Of a DNA stretch of 64,000 nt, positions 1 through 64,000 are shown piece by piece. Source of the stretch: Heterotrichella gracilis (lineage: Eukaryota; Sar; Xanthophyceae; Tribonematales; Xanthonemataceae); assembly GCA_032358255.1 (NCBI GenBank), contig JAULBX010025253.1, positions 1 to 64,000 on the forward strand, read 5' to 3'. The translations under genes were made by a program, and so were the position numbers. How positions within the stretch are numbered: position 1 is the stretch's first letter; every line of letters begins with the position of its first letter. The notes under the pieces are model-generated. The model was not told the DNA's origin and searched no databases. It was given only the letters and a program-made list of their open reading frames with translations.

Positions 1-16
1 CCCCCCCCCCCCCCCC
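1..16. repeat. poly-C run at window edge
   Basis: Sixteen consecutive C residues open the window. It is either a homopolymer tract or the edge of an assembly gap; the sequence alone cannot decide. Confidence 0.6.
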
Positions 17-476
17 GGGCGCGAGGTAGGTTTCAATTTTGGTGAGCGGGCCCAATCATGCGTTGCTATTGTGAGTGTGTACGATGGGCGTGAAGTGACA
101 GCCTTGCTCATCCTTTCCCCTGTGTCCTAAGTGGGCAATGTCACATAGTGCTGAGGAGCAATGCCACATGGTGGTGCATTTGGATGCTTCTTGTATCTTT
201 CTGACTTGTACTACTTGCGCCGAATCCCTCCCTCGCATAAGCACCCACCCACCCACCCTTAGTGCGGCACGCCTATGGCTGCCCAGTGCCTCACTACAAT
301 TCCCCAAATTTCCTCCCCTACCCCACCCTGCGATGAGCTGGCCCTCCATTAAGCCTGAATCCCCAATTTCCCAACTGCCTCCCTCCCCCATCCACCCATC
401 CACGTAGCTCCTATGCGCTGTGCCAGCGGCCACGATACCCCAACATTTCTCTCCGTCCTACCCCCCCTTCACCCAC

Positions 477-1501
477 CTTGCGGAGCACTCCCACGGGCTG
501 CGCCAGCGCCCCCCCTGCCAGGCTCAGGTAGGATGATGTGAGGCTGAGGTCAAGCTCCCTTGCCTCCCCTACGCCCACGTCGTCATACCGCACCTTGTAC
601 CCATCCACCAGCACAGCGGCAGTCAACACGTTCTCAGGCATCTCCTGCACAGGAGGGTTTGCTTGTTAAGGTATAGGGTTCAGGTTACGATTTACAGCAG
701 GGTTGTAGAAAAAACACCACCGCAATGCACGTATGTAATGCAAAAAGTGGCGTACGCGCTCCAGTGCCTGGCAGCATCAACGGTGCTGATACCGCACAAT
801 TTTCTGCCCCTGCCTCATATCCCGCCAGTGACCCACGTAACGCGTTATCAATGTATACGTGTGCACAAAAAAGATGACCCGCAAAGCATAACCCCCAGGC
901 GGCCTTCTGCACTCCACCAAGGATGGACAGGCCAGGTGTAAACGTTGGTGCCCCAATGCTACTGGCTATGGAAGCGGAATGCCGTGCTGTTGCGTTGCAA
1001 TCATGGACGATGGCAGGCAGTGTATCGCACCAAATTCAAGCATTTTTTGCTATCCCCCCTGAAAGTGTGCCTTGCAACCTGACGCATGGTATGGGGCAAC
1101 CTGGACATGGCGTTGGCCACCGAGTCCATGCATGCAACTGGCCTCTAGAACCAAAGTCCAGAAAGGCACCATACCGAGCCCTCTTTGTACGTGCATTTTG
1201 CAGGCCTTTACAACGGGCAGCACGGTAAATTAACTGCCCTTACATAAGGGTGTTGACAAAGAGGTGGCAGTATGAGCTACCACCCACTGCACAATGCACA
1301 GTGCCCCGCCTGCTCTGGCCACCACACACGCCCAAGCCCCGCTATCTCGTCCAGCAGTATGCATCCACTGCTGCGTTGCTGTCTATCCCCTGTGGTCCCC
1401 AGTGTGCAAACATGCAGCTGTGCATGCACACTTACCCCCTGTGCCAGGTAGCATGCGCTGAACGTATCCTCGGGCAGCATAGTGAGCCTCTCGTCACCGT
1501 T
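477..1501 (-). CDS. two candidate exons of an unrecognised minus-strand gene
   Basis: I do not recognise this protein. One exon spans 1501-1436 (22 codons): it follows a TAG acceptor, reads NGDERLTMLPEDTFSACYLA and a few more residues, and ends at a clean GTAAGT donor. A second spans 644-477 (56 codons): it follows a GTGCAG acceptor, begins EMPENVLTAAVLVDGYKVRY, ends GVLRK and stops at a GTGGGTG donor. Both are phase 0 at both ends, so they can be joined, but there may be exons between them and the gene probably continues past both ends. The 5' end, the 3' end and the function are unknown. The intervening 645-1435 and the flank 1502-2043 show no other exon I can support. Confidence 0.4.
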
Positions 1502-2043
1502 CTACCAGGAAGTGTAAAAGGGGCATTTCAGCACCTGGAAACTACGCAAGAAAGCCTGCGGTTGGACAGCGGTAGGGCGAATTCAGACTTCGTTGCAGTA
1601 TGCATGCATTAGCCATAGAGGTAAAGACCATGGCGGAATAGATCTGGGCCATCGTCTGTGCTGCAATTGTATGGACAGCCTTTTGAGCACTTTGGTCGTG
1701 TATTGGCCTCCTTTGCGGCGTTTGGCTCGTTTGGTATGTGTGAGGAAAGTACGGCAATAACTAACGTGCAGGCCTACTCTCCCTCGTGTACACCACCACA
1801 CCCCTTGACGCTTGCATGCATCTACCAAAACTATACACACAAACCCGTCAGAGGAGGAGAGTGTGTTATACCCAGCAGGCGTATTCGTCGCTACAGGACA
1901 GGCTTGTTGTTATTAGCCGAGCTCCTTGCTCAAACTTGGACCAGCAAGTCGGCAAGCGCTGCACCAGTTTCAAACCAACGTACAACTTTACCCAGCGAAA
2001 AAGCTTGTATTTGATGTAAGGCTCCAACGTTGGACGAGGCGCA

Positions 2044-5000
2044 ATGGATGAGGACCCAGGGCAGCCGCTGCTAGAGCCAGAACAGCCCCAGTTAATTGTG
2101 CCACCACCCAGGGCCACTCCACCCATTCTGCAGATAATCGCAACCACAAACGTGACGGTGATAAACATACCGTATGACGACCGAAAGTGGAAGGCCAACG
2201 TCTGGTTCCCAATAGGTACGGACCCATATGGCGCTGGGTTTAAACTGTGTCCTTGTCTGGGTGTGCATGCATGCATTTGGGCGCCTTGCTTTGTGAGTCA
2301 AGTTTTGAGTTATGGCGCTCTTGGCAATGCGTTTCCCTCGCACTTGGTTTCTCATCCACACTCATGCGTCTATCCTGTGTACCCTGGCGCAGTTTTGGCA
2401 GGCTATGTGACGACCTTGGGCGTGCTGGGCTTTGCGTTTGGGTGAGTCACTCCACCATCTCCCTGCATCCAGAAGCAGTGCGTAACCACCACACCTCTCT
2501 ACCTCACAACCTGTTGTCGTAAGGCTACGCCCAATTGGGTTGCAGCTCCCTCCTGCTTTACTGCCCCTGCCCACATGACACCACAGTACCCAAAACCCTA
2601 TGAAGCCCTTTTGCCTAGGGTTGTTTACACCGTTAAAACCTTGTTTTCCCTTTCCTGCAGCCTGCCAGGCATGCCCTGGTGGTACCAGCTGGCGTTTGGG
2701 GCAGTGCTGCTGCTGGTGCTGCTCATGCTGTTCCTCACCAACCAAGTCGACCCAGGCAAGGGAGACTAGAACCCTACACCAAACCCTGACACACTTTATA
2801 GGTGGTACTGCTGTTCTTACAAGTCGACCTAGGCAAGCGAGTCCAAAACCCTTAAGACAAAACCTGACACAGCCCTTAATACCGAGGTGGTGCTGCGCAT
2901 GCTGTTCCTCACCAGCCACGTTCACCCAGGCACCACAAAACCCCAATAGAAAACCAACGCGCCGGACCCTGCACTATTCAATACTGGCCTCCCCTCTCCA
3001 CCCAAAACCTGTACCAAACCTTAAAGTTCTGAATAACCCTGATTGTCGAACTGAACCCTCCCCCAGGTGTCATCCCCCCCCGCAAGATCCGTGACCCGCT
3101 CATCAACCGCCTAGACCAGGGCGACCCCTCGATTGCCCACCGGGAGAGTTACGACAGGGACGGGAAGGGGCAGTGGATGCGCAAGATGCCGGATGGGTCG
3201 GGCTGGGCGCGCTACTGCACAGCGTGCAATGTGTGGCGGCCCCCGCGCTCGGGGCACTGTGGAGTGTGTGGGTACTGCATGGTGAGTGGAGGGCGGGGTG
3301 GGAGGGTGCGGTGGGGGACGTGCCCCACGCACAAGGCATTGTGGTGTGTGGGTACTGCATGGCGAGGGGCTGAGGTGGGGGTTCAATGAGCCGGGGAGTA
3401 GGGCATTTGCTGTGTGGTGGACATCAGGTTGGGGGTGGGTCTCAAGGGTCGTAAAACCCAAAACACCTAAGCAGCAGTGTCGACGTCATTTGGTACGCTG
3501 ACGGGATCTTCAAACCTTAAGACCCTAAACCTGCCACACAGGTGCACTTTGACCACCACTGCCAGATCGTGAGCACCTGCATGGCACACAGCACTAGAAC
3601 CCTAAACCCTAACCGTAAGCCTACTGCGCAGGAGCGCTTTGACCACCATTGCCAGATCGTGGGCACCTGCGTGGCCCGCAACAACCACAGGTTCTTTGTT
3701 GCCTTCCTCATGCTGGCGCAGCTGGGGTGCATGCTGCTGGCGGCGGCAACCTCGCTCAGGCTGCGCCACCTCAGCATGCAGGAAAGGTGAGGAGGGGGTT
3801 GGGATGGTGTTTTTCAGCACAGGCAAGCGTCTCAATGTTGGGGTGGTGAGGGTTGTGAGCTTTAAGAAAGGCTTCCAGCATAGGCCAGGACATGTTGTTT
3901 AGGGTTTAGGGTTTGGTTTGGTCACGCCCCACCAGTGCTGAGTACTACCCCTTCCATGATAGGCCTGGCTGCTGCTCATGCTAGGAGTGATGCCACTGTA
4001 CTTTTGCTATCGTTGCCCCACAATTGTGGGGTGGGCTTTTGTTTCGTTTGTCTTGCCATCTTTCCTTGTGATCGTACCCACCCCATCCCAATACCACTAG
4101 GGTCATGACTTCTGCACGAGTTTTCCTTCCCATCATGGTAGAGCCCACCCCGCCCAGCCCCATACCTCCTTGTGTGCAGGCTAGGTGTGGGCCCGGTGGC
4201 AGTCAACCTTAGGAATCTTGGAACTGCAGTCCCCCACAGTTATGAATTCGCCCCTTGTGCAGTGGCGAGGCGTGGGCCCGTTGACCCACCCACCTGCTCC
4301 TCATGCTTGGACGTGTGTGACTGTTCCTGTAAATGTATCTGCAATGTTGTATCTGGAACATTCCCTGACTACCCCCCTTGTGCAGTAGCGAGGCATGGTC
4401 GCGGTGGCCCACCTATTTGTTGCTGATGCTGGACGTGGTGTATGTGTACAACTGGATGGTGCTGCTGTTTGGACTGGGACACTGCTTCTCGATAGTGTGC
4501 GGTACGTATGCCTTTAGCGTATGCCTTTATTGTCATTGTCATTGATTTGCACTGTAGCTGAGTGTTGCGTGTGATGCGCACTGGTTTAATACTATACTTC
4601 AGTACCTATTTGCGGTTTGTGGGCTGAGGGTTGGGCTGTTGAGGCGGTGTAGAAGCATGCCGCAGGCGGAAGGGAAGTATAGGCGCATGTATTGCCCCTG
4701 GTGGGAGCCACTGGCATCCTAACTCCCCTTTTGTGCGTCCCCTTTCTTTCTTTTATGCTACCATATGCACCATGCCATTCCCATGTATATTCATGATGGG
4801 TGATGCGCCATGGATGGAGCACGTGGCCACAGCGGGTGGGAGCCAGTGGTCCCCTAACCCCCCCTTTGTGGATTCCCTTTTTTTCTTTCTCTCTATGCAA
4901 CATACCATCACACCCATGATTGGTGACGCATTCCTGGCTAGAGCGCCTGGCCACAGCGTATGGTGAATCGGGTGAGCCTTTGCATCCCCTCCCTGGCTCT

Positions 5001-5441
5001 CTCACCTGGCCCCACCACCGCCTCCTTGTGAAATCACCCATGCCTACCACCCACTGACCCCCCTCCACACCCACTCACCCACCACCCGTCCGCCTGAAAA
5101 TGGACCATCACCACTACCACCCAGATGTTACATTCACCCCACCCGCCCCCCTCCACACCCACCCCTCACCCACCCCCCATCGCCCCCCTGCAGACGTGAC
5201 GACCAAGGACCTGATGACCACAAACACATTCGCGCGCGACCCCCCCTGCTGCGGCCGCCGCACCCCCTGCCGCCTGGTGGTTGCGTGGGGAGAGTTGTGC
5301 TGCGCACCGGTGGGGTGGAAGCACCGGGTGGGGCTGCTGGAGGGGATGGAGGGAAGGGGGGAGGAGATGGAGTCGGCGGCTGGTGGGAACGAGGAGGAGC
5401 CAGGAAGGGGGGAGGAGGCGCAGGGTCTGCTGGTGTCGTAG
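2044..5441 (+). CDS. DHHC-type protein S-palmitoyltransferase
   Basis: Probable membrane enzyme that transfers palmitate to protein cysteines. Seven exons join in frame: 2044-2215, 2393-2441, 2661-2755, 3067-3281, 3632-3786, 4386-4501 and 5194-5441, giving 349 residues. Four membrane segments are visible: about 59-73, 82-99, 200-218 and 238-262. The cytosolic Cys-rich domain lies between the second and third: CTAC, then PPRSGHC, GVC and GYC (about 156-176), followed by DHHC at 181-184. The line DPGVIPPRKIRDPL after the second membrane segment and TTKDLMTTN (about 270-278) after the fourth are also usual for the family. Odd points: the core reads DHHCQIVGTC where most members have DHHCPWVGNC, and intron 3 starts with GC (2756) rather than GT. 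Several introns hold decayed copies of neighbouring exon ends. The C-terminal tail is Glu/Gly rich. The family is sure; the substrate is unknown. Confidence 0.88.
2803..2940 (+). repeat. decayed partial copies of DHHC exon 3 inside intron 3
   Basis: After the true end of exon 3 (2755), two further copies of its last 40 or so bases plus the start of the intron follow in tandem, around 2803-2880 and 2885-2940. Both keep traces of the coding text MLFLT..V(D/H)PG and of a downstream AACCCTGACACA-like tract, but carry changes and stops. They look like tandem duplications of about 80 bp that crossed the exon-intron border. Confidence 0.7.
3536..3631 (+). repeat. partial copy of the DHHC catalytic exon plus CCCTAAA tract
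   Basis: A copy of the start of the DHHC exon (acceptor, then FDHHCQIVSTCMA) sits 96 bases before the real one at 3632. It is followed by two CCCTAA units at about 3599-3613 and then the real acceptor. Using the copy as an exon would leave it without a good donor, so it is taken as a fossil. Some splicing into it cannot be excluded. Confidence 0.75.
4698..4965. repeat. two tandem intronic copies, about 130-140 bp each
   Basis: The blocks 4698-4837 and about 4847-4965 both begin GGTGGGAGCCA, share a pyrimidine-rich middle (CCCTTTCTTTC-like) and end GGCCACAGCG. They lie in intron 6 of the DHHC gene and have no open frame in common. Confidence 0.7.
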
Positions 5442-6658
5442 CTGGTGGGGCAAGTGTGTTTGGTGGGTGGGGGAGGGAGAGGACCTACAGGGTGTGGGAG
5501 GGGTCCCGGGATTTACCCCTGGTGTGGTGTCAACACCAGGGAGACTCAGTGTGCCCTAAGACCTTGCTGCGTATGGCTGCCCTGCCAAGTTGGCTCATGC
5601 CTTGCTGTGCTGGGAGTGTGCTCCGCCCTGATACTGAGTAGCTTGATTATTGCGTGCAGTGTATAATTTGAAGACCTGCATGCGTGGCTCAAGCCTTGGT
5701 GGTATGTGCTCAAGCCTTTGTTGCTGATAATTATTCTTCGAGCACTATTTTTCAGTACCACATGCACAGTGCCAACTTGCGCTCAGCGCCCAGCCTGGAT
5801 ATCAAATATTTTTTGCTATATGTGTGGGGTATACTTTTGGTGGGCATGCTGGCTGGTCAACTTGCCCAAAGGCGGGTGCTGCACATTGTGCTGAAGGGAT
5901 TGCGTTAAACTAGCATACACATGTCCAACTGGCATTGCCAACAGCCTTCGAGGAAGGCTTCAAGAGGGCACCAAACCTGGGCACTTATATGGGGTAATAT
6001 CGCCGTTACCTAAATATAAACGCTGCATTCATTTGTGATGGAAAAAAACTGCCTACTGTAAGTGCCGCACGTGCATGGTTCACTGTTTAGGTTTTGCTGC
6101 ATGCAAACGAGCTGTCACCACAGGTCCCGGACGAAACTTGTTTTTGGCAAACATAGCTCATGCATGCATATACGCCAGTCACTACAGCAGACAAACATCA
6201 GAGTTGCCCGCTGCGCACCAGCTGTTGAAAAACAAGTCAAACAAAGCGGGTCAGGCACAGCAATGTGCATCTGTCCGCTGGAGCAGTACAGGATGTGAAT
6301 ACCAGCAAACTGCAAAACAAACACTGCGCTGCTGACAATGGCACACATATGTAGCGTGGCCATGTGTGGCAAGCAGACGAAAAAGAGCTACCTCTCGCCA
6401 TAAAAAATCAACCTGCTTGAGGGCGCCAAATGGTCACACACTGTTCCCAATGCGTTTTCAGTGCCCACACAAATTCTTCTCAAACTCTCTGCCGCCAGCC
6501 CTTCATGGAAAATTGCGCGACCTCCTTCCTCCGTTTTCACCAAATCATGCTCTCCCTTTGGAAACCGCACAGCAGCCAGGCTCCCACATTGCCCTCCCCT
6601 CATCGCCTGGCAGGACCAGCCAGTGCTCCCAGCCAGCTTAGCAGCTCGATTGGGCTGC
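5442..6658. other. intergenic spacer between DHHC and Rubisco activase 3' ends
   Basis: This is the convergent 3' spacer of the two genes. It has no exon or repeat that I can support; the short open frames carry no recognisable motif. Confidence 0.6.
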
Positions 6659-9600
6659 TTACCTGGCCTGGAAGCCCTCTGGCAGGGATGAGCCAGTGTT
6701 TCCGGCCAGCGCTGCGCCGGACATGTACTGCTCTGCCAGCTGCACGCGCTTGACATTCTCCTGCTCCTCCACCAGGTAGTTGCCGTACTTCATGAGGATG
6801 GACAGGGGCATGACGGGCTTCTCAAACTCCACCTTCTCCCGCACGTTGATCAGCTTCTTGCCCATGGTGTCCACCCCCACAACGGTGATCCAGTCGCGCA
6901 CCTGGGAGGAGGGGGTTGAGGGTTGAGGACAAGATGTGGGCTGAGGAGGGAGAAAATATGGGAGATACACAACATGGACGGACATGCAACATGGGAGACA
7001 ACTTTGTATTGCCCATGCATTACAGCCACATCACAGTCAGCATTCCACAGCCCAGGGTGCAGCGCAGGCAGCAACATTCATTTCAGTTCCCCATGTTAAT
7101 ACGGTGATACGTGCACCATGCACCAACACCCGCCCCAGCCCGCGCACCTTGTCGTCATACACGCGCGCGCGCAGGGCACCGAAGAAATCGATGGACTGGC
7201 CTGGGAAGGCGTCCACCAGCCTCTCCACATCGGCGCGGTCCACATTGTCGTGCTGGAAGATACCCATGCACACGCCCACGCGGTCCTCGCGGGTTGGGTT
7301 CCAGTAGTACTTCTCCATGCGCCCGTCACGGATGAGGGGTGCGTATAGGGTGGAGAAATCGTTTCCTGTGCACACCACGGGCACGCGGGGGATCTCCTCG
7401 TTCTTGTACACGCCGGGCAGCTGCAGGAGAAGGGGCGGGGCGGGGTGAGAAGGGAGCGTGAAGGGGGTGGCAGGGAGATGAGGGCGATTATGACGGGTGG
7501 TCACAGGCGCACGTGCAGCTAGGCGTGGCACATTGCAGCCCGACAAATTTGCCGGCCAGCTGCGTAAGATGCACCGCATGTGGTGCATGCCATGCAGCAG
7601 CACACCGACTCCACCCCACCGCAGCAGGCATTGTTCATCTCTGCGCACCTGCACGTTGGTGGGGTTGTCGGCGATGTTCATGAGCGTGGCGTTGACCATC
7701 TGGTTGTTGACAGTGTACTGGGTGGACTCGCCCATGCGGCCCGCGCCGGCATCCAGATCATTGATGAACAGCGAGCACATCTTGCCCTTCTTGATCACAT
7801 CTGAGGCCTCGCGGTAACGCTGGCGGATGAGCTTGGCGGGCTCACCGGCGTTGCCAGACTCCAGCTCACCGGCAGACATGACGATGGGGCTGATGCCCAG
7901 CTTCTTGTAGGCCAGGTTGCACTGGAAGGTCTTACCTTGGCCCTGTGAGGAGAGGAGGAAGGGAAGGGTTAGGGGTGTGGGACAGGTGGCATGTTGTCCG
8001 CAGCAGCAAATTTGGCTAAGCACCCTGTGCTAAACCTCCCTCCACAAGCCGCGGCGCCCACCAACAATATCACCGCACGTGCACGCAACACACAGGATGT
8101 GTGGGACCCTCAATCCTACACACTGTGCCTCCCTCTCCACGTTCTCGGGACGAGCGAGACCCTAGGTCCCAAACCCTAGCCAGCGCACCTTTCCTCCCCA
8201 GATACCCAGGATGAGGGGCACCTTGATCTTGGGCAGGTCCAGGAAATTCTTGGCCACGTGGATGGACATCTTGTCCAGGAAGGCGGGGGAGATGTAGAAC
8301 CCGTCCTCGATGTTGTTGAAGTTGCGCTGGGCGGTGGACAGGTAGTCAGCGGAGGTCATGATGGCGTTGTGGGTGCCGCCCATTCCGTGGCCGCCCTGGA
8401 ACACGGAGTCCACCATGTCGCGCCCGCGACGGATGTCTTGCTGCACGAGGGAAGGAGGGAAGTGTGTGAGCAAGCTTGTCAAGGTAGAATTTAAGAAAGA
8501 AGTGAGCACTTGAGGTAGCCTTTGCTTAGAAGGCGGGAAAGGAGTGTTGGGTTCCACAACAACACAGCCAAGAAGACACAGCTGCACCACCATAGGGGCC
8601 AACCCCTTGCGCGCTTGAAGGCCTCTAATACCCAGGTCAGCCCATGTGGCGCTAGGCCTCCCTCTAGACCCTGTTCGTATCCCCCAATTAAGCGGTACAA
8701 CAGATTGCATTGCCTCAGAGCTCCTCTTTGAAACCACTGGGACTGCGCGAGTGCAGTGCGAGCCACGCCATTGCTACAGGTATGGTACCACAACTCACAA
8801 CTGCACCACCTGTTTAATACCTAGGTATAGTGTGCTCCTCCCGTTGGTGTACTACTTCAGACACTGCACCACTTAACTACAACACCCTGCACCACATTGG
8901 CTAGGGTTTAAGGTTTAGTACCTGGTCGTCGGACTGGTCCTGGCCTGCGTCCATCGCCTTCCACCTGCCAGGGGTCTTCTTGACCTCGGCTGCGGGGGCG
9001 GCGGCGGCGCCACCAGATGGTTTGGCGCCTGGCACCTGCACAGCACACGTCCCGTTGGTACAGGGTACAGGTCAAGGACCCATGCAGGCAGCACAGAGCC
9101 CTGCCCTGCCACCAGTAGGTTAGTACCACTTGACCCGTGCGCCTGCGCTTCTGCCAATCACACACACTGGTCTTTTTGTTATTTCAGGGAACAACGGGGC
9201 ACCCCAGGTAAAAAACATTGAATGGCAGGCTATATGTATTCCCCTTTCCACTACTGCAGCTGACAAAGGAGCTGGCAAAGCTGTCTTTGCAGTGCAAGAC
9301 AAGCGTGATGGGATAGTGGCACCACCAACACTGGAGCGCCGCCTGCCAATCCTGGCCGCCATGGGGTTGGCATCGCTGTTCTTCAAACAGCAGCCACAGG
9401 ACACTCACAAACTAGCCCAGAGAGACTGACTAGGCTGGGCAACTAGCGCCAGCAACTTGCACAACATCTGGCACCAACAGCTTGCACAACTGGAAGGCAG
9501 CCAGGAATCTTGCACAACTTAACAAAAGCTTTGATGCAGGACTCCAATTTGCACAGTTGGGTGTGTAGAAAGTTAGCAAGGCACTTGCTGGCCAACTAGT

Positions 9601-10342
9601 TGTGAAGGAGGTTGCTATAGAACTCTCTAGAGAGCAAAGGCTAGAGCAGGATGGCAGGGGTGGCACCCTTAACGCTACTGGGTGACAGATACGGTGGCTA
9701 CACTCGGCAGCACAACCACGTACCGAGGACTTCTTGACGCGGCGGCCACGGAAGTAGACATACTCGTCCTCGGCACGGACGGTGAGCCTAGCCACCTGCA
9801 GAGCATCTGGAGTTAGGCTGCTGCAACGTGATGACGGCCTTCTTGTCAAGCAAGGGGGCGACAGGGCCCACCCAGGAGGAGAATAGGGAGCGACCAAGCA
9901 GAGGCGATAGCACATTGGGCAAGGCAAGGTCGAGAGGTGCTGAACGGATCAAGTTCATGCGTGTGCCCCCCCGGAAGCGGTGACCCAACATCGTCACCCA
10001 ACGAGGTTACTCAGAAGCCCTGTCGTGCTAGTTGTAGAGCGAACGTACCCTCTGTGCCCTTGAGCTTGAGCTGGTTGATTGCCGGCTTGGCGCCAGGCGC
10101 GAGCCAGCAAGGCTGCAATCAACACAACAAGGAACGGGTCAGTGGCTTGTAAGGGGTACGAACGAGGGTTGTGCACAAATTGAAGGCGTTACTCATTTCT
10201 TCACGAAAGCTAGGATAAGTGGACATGTATCTGGGATACAGGTGCCGCAGGGACTGCCAATTGAACTCTCCTCTTGTTGATGCAAGAGTTGATGAGAGTA
10301 CTATCCGCACCTGGAGTTCATCTGAGCGAGGCCGGTGGCCAT
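6659..10342 (-). CDS. RCA: Rubisco activase, chloroplast precursor
   Basis: AAA+ ATPase that removes inhibitory sugar phosphates from Rubisco in the chloroplast stroma. Eight exons join in frame: 10342-10311, 10112-10049, 9795-9724, 9035-8922, 8440-8189, 7942-7649, 7420-7148 and 6901-6659, giving 447 residues. The start MATGLAQMNSSLAGSRLAPS opens a Ser/Arg-rich transit peptide with a likely cut after TVRA (about 37-40). Walker A is GGKGQGKT (176-183) and Walker B lies in CSLFINDLDAG (234-244). The core follows Chlamydomonas activase closely from GRWKAMDAG onward. It ends SSLPEGFQAR, so it lacks the redox Cys tail of long plant isoforms. Odd: an extra block of about 40 residues sits between the transit peptide and GRWKAMDAG. 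It begins with EDEYVYFRGRRVKKSS (41-56), the same motif that is repeated four times in the gene upstream. Exon 3 ends exactly at that motif. The structure is certain apart from small doubt on exon 1. Confidence 0.96.
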
Positions 10343-11495
10343 GGTTGCTGCGGGGTGCTGCTTCCGAGGACAGTAGCACTGCTTTAGGATCACAATGCAA
10401 CCGGGGGAAACAGGCGACAGCTTTTGAGTAGGTTTACACGCTCGATGCTGGTGGAAGTAGCAACGGGCAAAAGTGTGTAGCTGCACAAAAACGGCTGCAA
10501 GTTGCAACGATGATCAGGCAGCACAGTTTGGGCCGCACAGATCAGATCCCAAACCTACTACGCAAAAGTGCTCTAATCCTGGCTGCAGGAGATGCCACCT
10601 CAGCTCCAACTCAGCTCACTCCTCTGCCACCAGATGGGCGGACAGCCGAGTGTTCAGTATTGTGGTCATATTCTACTCCCCCTTGTGGACAATCTAAACT
10701 GATCCCACGGGGCATTTACCCTTGGCGATGGGTTTGGATCAGAGTGACCAGTCGACAAGCAGCAGACGGGCCCTGTGCTTTGTTATCTGCCTGTTGAAGC
10801 CATGGCTGGCAACCCATCCAGTCTGTGTGTGAGCAGCTTTGTGGTATGCTTCTCAAGCCCTCTGGTTATTTACAGCCAGAGGCTGGAAGCTAGGTAGCTG
10901 GGTTGGCAAGTGCGCGGGTGCATTCCCAGGGCTACTGATTGCCTCACATTGTGCGCACCAGCATCGGGTTTCTAAATGTTTGAAGAGTCAGCAGAGTTAC
11001 AGCGAAGTCCTTGTTCAAGGACCAGGGGTAGCGTTTGAGGCTTACGTAGTAGTGGGTCAAGAAAAGCAAAGAGATACAGGTTCTCAAGTATAGCATCAGG
11101 AAAACTGGGCAGCAATAAGCTTTGCTGGGGGCCAACAGGTATTCCCTGTGGAAGAATTGTCTAAACTACATAGTCAGTGCAGCAAGAGGAGTTGCTACAG
11201 GTCAGTACTGTTTGCCAAACACCTACACATTGGTGCGTTTGGCATCCAGCACTGCGCAATCATATCACGTCATCGGGAGAAGCGTTATCAAATCCCTTGT
11301 CAAAAGCGGTACCAGAATCCTACCAAACATCCTCTAACAAAATTCCTACAGAGCAGCAGTAGTTTCTCCAGCGTACTAGCTAGGCCCACAGGCTTCTTAG
11401 GGTACACAGTTCTGGGTAAGACCACTATCGTGCACCAAGCCACAGCCCCATCTCCCCCTTGGCTTCAAAACTAGCCCGTGATAGCCACTGGCTAT
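10343..11495. other. spacer between linker-like gene and RCA
   Basis: A stretch of 1153 bases separates the stop codon of the upstream gene from the RCA start on the same strand, so each gene has room for its own promoter. No TATA box or other regulatory motif was recognised, and there is no further coding exon. Confidence 0.5.
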
Positions 11496-13139
11496 CTACT
11501 TCTTGGGCACCTGGGAGCGTGGCACCTTGCGGCCGCGGAAGTACACGTACTCCTCTTGCTGGGGGCTGCCGTATGAGGCGCTGGCGGAGGGTGCGCTGTA
11601 GCTTGATGGGGAGGAGGAGGGGGCGGAGGTGGAGCCGGAGCCCTTCTTGTAGGCGGGCTTGCCCAGAGCAGGCAGCTGCAAAAAGAGAACAGGTATGGTG
11701 TAAGTGACAATTCACAGAAGAGTGGAAAGGTTGTGGGTCACAGCATGTGGAAAACAATGGTGGCGCGAGCAGTCTGGGCAACGCAGCAGCAGAACACAGC
11801 ACATGTACCCACAGAGCAATTGTATTCAGAACATACCTGGGAGCGTGGGACCTTGCGGCCACGGAAGTACACGATCTCATCGTTGGCAGGGCTGGAGGAG
11901 GAGCCGGAGGAGTAGCTCGACACCTGCTGGCTGGAGCTGCTGGACTGCTTGGAGGCGCTGGCGAGCTTGCCCTTGTTGGGCACCTGGGACCGTGGCACCT
12001 TGCGGCCGCGGAAGTACACGATGTCATCGTCCTGCTCCTTGGATGGGGAGGAGCTCTTGGCAGGGGAGGACCAGCCATTGGAGGATGAGCTCTTGGTGGG
12101 CATCACTGGAGCTGCTGGCTTGTTGTTGCTGGGCAGCTGCAGAGGGGAAAGAAGGGATGGTTAGTAGCTGCAGGAGAATATCAGACATAACAGTGGTGTA
12201 GGTGTGTGTCCAGTGCACTTGAAATAGATAGACAGGTAGATAGATAGACAAGGCAAACACAGAGCCACCGTGAAGTCATCACCACCAGCTTTAGAAAATG
12301 GTCAAGTCATCGTCAGCCAGAAATAAACAAAGAGACCCCCAGTAGATGCCGGTTATTACCTGGGAGCGTGGGACCTTGCGGCCACGGAAGTACACGTACT
12401 CCTCCTCGGTGCCGATAGAGGAGCGTCCGTTCAGGGTCTGGGTGGCGCGCATGACGGTCTTGCCACCGTTGGACACCTGCAACGGAACAGAAAACGGTTA
12501 GTTGGGTGACGAGGAACGAACAGCTGGTGCTGGAAGGTGGCTGTCACAAGGTGACGGCCCAAGGAAGACGCATTGTGTATCTGGGTGTATCAACGCACCG
12601 CCAGCCAACATACCCCCCACCAAAACCCATCAGGATCACAGGCAACGAACACATTCCCGACACGGCACATTGCAAGCCTAAGGCAAACAACCACACCGGC
12701 CTTCACCTCAGGCGTTGAAGGAAGAAGATATCAACTAGATACAGTTGGCCTGGGGCTAGTTCACGCATTGGGCAACGACACAAGGGGCAAGGGTGATCAC
12801 ACGCCGCAATTCAAGGTAGGCCGTGAGGTGAGGGTGCATACCAGTGTGCGGGCCACGCGTGCTCCGCTGAAGGAGGAGGAGCGGGCTGGGGCCATGCCAG
12901 CGCCAGCAAAGCTGCACAGAAGGGGAAACAGGTTCAGTCAGGCGAAAACGGATCACGCCAGTTTCGCTGGCAAAACCTCCGACATGAACAGGCTGCCGCG
13001 CATTGTGCAAACACGTCCAACAAGGCCCTCAGTGAGCGGTGCAGCGCTGTGCAAGCACTTGGATAAGGTGAAAAGTGGTTGGTTGGGCGCGTGGTGGCGT
13101 TACTCACCTGGGCTTGAGCTGAGTGATAGCGAACATCAT
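11496..13139 (-). CDS. plastid-targeted four-repeat protein, candidate Rubisco/pyrenoid linker
   Basis: I know no named family for it. Five exons join exactly: 13139-13108, 12911-12842, 12476-12360, 12136-11837 and 11675-11496, giving 232 residues. The start MMFAITQLKPSFAGAGMAPA opens a transit peptide with a likely cut near VMRA (about 42-45). The rest is Ser/Pro/Gly/Lys-rich, with no predicted fold, broken by four copies of (E/D)(Y/I)VYFRGRKVPRSQ at residues 58-73, 109-124, 158-173 and 213-228. Spacings are 51, 49 and 55 residues, and each copy is followed by (V/L)P. Repeats 1, 3 and 4 close or nearly close an exon, and introns cut after Gln in phase 0. Rubisco activase, next downstream, has one copy of this motif and the same first-exon layout. 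By analogy with EPYC1 in Chlamydomonas (evenly spaced Rubisco-binding motifs in a disordered chain), I infer a multivalent Rubisco linker. Gene model is firm; function is inference. I could not test for kinship with the Chlorella linker. Confidence 0.88.
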
Positions 13140-15619
13140 TGTGGAGTGTCGGAGGCCGGGATAACACAAGTTTAGCAGCTTTAGCGACGACTGCTGGTGC
13201 TGGATCAGGGAATGTGCGAGGGATGAGTGAAAGATAGAGAGGGAGCTGGTGTATTTGACGTCAAGGATAACGGCTAACGACTATTTCAGTGCGCTGCGGC
13301 CAACTGCAACTTCTACCACGAGGGCCGTGGTAGGCTTTTGGGACAGGGGCCAAACCTCGTAATGCCACCAGATGTGACGGGGTAAAATTCAAAGTGTGCT
13401 GGAAACGGGCCGTGGATCCCCTTTTTGGTAACATTTTAAGCCCATATTTGATGACCCCGCCTTCTCCTTCAGTGGCCCTCAGAAACCTACTACAGCCTGA
13501 GGCGCGCGGCTGCTGTAGAAGGGTCGGCCCAACTCGACAGCTCACCTGTTGCCAACGCTTCGAGTCCGGCCGCAACTGCTAGCCGTTGACCTTTCGCATG
13601 CTTTCGCCTAAAGGCTGCGTGGCTCTCGAGGTGGTTGTAACATACCTGCGTGCCGGCTGCCTGCCTCACCGTGCGCTGCACCGCTTCATTTCGAGGTCCA
13701 TGGAGTGATCACCCGAAATTGCAGCTGGGAACACTTGTCCTGGCCAGCAGTCGTTGCGTCTTTGCACCTGTAAGTGGACAACGCGCTATCAGAGGAACAC
13801 GGCTTGGACACGGCGTCGATTTGCGCCACAAGGTATCCCTGGTTGCACCACATTAAGGTTTAGTTGGGTGCTAAATGTGCATGCATGCCATGCAGCTAGC
13901 TGGCACACAATGCTTGGCGAGCAAGTTATTAGTCCCAGCCCACGTTTATTGGCAGCGCAACTACTACTCTGTGGCAGGCGTGGGGCTGGCCTGTACACAT
14001 ACGGCAGTCATCCACAATCACAGCTGTAGGGTTTAGGGTTTAGGGTCTGCCTGTTGTGCATACACTTGTGGACATCGAGCTCGACCTGGCGACCACCCCT
14101 ACAATGTACTAAAAATGCAGCAAAATTGGTTGTTCAATATGGGTATGTGTACACATGTGGCGCCCATCGGTGGCCAAATGTCCGCAATGATCTGGCCATG
14201 GCATGCCATGCCTGCCAGCCATGACCCGCGCATTGGGTCCAGCAGGACATTAGACAATTGCGGAGAATTAATAACAATAAGCACGGGTATCACATGGCTC
14301 AATTTTCGGTCAATTTTGCGGTCCAACTGTTGCGGTTCTCAACAGACAAGAGTGCAGCATGCTAATAGCAAGCTTTACATATACGCACTTGGCTCACCCA
14401 GTAGGTGCATTGCATTGCACCACCATTCCATGCTTGTATTTTCCTTATTGCCATCCTAAGCTAGCTGAACCCGCACGCACATCCCAAAGATCATGGCACC
14501 ATGGGCTAGCACGGCCCAGAAGCGACAGTGGGTTTTTCCACTCTCCTGAATGCGATTCAGAAGAGAGTAAAAACCCAACGTCTCTCGAGGTACACCATTA
14601 AGTGGTGCACGTAGTCAAGCAAATTAGCTCCAGCTCCCAGTGGGGCATAGTGGTCGCCACCAGCGCGGTATGGGTGTCCATTGCTATTGGGTTTGCAAAT
14701 GGTAAGGAAATTCCATTCAAAGTGTATGGTGGACAAGGCGAACTCACACCCTTGCACAAGCCTTGCGGATCCGAGGCCTAATAGTGTTGGTATTCACCGT
14801 TTGTGACGAAAAAATGAATTACCATAAGGTTGAAATGCCAAACAAGAACCTTGAATTGAATTTAGAAAAGAAATGGGACGCATAGATCTGGAGACGGAGT
14901 TAAGGGGCCACTACGAGCGGCTCGCACCAAGGCACCGACCAGCCAGCTTCTGAATGGCTGCAGATTCTGAATGGCTAGTCAAGCAGGGGCTTTAGCCTCA
15001 GTGAGTGTGTTGGCTACTCCAAGTTGGGTTGAACTAAGCTGGGCATGTATGGGCTATAGGCTGATTCTGAATCTGTTCTATGGGATGATGCCAGCATCCA
15101 CATTGTCAATTGATGTGGTTTACGCAGTACGAGCCGTCGTTTAATGGCGTGCATGTATCGATGAACCTGTCACAGCAAGTTGCCTATTGTAACTGCCAGG
15201 CTTACCAGCAACACAGCCAGGTCAGCAGCCAGCATTGCGCCAGCCAGTCCTTGTACAATCTTTGATGGTCCATGATGGTCCATCTGTTGGTCCCCCGGCG
15301 CACCCTAGATAGGGTCCATACTGGCGGGCGGGAAGCAGCCACTTCAACAATGACACAGCAATTGATCAGGCAAGCGGGAATCGGGTTTGTCTGTGCAACT
15401 TGAATTATATCCCATCAGGCTGCTGGCAGCATTCCCCCTCTGCCCTCCCTGCATGTGGACATCCCTTCTTTTTCCCCCTCAGTACACACCCGCCAGCCCA
15501 CTGCCGCCCACACGGGATTCCCACCCACCAAGCACCCCCTGCCGATTGCGCAGGGGTAAAATAATTTCAAACAATGTAGCAAAAATTCCAACTGTTCTCA
15601 CAATGCAGATGCATTTCCC
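13140..15619. other. long spacer without a supported gene
   Basis: This lies 5' of the four-repeat gene and 3' of the ABC gene. I see no exon with splice sites and a convincing protein. It holds a telomere-like tract near 14029-14046 and is A+T richer than the flanking exons from about 14.1 kb on. Confidence 0.5.
14029..14046 (+). repeat. interstitial telomere-like tract (TTTAGGG)
   Basis: About two and a half head-to-tail GGGTTTA units lie in the spacer. The unit matches the plant-type telomere repeat. Confidence 0.8.
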
Positions 15620-18600
15620 TCAGTGCAGCCCCAGCTCCCCCCCCTTCTGCTTCCTGTACTCCCCCACACTGCACACCCGCCACTGCCCCCCCCCCTGGCT
15701 CTCCAGCACGTGGCTGTGGAAGTTGATGAGCTGCGTGCGGTGGCCCACAGACACCACCGTCTGGCAGCGCTCCAGCAAGGTGGAATATAACAGCGCCTCG
15801 GTGTGGTGGTCAACTGCAGAAGTGGCCTCATCCAGGACCGCTACGCAGGGGCGGTAGAGGAGTAGTCGGATGAAGGCCACCCGCTGCTGTTCACCCAGGC
15901 TGAGGACCGATGACCAGTCCTTGAGGGCGCCCAGGCCACCCACGCGCTCTAGCAGGCCTGGGGGGCAAGGGTGAGGGTGGATTTATGGGGAATTGCGCAA
16001 AGATTGAATTAGGTTGAACATGGTATTGATGATGACGACCCGCCCGCCCAGTTTGATCTAATCACGGGCAGCTGCCTTCCCAATCCCAGGGAGGCATGCA
16101 AGATGCCAGTGCCAACATTAGGGGGGGAGGTCACATGCGCATCTGAATGGGTTTCCGGTGGACAGATGCGGCTATTGCACAGCATGAAAATGTCTGAGCC
16201 GTGGCCCCTGGGTGGGTGGGGCCAACGCTGAACTTGAAGCACACCAAAGAACCCCGTCCAAAACCCTGGCCCAAATCCTCACCTTCCAGCCTGACCAGTG
16301 TGAGCAGCTCCAGCAGCTCCTCGTCATCCACATGGCGCCCTGAGGTGCCGACTCCGCAGCCATCCACATCTGGGGGGCAAGGAGGGGTTGGGGGTCAAGC
16401 CAGGTGAATCATTCCAATTGAGGGGCATGTGTGGCCGGGAACGGGCAGGTGGTGTTATGACATCATTGCAACAGCATGGGTGCCCCCAAGTCACAAAAAA
16501 GTAGCAGCACAACAACAAAACAACGGTGCCCACATGCGCTCGAGTGCGCTGTGCTAGGGATGGTTAGGGTTTTGGCACTCCCACCCCCGCCCCCTCACCT
16601 CCCGGGAACAGCAGCTGCTGGCGCAGGGTCCCCAGCGGCATGAAGGGCTTCTGCGGCAGGAAGAACATGGTGGCGGCCTCAGGCAGCCTCACCACCCCCT
16701 GCCCGTTCCTCCAAAGCCCCGCGATGGCCCTCAGCAAACTGGACTTCCCACAGCCCGAGGGGCCCACAATGAGTAGCGACTCCCCCTCCACGATCGTGAG
16801 GTCCAGTCCCTTGGCGATCGTGAACTCGTTGCCGGGGGTGAGCAGGCAGAACCCTTCTAGGGCAATCTGCGTGGCTTTGTCCTTGGCGGGCAGGGAGCGG
16901 ATCTCGGTGGCAGGGACCCAGGGGTGGTTGATCACTGCACAATGAAGGGGGAAGAGGGGATTTGGGTGATGACAATGAGGGTGATGGAAGGTGGGGTGCA
17001 AGATGAGGGCAGGCAGGGGAGGGGACACGACTGGCACATAGGGTTCCCCCAGCTTGCGTCAGGGGCTTTTGTTAAAAGGTTTTGCTGGTACTTTGGTGAC
17101 GTGGTGAAGCCTCTATATCTGTGCCTGCCAGTTGCGCACACGTGACCTCCCTAATGTTGAGTACAATGACCAGCCAGGGCAAGCTGCAAGGGCTGGGGTT
17201 CTGGGAAGGGTTGTTCAAGATTTGGAGCAAAGCTTTTGCCGAAAGGTTTCGATGCGCACCTTCGTATATGTCGTGTAGCCGCTCTGTCTGCGCTGCTAGC
17301 CCGGTGACCTCCGCCAGGTTGCGCACGATGACGGTCAGCGCCTGCTCTATGCGCGTGAAGGCAAAAGACACCTGGCTGATGGCGCCAAACTCGAGCTCGC
17401 CGCTGAAGTACCTAGAGAGGGGAGAGGTTGGTGGGTGGAGGCAGGGCGCTGATTTGTACATACTGTGTGGGGGGTGAGTGGGGTGGGGTGAGTGGAGGTG
17501 GATGGCAGAACGATGGCGGGGAGACCGTGCTTGATGCGGGTGAAGTCAATGAGACCTGCAAGATGGCGCCACCCTGCACCTCCCGCCCTAGGGTTTAAGG
17601 GTTCCTAGATAGCAGTTGGATGGGGAGAACACACCTGGGCGCAGTGAGTATGGCTGGCAGCAGTATGGTTGCGTAGTTGTATGCATTGGTGAACAGATCC
17701 AGCCACGCCTCCCAGCGGATTCTGTCCAAACGGGCGGCAACCAGCGAGGTGAACCTCCCCAGGGCTGTGTCTAGCTCCACATTTTCCCCCTTGTAGAAGG
17801 CGATAGACTCTGGGACAGGGGGAGCAGGGGGTGGTGGGTGGGTGCGCAGGAGGGGTGGGGGTAAGTGGACACACGGGGAGGGATGGTAGGGAGTGAGGGT
17901 GTGCAGGGGATTCGGGGTATGAGCGAGTGAGGAGGTGTGCAGGGGAGGGTGCAGGGGGCAACCAGGTAAGGCCCTGTACAGGGAGTAGGATTGAGACGGG
18001 CGCAGGGAGGGGAAATGTGGTGTGTACAGGTTGCGTCAGGGGTGTCATGCTATATCCACCCCCCTAGTCGGTGGAGTTGGTTGATGCAGCCCCCATGTGC
18101 GGGCAGTATGTGGGGTGGTGGGAATCTCACCTGCATTTTCCCGCACCCGCACCAGGCTGAACCTGAAATCTCCCTCCCTGGCCAGCACCAGGTAATTAAG
18201 CCCCACCAGCCGGCGCCCAAAAATGGCGGTCGTGACCAGGGTCCCCACCAGCGCATAGCCCAGCAGGAAGATGACAAGCGTGGGGGCGATCTGCCACAGG
18301 ACACCTGGCAGCAGTACGGCAGGGTTTAGGACTCAGCGATTGCAAGTCAACGGATACCTGGCAGGAGCGTGGGAGGTGTATGATAGCAAGAGCGTGCAGC
18401 TTGTGAGTGCGTTGGCAGGACTTCAATACATCGTCGTGAGGCCTAAACACGTCCCCACATGCAAGTGCACTGGTACTTGAGGGGGTCTACCCACCCAAGT
18501 CCCCCACCGGCAGGATTAGAAATCATCCACCTGGTCCCTTGCATGCAAAACCAATGCAGTTGAGCACCCTCCTGACCAGGCCCAGCAAGCTAACCCTCAA

Positions 18601-20518
18601 GCCCTAAACCCTACTTAACCCTACACATCACCCCCACGTTCCTCACCTGCAAACGCCACGCAGTTGAGCACCTTCTTGACCAGGCCCAGCACCAGCACCA
18701 GGCTGTTGGCCACAAACGAGGCAACATCGTCGCTCAGGCGCTGCAACACAAAGTGTGTGTGGGGGGGGGAGGGGAGGAGGGGGAGGAGGTGGGTTAGGCA
18801 ATTAGGAGAATGAGAGGCGCCAACAGATAGTGTGTGTGGTGGGCGCTATCCAGACCACACCACACCACACCTCACCTACCGCACCACCACGACAGCATGA
18901 ACAGCTACTCAACAACACCCCCCCCACCCCGTCCATTCCCAATCCCAACCCCTGCACTCTTCCAATCCCCACCTGGTCCGGGTTGTCCACCCCCAGGCTG
19001 CTGATCTGGGACAGCGCGTAGTAGGAGCGGTGCGCCAGGTATTTGGATGTCAGATGCTTGGTGAGCCATGACCTCCATGCCAGCACCAGGCGCCGCTCAA
19101 TGTAGTCGGTGAATGCAAACAAGGGCGCGGCGAGAACAATAATTTTGACAAACTCAACAAGGGAGAGGTAGAACGCCGCTGCAGGAGGGGAGGAAATGGT
19201 CATCCCAATGGTGGTCCATTTACATTCTAACATCTTGCCCGTGCAATCCCTGTGGGCATTTGCACATGTCTAGCAATCCACAGCTTAGCATGGCTGGAAT
19301 GGCACTGCCAATTCCCTCTGTTCGCATGTTGCCCCAAGCGCAACGGGCATTAACCAATACATAGCATGCCACAACGCCCAGCAATGTGTTTTGCCCTGCT
19401 ACAGATAGTTACCCGTCACTTATTTACGGTATCTCAATGCGTATGATCCTAGTCCGGCCCATGAATCCCCACACATGCACACGTACAGCCAGTTCTGGCA
19501 TCCAAGTGTGGTTCTCTTCCTATCCCCTTTGTCCCTCCCCATGCAGCCCCTCATTGGTTGCTGCATGTGGCGATCAATGCCACACGCATCTCAGAAAGTG
19601 GAGTCTGAGATTGTGCTGTACCCTAAAACCTATAACACTTCCCTCCAGAAATGGCAGTAACACGTGCACCCACCTTCCCGCTTCTCCGAGAGCGTTGTCT
19701 GGAAGTTGCGCTGCGCGTATGAGATGCGCACCAGCAGCGCGGTGTTGACCAGCGCCATGCCCACAGCGGCAAGGAAGTACAGGCATGCCTGGACACGCTC
19801 CTCGCCTGCAGTAAGGTCGGGGTTCAGATTGGTTAGGAAGGCATGCCTGCGAGCCAAACGCACACGCAGCAGGCAATTTCTATGCTATGCAGCATTGCTA
19901 TTCTGGGCTGTTATCAGCACGCCGTTGACCAGCGCCATTCCCACAGCCGCAAGAACCCGCTCTTCACCATGCAAATGCGTAGGGTTTGGGAAAGGGTTTT
20001 CGGTGGGTAGGTGCAGTTTTTGAGCGGGAGGCATGCCGCCTAGCTAAGCAAGGGATGAGTGGGCTGCGGCACGACGTTCAAGCTTTGTCCATTAAAGGGT
20101 TTTATGAGATTCAGGGCCATATTTGGCTGTAGCATGCATGGACCACCATGCCTTATGTGCATGCACACACTGGTGCTTGTGTGCGGGCTACATACGAACG
20201 TTCTGACGGTCGACACCATATGATGTAAATGATTATGTTACTGGCGCGTGGTCAAGTTGGGTCAGCTGCGCTTGGAAAACCCCAATGCATGCCTGTGCGT
20301 ATGCATATGCATGCATGTGACGTGGGCGTAGACTCACTGCAGTACCAGAGCCTGGCGAGCCGGAACCATTTTGGAAACGCTGGGAACAGCGGGCGGTAGG
20401 CGGCGGTTTGTGCGTCGGTCGGTGGCGTTGCAGCAGCGGATGTGGTGGCCCCTCCTACTGAAACCGACAACGAGGTGTACTTGCCCCGCTGGCGAGCCGA
20501 ACTAGACTCCGAGACCAT
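15620..20518 (-). CDS. ABC half-transporter, ABCD/SbmA-BacA-like type
   Basis: Membrane transporter subunit with one membrane domain and one ATPase domain, expected to work as a dimer. Ten exons join exactly: 20518-20338, 19805-19674, 19178-18973, 18740-18647, 18304-18131, 17809-17635, 17411-17260, 16934-16599, 16369-16283 and 15957-15620, giving 624 residues. The membrane part spans about 60-345. In the ATPase part I see Walker [10 protein letters not shown] (429-437), the signature LSLGEQQR (531-538), Walker B CVAVLDE (550-556) and the switch His in SVGHRTQ (585). This domain order and the LSLGEQQR signature match the SbmA/BacA/YddA kind and the plastid-type ABCD of plants rather than multidrug ABCB proteins. 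The N-terminus is Ser/Thr-rich and could be a targeting peptide, but this is weak. Introns 1 and 4 hold partial exon copies. The substrate cannot be read from the sequence. Confidence 0.9.
18541..18600 (-). repeat. decayed copy of ABC exon 4 end in the next intron
   Basis: The stretch GCAGTTGAGCACC...GACCAGGCCCAGCA on the plus strand repeats the text at 18660-18694, which belongs to exon 4. Copy and exon are separated by CCCTAAACCCTA-like motifs (about 18600-18625). The copy has no usable splice context of its own. Confidence 0.7.
19918..19966 (-). repeat. decayed copy of ABC exon 2 in intron 1
   Basis: GTTGACCAGCGCCATTCCCA and the bases after it repeat exon 2 text at 19743-19775 with a few changes, then run into CGCTCTTCACC. 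It is a partial duplicate of the exon lying upstream in transcript order. Confidence 0.7.
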
Positions 20519-21610
20519 GGCTCCAAAACCGTCAATACGGTCAAACGACGTTCATGGTGTGGTTGGAGTGCACGCAACGTGATTGATTTGAAGTGCCGGT
20601 TGGCAGGCCGAGCATGGTGGGATCCAGTGCTGCACAGTTGTTAATCAAGCTCGTAGAGTGTGATCTGTGCAAGCAGGACCTATCAACAACCAGCAGCAAG
20701 TGTGTGCTGTCTGTTTATGTGCAGACTGCTCCCCTTTTGCACAGCATGGATGCACCCAGTGCTGCACGGGAGCAACAATACAAGTTAAACACACTGAGGA
20801 CACCCATCACTAGGCATGACATTGCAATGGCCACTGAGCATCAGGGAATCCATTGTAAGTATACTGCACGTACAACATTGCCATGCCTGTGTTGTGCACT
20901 GTCACCTTTTGTTGATAAAACAGCAACCCCTCCAATACAATTTAATACCGAGCATTGTGAGCGTTGTCATATCGAATGCAGCCGTCTGCCTTCGCTGCAA
21001 GATGCAGAGTTGCCAATGGGTGACCACCTTTCCCACACGGCATGTCATCAACAATTATGATTTTGGCCCTACTATGGGGCATATACTGTTAAATGCTGGG
21101 AACACTGAAGCAATTCAAACTGGTCTATAATGTGTATATTTGTAAGCCTGCGCCATGCATTACGCGAATTCTTTGTGTTGAACCAGTACAGAGGTGGCGT
21201 AATAGTGTCAGGACAGGGCTAATTGGCGCAAGGCATATTAGGGCGGACTTCACTCTGCGATGTATGTAACTAACCAATTTTGCCTGTGCACTGAAAAAGC
21301 ATAGACATCTAAGTAGGGCGCTGCATTAAAAAGCAAACCCTGTACAGTAATATGTGTCTGCTAGTTATCTACAACAACATGAGGTATTAAGTATAGAGTA
21401 AAAGATTGTTGGCGAGTAACGTCACCCACAGTAAAAGCAATCAAACATCTTCTGCTTGGATGATCTGCATAAGCAGCCGCAATGCCAATCATTGGCGACC
21501 AAAATCACGCACAACTATACCATTTGACTATGACTCGCCGCTTGTGCAAACCATTGCAAAGTTCTGCATAGCCAATGATGGGGTTCATCTGTGTGCCCCA
21601 AGCGCCCTAG
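20519..21610. other. spacer without a supported gene
   Basis: This is the region upstream of the ABC gene. The open frames at 20.6-21.1 kb on the plus strand show no splice-supported or recognisable protein, and I leave them uncalled. Confidence 0.5.
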
Positions 21611-21613
21611 CAT

Positions 21614-24600
21614 CACCTCCTCGCCGGAGCTGGTTGTGCCACTGCCCTTGCTCTGGCCGCCACTGCACGCCGATAGGTCCTCCTGACATGCTGGCACCCG
21701 GTGCCGTATGCGTATGCCACTATGACTACAGCGCACATGAGGCCCACCACTGCACCCATGATGGCTATCTCCAGGGTCCCTCCTGCGGACAAACGTAGCG
21801 GGAGTTGAGGCAGTACCTTTCATTTGATTTATTGAATTGAAGGAAATTACTATATCTTGTTTTTTTATTCACGCAGCCTGTCCTTGAACAGGTGCACTGG
21901 AGGAGAAGCCATTGCCAACCTGTCCATTATCCACCACCCTTGTGAGTAATTTTCTCAGAGGTGGCGGCTCCGAATTGATTTAAATTCATTTGCCGCCGCT
22001 CGTCAAGGGTGCAGCATCTGCGCCAGCAATTCAGTGCCACCGGTGGTAATGCCAACCAAAAAGAGATGCAGGGCGGAGTCAAGAGCAAACCAGACAACTG
22101 AGATATTGTCCCTGGCAGCAATTTCTTGGGTTCCATTCCCGGTTTCAGAGGCGCTTCCCACACACACAACGCCTTATCTCTTTGAAGTCAGTGAATCTCA
22201 CCTCGGGTTTCTGTGGTGGCAGGTGGCGGTGGGGGAAGTGTGGGTGGCGGCAGTGGTGGTTTGGGTGGTGGTGGAGGCGGACGCGGTGGGCGGGGTGGTG
22301 GCGGTGGTAGTGGTGGCAATGGTGGAGGTGATGGTGGCTGTGGTGGCTGTGGTGGAGGCCTGGGTGGTGGTGGGCGCTTGATGGTAGGAGGTGGACGTGG
22401 AGGTTGGGCAGGGAGACGCCAAGGAGGTAGTGGGGGTGGCAGTGGGGTGGATGCGTTTGGTGGTAAAGGTGGGCTAAGAGGAGGGGAGGGTGGGGGTGCG
22501 GGTGGAGACTTTGCTGGGGAGGGTGGAGGTGGCAATGCGGCTACAAGAGGAGTTGAACTGGAGCCGAAGAATGTCCATTGGAACAGTAAGAGTTCAAGAA
22601 GCACCTTGACGAGTGTGGCTGCAGCTGCAAAGAAGGGAGATTCTGTTTGGCATCCTGTGGGGTGAGGTCAGACAATTGGGAATGGATTGTTCTCTAAACA
22701 CATCAATTAAAGTGGGACTCACCATGTCCTTGAACTCTGTAAACCATCTAGCCTTGTCGGCGTTGAAGGCAACTAGTGTGGGCAAGTGGGGTTAATAGTT
22801 GCAACGATGGGGCAAATGCATGCAGCCCAAAGGTCGTAAGCATGGCCCCTCGTGGCAAGCCCAAATAGTTCAATCAGCAATGATATAAATATATATTGCT
22901 TCAGTGTTTCAAAGGTGCTCTTGATAACAGAGTTTCGTGATGTGCTGGTGTGCTGCGACTGAAAACCGTTTCAGTTGAAAGCATCAATGTTCAGACCGTT
23001 CGTTGCTACGGGAACCCATCACTGTAAGTGAGATTTCCAAACGTTAAATTTTGGGTTCTTATTTCGTAATAAAACCTGAAAAGCAACCATTTGTCAATTG
23101 GGCGGTCCACGGATGATTGGGAGCGGCATGCATTGCATGTCGAGACCAATAAGTTGACCTCTTTCTGCTGGTGCGTGGCTTATTTATTGTCGTGGTAACG
23201 TTATAAACGACCCGAAATTGGAACTTATGTTGGTGGATTTGGTTGTTCTGGAAGACCGGTCATAAATACGATAAGGGGTAGCCACAGTGAGACCCGGACT
23301 TGCCTCGCAGGACTTGGCCTCGCAGGAGGACATGCATTTCATACCATTCGTATCCCCCTTCTGGGACCTTTAACCGCAGCCTTTGTAACAGGTTTAATAA
23401 CATAGACTAATAAGCACAACCTAGAACAGATTGAAGGTTATTTCTGCGACCGAGTGCAGCGTGCACGCCTAAGCATGGAATACCTCGCTAACAATCGGGC
23501 TGGCCACCTTGTCACGAGCTGAAAACGCTTCATCGTGTTAAAACTCTCTCCACTGAACAACCTTACTACATTGATACCTGGTGGAAGCAGTACTGTCTAC
23601 AAGTGAACCATGCTTACTAGGTTTGCCGGGCTCTGGGCTCTGCTATTGGTGGCCAGCCCTAACCTTGCTTGCTGCACGCTTTTGATACTTGGATGTCGTG
23701 GTGTGAGACCTCGGCCACACAAGGTGTGCTTATGGTATTCCTTGAAACTACCTTGTCTCTAAATTATAATATCTCCTGGCCTGCACTGTTGAGGATCTGA
23801 TGGTGCCCATGCTCCCCATGCTTTTTTTGATATTTTGGGCACTGTCACCCCTGCTCAGCACACTTTGGTTTACCATGCTGCAATTTTTACAGGTTACTGT
23901 GCCGGCCCAGTCAACATTCAGCTCTGCCGCCATCACTACCAGAAAAGAGACCAAGGGCTCATCCAAGCAGGTCATTGCTAAAAGCACTCGAGTAGCTCAC
24001 ATTTTGTTGAAGAGCGTGGTGAAACTAAAAGCTCTGTGCCTGGCAAACATTTGCATCATGGAGCTCCTGCCACCCTGCAACTGCTTCAACTCACCAGCTA
24101 GCCGGTTATACATCCAGTGAATTTTTATTATCTTTTGGCCTCGTCATTTATTACGACCATCACAACTACTGTCACAACCACCAATTTCAGGGCCTCCTCA
24201 TTTGCCTGCACCACCACCACCAAAACCATCACCACCTTCCAACTTCCCCACCATGGGTGCCACCATCACCACCTCCCCAGTCCCTGCCACTACGTGGTGC
24301 ACCTTGGGCTCAGCTGATGGTGCCACCGTCTACCAATTGAGCGGCGCATGACACACACCATGCCAGGGCCAGGGAAAGCTTCTACTCTTTTATGAAGCCT
24401 TCTGCAAATCAACCGCAACAGGCTGGCAGAGGAGTATTGTGAACAAATGGAAGTGGGTGATGACTGTGTAGATCATGCCATGCGAATCGGGTTCGAGGGT
24501 TTTTATTTGTTTACCTATGTTGTTTCCAAGCTACTGCAAATTATATTTGTGCGCTGTACAATGACCTCCCCTCAGTGACTTTGGCCAAACATTTAGCATT

Positions 24601-25340
24601 ACAACACCTTGTTTCTCAACGGGTTTTCCTAACTTTATCTGTCCATCCTTTGTCAGGCTCAACAATTTTGATGGATTAAAGTGAGCACTACGTCACATGA
24701 TCCAGGCTGTTTCCCCTTGACCACTGCTACCTTGAGATTGCAGACCCCAACCCATCTTATTTCTATGCCGGTTGCATTTGATCGAGTAGGCGTTTTTGGT
24801 ATAATAGTGGGCGCCCAAGAAAAATGCGCTTGTCATCGATACATCCCTGGAACGTACTGTTGAACTCTTGGAACCAAATGAATATAGTGGTTTCCGTAGT
24901 GTTTCACAGTGCTGGATGCCGCATGTGACATAGTATATCCTTTTTGACGCTGTATCATCAAAGGTAGATATGCCCGAGGTTTGCGCCCAGGCGGCTACAT
25001 ACTCGTAATGGCACACAAAGTCTGACATTGTCATCAATCATGCAAACTCATGACAATTCATTAAGTGGCCATGTTTCCTGATCAAGATAGCCTCATCAGT
25101 ATCTTCTGTCAGAGCAGAGACCAAGCTCCTTGGCAGAGGCACTTGCGGTACCTACCCTAGGGTGTGCAATTTTTTCAACAAAGTATCTGGGGGCAGGTTT
25201 GAAATGTTGCAGTACTTGGGCAGCCACAGGTGGTAGTATCCCAAGCTGTAACTCACAACAAGTTTCAATCGACCAAATGCGCATGGTAATGGTGCTCGTT
25301 CAATCCCATGTCCATCATTCGAACGTACTAACTTCGCCAT
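21614..25340 (-). CDS. incompletely resolved gene: polyproline segment and C-terminal membrane anchor
   Basis: I do not recognise the family. The firmest parts are the last ones. A segment around 22630-22200 has a short hydrophobic stretch (VKVLLELLLFQWTFF) followed by about 100 residues of Pro-rich PPPPxPP text, ending at a GTGAGA donor. An exon from about 22110 reads VVWFALDSALHLFLVGITT. The last, from about 21783, reads GTLEIAIMGAVVGLMCAVVI, a membrane span, then a basic tail QHVRRTYRRAVAARARA and a stop near 21615. Possible upstream exons lie at 22790-22722 (VAFNADKARWFTEFKDM), around 23.75-23.99 kb, 24.73-25.03 kb and 25.15-25.34 kb, but I could not join them with confidence. Polyproline plus a C-terminal anchor fits an algal cell-surface or wall protein; this is inference. 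It may be two genes. Confidence 0.35.
22200..22550 (-). repeat. low-complexity polyproline-coding tract
   Basis: A run of CCNCC-type triplets on the minus strand codes for nearly pure Pro with Ser, Leu and Ala. The opposite strand reads as an equally long Gly-rich frame, which is only its shadow. Confidence 0.85.
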
Positions 25341-25490
25341 AGTTGGTCATTTGCTATGCCCTTCATGTCCATTATTTCAATCCCGACTTGGTTCGTGCCT
25401 TGTGGTAGGGTTGTGTAGTTAGGGTTCAGGGTTGAGGGTTTGTTGGAAATTATTTCCAACTTTAATTAAAAGCTCAAATATTTATGTTTC

Positions 25491-25509
25491 AAACCCTAAA
25501 CCCTAAACC
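25491..25509 (+). repeat. interstitial telomere-like tract (CCCTAAA)
   Basis: AAACCCTAAACCCTAAACC lies in the spacer 5' of the Kelch gene. A diverged GGGTT-rich tract lies some 70 bases earlier, so the two could fold back on each other. Confidence 0.75.
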
Positions 25510-25808
25510 AAAATGGAGGTCTACCTCTCCAAAAACTGTCCTAGAGCTCTGCCCCAAAAGGTCGTCACTACATCGTTGCATACAAAGCCAAGGCAACAGC
25601 TTGTCGGTTTGAGGTCGTGCTGCGCGAGCGACTGGGAGCGTTTGGCAACTTGCGTTTATGCATGCATGCTTCCCCAGTGTGGAACGCACTGAAGGCCTCA
25701 TAAGCCCTGGACTTCAGGCTGGAGCAGGTTTTGGTGACACAATGCTTTACCTATTGCAGACCTGGTTTCTGACTGTTTGACACCCTGGTCATGCGCTGAT
25801 AAACGCTG

Positions 25809-28800
25809 GTGTGGATGTCTGTACCTGGCATCTTTGCCAGCGTTGGGGCTTGGATCAGGTTCACTGCTGAGGTACCTGGGTGCGCCAGCAACATCGTACA
25901 AAGGGCTGGTCACTCTTCCACAGTAGTTGACTCGAAGGTGTATGTCATCGGCGGGAGGCGCAGGTCAGTAACCAAGCTCTGGAGCAGTTGTACAACCCGA
26001 CAGTTTGCAGCGCAAGGGAACGTCCTACCCTGTTTTTTGAGCCGTTCAACGTGCCCTATGGTAAATTGTGTGATTCTCTACCCTTTTACACAGTCTCTGC
26101 TGTCCAGCCAAGTGCACCATGGACTTGTCGTTGCAAACCTGCAGATAGATGCAAGCAGGGGTGATACGCCCCACCACCACCCCAAGCAGCTCCACATCGA
26201 CACCACCACCCGTGCACCTACAAGCATACACCACACCTTTTCTACCAAAGCACCGTTCCAGGTGCCCTGCTGGGATGCAAACCCCGTCAAGGGTTCGAAC
26301 CTGGCTCCCCTTTGCTGCGCAGGGAGGAGTTCCTTCGAGACTGCCTGGTGCTTGACACCCGTACCCGTCAGTGGTCCCTCCAGGGCCGCCTGCCATTCTG
26401 TGCCCGCACCTACCACACAGCCACGCTGCTCAATGGCGAGGTGTGGGTGGTGGCGGGCAACGAGCCCAACAGCTGCCTGTCAGACGTGCACGTGCTCAAC
26501 GTGGCCAGGCAGGAGTGGCGCCAGGTCACCATCAGGTGGGGGGCATGTCCATGCGCATGGGTAGGTGCACGAGGGGAGGGGGGGGGAGGGGGGATAGGGC
26601 CCGGTGGATTTGGGTGTGTGCGTAAACCCCTTGAAGCAGGCACTGTGCTGTGCACGCTTTGCTGGCCAAGCAGACACTCGAGTTAGAGCACCCGAACGGA
26701 GCACCTAGGTTGCATACTGGATGCAATGAAAGCAATGTGCTCCAACTGGTTGGGGCATTCCATATGTGTTGTGTATCTGCACCTCGGGTTGACATCACTG
26801 GCTGCGCAGGAGCAACGGCCACCTGCTGCGGCGCACCAACCACACCACCGTGGTGCACCCCACCAAGCCCAACTGCTTGCTGATATGCGGCGGGTACGGC
26901 AATCTGACCACCGCCAAGCTGCCACCTGGCGCCTCGCTGACGTGGCTGGCGGACGTGTGCGTCCTCAACACAGAGAGGTGGGGGTGGATGAATGGGAGGG
27001 GAGGAGGGGGTGGGGGGGCGCAGCCCACATGCGGGCTTGTGTGAACTTCCTTGTGGTTCGGGAAAGATGCAGGGATGTCACTGGGCGATGCACTGGTTCA
27101 CGGTGGCATGCGGACATGGGCAGATGATGCCATGTGGGCATGTGGGCATGACCGGTACTTGGCCTGATGGGTGTGACGGCATAGTGATGGTGTGATGGCA
27201 TGGCGTACGTTGCAGGGCGCATGTTTGCACGTTGTGGAGGTGCATGGGGGCATGGTGCCTGGGAAGATATGCATTGCCGCAATTGTGCATGTGGTGGAGG
27301 CGATGGCGACATGGGCAAAGACCTGCAACCTGTACCACGCGCTTTCACTCCGGAAATCCTGCCATTTATTACAACACCAACTAAGGTGAAGGCCTTGCAG
27401 CCCAGACCGCATGGCCCTTGGCTTCTCACGTCCCTGATATATCCCCCCTTGCTCTGACCGGGCTAATTACAATATTTACAAGATTTGACAGTCGCATTCA
27501 GGGAGCCAACCCTGGCTCGCGAGACTGTTGGAGGCGCTTAAAGAAGTCACCCCGCTCGCTAAAAAGTCTGTGAATTAATGGAGCCACATTGGCCCCACAT
27601 TTACTACTGAAAAAGCTAAACAAGTTTCTAGGAATATCATCATAACAACTAATGGAACCTCAAACAATCGTAAACACAAGGCGATTTTTCCTCACTCTCA
27701 TCGTGGCCCTCCCCGTTGCCCAGCTGCGACGTCACCCCCCTGCTACCCTCCGGTCCCCAGCCTGGCGCCCGCGGTTACCACACCTTCACAGTGGTGGGCC
27801 AGCGGGGCTACTTCATTGGCGGCCGCACCGACAAGGATGCCATGATCACTGACGAGGAGTTTGTTGCAGTGCTGGACATACCGGGGAATCGGTGGCTAAA
27901 TCCAGGTGCGCTGGGTGCCACGTTGCCAATTGGCGGGAAGAGGCGAGCGGTGGCGGTCGGGCATTTGGAGGTGGCTTCTGCTGGATAATTATTTAAGACC
28001 ACCAGCTCCACCCGCCGCGCAGTTGTGCTGCCGGTGGCATGCTGCTGTTTACCGATTGGAACCCCTGACCCACCTGCCCCATCATCTTGGTTCCACGCTG
28101 AGCCAGGTGCCAACATGTGCCCTAAATAGGTGGTTTCCAAAGGGTTGACCATTCCAACCACCCCTGACCCACCCCGCAGGCACCATTGGTGGCCGCGCCG
28201 TCCCCCCGCCCCGTTCCACCCACCGCGCGGTGGCGCTGCCAGGTGGCGTTCTGCTGTTTGGCGGTGCGGGGCTGCGCAAGGTGCGGCTGGACGACATGTG
28301 GGTGCTGCGGGTGCACCCCACCAGCCACAGCCTGGCGTGGGCAAAGGTGGAGCCACCGGAGGGGCCAAGGCCAAGCGGTGAGTGTGGGGACTACTGTAAT
28401 ATACGGTACTGTTTAATTGATTGGATTTCAACGTTATCATAATTATAATTATACTGTTGGATCAATAATGGTGGGCATGCCTTGCCTTGGAGTTATACAG
28501 CCAGATCTTGCAGTCGGCCTGGCAGTGCCAGCGGTGCATGGGAGACCAAAACGCTTGTGACCATGCATCGCACGCATTTGGGGTTTTTACCCTGAACCCT
28601 TGTGGTTGTGGTATGGAGGCCGGCGCACAAAAACGAATTGGTTTAGAGTTTTTACGCTAAATCTGTGTGTTGTGGCAGGGCGGGCGGCGCACACCTTTGA
28701 GCTTGTCGGCAACACACTGTATGTCCTGTGTGGGTATGGCAACCATGCTACCTACGAAACCGATGGCTGGGCGCTGCAGCTGCAGCTCCAAGGCCATGGG

Positions 28801-31800
28801 CAGGGGGAGCAGGCAGGGGGGGTGCAAACGGGGAGGAAGGCAGCGGGCAAGGTGGCGGCGGGCGGTGGTGCAGAGAGGTAAGGGTGGGAACTGGTATTCC
28901 CGGGAATTGAACGGTAGTTCTCAAATAGTTACAGCTGAATTGCTCGGCTAGGCACAGTTTATCCCTCCACACCCACACCAGAAGCACCAGAATCCTGAGT
29001 ATACCATCAACCTCCACCAATACGCCACGTCCACTTCACACACCACAACTTCACCCCTACACCTATTCCACCCCCACACCCCCACTCGGCATCCTGCAGG
29101 GCAGGCAAGCGTGGCCAGGAGGCAGCGCAGGGGGAGCAAGATGGCGGGGAGAACGGCAAGTCGTGGCGGCTCAAGCGCTCCCGCACCTTTGGGCCCCCTG
29201 CCACAACCTACACCGCTGCACAGGAGTGCTATGACGCAGAGGAAGGTGTGGGCCTTGGAGAGGGTACTTTGAGCAGTGTGGGGCGGAGGGATCTGCAGCT
29301 CTGGTAGTGTTCTAGGGGCGCTAGAATTTGGATGAAGTTTGGACCCTAGGGTCTGTGCACTCTGTGATTCACACGCCCCCAGAATTGCACATTCTTTGCG
29401 TGTTTAGGGTTTAACACATATGGTTCAAACACATTGCCTTCCCTGCTGCCTTGCACACCCAGAATTTACCCCTTAAGCCAGGTATCCTATACGAGACCCT
29501 GCACAATCCTACCCGCAGATTACCCCCCTGATGAACCCCTCTTCGCCCCCGCCCCCGCCGGCCCCGAGGACCCCCGCGCCACCTCTAGACTCGAGTCGGA
29601 GGTGCGCAACCTGAAAGCCCAGCTGCGTGAGCGCGAGAGGGGCGAAGCGCAGCTACTGAGTGCCAAGGCGGGGCTAGAGGCGGGGCTAGCCAAGCTAAAA
29701 AAGGAGGTGCGTGGGTGTGTGGAAGGGTGGGGTGGTGGGCGAGCGTGTGAGAGGGGTTGGGAGGGGTGGTGTTAAATGGGCCATGGTAGGGTTTGAGGGT
29801 ACAGCTGCGCGTGCTTGGGGGCGTGCATGGGTGGAGAAAAGGGGGTGCAGTCCACCGTGGGTGCTGTGGAAGTGGGTCATTGTGGCGTGAGGCGGGATGG
29901 AATCTGGTTGAGGCTGTCAAAGAGGGTGCAAGCACATGTGACCCTGCCTAAAACCCTACGCTACCCCTTCACCCTGAACCCTGCAGCTGCAAGAGGCCGA
30001 CGCCAACTGGGCCAAGTGCGCTGAGGACGCCAGCAGTGCGCGGCTGCGGGTGGATGAGCTGGAGCGCGCGCTGAGGGCCCAGGCGGGGGAGCGGGGTGAC
30101 CTGGAGGGGCAGCTGGCGGCGGCCACAAGGGCAAGGTGGGTAAGGGGCAACCCTAGCAAAGGGTTCAGAGATATGGCAGATGTCGAGAGCCGGCGGCAGC
30201 ATCTATCTTGTGTGCCAACAGAGAAGCTCAGCCATTATGTTCTGGTGCTGGTTGTGACCTACAGGTGACCTCAGCGCTTGGCGATGCCATGTAACAGTGG
30301 TCATGAAATTGCTGACTGTATGGCGCTCCGACCCTGAGTCCCTGTTCCACTTTTTGTACAGGGATGAGGCCTCGGGCCAGGTGTCCGGCCTGGTGCAGGA
30401 GCGCCACGCGCTAGTGGCACAGGCAAGGGAGCAGCAGCAGGCAGCGCAGGAGGCGCAGGCCCAGCTGGCACGTGAGTAGAACAGGGAAAACCCTTACAAA
30501 AAAACCCTTGGCATATAACTCCGAGCTGCAGCTGGCATGGGATCAGGATGTGGGAAGGCTTTGAGGGAACTCTCAAGCCGCAGCATGTGGTTGCAGCATT
30601 CTGAGTCAATGCGCCATCTCCCCCCGTGTGTGCGTGCATGGTGCATTGTGGATCTAAAAAATGCGCCAGGTTTCCAGGGTAGGTGCGTGCAATGTGGCTC
30701 ACTTCCCAATGTGAATCCTGTACAAGACGCTCCCCGCCTTGCACCACCCTTGCTCGGCAGACTTCTTTCGCGTGTGCACAAAAGCCGCCATGTCCTCCCC
30801 GGTGCCTAGAAATGTACCTACAGGTATTATTCTCCCCCTGCAGGTCTCCAGGCTGAGCAACGAGCAGAGCGCGACACCTGGCAGAAGGCTGAGGCTGATG
30901 CGCGTGCAGCCGCTGAGGTGCTGAGGGGGGACGTGACAGCGCTGAGGGAGGGGAATTCGCAGATGCAGGTGGGTAGGGGGTGGAGCCATTGGCCGGGGTG
31001 GTGGTGCGATTTCCGTTGTGACCTACGTGGTATGCTAGCCACCTTGGCGTGCCGAGGACAACCCTTCCTGTCACCGTTGCCGGGTAACCTACTACAGGTG
31101 CTCCATGCCTTGGGTATTGATGAGTGGGTGTGGCGTGCACGAGCTGCTAGATTCAGGCCTTGGGAAGAATGTAATAAAGTATGTGCATTCCAGCATGAAA
31201 GAAAGGTATTTGGTTATAATGAACGGGTTGCTGACAGTTATGCACCCCGGCCACTTGTGTGCAGGACAGCATCTCCCGGTTAGCCAAGCAGGTTGAGAGG
31301 ACTGAAGAGAAGCTAGGCGAGGAGCAGCGGGCACATGCGGCGGCCAGGGCAGCGGCGGCGGCGGAGCACGATAGGATCAATAAAGAGCTGCAGGTAGGGT
31401 TTGGGGTATGCACTGTAGTTTTGCACTGCACAGGCTGCAGGGGCCAGGAACGAGGGTTTAGGAATGAGAATTTAGGGCTTGCACGTGGCATGTTGCGTTG
31501 TTCAGGCTGCGCATGACAGGCTGGGTAAGGTGATTTTGGGTCAATTTGAAGATGAGCAGAGTGCTTGCACTAGTGGTCTGCTGCAAAGAATGCCTAACCA
31601 TGTGAACCATTTAATAACGTCCACCCTGAGGGTAATTTAAACCCCCTTTCCAGGCCTCCAACCCAACCCTCCACCACCGTACCACCACCCACCAACATCG
31701 CATTAACACCCGCCACCACCATACCGCCACCCGCCACCACCTTACCACCCATCACCATCACCGCCCCCCACCCCTCCCCGCAGGCGCAGCTGCTCACCGT

Positions 31801-32623
31801 GGAGGTGGCCCGAGGAGAGGTCAAGTCATACTCAGAGCGAGCGGTGGCGGCTGAGTCAGCTCTGCGGCGAGCCGAGGGTGAGTTGGGCGAGCTGCGAGCG
31901 CGCGTGGGGGCGGTGGAGGAGCGTGCGACGTATGCGGAAGGGGAGGTCAGCCGGTTGGGGGCTGAGAATGCGCGGTTCAAGGCTGATCTGCAACGGGCAG
32001 AGGTGAGGGGCAGGCAGGGTGGGGTCTATGTTGCGGATTTAGGGTTTAGGTTGTAGGCCCTAGGATCTCGGTGAGCTGGGGGCGGGCAGGGGCGGCGGGG
32101 GAGCGCGCGGGGCATGCACAGGGGTGGGGGGCACCGTGGCTGTGACATAAATAGCAGGCGGTGGGGGCCAAAGGGGTGTGGCCGCATGGGGCAAGTTGAG
32201 CTGGCAGGTTTAGGGGTGTGCAGAATGTGGGTGTGTGGGCCCTAGGTTCTGGTTAATGGGTGCAGGTGTGGAACCTGAGTGAGGGGCAAAAATCTCTGGG
32301 GCAATGCGAAATTGTGTACGGCCAGTATAGGATTTGGAGTCAGGGAGGGGCATGGGTTGGTGGGTGGCACTGCGGGTATTACCGTACTCAGGCAACACAT
32401 AGTGGCTGCTGTGCGCCCAGCAAGCAGACACACACTCTCATCCCGCTGCCCTGCATCGCAGTCATGGAACCACGCCGTTGCCGCGCCCCTTCACTCACAT
32501 GTTACCCCCTTGGCCCAGGACCGGTGGCGTGATCGTCAGCGCGACCTGGACCGAGATGGTCGCCAGATTGAGGCGGCGACGCGGGCGCTGCTCAATACAA
32601 TAGCGGCGCAGCGGGATGTGTGA
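25809..32623 (+). CDS. Kelch beta-propeller with long C-terminal coiled coil
   Basis: Probably a scaffold protein. Fourteen exons join in frame: 25809-25963, 26323-26535, 26810-26977, 27724-27905, 28180-28377, 28679-28877, 29100-29245, 29519-29706, 29987-30135, 30362-30471, 30844-30968, 31265-31393, 31784-32002 and 32519-32623, giving 761 residues. Six Kelch blades are seen, each with the H(S/T)x(x)V...hydrophobic-GG pattern: GHSSTVV..VYVIGG, YHTATLL..VWVVAG, NHTTVV..LLICGG, YHTFTVV..YFIGG, THRAVAL..VLLFGG and AHTFELV..LYVLCG. After a Gly/Lys-rich hinge (about 365-420), exons from 29519 on encode a charged Ala/Glu/Arg/Leu coiled coil (about 440-755). This domain order recalls cell-polarity Kelch/coiled-coil proteins such as fission yeast Tea1. 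Partners are unknown. The ATG at 25809 is the first I can support, but one more 5' exon is possible because the first blade begins close to the start. Confidence 0.85.
28014..28062 (+). repeat. decayed copy of a Kelch exon start in the preceding intron
   Basis: CCACCCGCCGCGCAGTTGTG and the following bases repeat the fifth-blade exon text at 28208-28256 (CCACCCACCGCGCGGTGGCG...), with changes that break the reading. The copy lies about 195 bases before the real stretch. Confidence 0.75.
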
Positions 32624-34080
32624 GAAGGTGCCAGAACGGACAGCAGTGGGGCAAGGACCTTTCTATGGTGGCATTACCCCTAGCGGTGCGGGTGCATGCT
32701 GCTCAACATACTCATGGGCACTGCCAGAGGGGTGCTGTGGGATGTAAATGGGAAGCATTTTCCTGTGGTTTCGCCTTTTATGGGTGGGAGGGTACTGTAG
32801 TAAGCACCACCTTGCTGTTGCGGTATTACTGCCAGGCTGTGGCCACGCTGCTCAACAGGCTCATGGCGTCGGGCACATTAGGCAATGCCAGGAGGGTGGG
32901 TTTGTATTCTAGTTTGGCAGTGCGCTGGCTGCTCAGTGCATGGGTGCGGGTCATTGGAGGTGGCGGCAGGAGGGTGGGGTGGTATTTATTTTAAATCGTT
33001 TCCCTGTGATGTCACCTAGTGATGACACGTTACCCTGGACAAGGGTGTTGTCCCGGCAAATGTGATGCATGGTACTGCTCAGGTTGTTTCAGACACAGGT
33101 TGTGGTAGGCTGGTAAAGGTAGTTACCACCCACCCACTGCTGCAGTGCCATTTCTTCTTGTATCATTGGTGCTGGGCTATGCTGTTTCCGGCAGTCACCT
33201 GAAAATCATGCAGTCACTGGCCAAGGGGAGGTGCGAGGGCAGCGCCCAGGGTTGGGGCCCGGGGTACGGGCGTGGGTGTCATGTCGGCACCAGTTGACCT
33301 TTTAAACCAGCAATATTGGCACTTCATATGATTCCAGGGCTGTGTTGCTGTGTGCATTTGTATCATATTGAATATTCCCAGTTGAGCTTTCCGGTAGTTT
33401 TGCTGTTTTTTCCACTGACGTCGACGGCCTCTCAGACCAGTGTCATGGTTGCTGCCAGTTGGACTTTCACCTTTGGGCGGTCCCTTTCTTTCTTCCCCTC
33501 TACAAGCAGCATTGCAGTTCTCTTCCTTTGAGTTGGAATGTAAGTTTTGCTTGTGAACAGTTGCTATGGAATAGTACCCATTTCTTTCAGCGGTGCGATT
33601 TGCAAATGGCATGCATGAAGATTTCCATGCCCCTGCTAGAACAGACTACGGAACACCATAAACTTTGGGAAGCGATTGCACAGATTATGTTGTGACATTG
33701 ACTGCTTGACGTCAAATTGTCAACTGCATAGGCAACATCCACCTGCATTGTCCCCCCCAGCCGGGGATATAATAGCATACAGCTTGTGAGGAGGGCACCT
33801 CCAGTATTTTGGCGCCCTTTTTCGGCGCGGTTTGTGTTCATTCTGCAAGCAAACAGGCGTCAAGAACCGCGCCTGCTTCTGAAACCACCCATAATAGCGT
33901 TCTTGTCGAGAGTTCCTTGTTCCCGAGCACACGAGTCGCCTGTTCCCTACGATTGCTTGTTTGTGTCGGAGTTTTGATCTGTGGCACTAGCTGAACCGCC
34001 CACTTTGTCGAAGCCCACACGAGCACACCACTCTCAGCGGCAGTCGTGTACTCTTCAAACCCACCTTTCAAAAGCCAACC
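32624..34080. other. spacer between two coiled-coil genes
   Basis: I see no supported exon. It holds the 3' side of the Kelch gene, with a TGTAA motif at 32743-32747 that could serve as a chlorophyte polyadenylation signal, and the 5' side of the next gene. Confidence 0.45.
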
Positions 34081-37000
34081 ATGTCTTTCCAAACAGCGGT
34101 GGACCCACATATTGCGCGGCACTACGGGACGGCTGTCGGCAGCACTGGTGCAGTTGCCTCGCTCAACACGAGCTTGCCACTCGACCCAATGCAGGTAGGG
34201 TGCTCTACCACTGGTCGCTACGGTGCAAAACTCTTCTTACGCCCACCTACGGCTTGTTTCTTGCGCTTGCGTGGTGTCATAGCCCGCAGTCTGCCCGTGT
34301 CGGGGCATCCCAGGGTGAGAATGCATGCATGCATATGCCAAGCCCTTGCCAACCCCCGCGATCGCCACCACCACGGTGCATTGACCTGCTGCCGCAGCGC
34401 AAATACTAACCTACCCCTTCTGACCTGCAGGACTGCCTTTTCCACCCACTAGTGGTGGGTCTTGTGCTGTGGGCCGTGCTGTCAGTCGCCCTGCTGGTGG
34501 CAGCCTACAGGCACCTGCAGTACTTCCATCGCCGAGCCAACCAGCTGCACAACACCGTCGTTACACTTCAACAGCGCCTGTCAGACACCCAGGTGGCCCT
34601 CACCGACGCGGAGTCACAGCTCTTGCAGCGGCAGCAGGAGTGCAAATTCAAGGCGGGTGCAGTGGCGATGTTGAAGGAGGAGTTGCACACAATGCACCAA
34701 ACCACTGCTCTGTTGGAAACGGAGAAGGAGGGCTTGGATCAGGAGCTGGAGGAGGTGTATGGCTTGCTGCAAACAGCCTGCGACGCCCTTGCCCAGGCCC
34801 GTAGTGCGTGTGATGATGCGGTGGTCGACAAGCGGCTGGGCAATGCCATCCTGGCGCAATCCGAAGCAGACCTCTGCGAGTCCCAACAGCAAGTCCAGCA
34901 GACGCAAGACGAACTGAACAAGAGCCAACAAGAGGTAAGCAGACTTGCGTGTTGCTTGCTGTCTTTGTCTTTGTGCTGGGCCCTTGTTCACCTGTTTCCT
35001 TGCCTAGATTGTCATCTTCGCTGATACTCGTTGAATGTAACAGCAGGGTTCTGTGTCAAGGTGCATGCCTTCACCACCAAAGAACCCTTCACCCCATTAG
35101 CTGCTGCTGTCTTGCTTCCTTGGGCAGCCAACTTATGTTGTGCATATGCATGCATGCTGCCCATGTGATACTCATTGGACCAACGCGCTGTCCCAAACAC
35201 TGACCTGTTTTGCCTGCCCTCACTACAGGCACAGTCTCTCACGCAGCAGCTGATTGACTGCCAGGCCGCGCAAGACAGCGCCACCCAGCGCATCGGGTCC
35301 CTGCTGGCAACCTGCGCCGCCAACCAGACCACCATCACCAACCTCGAAAAAACCGTGGACTCCCACCTGGGTGAGATGTATTTCATGGAGACCAAGCTGG
35401 ACGACACCCTGGGCGACAACGGTATGCTGCAGGCCCAACTGGAAACCGTCGCCGCCCAGCTGGAGTACTCCCGCTTCCGCACCTGTGACGTGCACCTGGA
35501 GGCGCTGGCTGCCAAGCAGGAGGCGGAGGATGTGCAGGCACTGCTGGAGACCACAAGTCAGAACCTGGAGTTCCAAGGCCAGATGGCGGTGGCGCTTCAG
35601 TCTATGCTCAAACAAGCACGCCAGGCGCGGGTGCCGCAGCCGCAGCTCATCTTGGGCGGGGCGGAGGGAGACAGGCAACAGGTGAGCCTTGCGCCCAGCC
35701 CTTCAACCCTAGGATACAACTGCAAGCTATAGGTGTAGCATACTAAACGTGAATGCAATAACTACTGTGCCATATGCGCTGTAAGTGCCTGCAGTTAACT
35801 TGCGCAACCTGTGTTACCTGCCTGCAACAACAACCAGGTTGTTGATTGTGTCATTGCGACCAGTGCCTGGAAAAGACGCGCATTCAGGCCCGCATTCTGT
35901 TGCAGGCGTTTCATTCCGCCGTTGACTTTGCACCCCTGCCCTGATCACCCTGCAGGTGCAAGCTCTCCTGCAGCAGCTGAGCGACAGCCAGGCTGCACGT
36001 AACCACGCCACCCAGCGCATTCAGTTCCTGCTCAACAAGTGCACCGCCAACAGCCTGCAGATCTTCAGCCTCCAGGCGACCCTCCAGGAGAGGAAGGGGG
36101 AGGTCTCCGCCCTGGAGGCCAGCCTGGCCAAGACGCGCAAGGACAATGACGCCATGCAGAGCAAGTGCGATGTCGCGGCTGTGCAGCTGGGGGGTGCCCG
36201 CTCCCGTGCGCGTGAGCAGGCAGGGGAGTTGCTGGGTGCCAGGCAGGCGCTGCAGGAGTGCAGGGTGGTGCATGCTGCATTGAGCAAGGCGTTGGAGGAG
36301 CGCACCCAGGAGGTTACCGCCCTGCAGAGCGCGTTGCAGGAGGCATGGGAAGCCATGGACACCACTGTACAGGTCAGCCGTTTGCGGTTTAGGGTTAGGA
36401 TTTATGGTTTTGCCTTTGCAATTGTTGTGGGGTATGACATGCTCTGTGCTGCACACGCGCTGCCTGAGCATCCATGCAACCCCGTTTTGCCTTACAGTAC
36501 AATTTTCCACCTTGGGTGAGTTCATCGATGCAAAAATACTTGCAAGGGGTAATGGAGTGACTGCTCACCCTGCCTAACCCCCTGCAGGCGGTGCGCTTGG
36601 ATTTACTTGTGAAATCAGAGGCCAACAACGCCGCCCTTGCACTCAAGTGTGCACAGCTAGAGGGCGCACAGGATGACTTGAATGGTTTGGTGGGTGTGCT
36701 CAATGCCAACCTGACACAGGCGCATGGGGAGAGCCTTGTGATGGAGCAGCAGCTGGAGGCGACACAGGGCGAGGCGGAGGTACGTACACCATGGGTTCTA
36801 GTTCGCACGGATCATGGATAGCCATGTCCATGCCTCAGGATGTACTACAGTTCAGCTGCTCAGCCAAGCTGCTATCTGCATTGATATTCAGATTTTTCTT
36901 GTAGAATGTCTTGCATGCCAGGCCCTTGCATGCTTGATCTTTTGCGTTGGCACTGCCATGCCCTTGCACCCTTCCCATCTTGGGTCGTCATAATCTCCAA

Positions 37001-38736
37001 TAACCTGCTCCGTGGGGAGCGAGGAGGGGCGTGCCGTCCGAGGCCCTTTTCAGATTACCGGCACTGGGGATGCAAATTGGCATTATTGATGCACTGGGGA
37101 TATGAATTGGCAATTTTGATCCCAGGGGTGGTCCTCATGGGAACGCTATACTCAAGAATTCGATAATTCAGAAATTTGTGGGTTTTTTAGCCTATCTCTA
37201 TGCTGTTTCAGGCTAGCCGGTACCCGCCGTCCGCTCGCCTTATACGGCACGCCAAAAGTCCATTCCCCCCATTGTTCACCTCGCCCCATTTCAACTCACG
37301 CAGGCGGTGCGCCTTGAGTTGGCAAAATGCCAAGCTGACAACGCGGCCCTGGCACTCAAGTGCGCACAGCTAGAGGGCGCACAGGAGGACTTTGAAGGTT
37401 TGGTGGGTGTGCTCAATGCTGACCTGGCACAGGTAACGGGGGAGTGCCTTGCATTGGAGGAGCAGCTGGAGGCGACACGTGGCGGGCGGAAGGTGCGCGC
37501 CATGCCCTTTACTGCCATTGTCCATAGCGTATAGCCCATTACATCTCAAATTGATTGACGCTGATCAGACTAGTCATAGCCCTATATCTTGGCACATAGT
37601 TGCATGTGTTGCACAGCTTGCAATTGTTGTGTCGCAGGTTGCATTGCGTTGCCTGTGCAGTCATGCCATGTAGGGCAATCATGTATTGACTGACGACAAC
37701 AACAACCACAGCGATTGCTCATCCTCCCTTGGACCCTGCCAAACCCCCAGAGCCTGACAAGGATCTAAACAATCACCCCTTCACTCATCACCCCATTCAA
37801 CCTCCCGCAGGCGGTGCTCCTTGAGGAGCTCGTGCAATCCCAGGCCACAGATGCCGCCCTGGCGATCCAATGCGCACAGCTAGAGGGCGCCCAGGAGGCC
37901 CTATCAGGGCTGGTGAATGTGCTCAATGCTGGCCTGGCACAGGCGCAGGGGGAGCGCCTTGATTTGGAGCAGCAGCTGGATGTGGCATGTGACGGGGGGG
38001 AGGTGCACGCGCCATGGACTCCACCGGAGAAAAAGGCCAGGACAGACATGGGAGGGGTGGGCAGTGATGCAGCCAAGGCCGCGGCTGATAAGCCAGGCTG
38101 CAAGGTATGGGCAATGCCGTGCAAATTGCAACTCTGTTTGTACTGGCAGTGCATGAAGCTCTAATAAATGCCTCTGCACTGCCATCCTCACTGGTGCATG
38201 ACATGCAACCCTCACATTGTGATGCTGTAAGGGTTGCATGCTGCACATTGTGATGCTGTAAGGGTTGCATGCTGCACATTGTGATGCGGTAAGGGTTGCA
38301 TGCTGCACAACAGTGCTTGGCATGATTGCGAGCGTTTGCAGTGATGTTGCATGGCAAGCACTTGCATATATGATATATCTGATCGTGTGTATACAATGCG
38401 CTGACCAACTTCAACTGCATTGCGCTACCGCAGGTTCTTGTCTCCTGCGGCAGCCTGCAACTGTCCGAAGCCCTCCTGGCATGTACACCAGCATTGTCAC
38501 AGAGCGAATGCGAGTGCAGCACGCCACTCAACACCGCCGTAACCACCAGGCGCACCACATGCACAGATGAGGCGCACGACAGCGGGGATAGCAATGCCAG
38601 CTCTGTGGCTGCCGGCATCAGCACTGGCGGCGGCGCCTACCTGTCCCATAAGGGCCTCATGCCTCGCAAGCTGTGGTCCTACCTGCACAGGAAGCAGGAG
38701 CCTGCACCAGCCACGCGCAAACCCTGGAAAGGGTGA
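34081..38736 (+). CDS. single-span membrane protein with long coiled coil and tandem exon repeats
   Basis: I do not recognise the family. Eight exons join, every one in phase 0: 34081-34194, 34431-34934, 35229-35681, 35956-36372, 36588-36779, 37304-37492, 37811-38104 and 38434-38736, giving 821 residues. The N-terminal 45 residues are polar, followed by one membrane span (about 46-63, VVGLVLWAVLSVALLVAA) and then a heptad-rich coiled coil to about 690. Exons 5, 6 and 7 encode the same 63-64-residue unit, recognised by AALA(L/I)xCAQLEGAQ and (L/V)GVLNAxLxQ. Exons 3 and 4 also begin alike (LxQQLxDxQAA...ATQRI). Because all introns are phase 0, exon gain keeps the frame. The tail is Ser/Thr-rich and ends in a basic stretch. 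It could be an organelle tether or golgin-like protein; this is a guess from shape only. Confidence 0.85.
38213..38308. repeat. minisatellite, three units of about 31 bp
   Basis: The unit CACATTGTGATGCTGTAAGG plus GTTGCATGCTG is repeated three times head to tail in the last intron of the coiled-coil gene. The third unit has one base change (GCGGTAAGG). Confidence 0.9.
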
Positions 38737-39890
38737 TTTGGCCATCCTAGTGCCAGGGGGGGGCAGCAGTGCCAGGAGCGGGGTTGGGGATTGGCTGCTC
38801 TTTGGCAGCTAGGCAGATATTTTACAATGTATTCACTCCTACATTCAATTGGGCTGTCCAGCTGCCAGTGCATTGTGAAGTGCACATGCAAACCACGGGA
38901 TCCATCAGTTTGTATGGGTTTGTCTGCACATACAGATACATGCAATGGTCATGACAAGAAGGACATGATACGGCATGTCATTATATTTGGAACGTAACCC
39001 TTGTACCTGCAGAAGTCATGGTGCTGCATCCAGATCTCAATGTGGATAATATCTCATCTTTTCATTGGGTACAAATTCCTGGATAACAACAAACATGCAG
39101 CAATGGTCATGACATTTAGGCCGTTGTGTCAATGCTAGTGGGAATTTTGATGCAGCATATATTCAATTCATGCCCTATAGGATGCCCTGATCATTAAAAT
39201 ATATACAACTTTGGCATGGCATGGCATGGCATGGCCTGACTCAGGATGTATACGCAGAAGTCATAGGCTAGTGTTGCTGAGACTCAGTTGTGCCCAATAT
39301 TTTCCAGGAAGCATGTTAGGTCGTATAAACGGATCTTTGTGTGTAATGTAGTTTGTTAGATTTATTACAGAATAGCAGCAAATCAAGAGACTCTGTAGTG
39401 ATATGGGGGCTACTTAGTAGCCTCGGAAATTGTGCCGCTTCCCATTGGGCAGGCTGTGGCGCTTACTAATAGCACATAATCAGCAGACATACTGACTTGA
39501 CCAAAACTTGTAACATAAATCGACCCATTATTGTCCAAATTGAACTGTTCAAGTCAGTGTTACACTTCCACACTGTGTCAGGCCAAACCTTCCTCAGATG
39601 ATCGATTTAAATCAACGCTTGCGGAAATCAATTGGCAATGCAGTGCTAGTGGGCCCCCGTTGTGGCACTCAGTCTGCTACTAGCGTGACGCCGTCCCCAT
39701 CAATGACATGGCATGTTGAATTGCAACTCAGTTGCAAATGACTTCAAGATTATAATGATGGACATCTGCCTATAATTAGCCTAAGATGAGTGACTCCAAG
39801 ACTTTGGAGCTCAGCACATATTGCCATTCCATGTTATCAGAAAAGAAAAACTGTTACCTAAATGTGCATATTCATTCGGCTTGCAGAAAT
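38737..39890. other. A+T-rich spacer
   Basis: The convergent 3' ends of the coiled-coil and GT92-like genes meet here. I see no exon. There is a short GGCAT microsatellite of about four to five units at 39213-39234. Confidence 0.5.
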
Positions 39891-42139
39891 TCAAGACAAT
39901 GCCCAATGCCATGCTGTGTAATCCTGCCACAAATCACCATTGGACCTTGTCTGCCCCAACTTGTTGCGGATACGTAAGACCTCCAGCAGGTGCATGATGG
40001 CACCGCAGCTGCTGTCGCTGCGCTGGAATACAGGTGAATACTCCCCAGGACAATACGTACTTCCACGGGGCACTAATGCGCACGCTGCTTGAAATTCTTT
40101 CTTTGGGTAGGCCCAGTGCTGGTAGACCGCATCGGTGAGTTCGGGCCTGTGCAACGACTTTGGGAATTTGCTGTAGGTTTTGTGGAATAAGTGGTAGTGT
40201 GAAAGTGGAGCGAGGGGCCCTTGCGACCAATCCCAGGCGTCAATCTCCCTCTCCAGCACCCTGTTGGGCTGGCTGCATGTGTCGCACAAGGTGTTGCGCA
40301 CTTGCCATGTGGCCATCACAGCAGAACCCAAGCAGCCTCCCGGGGCAAACAAGTCCTTGATACTCCCAGGCCGATCCAACGTGAAGAATTCATCCAAATC
40401 CACCACCATCAAAACGCTGTTCTGGCCCCACTTGGCCAAGGAAATCCAGGTGCTGAGTAGCGCCTGCAGAAGGGGTATGCGATGCGTGGTTCATTCATGC
40501 GTGATTATTCATGCATGCTGAGTCAGATGTTGGAGACATGATCACATCATCGCAGCCACCATCGTGCTGGCATGAAATGCAGATGTGCGCATGATTTCAG
40601 GTCGCTGAGGTCAGGTTCTCCTGGATAATGTATCCACAGTGCATACATGCATCCTTTCCCCAACGATGACATTGTGTTCTCACTCGATAATTGGAGGGGC
40701 AATTGCACATGGGTGAGGATGCACATCTATCGTTGTCATTGCAAATGTGCCTGTTTGCAAAAAACATGTACCTGGTCTGCGTTGGGCACATGGATCTTGT
40801 TGTTCAGCGGTTGATGCTCCCACAGTATGAACTCTAGCTGCCCACCAGCCACGTATCTCTGCAGCACTGGGGATGCAAGCATGGTCCCAAGTTGCTGCGG
40901 CCGCAGCGCCATCACCATGCCATCCACCCCCAGCCGCTTGTGGTACTCAATGTGCTGCGTCATGGTGTTCTCAACTATGAACATATCCATAGAGAAGAGG
41001 GGCTTCATGACTGTAAATACCTTGTCAGGCGGGTGGTGCGGGGAGTTCCATTTGGAGCTGTTGAGGTCCAGGGCTTGCAGGCATTGGCCCAGGGAGAACA
41101 CGTTGCCCTGGTGGCCCCACCCGGACTGCTTGACCCAGTACTTTTTGGTTGCATCCAGCTCTGATGCAGGAATCACAAGCTCCACCGGCACGGGCACCCC
41201 GCTGCAGTGCTTGTCCCCGTGCCACTGGTTCACGCGCAGGCGCTTGAACATGTGGCGCGGCACCTGGGTGAGCGAAGCTGGCTTGCTGGGGGATCCCGGC
41301 GCGTATTCTGGGATGGCTTCCTCGATGAACAGCTTGAAATTCCAGTAGCAGGCGGGCCTGTCCATGCACTCTGGGTAGGCGTGCTTCTCATTGGGCCATG
41401 CTTCCCGGAACGCCACAAACCCGCGCATGCTCACTGTGGTGCCATCAGTGAAGCACTTTGTGTACAGCTCCAGGCGGCCCGCATGCGCTGATGGGAATGA
41501 GCACGCGCCTCGTCTGGTGGAGTTGTACGCGCAGGTGCCGCACCTGTCGCCTGGGCAATTGCTGCATTGTCTGCTGCCTGCAATTTTGCATTCCCATTGG
41601 CAAGGGGTATGGGCACTGGGCAAGTGCCAATGCTGCAAGTGATATTGCAATGCATGACCATGTGAATCAATCACTTTGATTACCTGCATGATTATGTTAT
41701 CCAATTTAAATAGGAAACGCAGTAACATAACCCATTCAATTATCACCACTGTGATGAGCTTTAGAATTTGCATCAGGACAATGTCTTTGCCAATAACCAC
41801 GGGTGTACCCGTGCACTGTGCATGCATGTAACAGGGTGCGCGGGTCGGACTGGTGTTCAGTGACCTGATTATCTTACCGATAAATGGGTAATACTGTACC
41901 CCATAGTCCTCCCCAGTGTGGTATAATCCTTGAGCATACCAATCAACCACTGGTTCTTTATCCAACCGCTCATTGCCGTCTGGAAGTGCTATCACTGTCC
42001 CAGAGGCGCTGGTTTGCAATGCTGGATCAGTCTCAGGCTGAAGGGGTGCACAGCAGCAACGTCCAACACACACTGCCAGCACTAGAAGCACCGTGACGGG
42101 TTCCTTGCTGGAAAGACTGCGCTTGTGAGGCGCAACCAT
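39891..42139 (-). CDS. GT92-like glycosyltransferase, type II membrane protein
   Basis: Probable Golgi sugar transferase. Three exons join: 42139-41878, 41577-40772 and 40463-39891, giving 546 residues. The start chosen, MVAPHKRSLSSKEPV, puts a short signal anchor (VTVLLVLAVCVGRCCCA) at about 15-32. The middle has a Cys-rich block (QCSNCPGDRCGTC). The family signs are TVMKPLF..., then an ENTMTQHIEYHKRLGVDGMV stretch, which is the usual N-terminal half of the GT-A fold, and VDLDEFF (377-383), the metal-binding DxD. Family members typically have YDLDEF here. The first intron (41877-41578) is free of stops in this frame and 300 bases long, so a retained form would also be readable, but it would insert a poorly ordered stretch. 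An upstream in-frame extension to 42238 exists and lacks support. Sugar and acceptor are unknown. Confidence 0.75.
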
Positions 42140-44116
42140 TGTCACCACTGAAAGACCGGGAAAGAAACGGGACGTAATCCGCTCGACAGTCAGACAATCT
42201 GCGCCACTGCCAACGTTGATGAACCACACAAAATGCACCTACATCGCCACATTTGTCAGACTACTGGCGCTAAAAGAGAGTCCGAGCTTGGCGCAGACGT
42301 TCCTATGCTATACGCCTTGTTGACACATTGCGTAACCTTTTGAAGTTTGTGACACCAACAGACCATATGTGACGCCCGCGCGGCGTCAGTGACGCGCGAG
42401 TGACACATGATCGACCTGGTCCAGACTGGCGCTGAGTGGGTCAAAAAGAAAAAAGAAAGAGAGGAAAAAACCGCCCACGCCTACCTGACGCCAGGCACAA
42501 CACACACACCAGGGCGAGAATATGGGGAGGTTGAACTTCAACACTGTAACAAAAGGCACGTAAAAGTGTCCACATGACAAACAGCACATGTCAACCTGAC
42601 ATGATGACATGGCATTGGCCAAATTGAACTTGGATTCAAATGATTGCCCGCAGCTGCCAGTGAATCAGGTGACAGTCTCCAAGCAAGTGCTCCCAAATGC
42701 TTCATGCAGGGCCCTTAGCCTAAGCCTTAGGGGCACCAGGTTTGTGGATCATCATGGTGACTTGTGAATCACATCAGATCATTTGGATATTTCAACTTGC
42801 TTGACGGGGCTATGCTTCTGGATATGCCTTGCGATCCACTGCCCTTTGGTGTGCCTGGCCAGGAAGAACACTCGCGGTGTGTTGTACCCAGTGTGTTGCA
42901 CCCAGCGTGTTATACCTGACCAGGGGCCTGTAACCTGACACCACACTGCGGCCGTTCCCTTTCATTATTTTTCCTGCCCATGAAATGATTGCCAATTGCA
43001 TGCGACGTCCGGCTGTTGTGGCCAGCTGCAGTGAGCACACGCACATGCGTATGCCATCCTGGAATACCTTGGTATGCATTGCAAGCGCCACAAGACAAGC
43101 CAAGCGCCACACGGCAAGACCGCAAGGGCGTCATGCACAAATTGCATGGCAGCCTGAGCAGCAACAATGGTATCACCAGCCGCTGGCGGCCCACCACCAC
43201 CACCACCACCACCACCACCACCACCACCACCAGGCCATGTACCAATTGCACCCACCCACCTCAAATTGCTGCCCCAGAGTGGCCCATCGGGACACAAGCT
43301 AATGCCGCTGCATTCACACAGTGACTGCGCTATGCGCTGAGCTGCTGCCAATCATCTGGTATGATACCAGAAGCAGGACTGTGCCCATTTGACCGCGCGC
43401 CATATCATGGGCATGCGCATGAATTTTGCCGAAACCTTGGCAAGCAGCTCTTAAGTGTACAACCCTGACCAAAATGTGACCAGCAACAAAGTTATGGCCC
43501 ATCTGGGTCACAGTGAAACCGTTTCGCAGACAACGCATTGCCAACCATTGCAATAGCATGTCCGGCAACGCTCTGCGACAACAAAAATTCGTAGCATTTG
43601 CAATGAACTGGGTCATTGTTACAAGAATGACCTTGATTTCATTCAACTTTTTTTCTTCTTCAAATTGCCAACATGTTCATTGAACTTCGCTCATATAATA
43701 TCCATTACTGTCACGGAAATAATTGGTTTGATTCATTTGCCAAATGCCGGTGGTTCCCATTGAATCTTGCTGCTTGAACCCTGGTATTTGGCGGCAATAC
43801 ATAACATTTGTGATCGTCAATATTAATGGTCCTGATATTGTATGCTTTTGATTTATGGGCACTGGTAAGCCAATTGATAGCACTTGCTGACACCGTTTCC
43901 TTCTGCAGTAAGCATCTAGGCCCTCTGGAATGTGACAACAGCATATACTTTTCACTGGCACGATGCGCCACGATAAACTAGTGTACAGTCTAATAAACAT
44001 CTTGTGAGCCTTCTAAATTGTGCTTGTGCTTTCTCCTGCGCGCTGCACATCCTTCCTTTCTTTGCACAAGGCTGGTGGTGAGTGACTCCCTGGAGCTGCT
44101 GATCATCCTTTGCTCC
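42140..44116. other. spacer without a supported gene
   Basis: No exon with good splice context was seen. It contains a perfect CAC/ACC microsatellite near 43191-43232 and a palindromic CG-rich patch around 42372-42405. Confidence 0.5.
43191..43232. repeat. (CAC)n microsatellite
   Basis: About 14 perfect CAC triplets lie in the spacer. Open frames through it (poly-His, poly-Val, poly-Gly) are artefacts of the repeat. Confidence 0.95.
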
Positions 44117-45209
44117 TCACACCTTGAAACCCTCCCCTCGGCGGCCTCCACCGCAGCACGCCCGCATGATCCACATCCCCACCAGCACCGCAAACAGGCC
44201 CACCTCCACCCAGCACAGCACCAATGCCGCCATCGCCCAGTCGTGCCATGGCTGCTGCTGGGACGCTGCAGAGGTGATGTCTGATTGGTTCTGAATTACT
44301 ATGCCTGCCACCGTCCACCAGGCGGTACCCGCAATGTAGAGCAGCAGGTCCAGAAATCCACCCATGCCGCAGCAGTAGCACGTGAGGCACTGTGGGGAAA
44401 GGGGGGGAGCATGTGAGGGGCAGGGAAGGGTTCTTAGCATGCTGTGCAAAGACCCCGCATCCAACAGGAAATTATGTTCACCTCCCACTCCCCCACAATA
44501 GATGGGAAGCAGGTGTTCACGCTTGCCACGAACATGTTGGACACAGGCAGCCAATCGCGATGAGAACTTCACTACTGCAACGAAAACCCTAGGTAGGGAA
44601 TGCACGCAAAGCTACTGTGCCAGATGGATAAGACGGGTCAATGACAAAACCATTGTATACTCATTACGGGGGTTGCATAGCAGGAGTTTTAACCACCCAC
44701 ATAGTTGCCCTTACCTGCAGCAAGGACACCGCAAAGGAGGCTGCTAAGGAGACACCAGAAACCACATACAGGTAGACACAGGCAGTGTCGCCGCCGCTGG
44801 TGGGTGCAGCTAGGGCGCATCCTTGGTTCACGGACACATCAGTTCCGTCAATGGTAAGTTGGACGCCATCCAGCTTGAAAGATGTGATGAAAATGATGGC
44901 AGTGGCCACTGCTATCTGTGGGTGGGTGGGGCAGTGGCGGGTGGTGAGCGAAGAGTTCTGAGGGGTTTCTTGTACATGTTGGCCGTTCAGGACACTGGCA
45001 GGCAAAAGAACCTTGTACAAACCAGCAACTAGTTTAGTATTGGCCAACATCTAGCTCAGCAGGGTGAGGCTAGACCTAGTAGTACTCGCGGCATGGCCCG
45101 CATTCCGTCCCAGCAGCAGGTACTGACTAGGTCCAGAAGCGAGGATGCAGGTGCGGCCAGCAGCATACAGCCAACAGGAAGGATCGAAAGACACAAACTT
45201 GCAACTTGC
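44117..45209 (-). CDS. small multi-span membrane protein, 5' end unresolved
   Basis: I do not recognise the family. Three exons are supported: about 45209-45128, 44915-44715 and 44389-44117, ending in a stop. They give about 185 residues after an unresolved start. Membrane segments are visible in VASLCLSILPVGCMLLAA, IAVATAIIFITSF, CVYLYVVSGVSLAASFAVSL, GGFLDLLLYIAGTAWWTVAG and WAMAALVLCWVEVGLFAVLV. Between the second and third lies a loop of about 35 residues with two Cys, likely lumenal or extracellular. The tail is short and Gly/Arg-rich (CCGGGRRGEGFKV). The arrangement recalls tetraspan (MARVEL-like) proteins, but no signature fixes it. The exon at 45209 has to be entered in phase 2, so at least one more 5' exon is needed; I did not find a convincing one. 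Confidence 0.55.
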
Positions 45210-46565
45210 CTGTAGGAAAGAGCAAAGGTGATAGAAGAACCCGCTGAAGCACCCCATCGCGGTTGCCTACCGTAGTCCCCACTCCTCGTCTTCAATTGGA
45301 CCGGACTTGTCACTGGGGTGTAATAGCGGGGAGTATAGTATGTGGCCACAGTTGGTGTATAGTTTGTGCTAACCCGAACTGACCAGAAAATGCGACGTAC
45401 GACGGCCAACGATGCATGCCACCAAGAAAGGTTGCCTGACCAAGCAGCGAACACACAAACTCTGAGGTTTACAATGCAGTTGTTGAAGAATGGGCCAAGC
45501 ACTCGCTGTTAAAACTGTTAACTTTGACACTCCCTCGAGCGCAGTTATTTATATGCAGTTCAGTGTTTATTGATATCAGCACTTGTCCTGCACAATTAGC
45601 ATCACCTGGGCATGAGCTGGGTGCCAAGTGGCACACAACCAAATACAGCAGGGACTGAACAGGAGTTAGCCTTTATGTACTAACCAAGTCATAATGTTGA
45701 ACAAAAGAAGAAGGAATTCCCCCCCCTCACCCCGCACAAGATATACCTCGGCGTGTGCACCTGTGGGCTCTTGCCTATGTGGTCCATGCCCTTGCATCCA
45801 CCCCGCGCATTGCGACTGCATAATAGTATATAGCAGCCAACTGTGGTTTCAGACTGGTTGTCTGATGTCAACACCAAGGGTGCTGCTGGCCGTCGCAAGG
45901 TCAGCTGATTTGTTTCTTCTTATACTGGTTTTAATGCCACAGTGGATTTGAGTCAAGGCGGGGATGCGCAGCGTCAGGTACACGGCGCAATAGTTAGTGT
46001 TTACAGACATTGCATACCAAAGGGCAATGCAGTCCTACAAGGAAAGACCACAGTATAGGCTTGGCCAGATTAGACATGCGTCATGACTTTGGAAGTGAAC
46101 GATGCGAAGCTTGAAATCCGCAGCTGCAACAGAACCCAATCTCACCGCTCAACCTTGGTAAAAATACGTTAGCACTCATCAAATTTTGGATGACACACCG
46201 GCGAAGTGGCCACAGCTGTACAGCCATTAGACTAGCTGCTCAAGTTGTGCCTACAAAAGGTAGGCCGGGTTTCAAACCGGCCATGCTGTCCTGATTGGCC
46301 AACAAAAACCCTATAGAATAGCGCAGCAACAGGTGCCAGAGCACCCTCCGCGATAAGCAGCAAAGCAATCTCTCTATAAACTGCAGTGTCAAGCCTGGAT
46401 GGGTTGCCAATGCGGTATTCTGTTGACATGGAAAAACACTCCTGTCGGGAAAACTGAAATCTCCTACGACGCCCTTCCCAGGCCCCAAACCCTACTGCCG
46501 TATGCGGCTACTTGAGAGCGGAAAACACCAAAGCACTACCCCCCCCCACCTCTACCTGCCCCACC
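45210..46565. other. spacer, possibly with the missing 5' exon of the small membrane protein
   Basis: A short frame starting at 45257 (MGCFSG...) lies directly before the 45209 exon but cannot be joined in phase with an intron of normal length. Otherwise no gene is seen. Confidence 0.4.
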
Positions 46566-49000
46566 CTACACCACCTGCACCACCTTTGACCCATCCTCAT
46601 GCAGCAGCGTGCTTGCACTGTCCTCGTGAGGGTGCCTGGCCTTCAGATCCCCCGTCACATCCATCGCGCTATCTGGCGCGCTGTCAGACCCCCCACTGCC
46701 ATCATCGTCACTCGAGCGAGGCGCCACATGCTCATAGCCCTCCTTTTTAATGTGCTCCCCAGCCTCGAGATCGTCGCTGCCAGCCTCGCCCTCCAGGGTG
46801 TTTGCCGCTGCCTCCTCCAGCGCCGCCTCGCCCGCGTAGCGCCCCCACAGCTTGCCCGTGCGCCACTTGTAGATGAACAGCAGCAGCACCAGGATCCAGA
46901 AGGACAGGTACAGCATGAGCTGAAGGGCGGTGCCTTGGGACTGCAGGGGGAGCAAAACGCAGCGTGAGGGAGTGCAAGCTTGTGGCAATTTGATGGCGGG
47001 ACAGAGACAAGCGGAAAATGGTCCCACGTCTTGACGATGCTTGTTCACCCTAAACCCTAAACCAGACTGGCGATCCTAAACATGGCTCTGCGCACTGCAC
47101 CAGCATCTCCCCATGACAGCCTGTGGGTTGGCTTTTTCGACCTAGCATTCCAATGCAGGGAGAAAGCCACTGCTGCTGTTGTCACTCTTACCTCGTAGCC
47201 CAGCAGCGCATGCAGCATCGACCAGAACTGGTTGGTCTGGCTGCAGCAGCCGTTCCAGTCCCACAGGAACCTGTTGAACCACGGCCGCCGCGCCTCGTTG
47301 TAGCCAAAGTAGCCAAAGGCGCCCGTGGACTGGAAGCTGCGGCAGCCGCTGCTGACCAAGCCCGCGGCGATGAGCAGCAGGAAGCCGCATGAGAAGATGA
47401 AGAACCACATCATCTTGCGGATGGCGGCGCCGCTGCAGGGTGGTGGGGGGTGTGGTGGTGAGCGGGTGGGCGGGCAGCATGGGCATTGGTGTGGTTTCAT
47501 ATGGCATGCATGAGGATAGGTGTGGTATGCCATGGCATGTATGGGCATGAATATGGTATCGCCGTAGGGCATGCGCATGGGTGCAGCCGATGTTTGCTGC
47601 AGCTGCATGGGATGAGCCCCTCATGTAGTCCTCCTTCCCCATGCACCCGAATCCCCCCGGGCCATGCAACCCACAACTGGGTACAAGCAATAGCATGCAC
47701 CATGCGTGCATGTCTAGAGCGCGACTGCTCGCTGGTAGCCCCACTTGCGCTATTATGCACGCACTCTGCGAGGGCGTTGCTAGGGTTTTGTTAAGGGTAT
47801 TGTACTCACGTGAGGTACACCACCAGGCCACACGCCAGCCCGCAGATGATGCCCACAATGGCGGAGATGGGCAGCGCCTGCCAGTCAGTCCCTGAGGACA
47901 CGCCTGCCAGGAAAATAACCGACTCCACGCCCTCCCTAAACACCGCTGAGCCTGTGAGGAAGAAGATGGTCCACTTCTGCTTGCGCTCTAGGTCCTGTGG
48001 AAGAAACAAATGTGTAAAAGAATAGATGGATTGTAATGGAGATGTAAGTAGTCTTATGGAGATAGGTGGAGGTGGAAATTTATGGGTTGTGTGTTTGCGC
48101 AAGCGCATGGGTAGGATAAATGGTTTGGTGCAACAGTGGGGATAATGGCAGTAAGGTGGAGAGAACGGGTGCGGATGGTGGATTTGGTTCCATGCAACAA
48201 TGGGGATCATGGCAGGAGTGGATGGCTACAAAGCCGCATGATGTGGAACTTTGAGGCAACTGGCGCACAGGGAATGGGTGGATTTTCGAGTGATTTTTGG
48301 GGCTGGGCCCACAGCGAGGCGGATGTGTGTTTACTCACATCCTTTGCTTCCAAGCTTTGCTCCAGCTTCCTCCTCCACTTGATTTCTATGCTATACATCT
48401 TCAGCATGGCAAAGGCCACGACGGTGATCAGACAGCTGGCAATCCATGCGATGGTCCCCTTGAAGATCTCCTTGGTGTTGCCGGTAAAGAGCTTGTTGCC
48501 AGCCACGTAGAATATGATGATGAACACCGCTCCCAGCGCCATGGCTGAGAGCAACCCAGCCAGTGCTCCAAACCACACTGGAGGGCATTGAACAGCAGGG
48601 GTCGGGCATGGCATTGGCTTCGGCATTGGAATCCATCATGGCGTGGCAGCACAGGTTCAAACACATGAGGATCGATAGATGACCGTGAGCAATAGATATT
48701 ACTCTGGCCAGCTAGCCTGGTGTGTCCAGAAAAACGAGTGCACCGTGAGGAGCCTTGACCAAAGGTGCCATGGTGAGGCATACCGTTGCGCCAACAGCAC
48801 ACAGCTAAGGAACTGGGGGTTTGCAGTCACGCCTTGCGCAGGTGCACTGCGTACTACTGCAACAAAGCCTCACCTTGGCGCTTTAGCCGTGTCATGCCCA
48901 GCCTCCCCAGTAGCTGCAGCAGCACCGCCACAATCACAGAGGCCTCCAGGCACTCCCGGAACATGATGAACATGGCAGCGACTGAAAAGTACTGCGTCAT
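46566..49000 (-). CDS. FTR1: FTR1-type high-affinity iron permease
   Basis: Plasma-membrane or endomembrane ferric iron permease. In fungi and Chlamydomonas the family works with a multicopper ferroxidase. Five exons join exactly: 49000-48874, 48577-48339, 47994-47810, 47432-47192 and 46940-46566, giving 388 residues. Both family hallmarks are present: RECLE (15-19) in the first membrane segment and REGVE (142-146) in the fourth. Seven hydrophobic segments can be counted. A Trp/Cys-rich lumenal loop (RPWFNRFLWDWNGCCSQTNQ) lies before the last segment. The tail of about 95 residues is acidic and Ser-rich (SSDDDGSGGSDS), likely cytosolic and possibly a phosphorylation or sorting region. The start chosen puts RECLE at the usual distance from the N-terminus, with no signal peptide. 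No ferroxidase gene is seen in the window. Confidence 0.93.
47047..47063 (+). repeat. telomere-like tract in FTR1 intron
   Basis: ACCCTAAACCCTAAACC lies in intron 4 of the iron permease gene. Confidence 0.7.
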
Positions 49001-49874
49001 CGTGCCTAGCTTGCCTCACCACCCGATGCAAAAGGATAAGGAATCGCCCGCGATGGGCAGTGTACCGACACGCAGGAGTGGCCGGCCTATATCGCCCCCG
49101 CACAGATGGGCACACCCCCCAGCAACCACCTCTTGTAGAATTGAGTAGCGCTAGATGGCGAAGTGCGGAGTGCGAGGCGGCCTGATGCTAGAACTACCTG
49201 GTTGCTCCACGTATTTACCACCGCAGCAAAGCAATGGGGAGTGTCTGGGCAAGTCTTTCAAGCCTGGCGACTGTGGCGCACGGTGTTAGGCATGTGCGGC
49301 GTTCGCACCACAACGACACGATGCCAACCCAGACAGCACACGCAGGAATGCAGGGAATTGCAAGCCTCCACGCCGTCAAGGCCTGTCGCCTCCACCCTCT
49401 CCCGGGTGCTTGCTGCGTGCAGTGGCTGCGGTCAAGCATGGCTTGCGACGTGCAGGCCAAGCGTGTGCGGGGCGTGTGCGGGGCGTGCCTAGCGGCAGGC
49501 ACTGCAGCCAGTCTCGCAGCCACAGCCACCATCACGTCATTTCTTGTGCCACGACAACACCCTAGCCAAGGGTTACCAAAATGTAAACCCATTTCAACTG
49601 CAGCTAGCTCGTGTGAGCGGTGCAGTTAGTGTTTTCAGGTGTTTCAGTGCGGCAATTGACTGCAACAATGGCACTGAAACGGTTGTACAGTGACGGTGGT
49701 TGCAGATTGTGCATCGCAGCCACCTAGGAAGATAAGTTACAAGGAGAAGGCCAGTTGCATTCCAACCAACCATCAACAAACCAAATGTCACGGAAAGGCT
49801 GTAATTCCTGACTGGTAACAATATTTCTTTGTGTTTAGTTAAAGACTTCTGCTGCCTGGGATGTCCCTCACGCG
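49001..49874. other. spacer between SET gene and FTR1
   Basis: Both flanking genes are on the minus strand, so this holds the SET gene 3' end and the FTR1 promoter region. I recognised no motif and no exon. Confidence 0.5.
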
Positions 49875-52800
49875 TCACAAGTACTGGCGGCAGTTGGGTG
49901 CCCCACACTTGCATTGCAGCAGGCCAGGGGTGGTGCCATCAGCATCAGCAGTGGGGAGAGACAAACAGTAGTCATACCTGCACAGTGGGCACAACTGGCT
50001 TGAAGAAATGCATGGTCCTGCACCATCACAGCGCTTCACCACCACACCTAGTCAAGTCGCTCACAACTTGCACCAGCTCAAGACAACACGTATTTGGCAT
50101 GGTGCGCACAAGGAGTTAAAAAAAGGGGCAGCGAATCACAATATATAGTTCAAAGAACATTAGAAACAATATATTTACACTATGCAACCTGTCCTTGACC
50201 AGGCGCATTGTTGAAAGATGGGGAAGTGTACCCAACTGCCTATATGGTCTCCCACCATACTATGTGGCACATGAACTCGCCCACTAGTTATTGGTGACGC
50301 AGTGCAGATATTTAGCCACTTGCAAGTGCACATTGCTACTCACGCAAGCTCCTCCTCCGGCGCAATCTGCCTGAGCGCGTGGATGAAGACGCGTGTGACG
50401 CCATCGATCACCGTCTTACGCGCCTTGCAGTTTGGCCTACAAGTGGGGGCCACGGCGGGTTTGCCATATGCACATCCATTTTTGCACACAATTTTGGTGG
50501 GGGCGATGGCGCACTTGTGATGGCGCAATGATAAATTAATCACGCTTTGTGGTGAAGCCAGTGATCAAAGGGCAAAGTGATCAAAGGGCGAAACAGCCAG
50601 TGATCAAAGGGCAAAACAGCCATGGTCATACTAGCATACAATGCATTTGCGGGGGTTTATGTGCCCTTTGCTTGCAGCTTGTCTTGGATGCGCCAGCAGG
50701 TGAGCCCAAAAATGGTCACATGAACAACGGGTAAAACAGATAGTTACATGTGTAACCCCATGTATATACACACCCAATTATCTCCATGTATGTACACACC
50801 CACCCACCTGCAAGAGTGGTTGATGAACCGCGCAAGGTTGCCCCGCATGGTGGCGTCCACTACATGGTCTGCGTTTAGGCCAAAAAAGTAGGTTCCCATC
50901 CCCTGCTTCATGTATTGTGCCTCCCTGATGTCGCTGAGTGGGCGCCGGATGACCTCCCCGGTGTACTCCATAAGGAGCTCACCGGTCTCAAGGTACTCTA
51001 CGGGTCAGGAGTAAACAATGTAACACCACTGATATAAAGCAAGCAAATTGACATAAAAATAAGTACATCGAAATATTTAATTTCATGCAGCTTGCTTGCG
51101 GGGGGGAGGGTGAAAACCAGGGTGCGAACTCTCAAATCAGGCAGAGTCCAAGTCACATGGCGGCTCGAGGCTGTATGTTGGCACATCTATCCTGCGTGAT
51201 CGTTCTCAATGTGCTGACACGCATCAGCACCAAGGATAGATTGACATAATCCATTAATAGCAATGGTAGCGACATGTTTCAAAGGTATTGCACCAGCCAC
51301 TGGCAGGGCCCTTGCATGCCTCCTGGACAAGGAGTCGGCCTGGCAGCAGATGCATACCCACACGGCTGTAACCACCTGCACAGCCCTCTTTGTATTTGCA
51401 GTTGCACCCACCTGTCGTGTACACGCCCAGCTGTGCAATTGCCGACCGCCGCACCACAAAGCGGCCCATCTTGCTGCGGGCGGTGCTGAGCTCAAGCTTC
51501 ACATTGCGACTGGGTCTGTGCGCACACACCCTGCCTGTCAGACACACAGGGGCAGGGGATGCCAAGGCACATGCCAAGCAAAACAGGGGCAGGGTCCAAC
51601 AGTGCCTGTTTTCTAAATGCAATAGCATTGCCATTGTCCAAGGCGGGGACAGGACCTCCTGATGCCTACAAGCAGGCAGGATTGTAGCCTCTTTGGATAC
51701 AATGCAGGTGACTCCTACAGTTCTGCACCAACCAAGAACGCCTGATCACACGCACTTGAACTCAGCAGAAGCAGCCACCGCCGAGGGCCGCTTGGTCCGC
51801 GCCAAGGGCGTCCCCTCAGGCCCCTTGGGCCCCGTGGTGGGTGGTGTGCTGAGGGCGTGGCGCTGCTGGTGCTGGCCCGACAGCTGCAGGGGGGGTGGGG
51901 GGCGGTGCGTGCTGGTGCGTAGGTGGGTGGCGTCGCGGTAGGGGATGGCGCGGCTGCACCCCGCCTGGAGGGACAGCATCTGCGGCAAAAACAGCCTTGT
52001 TTAGGGTTTAGGGTTTAGGGTTATAAGGGTTGGCACGGCGGCACCCCGCCTCATCAAGATAGAGATTGGGGTGCTGGTGGCATGGATGATGGACTAAACC
52101 CTTCTACCAGAATGAGGCACGGGAATTGCTGCCTAGTGCGCCCATGCGATGGTCACTGCCGCGCGTGCATGCGCTTAATAACGGCGCATACAGCAATGCA
52201 TGCAGTTTTGGAGCCTAGCAGTCACTCGCCACACCAGACCGCGACCATGCACGCGCTGCCACGCACCTCACAGATGATGCTGTGTACCTCCGGCATGGAC
52301 TTCTTGGTGGGCCCACGTTTCCTCCCCTTGCGCACTGGCCCATCCACGTTCCCATCCCCTTGCAATTCCCTCTTCCGCCCCTTGGCCACTTGCCCTTCCC
52401 CATGCTCATGTCCTGGCCTTGACATCGCCTTCTTCCTCCCCTGGGGCATCACCCCTTCATCATTGTCTTCCCCTGTTGCCAAGCTCACCTCCCGTGATAT
52501 GGAGAGGGTGGCAGCTGAGTCCTGGAGCCGCAGGGGGGTGGTTGCAGGTGAAGAGCAGGGGGCGAGGGAGAGGGGGGCTGCACTGCTGGTGGTTGGGCAT
52601 CGCCCTGCACATGGTGTGAAAGCAGTGATATGTGCAGGGTTAAGGTGGAAAAATGTCGGGCCCTGCACTTCTAGATCTGCCCCTTGTGAAGGCCTGGAAG
52701 CAGTGCAGGGCACCAGCAGTACTAGTGCCGTGGCATCGATGACATCAACTTGGCAGGTGAGCTGCATGACTGGTACCTGGTACCACATTAGGATAAACAT

Positions 52801-53747
52801 ATGCTTTGTGCAGCCCAAATTGGTATTGAAAATATGCGTGAAGTACCTGAGGGTCCAGGCGGAACCTCCAGGCTGCACTCCTGCTGGCAGGGGTTGAACT
52901 GTGGCGCAGATGGCACAGCTACACCCCTCTCCTTGAGTGTGGCTTTGACGCTGGGTGTGACAGCAAGTCTGACAGCAGAGGGTGCCTGCCTCTTTTGGGC
53001 ATGTTGTTGCCGCCGCTTTTTGGTGGAGACAGGACGCTGTTGGTGTGAGGTAACATGTACATCGCGGCCCTGGCAACCCTTAGCGTTTTCAAGCACATGC
53101 GCAGGGTCATGGCTGGCTGCCGGTGCGGGAGCAGTGTCTGGTGGTAAGGACACCTGCTTCTCAATGCAGATCCTCTGAGAACCCAGCTTGATGACGATGC
53201 TGTGCTTCTTCTTGGTTCCGCTGCCGCGCTGGCTTGAGCTGGAATGGCCAGTTGGATGGCTGGTGGCCCTGTCTGGAGGGCAATTGGCTGCCACCACAGG
53301 TGCGGCTTGACATGCTGGGGTTGAAGCCAAGTCCTGGGCTGCACTTGTGATGTGCCTGTACCTCTCTCGCAAGGACTCCACAAGGTTGAAAGGCTTGGCA
53401 TCTGGCTTCATGTCTGACTTGCTGACTTCAAGCTGCAGTCCCTGGCCAGCCAAGCTTGCAGATGGCCCAACCTGACTGCTTTGCAGCCCAGTGATAGCTG
53501 CCCAAGCAAAGTCTGCCACTCCAAGCGTGGGAGGTGCGGTATCTGATGCTTCGCTGGCCTCTGCTGTGAGTATCTGTGCAGCACTGAAGGCGCAGCCCTG
53601 CTGGCAATGACCGTTGTAGCCATAGCTGAAAGCACTGTCTAGGGCAACAGCTTCCAGCATATTGCACCTTGCATGCACCAAGCTTTGGTTCCTGTTCACG
53701 AGAGGGGTATACGTCAGCCCAAAACACCGCTTTTTGGACGGATTCAA
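49875..53747 (-). CDS. SET-domain histone lysine methyltransferase, trithorax/SET1-like
   Basis: Probable nuclear enzyme that methylates histone H3, most likely Lys4. Seven exons join exactly: 53747-52847, 52604-52267, 51979-51756, 51515-51412, 50997-50808, 50436-50344 and 49977-49875, giving 650 residues. The first 480 or so residues are low in fold signals: Ser/Ala/Gln-rich, with basic patches (KKKHSIVIKLGS, STKKRRQQHAQKRQ, KGRKRGPTKK) that suit nuclear import or DNA contact. The SET domain follows at about 503-620: MEYTGEVIRRP, VVDATMRGNLARF, NHSC (582-585) and YDY (618-620). A post-SET motif CKCGAPNCRQYL closes the protein. VVDATMRGN..RFINHSC is closest to the trithorax/MLL and SET1 group. 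The opening SET segment (VRRSAIAQLGVYTTGEYLE) departs from the usual GWGLF form. No PHD, FYR or RRM domain was seen. A further 5' exon is possible. Confidence 0.88.
50548..50625. repeat. short tandem repeat, GTGATCAAAGGGC unit
   Basis: Three copies of GTGATCAAAGGGC, two followed by AAACAGCCA, lie in the intron between two SET exons. Confidence 0.8.
51999..52022 (+). repeat. interstitial telomere-like tract (TTTAGGG)3
   Basis: Three TTTAGGG units lie in an intron of the SET gene. This is one of the cleanest telomere-like tracts in the window. Confidence 0.85.
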
Positions 53748-54706
53748 ACTTTTTTGAGCTTTTCTTGTAGGGCAAGGTTGAAGAAAATGAACAAAATAGG
53801 CTCTTCAGCTCAATTGATAACGAACCAGAGGCACTCAGAAAGGCATCCTGGGTCTTCTATGACAGGGGTTGTGGAGTGCCGTGTCACTTCCGCATGCGGC
53901 CATGTGACTAAGGAAAACTATGCTGGGTACTTGCCCAGAGCTAACCTTTTGGCTTAAACGCTGAGCCTTTCTGTCATCGTTATTGGGTGGTTGTAGTATG
54001 GTTTGTGGGGCAAGTGCCGGTCTCAACCTTCGGTTGAACCTACCTAGGACCAGGTTGAGGGTTCCGCGGTTTTCAGATCGCCCACAAGGTCCAAATTGCT
54101 GTGAATCGAACAGGTTTGCGCTACGCCCAGTAGCAGATTCCGAGGATTGTACTATAAGGTGGCAGTGCTGAAAAGCCCTGGTGGGTTTCCAACCAATAAC
54201 CGTTCGATGGCAAACCTTCTCGTCAACTTCAAGAGTGGCATGAAACGGGGATCAACTGTTGTTGACTAGCCACAGGATTACAACAGCATTCCCTCACTTG
54301 TCAAATGGTGAAAGGCCCTAGTTTCCACAAGGCTGTTTTCTTGGTTCAGCCCAATGCAGCTTGCAAGTTCAGCTCAAGGTTCTGCCCTCTCATTTGGCGC
54401 CAGATGTCAGAGGGTCTAAATCCTAAGCAGGTCCACCGCTGCCCACCAAACTTGCGAGGGTACGCAAATGTGAAGCATTTATTTAGAGCTGAATTTGTCT
54501 GTTTTTGGTTGGGCAAAACAAAATGGCCAAGCAACCCCCACCCGTTGTGCTCTCCCTAGACATACAAAGTGTGTAGACCCACCCAAGCAATGCTTTTAGG
54601 CCACGCTACCTGTAGAGATAGCTTCCACCTCTCCCAATGCGCACGGCATTAGCATTTGCGTTGCATGCATGCATGCATATGTCGTGAGTTGTGAGGTATA
54701 CATGGA
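53748..54706. other. divergent promoter region, SET and WASH1-like genes
   Basis: The two genes start away from each other across about 960 bases. I recognised no TATA box or known site, but a run of TGCATGCATGCATGCATATG lies at 54662-54681, close before the WASH1-like start. Confidence 0.45.
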
Positions 54707-57700
54707 ATGGACCTCAACGTGCCTTTACAGCTCCAGGATTTCCCACCAGAGACCACTTACGAGCAAATCTGCCAGTCCCTGCTGGCTCTACAAGGCGCAA
54801 CAGACACCCTCTTCTGCAGATTTGCGCAGCAGATTGCACAGCAGAATGGTAAGTGGGGTGGTTTGGTTTGCACGCCATACAAGTGTTGGGTATCACCCAA
54901 GCTTTTGCAAAGGACTATGATGTAGAGAAAGGGACATCCTGCCAACGATCTCTGGCATCATTGCTTGTTGCAGAGGTTGCGCATAGGCTGGTGCAGCGCC
55001 TCAAGGCAGTGGAAGAAAAGCTGCAGCAGCTGAGCTGCTCTGGAAAGGTAAATGTGTTGTGTTGTCCGTTGATCAGGCCAACGTGCTTTACATGCTGCCA
55101 GCAGACAGGGCATCCTAACAGTGACTACCAAACTATGCCGCATCCACAGCATTGGTTCACATCCCGAGTGGGTCCACACCACCACTGGCCTGAAACCTGG
55201 TGGCCCCGGTTGATGCACCACTGTGAAACTTTGTACGCATGAATCCAGAGCGTTTTACAGCATTTCTACTCCCTTGGTGTTTAACATGCATGACTTGTGC
55301 CCTACGAGCTCAGTTTGTCGCCCTCTCGCTGATGCACAGGCGGTCATCCTGCAAGCCCCGCTACACCACCCAGCAGCGGCAGACGCAGCGCAGTACCAGC
55401 TACAGCTCACCTCCACAGCAGGGCCCATTAGCAGCGAGCCAGCAGTGGTGCAACTGCCCACCATCGGAGCGCTGCCTGGGCCGGTGCAGGGCAAGGAGAC
55501 GCAGGAGCTGTACCACTTCTTCCGGCAGGCAGCAGCCACTGCAGAAGAGGAGGCAGCGCACCAGGTACTCCCTCACCCTGAATTCCAAGTGCTGCAAAGA
55601 GCTTAGGAGGTTATCAGGAAATTGCTGTTACAACAAGATTGCACGACTTATTGGATTTTGACAGTCATATTGAATTGTCATGGTTTAGTGGTTCCGTGTC
55701 AGGCCTGTGCGACAGTGCAGCCAGGCGGGGTTGAGCATGCTGAATGCTTGGTGTATGCTAGCAACATGGAACACCTTTGGGTATATGGCAGCAAACCCGC
55801 ATGCTGGCCAGGCTATCGCGGGACTGATGGGTCGCCTACCTGACTGTCTGTCCTGCAGGATGAAGTGGATGCCGGGGACAATGCCCCTTCCCGAGCCACC
55901 TTGGATGTGGCACTCCTGGAGGACCCAGCAAGGTGGGTTCATGGGCACAGATGTCGAGGTCTACTGCCTGTGTTCGTTACGCATCCATGGGGATTTCGTG
56001 TACGTGATTGGGTCGGTTGGCTAGATGCACATATGCGCGCCTTACTACACATGGATGCATGTGCGCACACACAAGGACTTCGCATGATGATGTATCTTCT
56101 GAAGTCACAGGCAATCATGGCCTATGAATATCATGGATGGCAACTGGTGGCAAGTCTACATACATCCGCTGGCTGCAACGACGTCAAGCTGGAGCACGCA
56201 CAGCATGATGTCTCCATGCACCATTCATGCTGATTCCCACATGAACCTGGATGGATTTCTACAACCGGCTGTAACTAACTAACTAACCGTTTCCATCTGA
56301 CATGTGGAACCCTGTTGTGCGCAGCCTGCTGGAGGTGGTGTGTGGCAAGCGCCTGGGTGGCGGTGACAGCCGCGCAACACTAGCCAGGACGGCCTCTGAC
56401 ACAACGTCTGTGGTGCGTGCTGCATGCTGCGCTTGCTCGTGCACTGTGTGAATGTAGGCTGTTCTTGCCTGTTGAGTGTGTGCATGTGCTGTCTCAAACC
56501 TTGGCACTGGTGCGTGCTGCTTGCTGCGCTTACTAATGCACACATGTATGCTTGAAACGGCCACTTGGGTTCGTTGCATTCCAGCCACCTACCACCATGC
56601 GGCATTCATGAAACCCACACCCAAAGGGCATTGAATAGGGTATCGTGGGTGGGGTCCACCTGCCTCCTATATACACATTGGGGGGTGATTTAAAAGATTA
56701 GCCATTTAGAATGTTCTCATCCACCCCATTGCAACCACGCCCTGCAGTCCGCCGCCCCTTCCATGCGCCAGTACCCCACCACCACCACCACCACCACCAC
56801 CCCGCTGGGATCTTACCTCCACGCCATACCAGAGAGCTCCCTGCAGCCCGCAAGGGGAGGACTGCGCCTGCTGGCTGGGTCCTCCCGGGGGCAATCTGTG
56901 CGCCATGGCAGGAGCTCATCAGTGGCTTCATCCAGCATGGTGTCCGATTATCTATCGGGTGCGTTTAGGGTAATGGTGGTAACCTAGGACACCTGAGAGC
57001 AACGCGCATGCCGGCTTGTCATTGCTCAATGTAAGCGGGCTGGCAGCACAATAACATTGCTGTAATCACTTTATTCATTATTGGTATATTATTACTATTT
57101 ATTGACTGTTTCCAGTCCTTCTGCGGCTGCACATTTGATTGAGCGGTTGCACATGTGCGATATTGGCAGTTGTGTTTGTTCTGCCATATCTTGTTGAACT
57201 GGGTTTGATGTTCAATCCAGAGTCTCTCGGACTTCAGCTGTGACTCCCCCCGCGCAGGCCCTGTGCGCCCCCCCGCCTACCCGCTGGCGCTCCCCTCCAC
57301 CCTCCACCACCGCGCCGACAGCAGCGATGAGGCCGACAGGTACTCCGAGGTGTCTTGGAATTCCCAGACCCTGCCCAGCACCGTGCGGGAATGGATCTCG
57401 CACCCCGATGTGCCCCGCGGCACATCCCCGCTCATGGCGCGCCACACAAAGTACCCATCAGATGTGTCGGACCCAGGGACTGAGTCCATCCCAGAGCTGG
57501 GGTACGCACCATTCTACCCGCCGCATGATGGGGCACCATCGCCGAGGGACGCGCCGCATGCCGCGGGCCACGCCACCCCTCCACACCACCCTCATCCCAT
57601 TGGGCAGCGCAGGATTGGCTCCCGCTCAACCAGCCAATCAGGGAGCACTCGAGGGACATCGGCGCATCCCAGCGTGCCACCTGGCGCCAGGCAGGAATAC

Positions 57701-59235
57701 CCTCAAAGCCGGGGGCAAACCCTAATAGGGCAGTCACACCGGGGGACGCAGCCTGCGAGGCCAGTCAGCCTGCAGCAGTCTCTAGGTGTGCTGCCCCCGC
57801 CAGGTGGCGATACCTTATTGGGCGGTGACGGGGGGCGGCCCATGCAGATGCAGGTGCATTCACCCTCCGGAAGGGTATTGCATGATCAAGGGGTATGGCG
57901 TGGGGATTCAGGAGGGGAGGGTTTTGAGCGGCTGGATGAGCTGGGGATGCAGGAAGCGGGAGCCTCTGGAGCACAACCCAAGGTGTGGCCATGCCTCAGT
58001 ATCTGCAATCCCAACTTCTCCTACCATCTGAGGCAACATGCTGCTTTACTCAAACCCAGACCAACTGAGACATGTTATGCAACGAGCCTGTTGCTGGCTG
58101 AATGGCCAGGGCCAATACTCAATGGCATACCTTCCTTTCATGTCACCCGGCCACGCAAACTGCACACGCATTGCGCAACACCCCCTCCCCAAGCCTACTC
58201 AAGTCCCTCCATGCCCATGCAGGTGTCCTACACAGGCAGCGACACCATGTCTCAGGTGGATGCGGCGCTGTTTGAAGCCGCCGACCTGCCGCCCTTGCCA
58301 CTGCCATACACAGCGACAGAGGGGCACATGCCGCGTGCGCCGCCCACCACCCGCCAACCAGGATGGTGTGTGACGCATCATATTGCACCGCACCTGCCAT
58401 AGCACATTCTGCGGCCATGTCGCTACCACGCTAATTGGTGTTGGCCTTTTGCAATAACTGCACGCCCTGTGAAAGTTCACATTGGAGAATTGTAGGACAA
58501 TTTGTTTTCAGAAGTGAAGAATACAAGATAGGAACAAAAAATACCCTCGATGCCTGCAGGCTGATCAGATTCATGGATAGGTTTGACCCCGAGGATCGAA
58601 CTGCCGTGCTGGGCGTCTCCCCTGATCTACAACCTGCACCTTTTGGCAACCCTGGAAGGGGTTCATACGGTGCTGACATGGCACTGTCGGGCAGGCGGGA
58701 TGTTGATCCAGTGGTGCCGCTTCACCGGCCACACACGGTATGGGAGGAAACCCTTAGGGTTTGCGGGGGGTTTTCAATGCAAAGCATACCACAGCAGCAG
58801 CATACCTTGGTGTGCCAGGTATTTCACGGCCCTAAACCCTATATAAGGACCAAATCACGGCCGAGGACCATGCCAATACCGTCACAAATGTGTGCTGACC
58901 AGCCGGCAGCTTACTTTTGCATACAAATGGGGTTTTTGACCATGTGCTGGCAGCACAGCGCCCTGACTCATAAACACATGCTAGTTTACAGCACCCATGA
59001 TGCCTGCTGTCCAGTCCCTTGCTGGATTGCTGCGCCAAGTCTCATCACCATATGCTTTTCCTGCTGAACAGCATGGAAACCTAAACCCTACACCATCCTC
59101 TTCCGCGGCCATTAGTCCGCCTTGCAGGCAGACGCTGGTTCTGATGCGGGTGCGTCTGATGTGCTGTCCGACTCCCTTGCCGCGGCCATCAGCCAGCGCA
59201 GCCTGGCCATGCAAAGGAGGGATCTGGAGGACTGA
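54707..59235 (+). CDS. WASH1-like actin nucleation-promoting factor
   Basis: Likely the WASH1 subunit of the WASH complex, which drives Arp2/3 actin branching on endosomes. Ten exons join: 54707-54848, 54974-55047, 55340-55564, 55859-55932, 56325-56412, 56748-56958, 57258-57982, 58223-58365, 58560-58737 and 59128-59235, giving 655 residues. The N-terminal 110 residues follow the WASH homology domain: VPLQLQDFPPETTYEQICQS, then a helix with DTLFCRFAQQIAQQN and a coiled RLVQRLKAVEEKLQQLSCSGK leading into KAVILQAP. The middle is Pro/Ser/His-rich and disordered, with an eight-Thr run from an ACC repeat (about 56776-56801). The C-terminus (SDVLSDSLAAAISQRSLAMQ RRDLED) could be a reduced Arp2/3-binding segment, but there is no clear WH2 motif and no terminal acidic-Trp. 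I may have missed a small exon between 58737 and 59128. The call rests on the N-terminus. Confidence 0.58.
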
Positions 59236-60794
59236 GCGAGCTTTTGAGGTGATGGGTTGATGGGATGGGCGAGTGTTCAGGCGCAGGCTGGCCTTGCCGA
59301 GGAGGGACATGGAGGGCTAAAACCCTAAGGCTAAACCCCCTTAGGGCGGCAGTTGGGCGCATCTCCGGGCCCCATGCTTTGCCTGATCCACCATCGGGCA
59401 TCGCCGATTGTGGGGAGTAAGCTTCCAGTGGGTGCTTTTGGTGCGTGTGTGCGCCACTCAGGCTGACAGTGTGCTGTCTGGAGCGACATGATGCGTCAAG
59501 TCAAATTCTCAGGGAAAATTGTTGCTGGGTCAGACTCTAGCGCAACAATGCCATCACTATGCCGTATTTTACCAATGTCATGTGTCAGCTGGGAGAAAAT
59601 GCCGCATGCAACTTGCTCTCGCAGTGCGTTTGCCAACAATCTGTGTACACCGGCACTGGCCCTCGCGTGCTACGGTGCGTGCATTGCACAGCCTGCAGCC
59701 CCTGAGGTGGCTGACACTCGCTGTAACACTGAACCTGGTGCACTTCCTAAATTTCTGGATTTGCTCAGTCTAGGCTTAATTTGTTGATGGCTGTCCAACC
59801 TGATTCAAGAAGGCAAGTAAACCCGCCCCCACATACAGTAGGGAGACACACACCACAGCCAGAATGTTGGAAAATACACACACAGGGGCAGCACCCAGAA
59901 CATCTATGAACTGGAATAGTGTCAAATGGTGTGATGAGCATGATTTTGTGCACCCCTGATCAAGCAGCTGCAGCTTTTGTTGAGGGAGTGTTTTGTTGCA
60001 AAAATAAGAGATTTTTGACAGGGTGAGGTGTCAGAGCCAGAGCCACGAGGAATCCATCTGTGCCGTGAGTACACATGTGCAGCTGCTTAGCAGCTGTGGC
60101 GTCACCTTTGCGCCCACTTCGTAAAATACTCTTGCAAGCGGCAAAGAGTTGTTCACCACCCACCGCCGCCAAAGTTTTGTCGCATCGTTATGCGCGCTGC
60201 GTAGCTGCTGTCCGTTTCGTTGCGCAAAGTGTTCCAGGCCGTGCAAGCTTTGACTTCGGTCTCGCAATAAAGTCCAGTTTTGGGGTGATGCATCAACCCC
60301 TATTCATCGCGTACATGCGTTGCGAACCCACAGCGATACACTTGACATAGGTGCATAAGAAGGCGCAGCAGTCTTCAGCGTGTTCACTCAGTTCAAAACC
60401 TTTACAAGAGCTTGCGCCTTCTTTTTAGGATTAAATAGCATCGATTTATGATTAAATGGATTTTCACCAAACCACAGCATAGAAGAGGGTTGACAAGTTG
60501 TTTAATGGGGGTTGAAGGCAGTGTCCAACCGTGTTGTGTCGAACATGGTGTCACTGAAAGCCTACGTGGCCTAGCCTTTTGGCAATAGGTAGCGTGTTTC
60601 ACTAATGCACTTTTCCCTGTGACAATGCAGTTCATGGTCACATTTGTGAATGGGGCATAACAGGGCCAGTGAACAGGGCCATTCCCGTGTCTGTATTAGT
60701 CTCAGCAGTCCATTAAGACCAGTGTCTGCAGTATTCAACTAGCCTAGGGCAGTCGCAGTACCTGTGGCGCCTTTTCCAGGACTCACAGCACGCA
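59236..60794. other. spacer before the lipase gene
   Basis: No exon was supported. This is the 3' region of the WASH1-like gene followed by the upstream region of the lipase gene. Confidence 0.5.
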
Positions 60795-63700
60795 ATGCCT
60801 TCACTGCATTTTCTAGGCAGGAGGTGGCACATTGCCGCAGACACCATACCTTTGCTGTCAGTATGGTCAGCAGCTTTCCATGTAGCTTGGGTGATTGTGT
60901 TGGCCGTCCTGGTGCCCGCCAATGGGATTTGGCCAAATTCTGCGTGTGGCGAGGCGGTGCACTACTTGATCCTGGTGATGGCTTTCTTCATCCTCTATGT
61001 GATCACAGCTGTGATAGAGGTTGCAATTGTCTGCATTGGCCTGAGAGGTATGACTTGCCTTGAGCCCTGTAGCGCACTGCACAGTGAGGTAGCCCATACC
61101 GTAGAGCGCTAGCACAAAAGCATTGCTTCCAAGCCATTCTTCTCAAGACGCCTGGTTTGGTTTGCTTCATGCGGCTGCCCCAGAGTGGCCTTGCAGGTGA
61201 CATGTCGCTTAGTACTGTTCTGTGTTTGTCTGCAATTTGAGTTACTTGCCATGAGCTACTAATTGAGGCCACGTATGAAATATGTGACTTTCAGTGGCAT
61301 AACCAGCGGCTGCAGCCTACTGTCCAGCCGTTTATTTAATTAATGTTCAGTGCCGTATACTGGCAGTACCACCACCAATGTCAAACAGACAATACGTGAT
61401 CAGCTTCTGCTTGCAGGCACACCTTTTGAGGTGTCCAAGCGCAGGTGGGTGGTACCCCTCATCTACCTGGGCATCCCATTCTGGCTTCTAAGCTATGGCT
61501 TCACAGGTAAACATGGCATGCGGCTGAAACAAGGTTGAAAGAAACACAGTGCCCAGACAAAAAGGCTACACGTGTACGCACACTAAAGCAGCAGTGATTC
61601 GAAAACCACGCTGTGGGCAGGCAGGGGTCTGTAGTAGCAGGTCCTATGACTAAACTACTGGCGTTGGACGCAGCCATGAGACTGTGCTGGGACTGTTCCA
61701 GAATAGATTTGAGCCCTCAAATATCTTTGCATTGGCCCAATGTTGCAGCAGCTGCAAATGCACCATGCAGCAGCCAGGTTATTCCGCAGCTGGTGTATTC
61801 TTCTTTGTTTCAAGTCCAATTTTGAAACTCCCCTGAAAACACTTTTCAGTCCCTGTTTTAATTCCCTGATAATCCCCTTACATTTTGCACATTTCGTGGC
61901 TGCAGTGTACGGCACCGTAGTGATCCACAGCCAGGACACCACCTGCCTGCAAGCCAATGACGAGGCTGGCGTCAGGTACCTGACAGAGTGGCTGGTGTAC
62001 ACAGCATGGGCGTTTGCGGCCATTACATGGTGAGACATACAGCGGCAGGCTTTTCATCATTATTCTGTTACTCTGTGAGACATAGCTGTCAAGGCTGAGA
62101 GCTTGAGGGCAACAAGTACTGGCATTAATAATGTTACAGGAGGGAATACCACATCACGACTGGTTGGAGGATTTGTAGCCGGTGTAGTGTTGTGCCGAGT
62201 TGACAAGTGTGTTACCATTGTGCTGTGGTGCATCAGTGCCAAGTGTGTTCCAATTGTGCCGTGGGTCGTTCTGGCACTCTTCTTTTGACAAATGCTGTGT
62301 GTGCTGCAGGCTGGCTGGCCTCACAATGTACAACATGTACCCACAGCACGACGATTCCAAAGCCTGGGAAGACCGCTGCCGCTGCCTGAGCATGGTGTTC
62401 TGCTGCTACAAGAGCATGACGTCAGAGGTGAAGAGGGAAAAGTGCGTGCAGCACAGCCGATGGACCCTGGCGCTGGCGTGCATGCCATGCATATTGCACC
62501 CTAATTCCCAGGAGGGCAGGCGCACGTTGCCCATCCATGCACTGAATGCAGAACTCTTTGTAGAACCCTCCATGCATCGACTGCAATGTGCAGGGCAACA
62601 TGGTTGTAGACAAATGGCTAATGCGGCATCGTAACGGCAATCAAATGCCGCATGCCCTGATTGTTTCCATCACACCATACCACATATTTCTATTTATGTA
62701 GGTATGCCCCAGGTGTTTCACCACACATAGTGCACCCTTCCACACCCTTGGTGTACCACCGCAGCTACTGCAGTTGAAAACCCTAAACCCTAACCTAAAC
62801 CCTAAACATCGCAGGCACAGGAAGCCCGTGGTCCCCCTGAGGAACGTGGCTGAGCCCATGGTGGGGCTCATGCAGCACGTGGACCTCGACCCCTCAGACA
62901 TCTACACAAACCCTGACCCAAAGCCCTAAACATCGCTTGCACCGCAAGCCCGTGGACCTCCTGAGAAACGTGACGGAGCTGATGGTTGGGCTCATGCAGC
63001 ACGTGGACCTGGACCCCTCAGACATTTACACAAACCCTAACCCAAAGCCCTAAACCCGCAGGCACCGCAAGCCCGTGGTCCCTCTGAGAAACGTGGCGGA
63101 GCTGATGGTGGGGCTCATGCAGCATGTTGACCTCGACCCCTCAGACATCTACACATCCTTCGTGCTGGCCGCCGCCGCACAGAAGCGCAGGCGCAGCCTG
63201 CACATTGCCAAGGCGCTGCTCAAGGCCAGTACAGCAGCCAAGGTTGCGCGGCATGGGAGCGATGAGGGGTCAGGGCATGGCAGCGTGAAGAGCTCGGTGC
63301 TGTCTTCGCTGTCCAGGGCGAGTTCGCTGAGCAGCGCGGGTTTATCGGATGCTGAGACAGATGGTGAGGGTGTGCATCATTGCGGGAAAGCTTGTGAATG
63401 TGCTGTCTGTGGGTGGTGCTTGCAAAGTTGCCCATGGTGGTAGTCATGGAAATGTTTTTGTGGTGTGAAGCACATGCATTGGTGGGATGCCTGTTTCTGC
63501 TCTGTACCTTGCATCAAGATGGTGGCAGGGTATCTGGTTCTGCTGCAGGCAGATTCTGCTTTGGATGTGCACGCATATGCAGCCTGAAACCAATGGCTTT
63601 GTGAGTCATGGCAAAGTGAATTTGCGCTAACGAGGCGTGTGTTGTGGCACCGCAGCAGGCAGTGACGTCAACGGTGATCATGGCAACGGTGATCCCCAGG

Positions 63701-64000
63701 AGGCGCCTCAGCTGCTATCCATCCCTGGCAGCCAAGGGTCAGACACAGCACAGGAGGCAGCCCAGAGTGCATCCCAGGGGTCGTTGAGGGAGAACAGCAG
63801 CGACAGCCGCAGCAAGATGGACACCTTTCTTGCCACCATCAAAAATGCAATCCCCGGGACAGGGGCCGATGATGGCGGGGATGGGGATGGGGATACTCAG
63901 CAGACTGTCACAGCAGAGTATGATGACCCGGAGCGCAGGGTGCAGAATGTGTTGGAGGAGATTGGGGAGGTGGAGCTTGCGCAGAATGTGCGGCAGCTGG
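60795..64000 (+). CDS. sn1-specific diacylglycerol lipase, N-terminal part (runs off window)
   Basis: Membrane lipase of the DAGL kind, which releases monoacylglycerol from diacylglycerol. Six exons are in the window: 60795-61047, 61417-61506, 61906-62029, 62310-62441, 63062-63363 and 63659 to the edge, about 414 residues. The start MPSLHFLGRRWHIAADT matches the characteristic MPxxxxFxRRWxxxxDD opening of animal DAGL-alpha/beta, so it is secure. Four membrane spans follow in the same places: about 24-38, 51-80, 91-112 and 140-160. A Cys cluster (CRCLSMVFCCYK) follows, then VAELMVGLMQHVDLDPSDIYTSFVLAAAAQK, which parallels the FxDxDxVPSDIxAGLxLLxxxQ line of the family. The last exon is a Gly/Asp/Ser-rich insert. 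The catalytic GxSxG domain must lie downstream, outside the window. Intron 4 contains two extra partial copies of exon 5. Confidence 0.85.
62778..62807 (+). repeat. interstitial telomere-like tract in lipase intron
   Basis: Four CCCTAAA-type units (one short) lie immediately before the first extra exon copy at 62815. Confidence 0.85.
62815..63058 (+). repeat. two extra partial copies of lipase exon 5
   Basis: Copies starting at about 62815 and 62938 repeat the first 93 or so bases of exon 5 (63062 onward). They read HRKPVVPLRNVAEPMVG and HRKPVDLLRNVTELMVG, each through DPSDIYT. Both then lose similarity, run into ACCCTGACCCAAAGCCCTAA-like text and hit a stop. The unit length is about 123 bp. 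The first copy keeps an AG acceptor, so mis-splicing into it would truncate the lipase before its catalytic domain. Confidence 0.85.

Follow-up and report, generated by a model that had tools for sequence, protein, structure and literature searches.

A repeat-protein gene lying next to a Rubisco activase (RCA) gene in the window (the whole stretch of 64,000 nucleotides that was analysed) encodes what we take, with a probability of roughly 0.6 and judging from sequence, to be an abundant, disordered and plastid-targeted multivalent Rubisco linker, whose sticker would be a module also carried by the N-terminal extension of the activase. The pyrenoid linkers known from different lineages are described as having no sequence homology among them (PMC13159521), and a candidate linker that sits beside RCA, with exon layout and motif in common, offers a concrete and testable origin for a linker.

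The repeat-protein gene and the neighbouring activase gene

Re-assembly of the repeat-protein gene on the minus strand (13139-11496) gave five exons and a protein of 232 aa, with all four introns of the GT-AG type, pyrimidine-rich at their acceptors and in phases 2, 0, 0 and 0. The coordinates agree exactly with those of the initial annotation, which had placed five exons and 232 residues at 11496-13139. Two TGTAA polyadenylation words lie 494 and 621 bases 3' of the gene, and none was found within 900 bases 3' of RCA, the next gene downstream and in tandem with it. The exons and motif copies of the two genes are as follows.

13108-13139, minus strand: exon 1 of the repeat-protein gene, 32 nt, with the ATG at 13139 and an end in phase 2; RCA exon 1 is equal in length and phase
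12842-12911, minus strand: exon 2 of the repeat-protein gene, 70 nt, transit-peptide-like, ending in phase 0
12360-12476, minus strand: exon 3 of the repeat-protein gene, 117 nt, ending in phase 0 immediately behind motif copy 1
12360-12407, minus strand: motif copy 1, EEEYVYFRGRKVPRSQ, predicted beta-hairpin (single-sequence model)
11837-12136, minus strand: exon 4 of the repeat-protein gene, holding motif copies 2 and 3
11984-12031, minus strand: motif copy 2, DDDIVYFRGRKVPRSQ, predicted beta-hairpin (single-sequence model)
11837-11884, minus strand: motif copy 3, NDEIVYFRGRKVPRSQ, predicted beta-hairpin (single-sequence model)
11496-11675, minus strand: exon 5 of the repeat-protein gene, with motif copy 4 and the stop codon
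11511-11558, minus strand: motif copy 4, QEEYVYFRGRKVPRSQ, predicted beta-hairpin (single-sequence model), followed by VPKK and the stop
6659-10342, minus strand: Rubisco activase (RCA) gene, 8 exons, 447 aa
9724-9795, minus strand: RCA exon 3, 72 nt, ending in phase 0 immediately behind the motif
9724-9771, minus strand: motif copy 5, EDEYVYFRGRRVKKSS, in RCA exon 3 and the N-terminal extension of the activase (pattern match at 9743-9759)

The repeat protein carries a 12-residue core, VYFRGRKVPRSQ, four times without variation (at aa 62, 113, 162 and 217) and at intervals of 51, 49 and 55 residues, bearing out the earlier description of four motifs spaced 49-55 residues apart. When the protein was shuffled 1000 times with its composition preserved, no exact repeat exceeded 7 residues, compared with the 12 residues observed four times, and a degenerate DNA pattern for VYFRGR matched five times in the window and not once in 100 shuffles. 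The looser word [YFWVI]YF[RK]G[RK], sought in all six frames of the window, likewise matched at five places, four of them within the repeat-protein gene and the fifth at 9759, also on the minus strand; copies of VYFRGR[RK]V (five in the window) are confined to the repeat-protein gene and the adjoining RCA. Any two of the four cores in the repeat protein differ by 0-3 synonymous codon changes with their amino acids unchanged, and the spacers have little in common beyond composition. The codon after the motif core is intronic in copies 1 and 3.

By its domain matches the neighbouring gene is a Rubisco activase, and a clear green-type member with AAA+ and activase helical domains. Its residues 73-438 match PDB 4w5w (Arabidopsis) at an E-value of 7.3e-169, beginning at chain residue 5, and the Pfam family RuBisCO_activase_AAA_helical is matched at E 1.2e-35. 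The fifth motif copy (RAEDEYVYFRGRRVKKSS, residues 39-56) lies in an N-terminal extension ahead of the conserved GRWKAMDAG...DDQQDI start, and the Arabidopsis RCA chain in the PDB (4w5w) has no counterpart of this motif-bearing extension. To our knowledge, Chlamydomonas RCA also lacks an N-terminal motif extension. At its other end the RCA protein finishes in SSLPEGFQAR without a long C-terminal extension and resembles the short form of the enzyme; it is the alpha form of plant activase that is redox-regulated and has a long C-terminal extension. No AAA hit was obtained for the repeat protein in a Pfam scan, and it is therefore not itself an activase: it has in common with this green-type activase the layout of the first three exons of the adjoining RCA, unlike green-type activase (Arabidopsis, PDB 4w5w) in being without the AAA+ domain. 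The initial annotation was thus right about the repeats of this gene, but had missed both the fifth copy in RCA and the gene architecture that the neighbours have in common.

This common architecture extends over the first three exons. Exon 1 measures 32 nt and ends in phase 2 in both genes; exon 2 (70 nt in the repeat-protein gene, 64 nt in RCA) and exon 3 (117 and 72 nt) end in phase 0 in both, and the exon-3 donor abuts the motif in both. The N-terminus of the repeat protein is transit-like and resembles that of the adjoining RCA, residues 1-32 of the two proteins aligning without gaps at a score of 59 (best of 2000 shuffles of the repeat-protein segment, 52), and the N-terminal residues plus motif reach a local score of 108 (best of 2000 shuffles, 55). 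At the DNA level, the best match between the two loci is the motif itself (32 bases, 90.6%, E 4e-7), with two more motif matches at E 0.003. The start of exon 2 is also matched, bases 12887-12916 corresponding to RCA 10088-10117 (30 bases, 80%, E 0.031) in the same register to the splice acceptor, while, of the 30 other matches listed between the loci, all but the two motif matches at E 0.003 have E-values of 0.38 and above. This comparison of the loci found no convincing DNA similarity between the introns of the two genes; their upstream regions have a few short words in common, which prove nothing.

Taken together, the repeat-protein gene and RCA look like tandem relatives that have their transit-peptide and motif exons in common. 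Because the introns are without convincing similarity and the core exons of RCA are not duplicated elsewhere in the window (tblastn), the event would be either old or limited to the 5' exons. The argument for descent is carried jointly by intron positions, motif and adjacency, since likeness between transit peptides within a single alga need not reflect common descent. On this evidence the linker may have arisen together with the activase, and either gene could have been the donor.

The motif could instead be the end of a transit or import signal common to both proteins, which would make the repeat protein a low-complexity plastid protein without any Rubisco-related function. The motif-bearing exons do come after transit-like exons in both genes, and unstructured downstream sequence is described as able to aid import (PMC9133816). 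We nevertheless judge this very unlikely, as the motif recurs exactly at 51, 100 and 155 residues further on, with one of these three additional copies near the C-terminus, and import has no need of them, and as the copies hold their amino acids while the spacers differ.

Disorder, predicted shape and codon usage of the repeat protein

Behind a plausible RA cleavage site the repeat protein is rich in Ser, Pro and Lys, with a pI of about 10.3 over 188 residues. FoldIndex is below zero over all 187 residues of the mature protein, and has a positive mean over the RCA core with 16% of positions below zero. An AlphaFold2 model calculated without an alignment had a mean pLDDT of 60.1 and a pTM of 0.17, its blocks scoring 80-89 at the motif cores and 43-54 in nine spacer blocks. 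In it each motif takes the form of two strands joined by a turn, together with a short helical turn ([YI]VYF / RG / RKVP / RSQ), and the model also draws low-confidence strands at residues 29-49 (pLDDT 61-69). The RCA model is poor overall (mean pLDDT 33.8), and the hairpin that reappears at its motif, although the best part of the model with blocks of 57-60, deserves little weight. The spacers are thus predicted to be disordered and the motifs to be beta-hairpins. The disorder prediction called for at the outset accordingly returned a largely disordered chain, from FoldIndex as well as from the spacer pLDDT of 43-54. The hairpin prediction is weak evidence, coming as it does from a single-sequence model.

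Scored for adaptation to RCA codons, the repeat-protein gene reached 0.727, and RCA itself, when its held-out halves were averaged over 50 splits, 0.668. Six other stretches of the window, which are ORF slices and not finished gene models, gave 0.31-0.45 in the frame taken as coding; one of them has two open frames (0.447 and 0.256), and the frame taken as coding was used. Slices of two coiled-coil ORFs (34410 and 35169) contained stop codons and are not counted. The introns of the repeat-protein gene gave 0.23-0.36 and its two wrong frames 0.27. This codon bias suggests a functional gene that is expressed about as strongly as activase, and hence an abundant product.

Searches of domain collections raised two known domains, RNase H2 subunit C and CCDC174 GRSR, as possible identities of the FRGR repeat. 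The whole repeat protein matches Pfam RNase_H2_suC in two stretches at E 1.9e-6, with 28.7 bits where the cut-off is 20.8, and CCDC174_GRSR at E 3.5e-4, under the cut-off; three weaker families are all under their cut-offs. However, the best RNase_H2_suC stretch consists of 39 residues of one repeat plus spacer, covering profile positions 30-70 of 133, and single scans of three repeats (1, 2 and 4) and of the N-terminus of RCA gave no match to any Pfam family at E-values up to 10 in any of the four cases. The RNase H2 match thus appears to stem from repetition and composition, and both identities, hardly credible given so short a stretch and no hits in isolated repeats, were rejected.

Other collections gave no relatives. 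There was no PDB match to the repeat protein at E-values up to 10 and none to a profile of the five motif copies; NCBIfam gave two matches, both far under the cut-off, and Rfam nothing at gathering score in the window. Among viral contigs, one stretch matched the pattern of the repeat protein and 24 that of RCA, with none confirmed in either case. RCA residues 36-160 picked out 396 stretches in prokaryotic genome contigs, again with none confirmed, and a search by DNA pattern gave no match in either the viral or the prokaryotic genome contigs. These collections being viral and prokaryotic, the absence of relatives says nothing on other algae. The string VYFRGR is absent from the full-text literature searched, and no activase-related linker is described among the matches listed by title and abstract start, in a search that covered mainly open-access papers.

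The motif as a candidate Rubisco-docking sticker

The initial annotation had read the protein as a Rubisco linker, and as far as design goes this stands: the spacers are predicted to be disordered, the stickers are identical and evenly spaced, the N-terminus is transit-like and the codon adaptation is very high. Its spacing of 49-55 residues falls inside the range of 20-120 residues used by FLIPPer (PMC11570498) for the spaced stickers of pyrenoid linkers. Among the genes of the window, none was recognised as encoding Rubisco itself. The case for Rubisco goes beyond analogy, because the same motif occurs on the adjoining RCA and the N-domain of plant RCA takes part in engaging Rubisco. Such a role of the plant N-domain is described in PMC9951593, and N-terminal deletions of tobacco activase are reported to keep ATPase activity and lose Rubisco activation (PMC5437159). 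When an activase and a disordered, multivalent protein have a motif in common, the most plausible reading is an element for docking on Rubisco, possibly on the surface recognised by both CsLinker and activase. In CsLinker of Chlorella sorokiniana, Phe173, Arg176 and Lys177 bind Glu51, Asp86, Ile87 and Tyr97 of the large subunit, and its authors state that activase binds the same large-subunit region (PMC11570498). For green-type activase, a helix belonging to the AAA+ module is described as recognising residues 89 and 94 in the betaC-betaD loop of the large subunit (PMC5437159).

We postulate that four stickers on a flexible disordered chain would cross-link Rubisco and so build a matrix, and that one motif per activase subunit would recruit activase to it. 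Rubisco is thus the predicted partner, contacted perhaps on the part of the large subunit that CsLinker and activase are known to bind, and the predicted shape of the sticker is new. If this is true, a compact part becomes available for assembling Rubisco condensates in plants, and one motif could link the condensation of Rubisco to its repair.

The partner of the extension could also be another protein or another site, since the plant N-domain tested in those deletions has no counterpart of this extension and the contacts with residues 89 and 94 are assigned to the AAA+ helix. The motif might serve as a tag for docking not on Rubisco but on some third protein of the plastid, such as a scaffold, membrane tether or regulator, which the repeat protein would organise or for which it would compete with activase. 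Its position outside the conserved activase core, with no counterpart in the Arabidopsis chain, is in keeping with such a tag, and in Chlamydomonas one tag serves many pyrenoid proteins, though the partner there is Rubisco (PMC10473226). We consider a third partner unlikely: Rubisco is the simplest one that activase and an abundant multivalent protein would have in common, and the abundance implied by codon bias fits a stoichiometric partner of Rubisco. It is quite improbable, in our estimate, that the hairpins bind each other or activase, with the repeat protein clustering activase or regulating its assembly instead of acting on Rubisco. Activase is described as an oligomer with a flexible N-terminus (PMC9951593), and strand pairing is conceivable between the hairpins predicted in both proteins (in RCA with low confidence), but beyond its VYF core the short motif is polar and basic.

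Returning to the linker reading, the design of the repeat protein has counterparts in several known systems. CsLinker is a disordered protein of the plastid, as the repeat protein probably is, and it too has evenly spaced short stickers (PMC11570498), of which equivalent helix residues (174 and 240) lie 66 residues apart. Six stickers are given for CsLinker (37.4 uM repeats at 6.24 uM protein; PMC11570498), compared to four in the repeat protein, a smaller number that counts against the linker reading. The F-x-x-R-K pattern of the CsLinker sticker (Phe173, Arg176 and Lys177; PMC11570498) recurs in the VYFRGRK of the repeat protein. However, the CsLinker sticker is an alpha-helix of about 10 residues by NMR and cryo-EM (PMC11570498), whereas the motif here is a predicted beta-hairpin with Gly in the turn; because the predicted shapes differ, the F-x-x-R-K likeness is only a lead and perhaps due to chance.

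The Rubisco-binding motif of EPYC1 is Trp-centred and helical. The repeat protein has a single Trp, in NGWSSPAK and outside the repeats, which places its motif outside the EPYC1 family, and this and the modelling of the motifs as hairpins uphold the earlier statement that the motif is unlike that of EPYC1. EPYC1 of Chlamydomonas is itself a disordered linker, with five evenly spaced stickers (PMC10473226, PMC10288592) compared to four here, and its sticker, a helix that attaches to the small subunit (PMC10473226, PMC10288592), contrasts with the hairpin predicted in the repeat protein. The EPYC1 sticker is reused on other pyrenoid proteins (PMC10473226), much as the motif here is found on RCA as well; a sticker held in common with activase is described here for the repeat protein, and not for EPYC1 in the available portions of PMC10473226 and PMC10288592. 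PYCO1 of the diatom Phaeodactylum is a repeat linker that, as here, has short stickers on a disordered chain (PMC10288592), but it differs from the repeat protein in acting on red-type Rubisco through helical KWSP stickers that are unevenly distributed (PMC10288592). The term activase is absent from the main text on PYCO1 (PMC10288592). As the stickers of EPYC1, CsLinker and PYCO1 are all described as helical, a hairpin sticker would be new.

For a sticker common to linker and activase, the closest logical precedent would seem to be the beta-carboxysome. The activase of beta-cyanobacteria carries the same Rubisco-small-subunit-like domain as CcmM, a folded module of about 85 residues, and a 2020 study by Flecken reportedly found activase recruited to carboxysomes. 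CcmM of beta-cyanobacteria resembles the postulated linker in being a multivalent scaffold, with repeated Rubisco-binding domains of this small-subunit-like kind (PMC13370225, PMC13159521). The module common to CcmM and activase is a folded domain, whereas here a eukaryote carries, in adjacent genes, a motif some 16 residues long.

As part of the reading preferred above, the first three exons, encoding transit peptide and motif, would be common to both genes, the module having been joined to the AAA+ motor in activase and the motif multiplied with disordered spacers in the repeat protein. How the linker could have arisen is a more tentative matter, and we put the following scheme at somewhat short of even odds. 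A eukaryotic linker would on this scheme have been formed when the RCA 5' end (transit peptide and Rubisco-docking motif) was duplicated in tandem and the motif exon then multiplied. The sticker of this linker would be a beta-hairpin, and linker and activase would have one Rubisco site in common, with possible competition between them, so coupling matrix assembly to repair. The pair would then be an independently evolved eukaryotic counterpart of the CcmM/activase module in beta-carboxysomes.

Other features of the window

Several further features were recorded in the window. Upstream of the repeat-protein gene, two interstitial TTTAGGG units (14032-14045, plus strand) represent what we take to be the telomere word of plant and green-algal type. 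Exons of an ABC transporter lie at 16567-19269 on the minus strand, with PF00005 in 16567-17058 and PF06472 (ABC_membrane_2) in 18805-19269, and the ORF at 15620-15982 appears by eye to be the C-terminal ATPase part of the same transporter. At 46569-48635 (minus strand), a match to the FTR1 iron permease family (PF03239, E 3.2e-11) falls in 48210-48635, and the ORF at 46569-47075 has no Pfam match. Two long ORFs of 199 and 500 aa at 39894-42238 (minus strand) have no Pfam match at E 0.001, and by eye presumably resemble glycosyltransferase-like proteins. An exon at 3033-3386 (plus strand) gives a partial match to DHHC palmitoyltransferase (E 6.7e-6, 26.6 bits, cut-off 28.7), and another at 26165-26683 (plus strand) encodes Kelch repeats (PF13418, E 9.8e-11).
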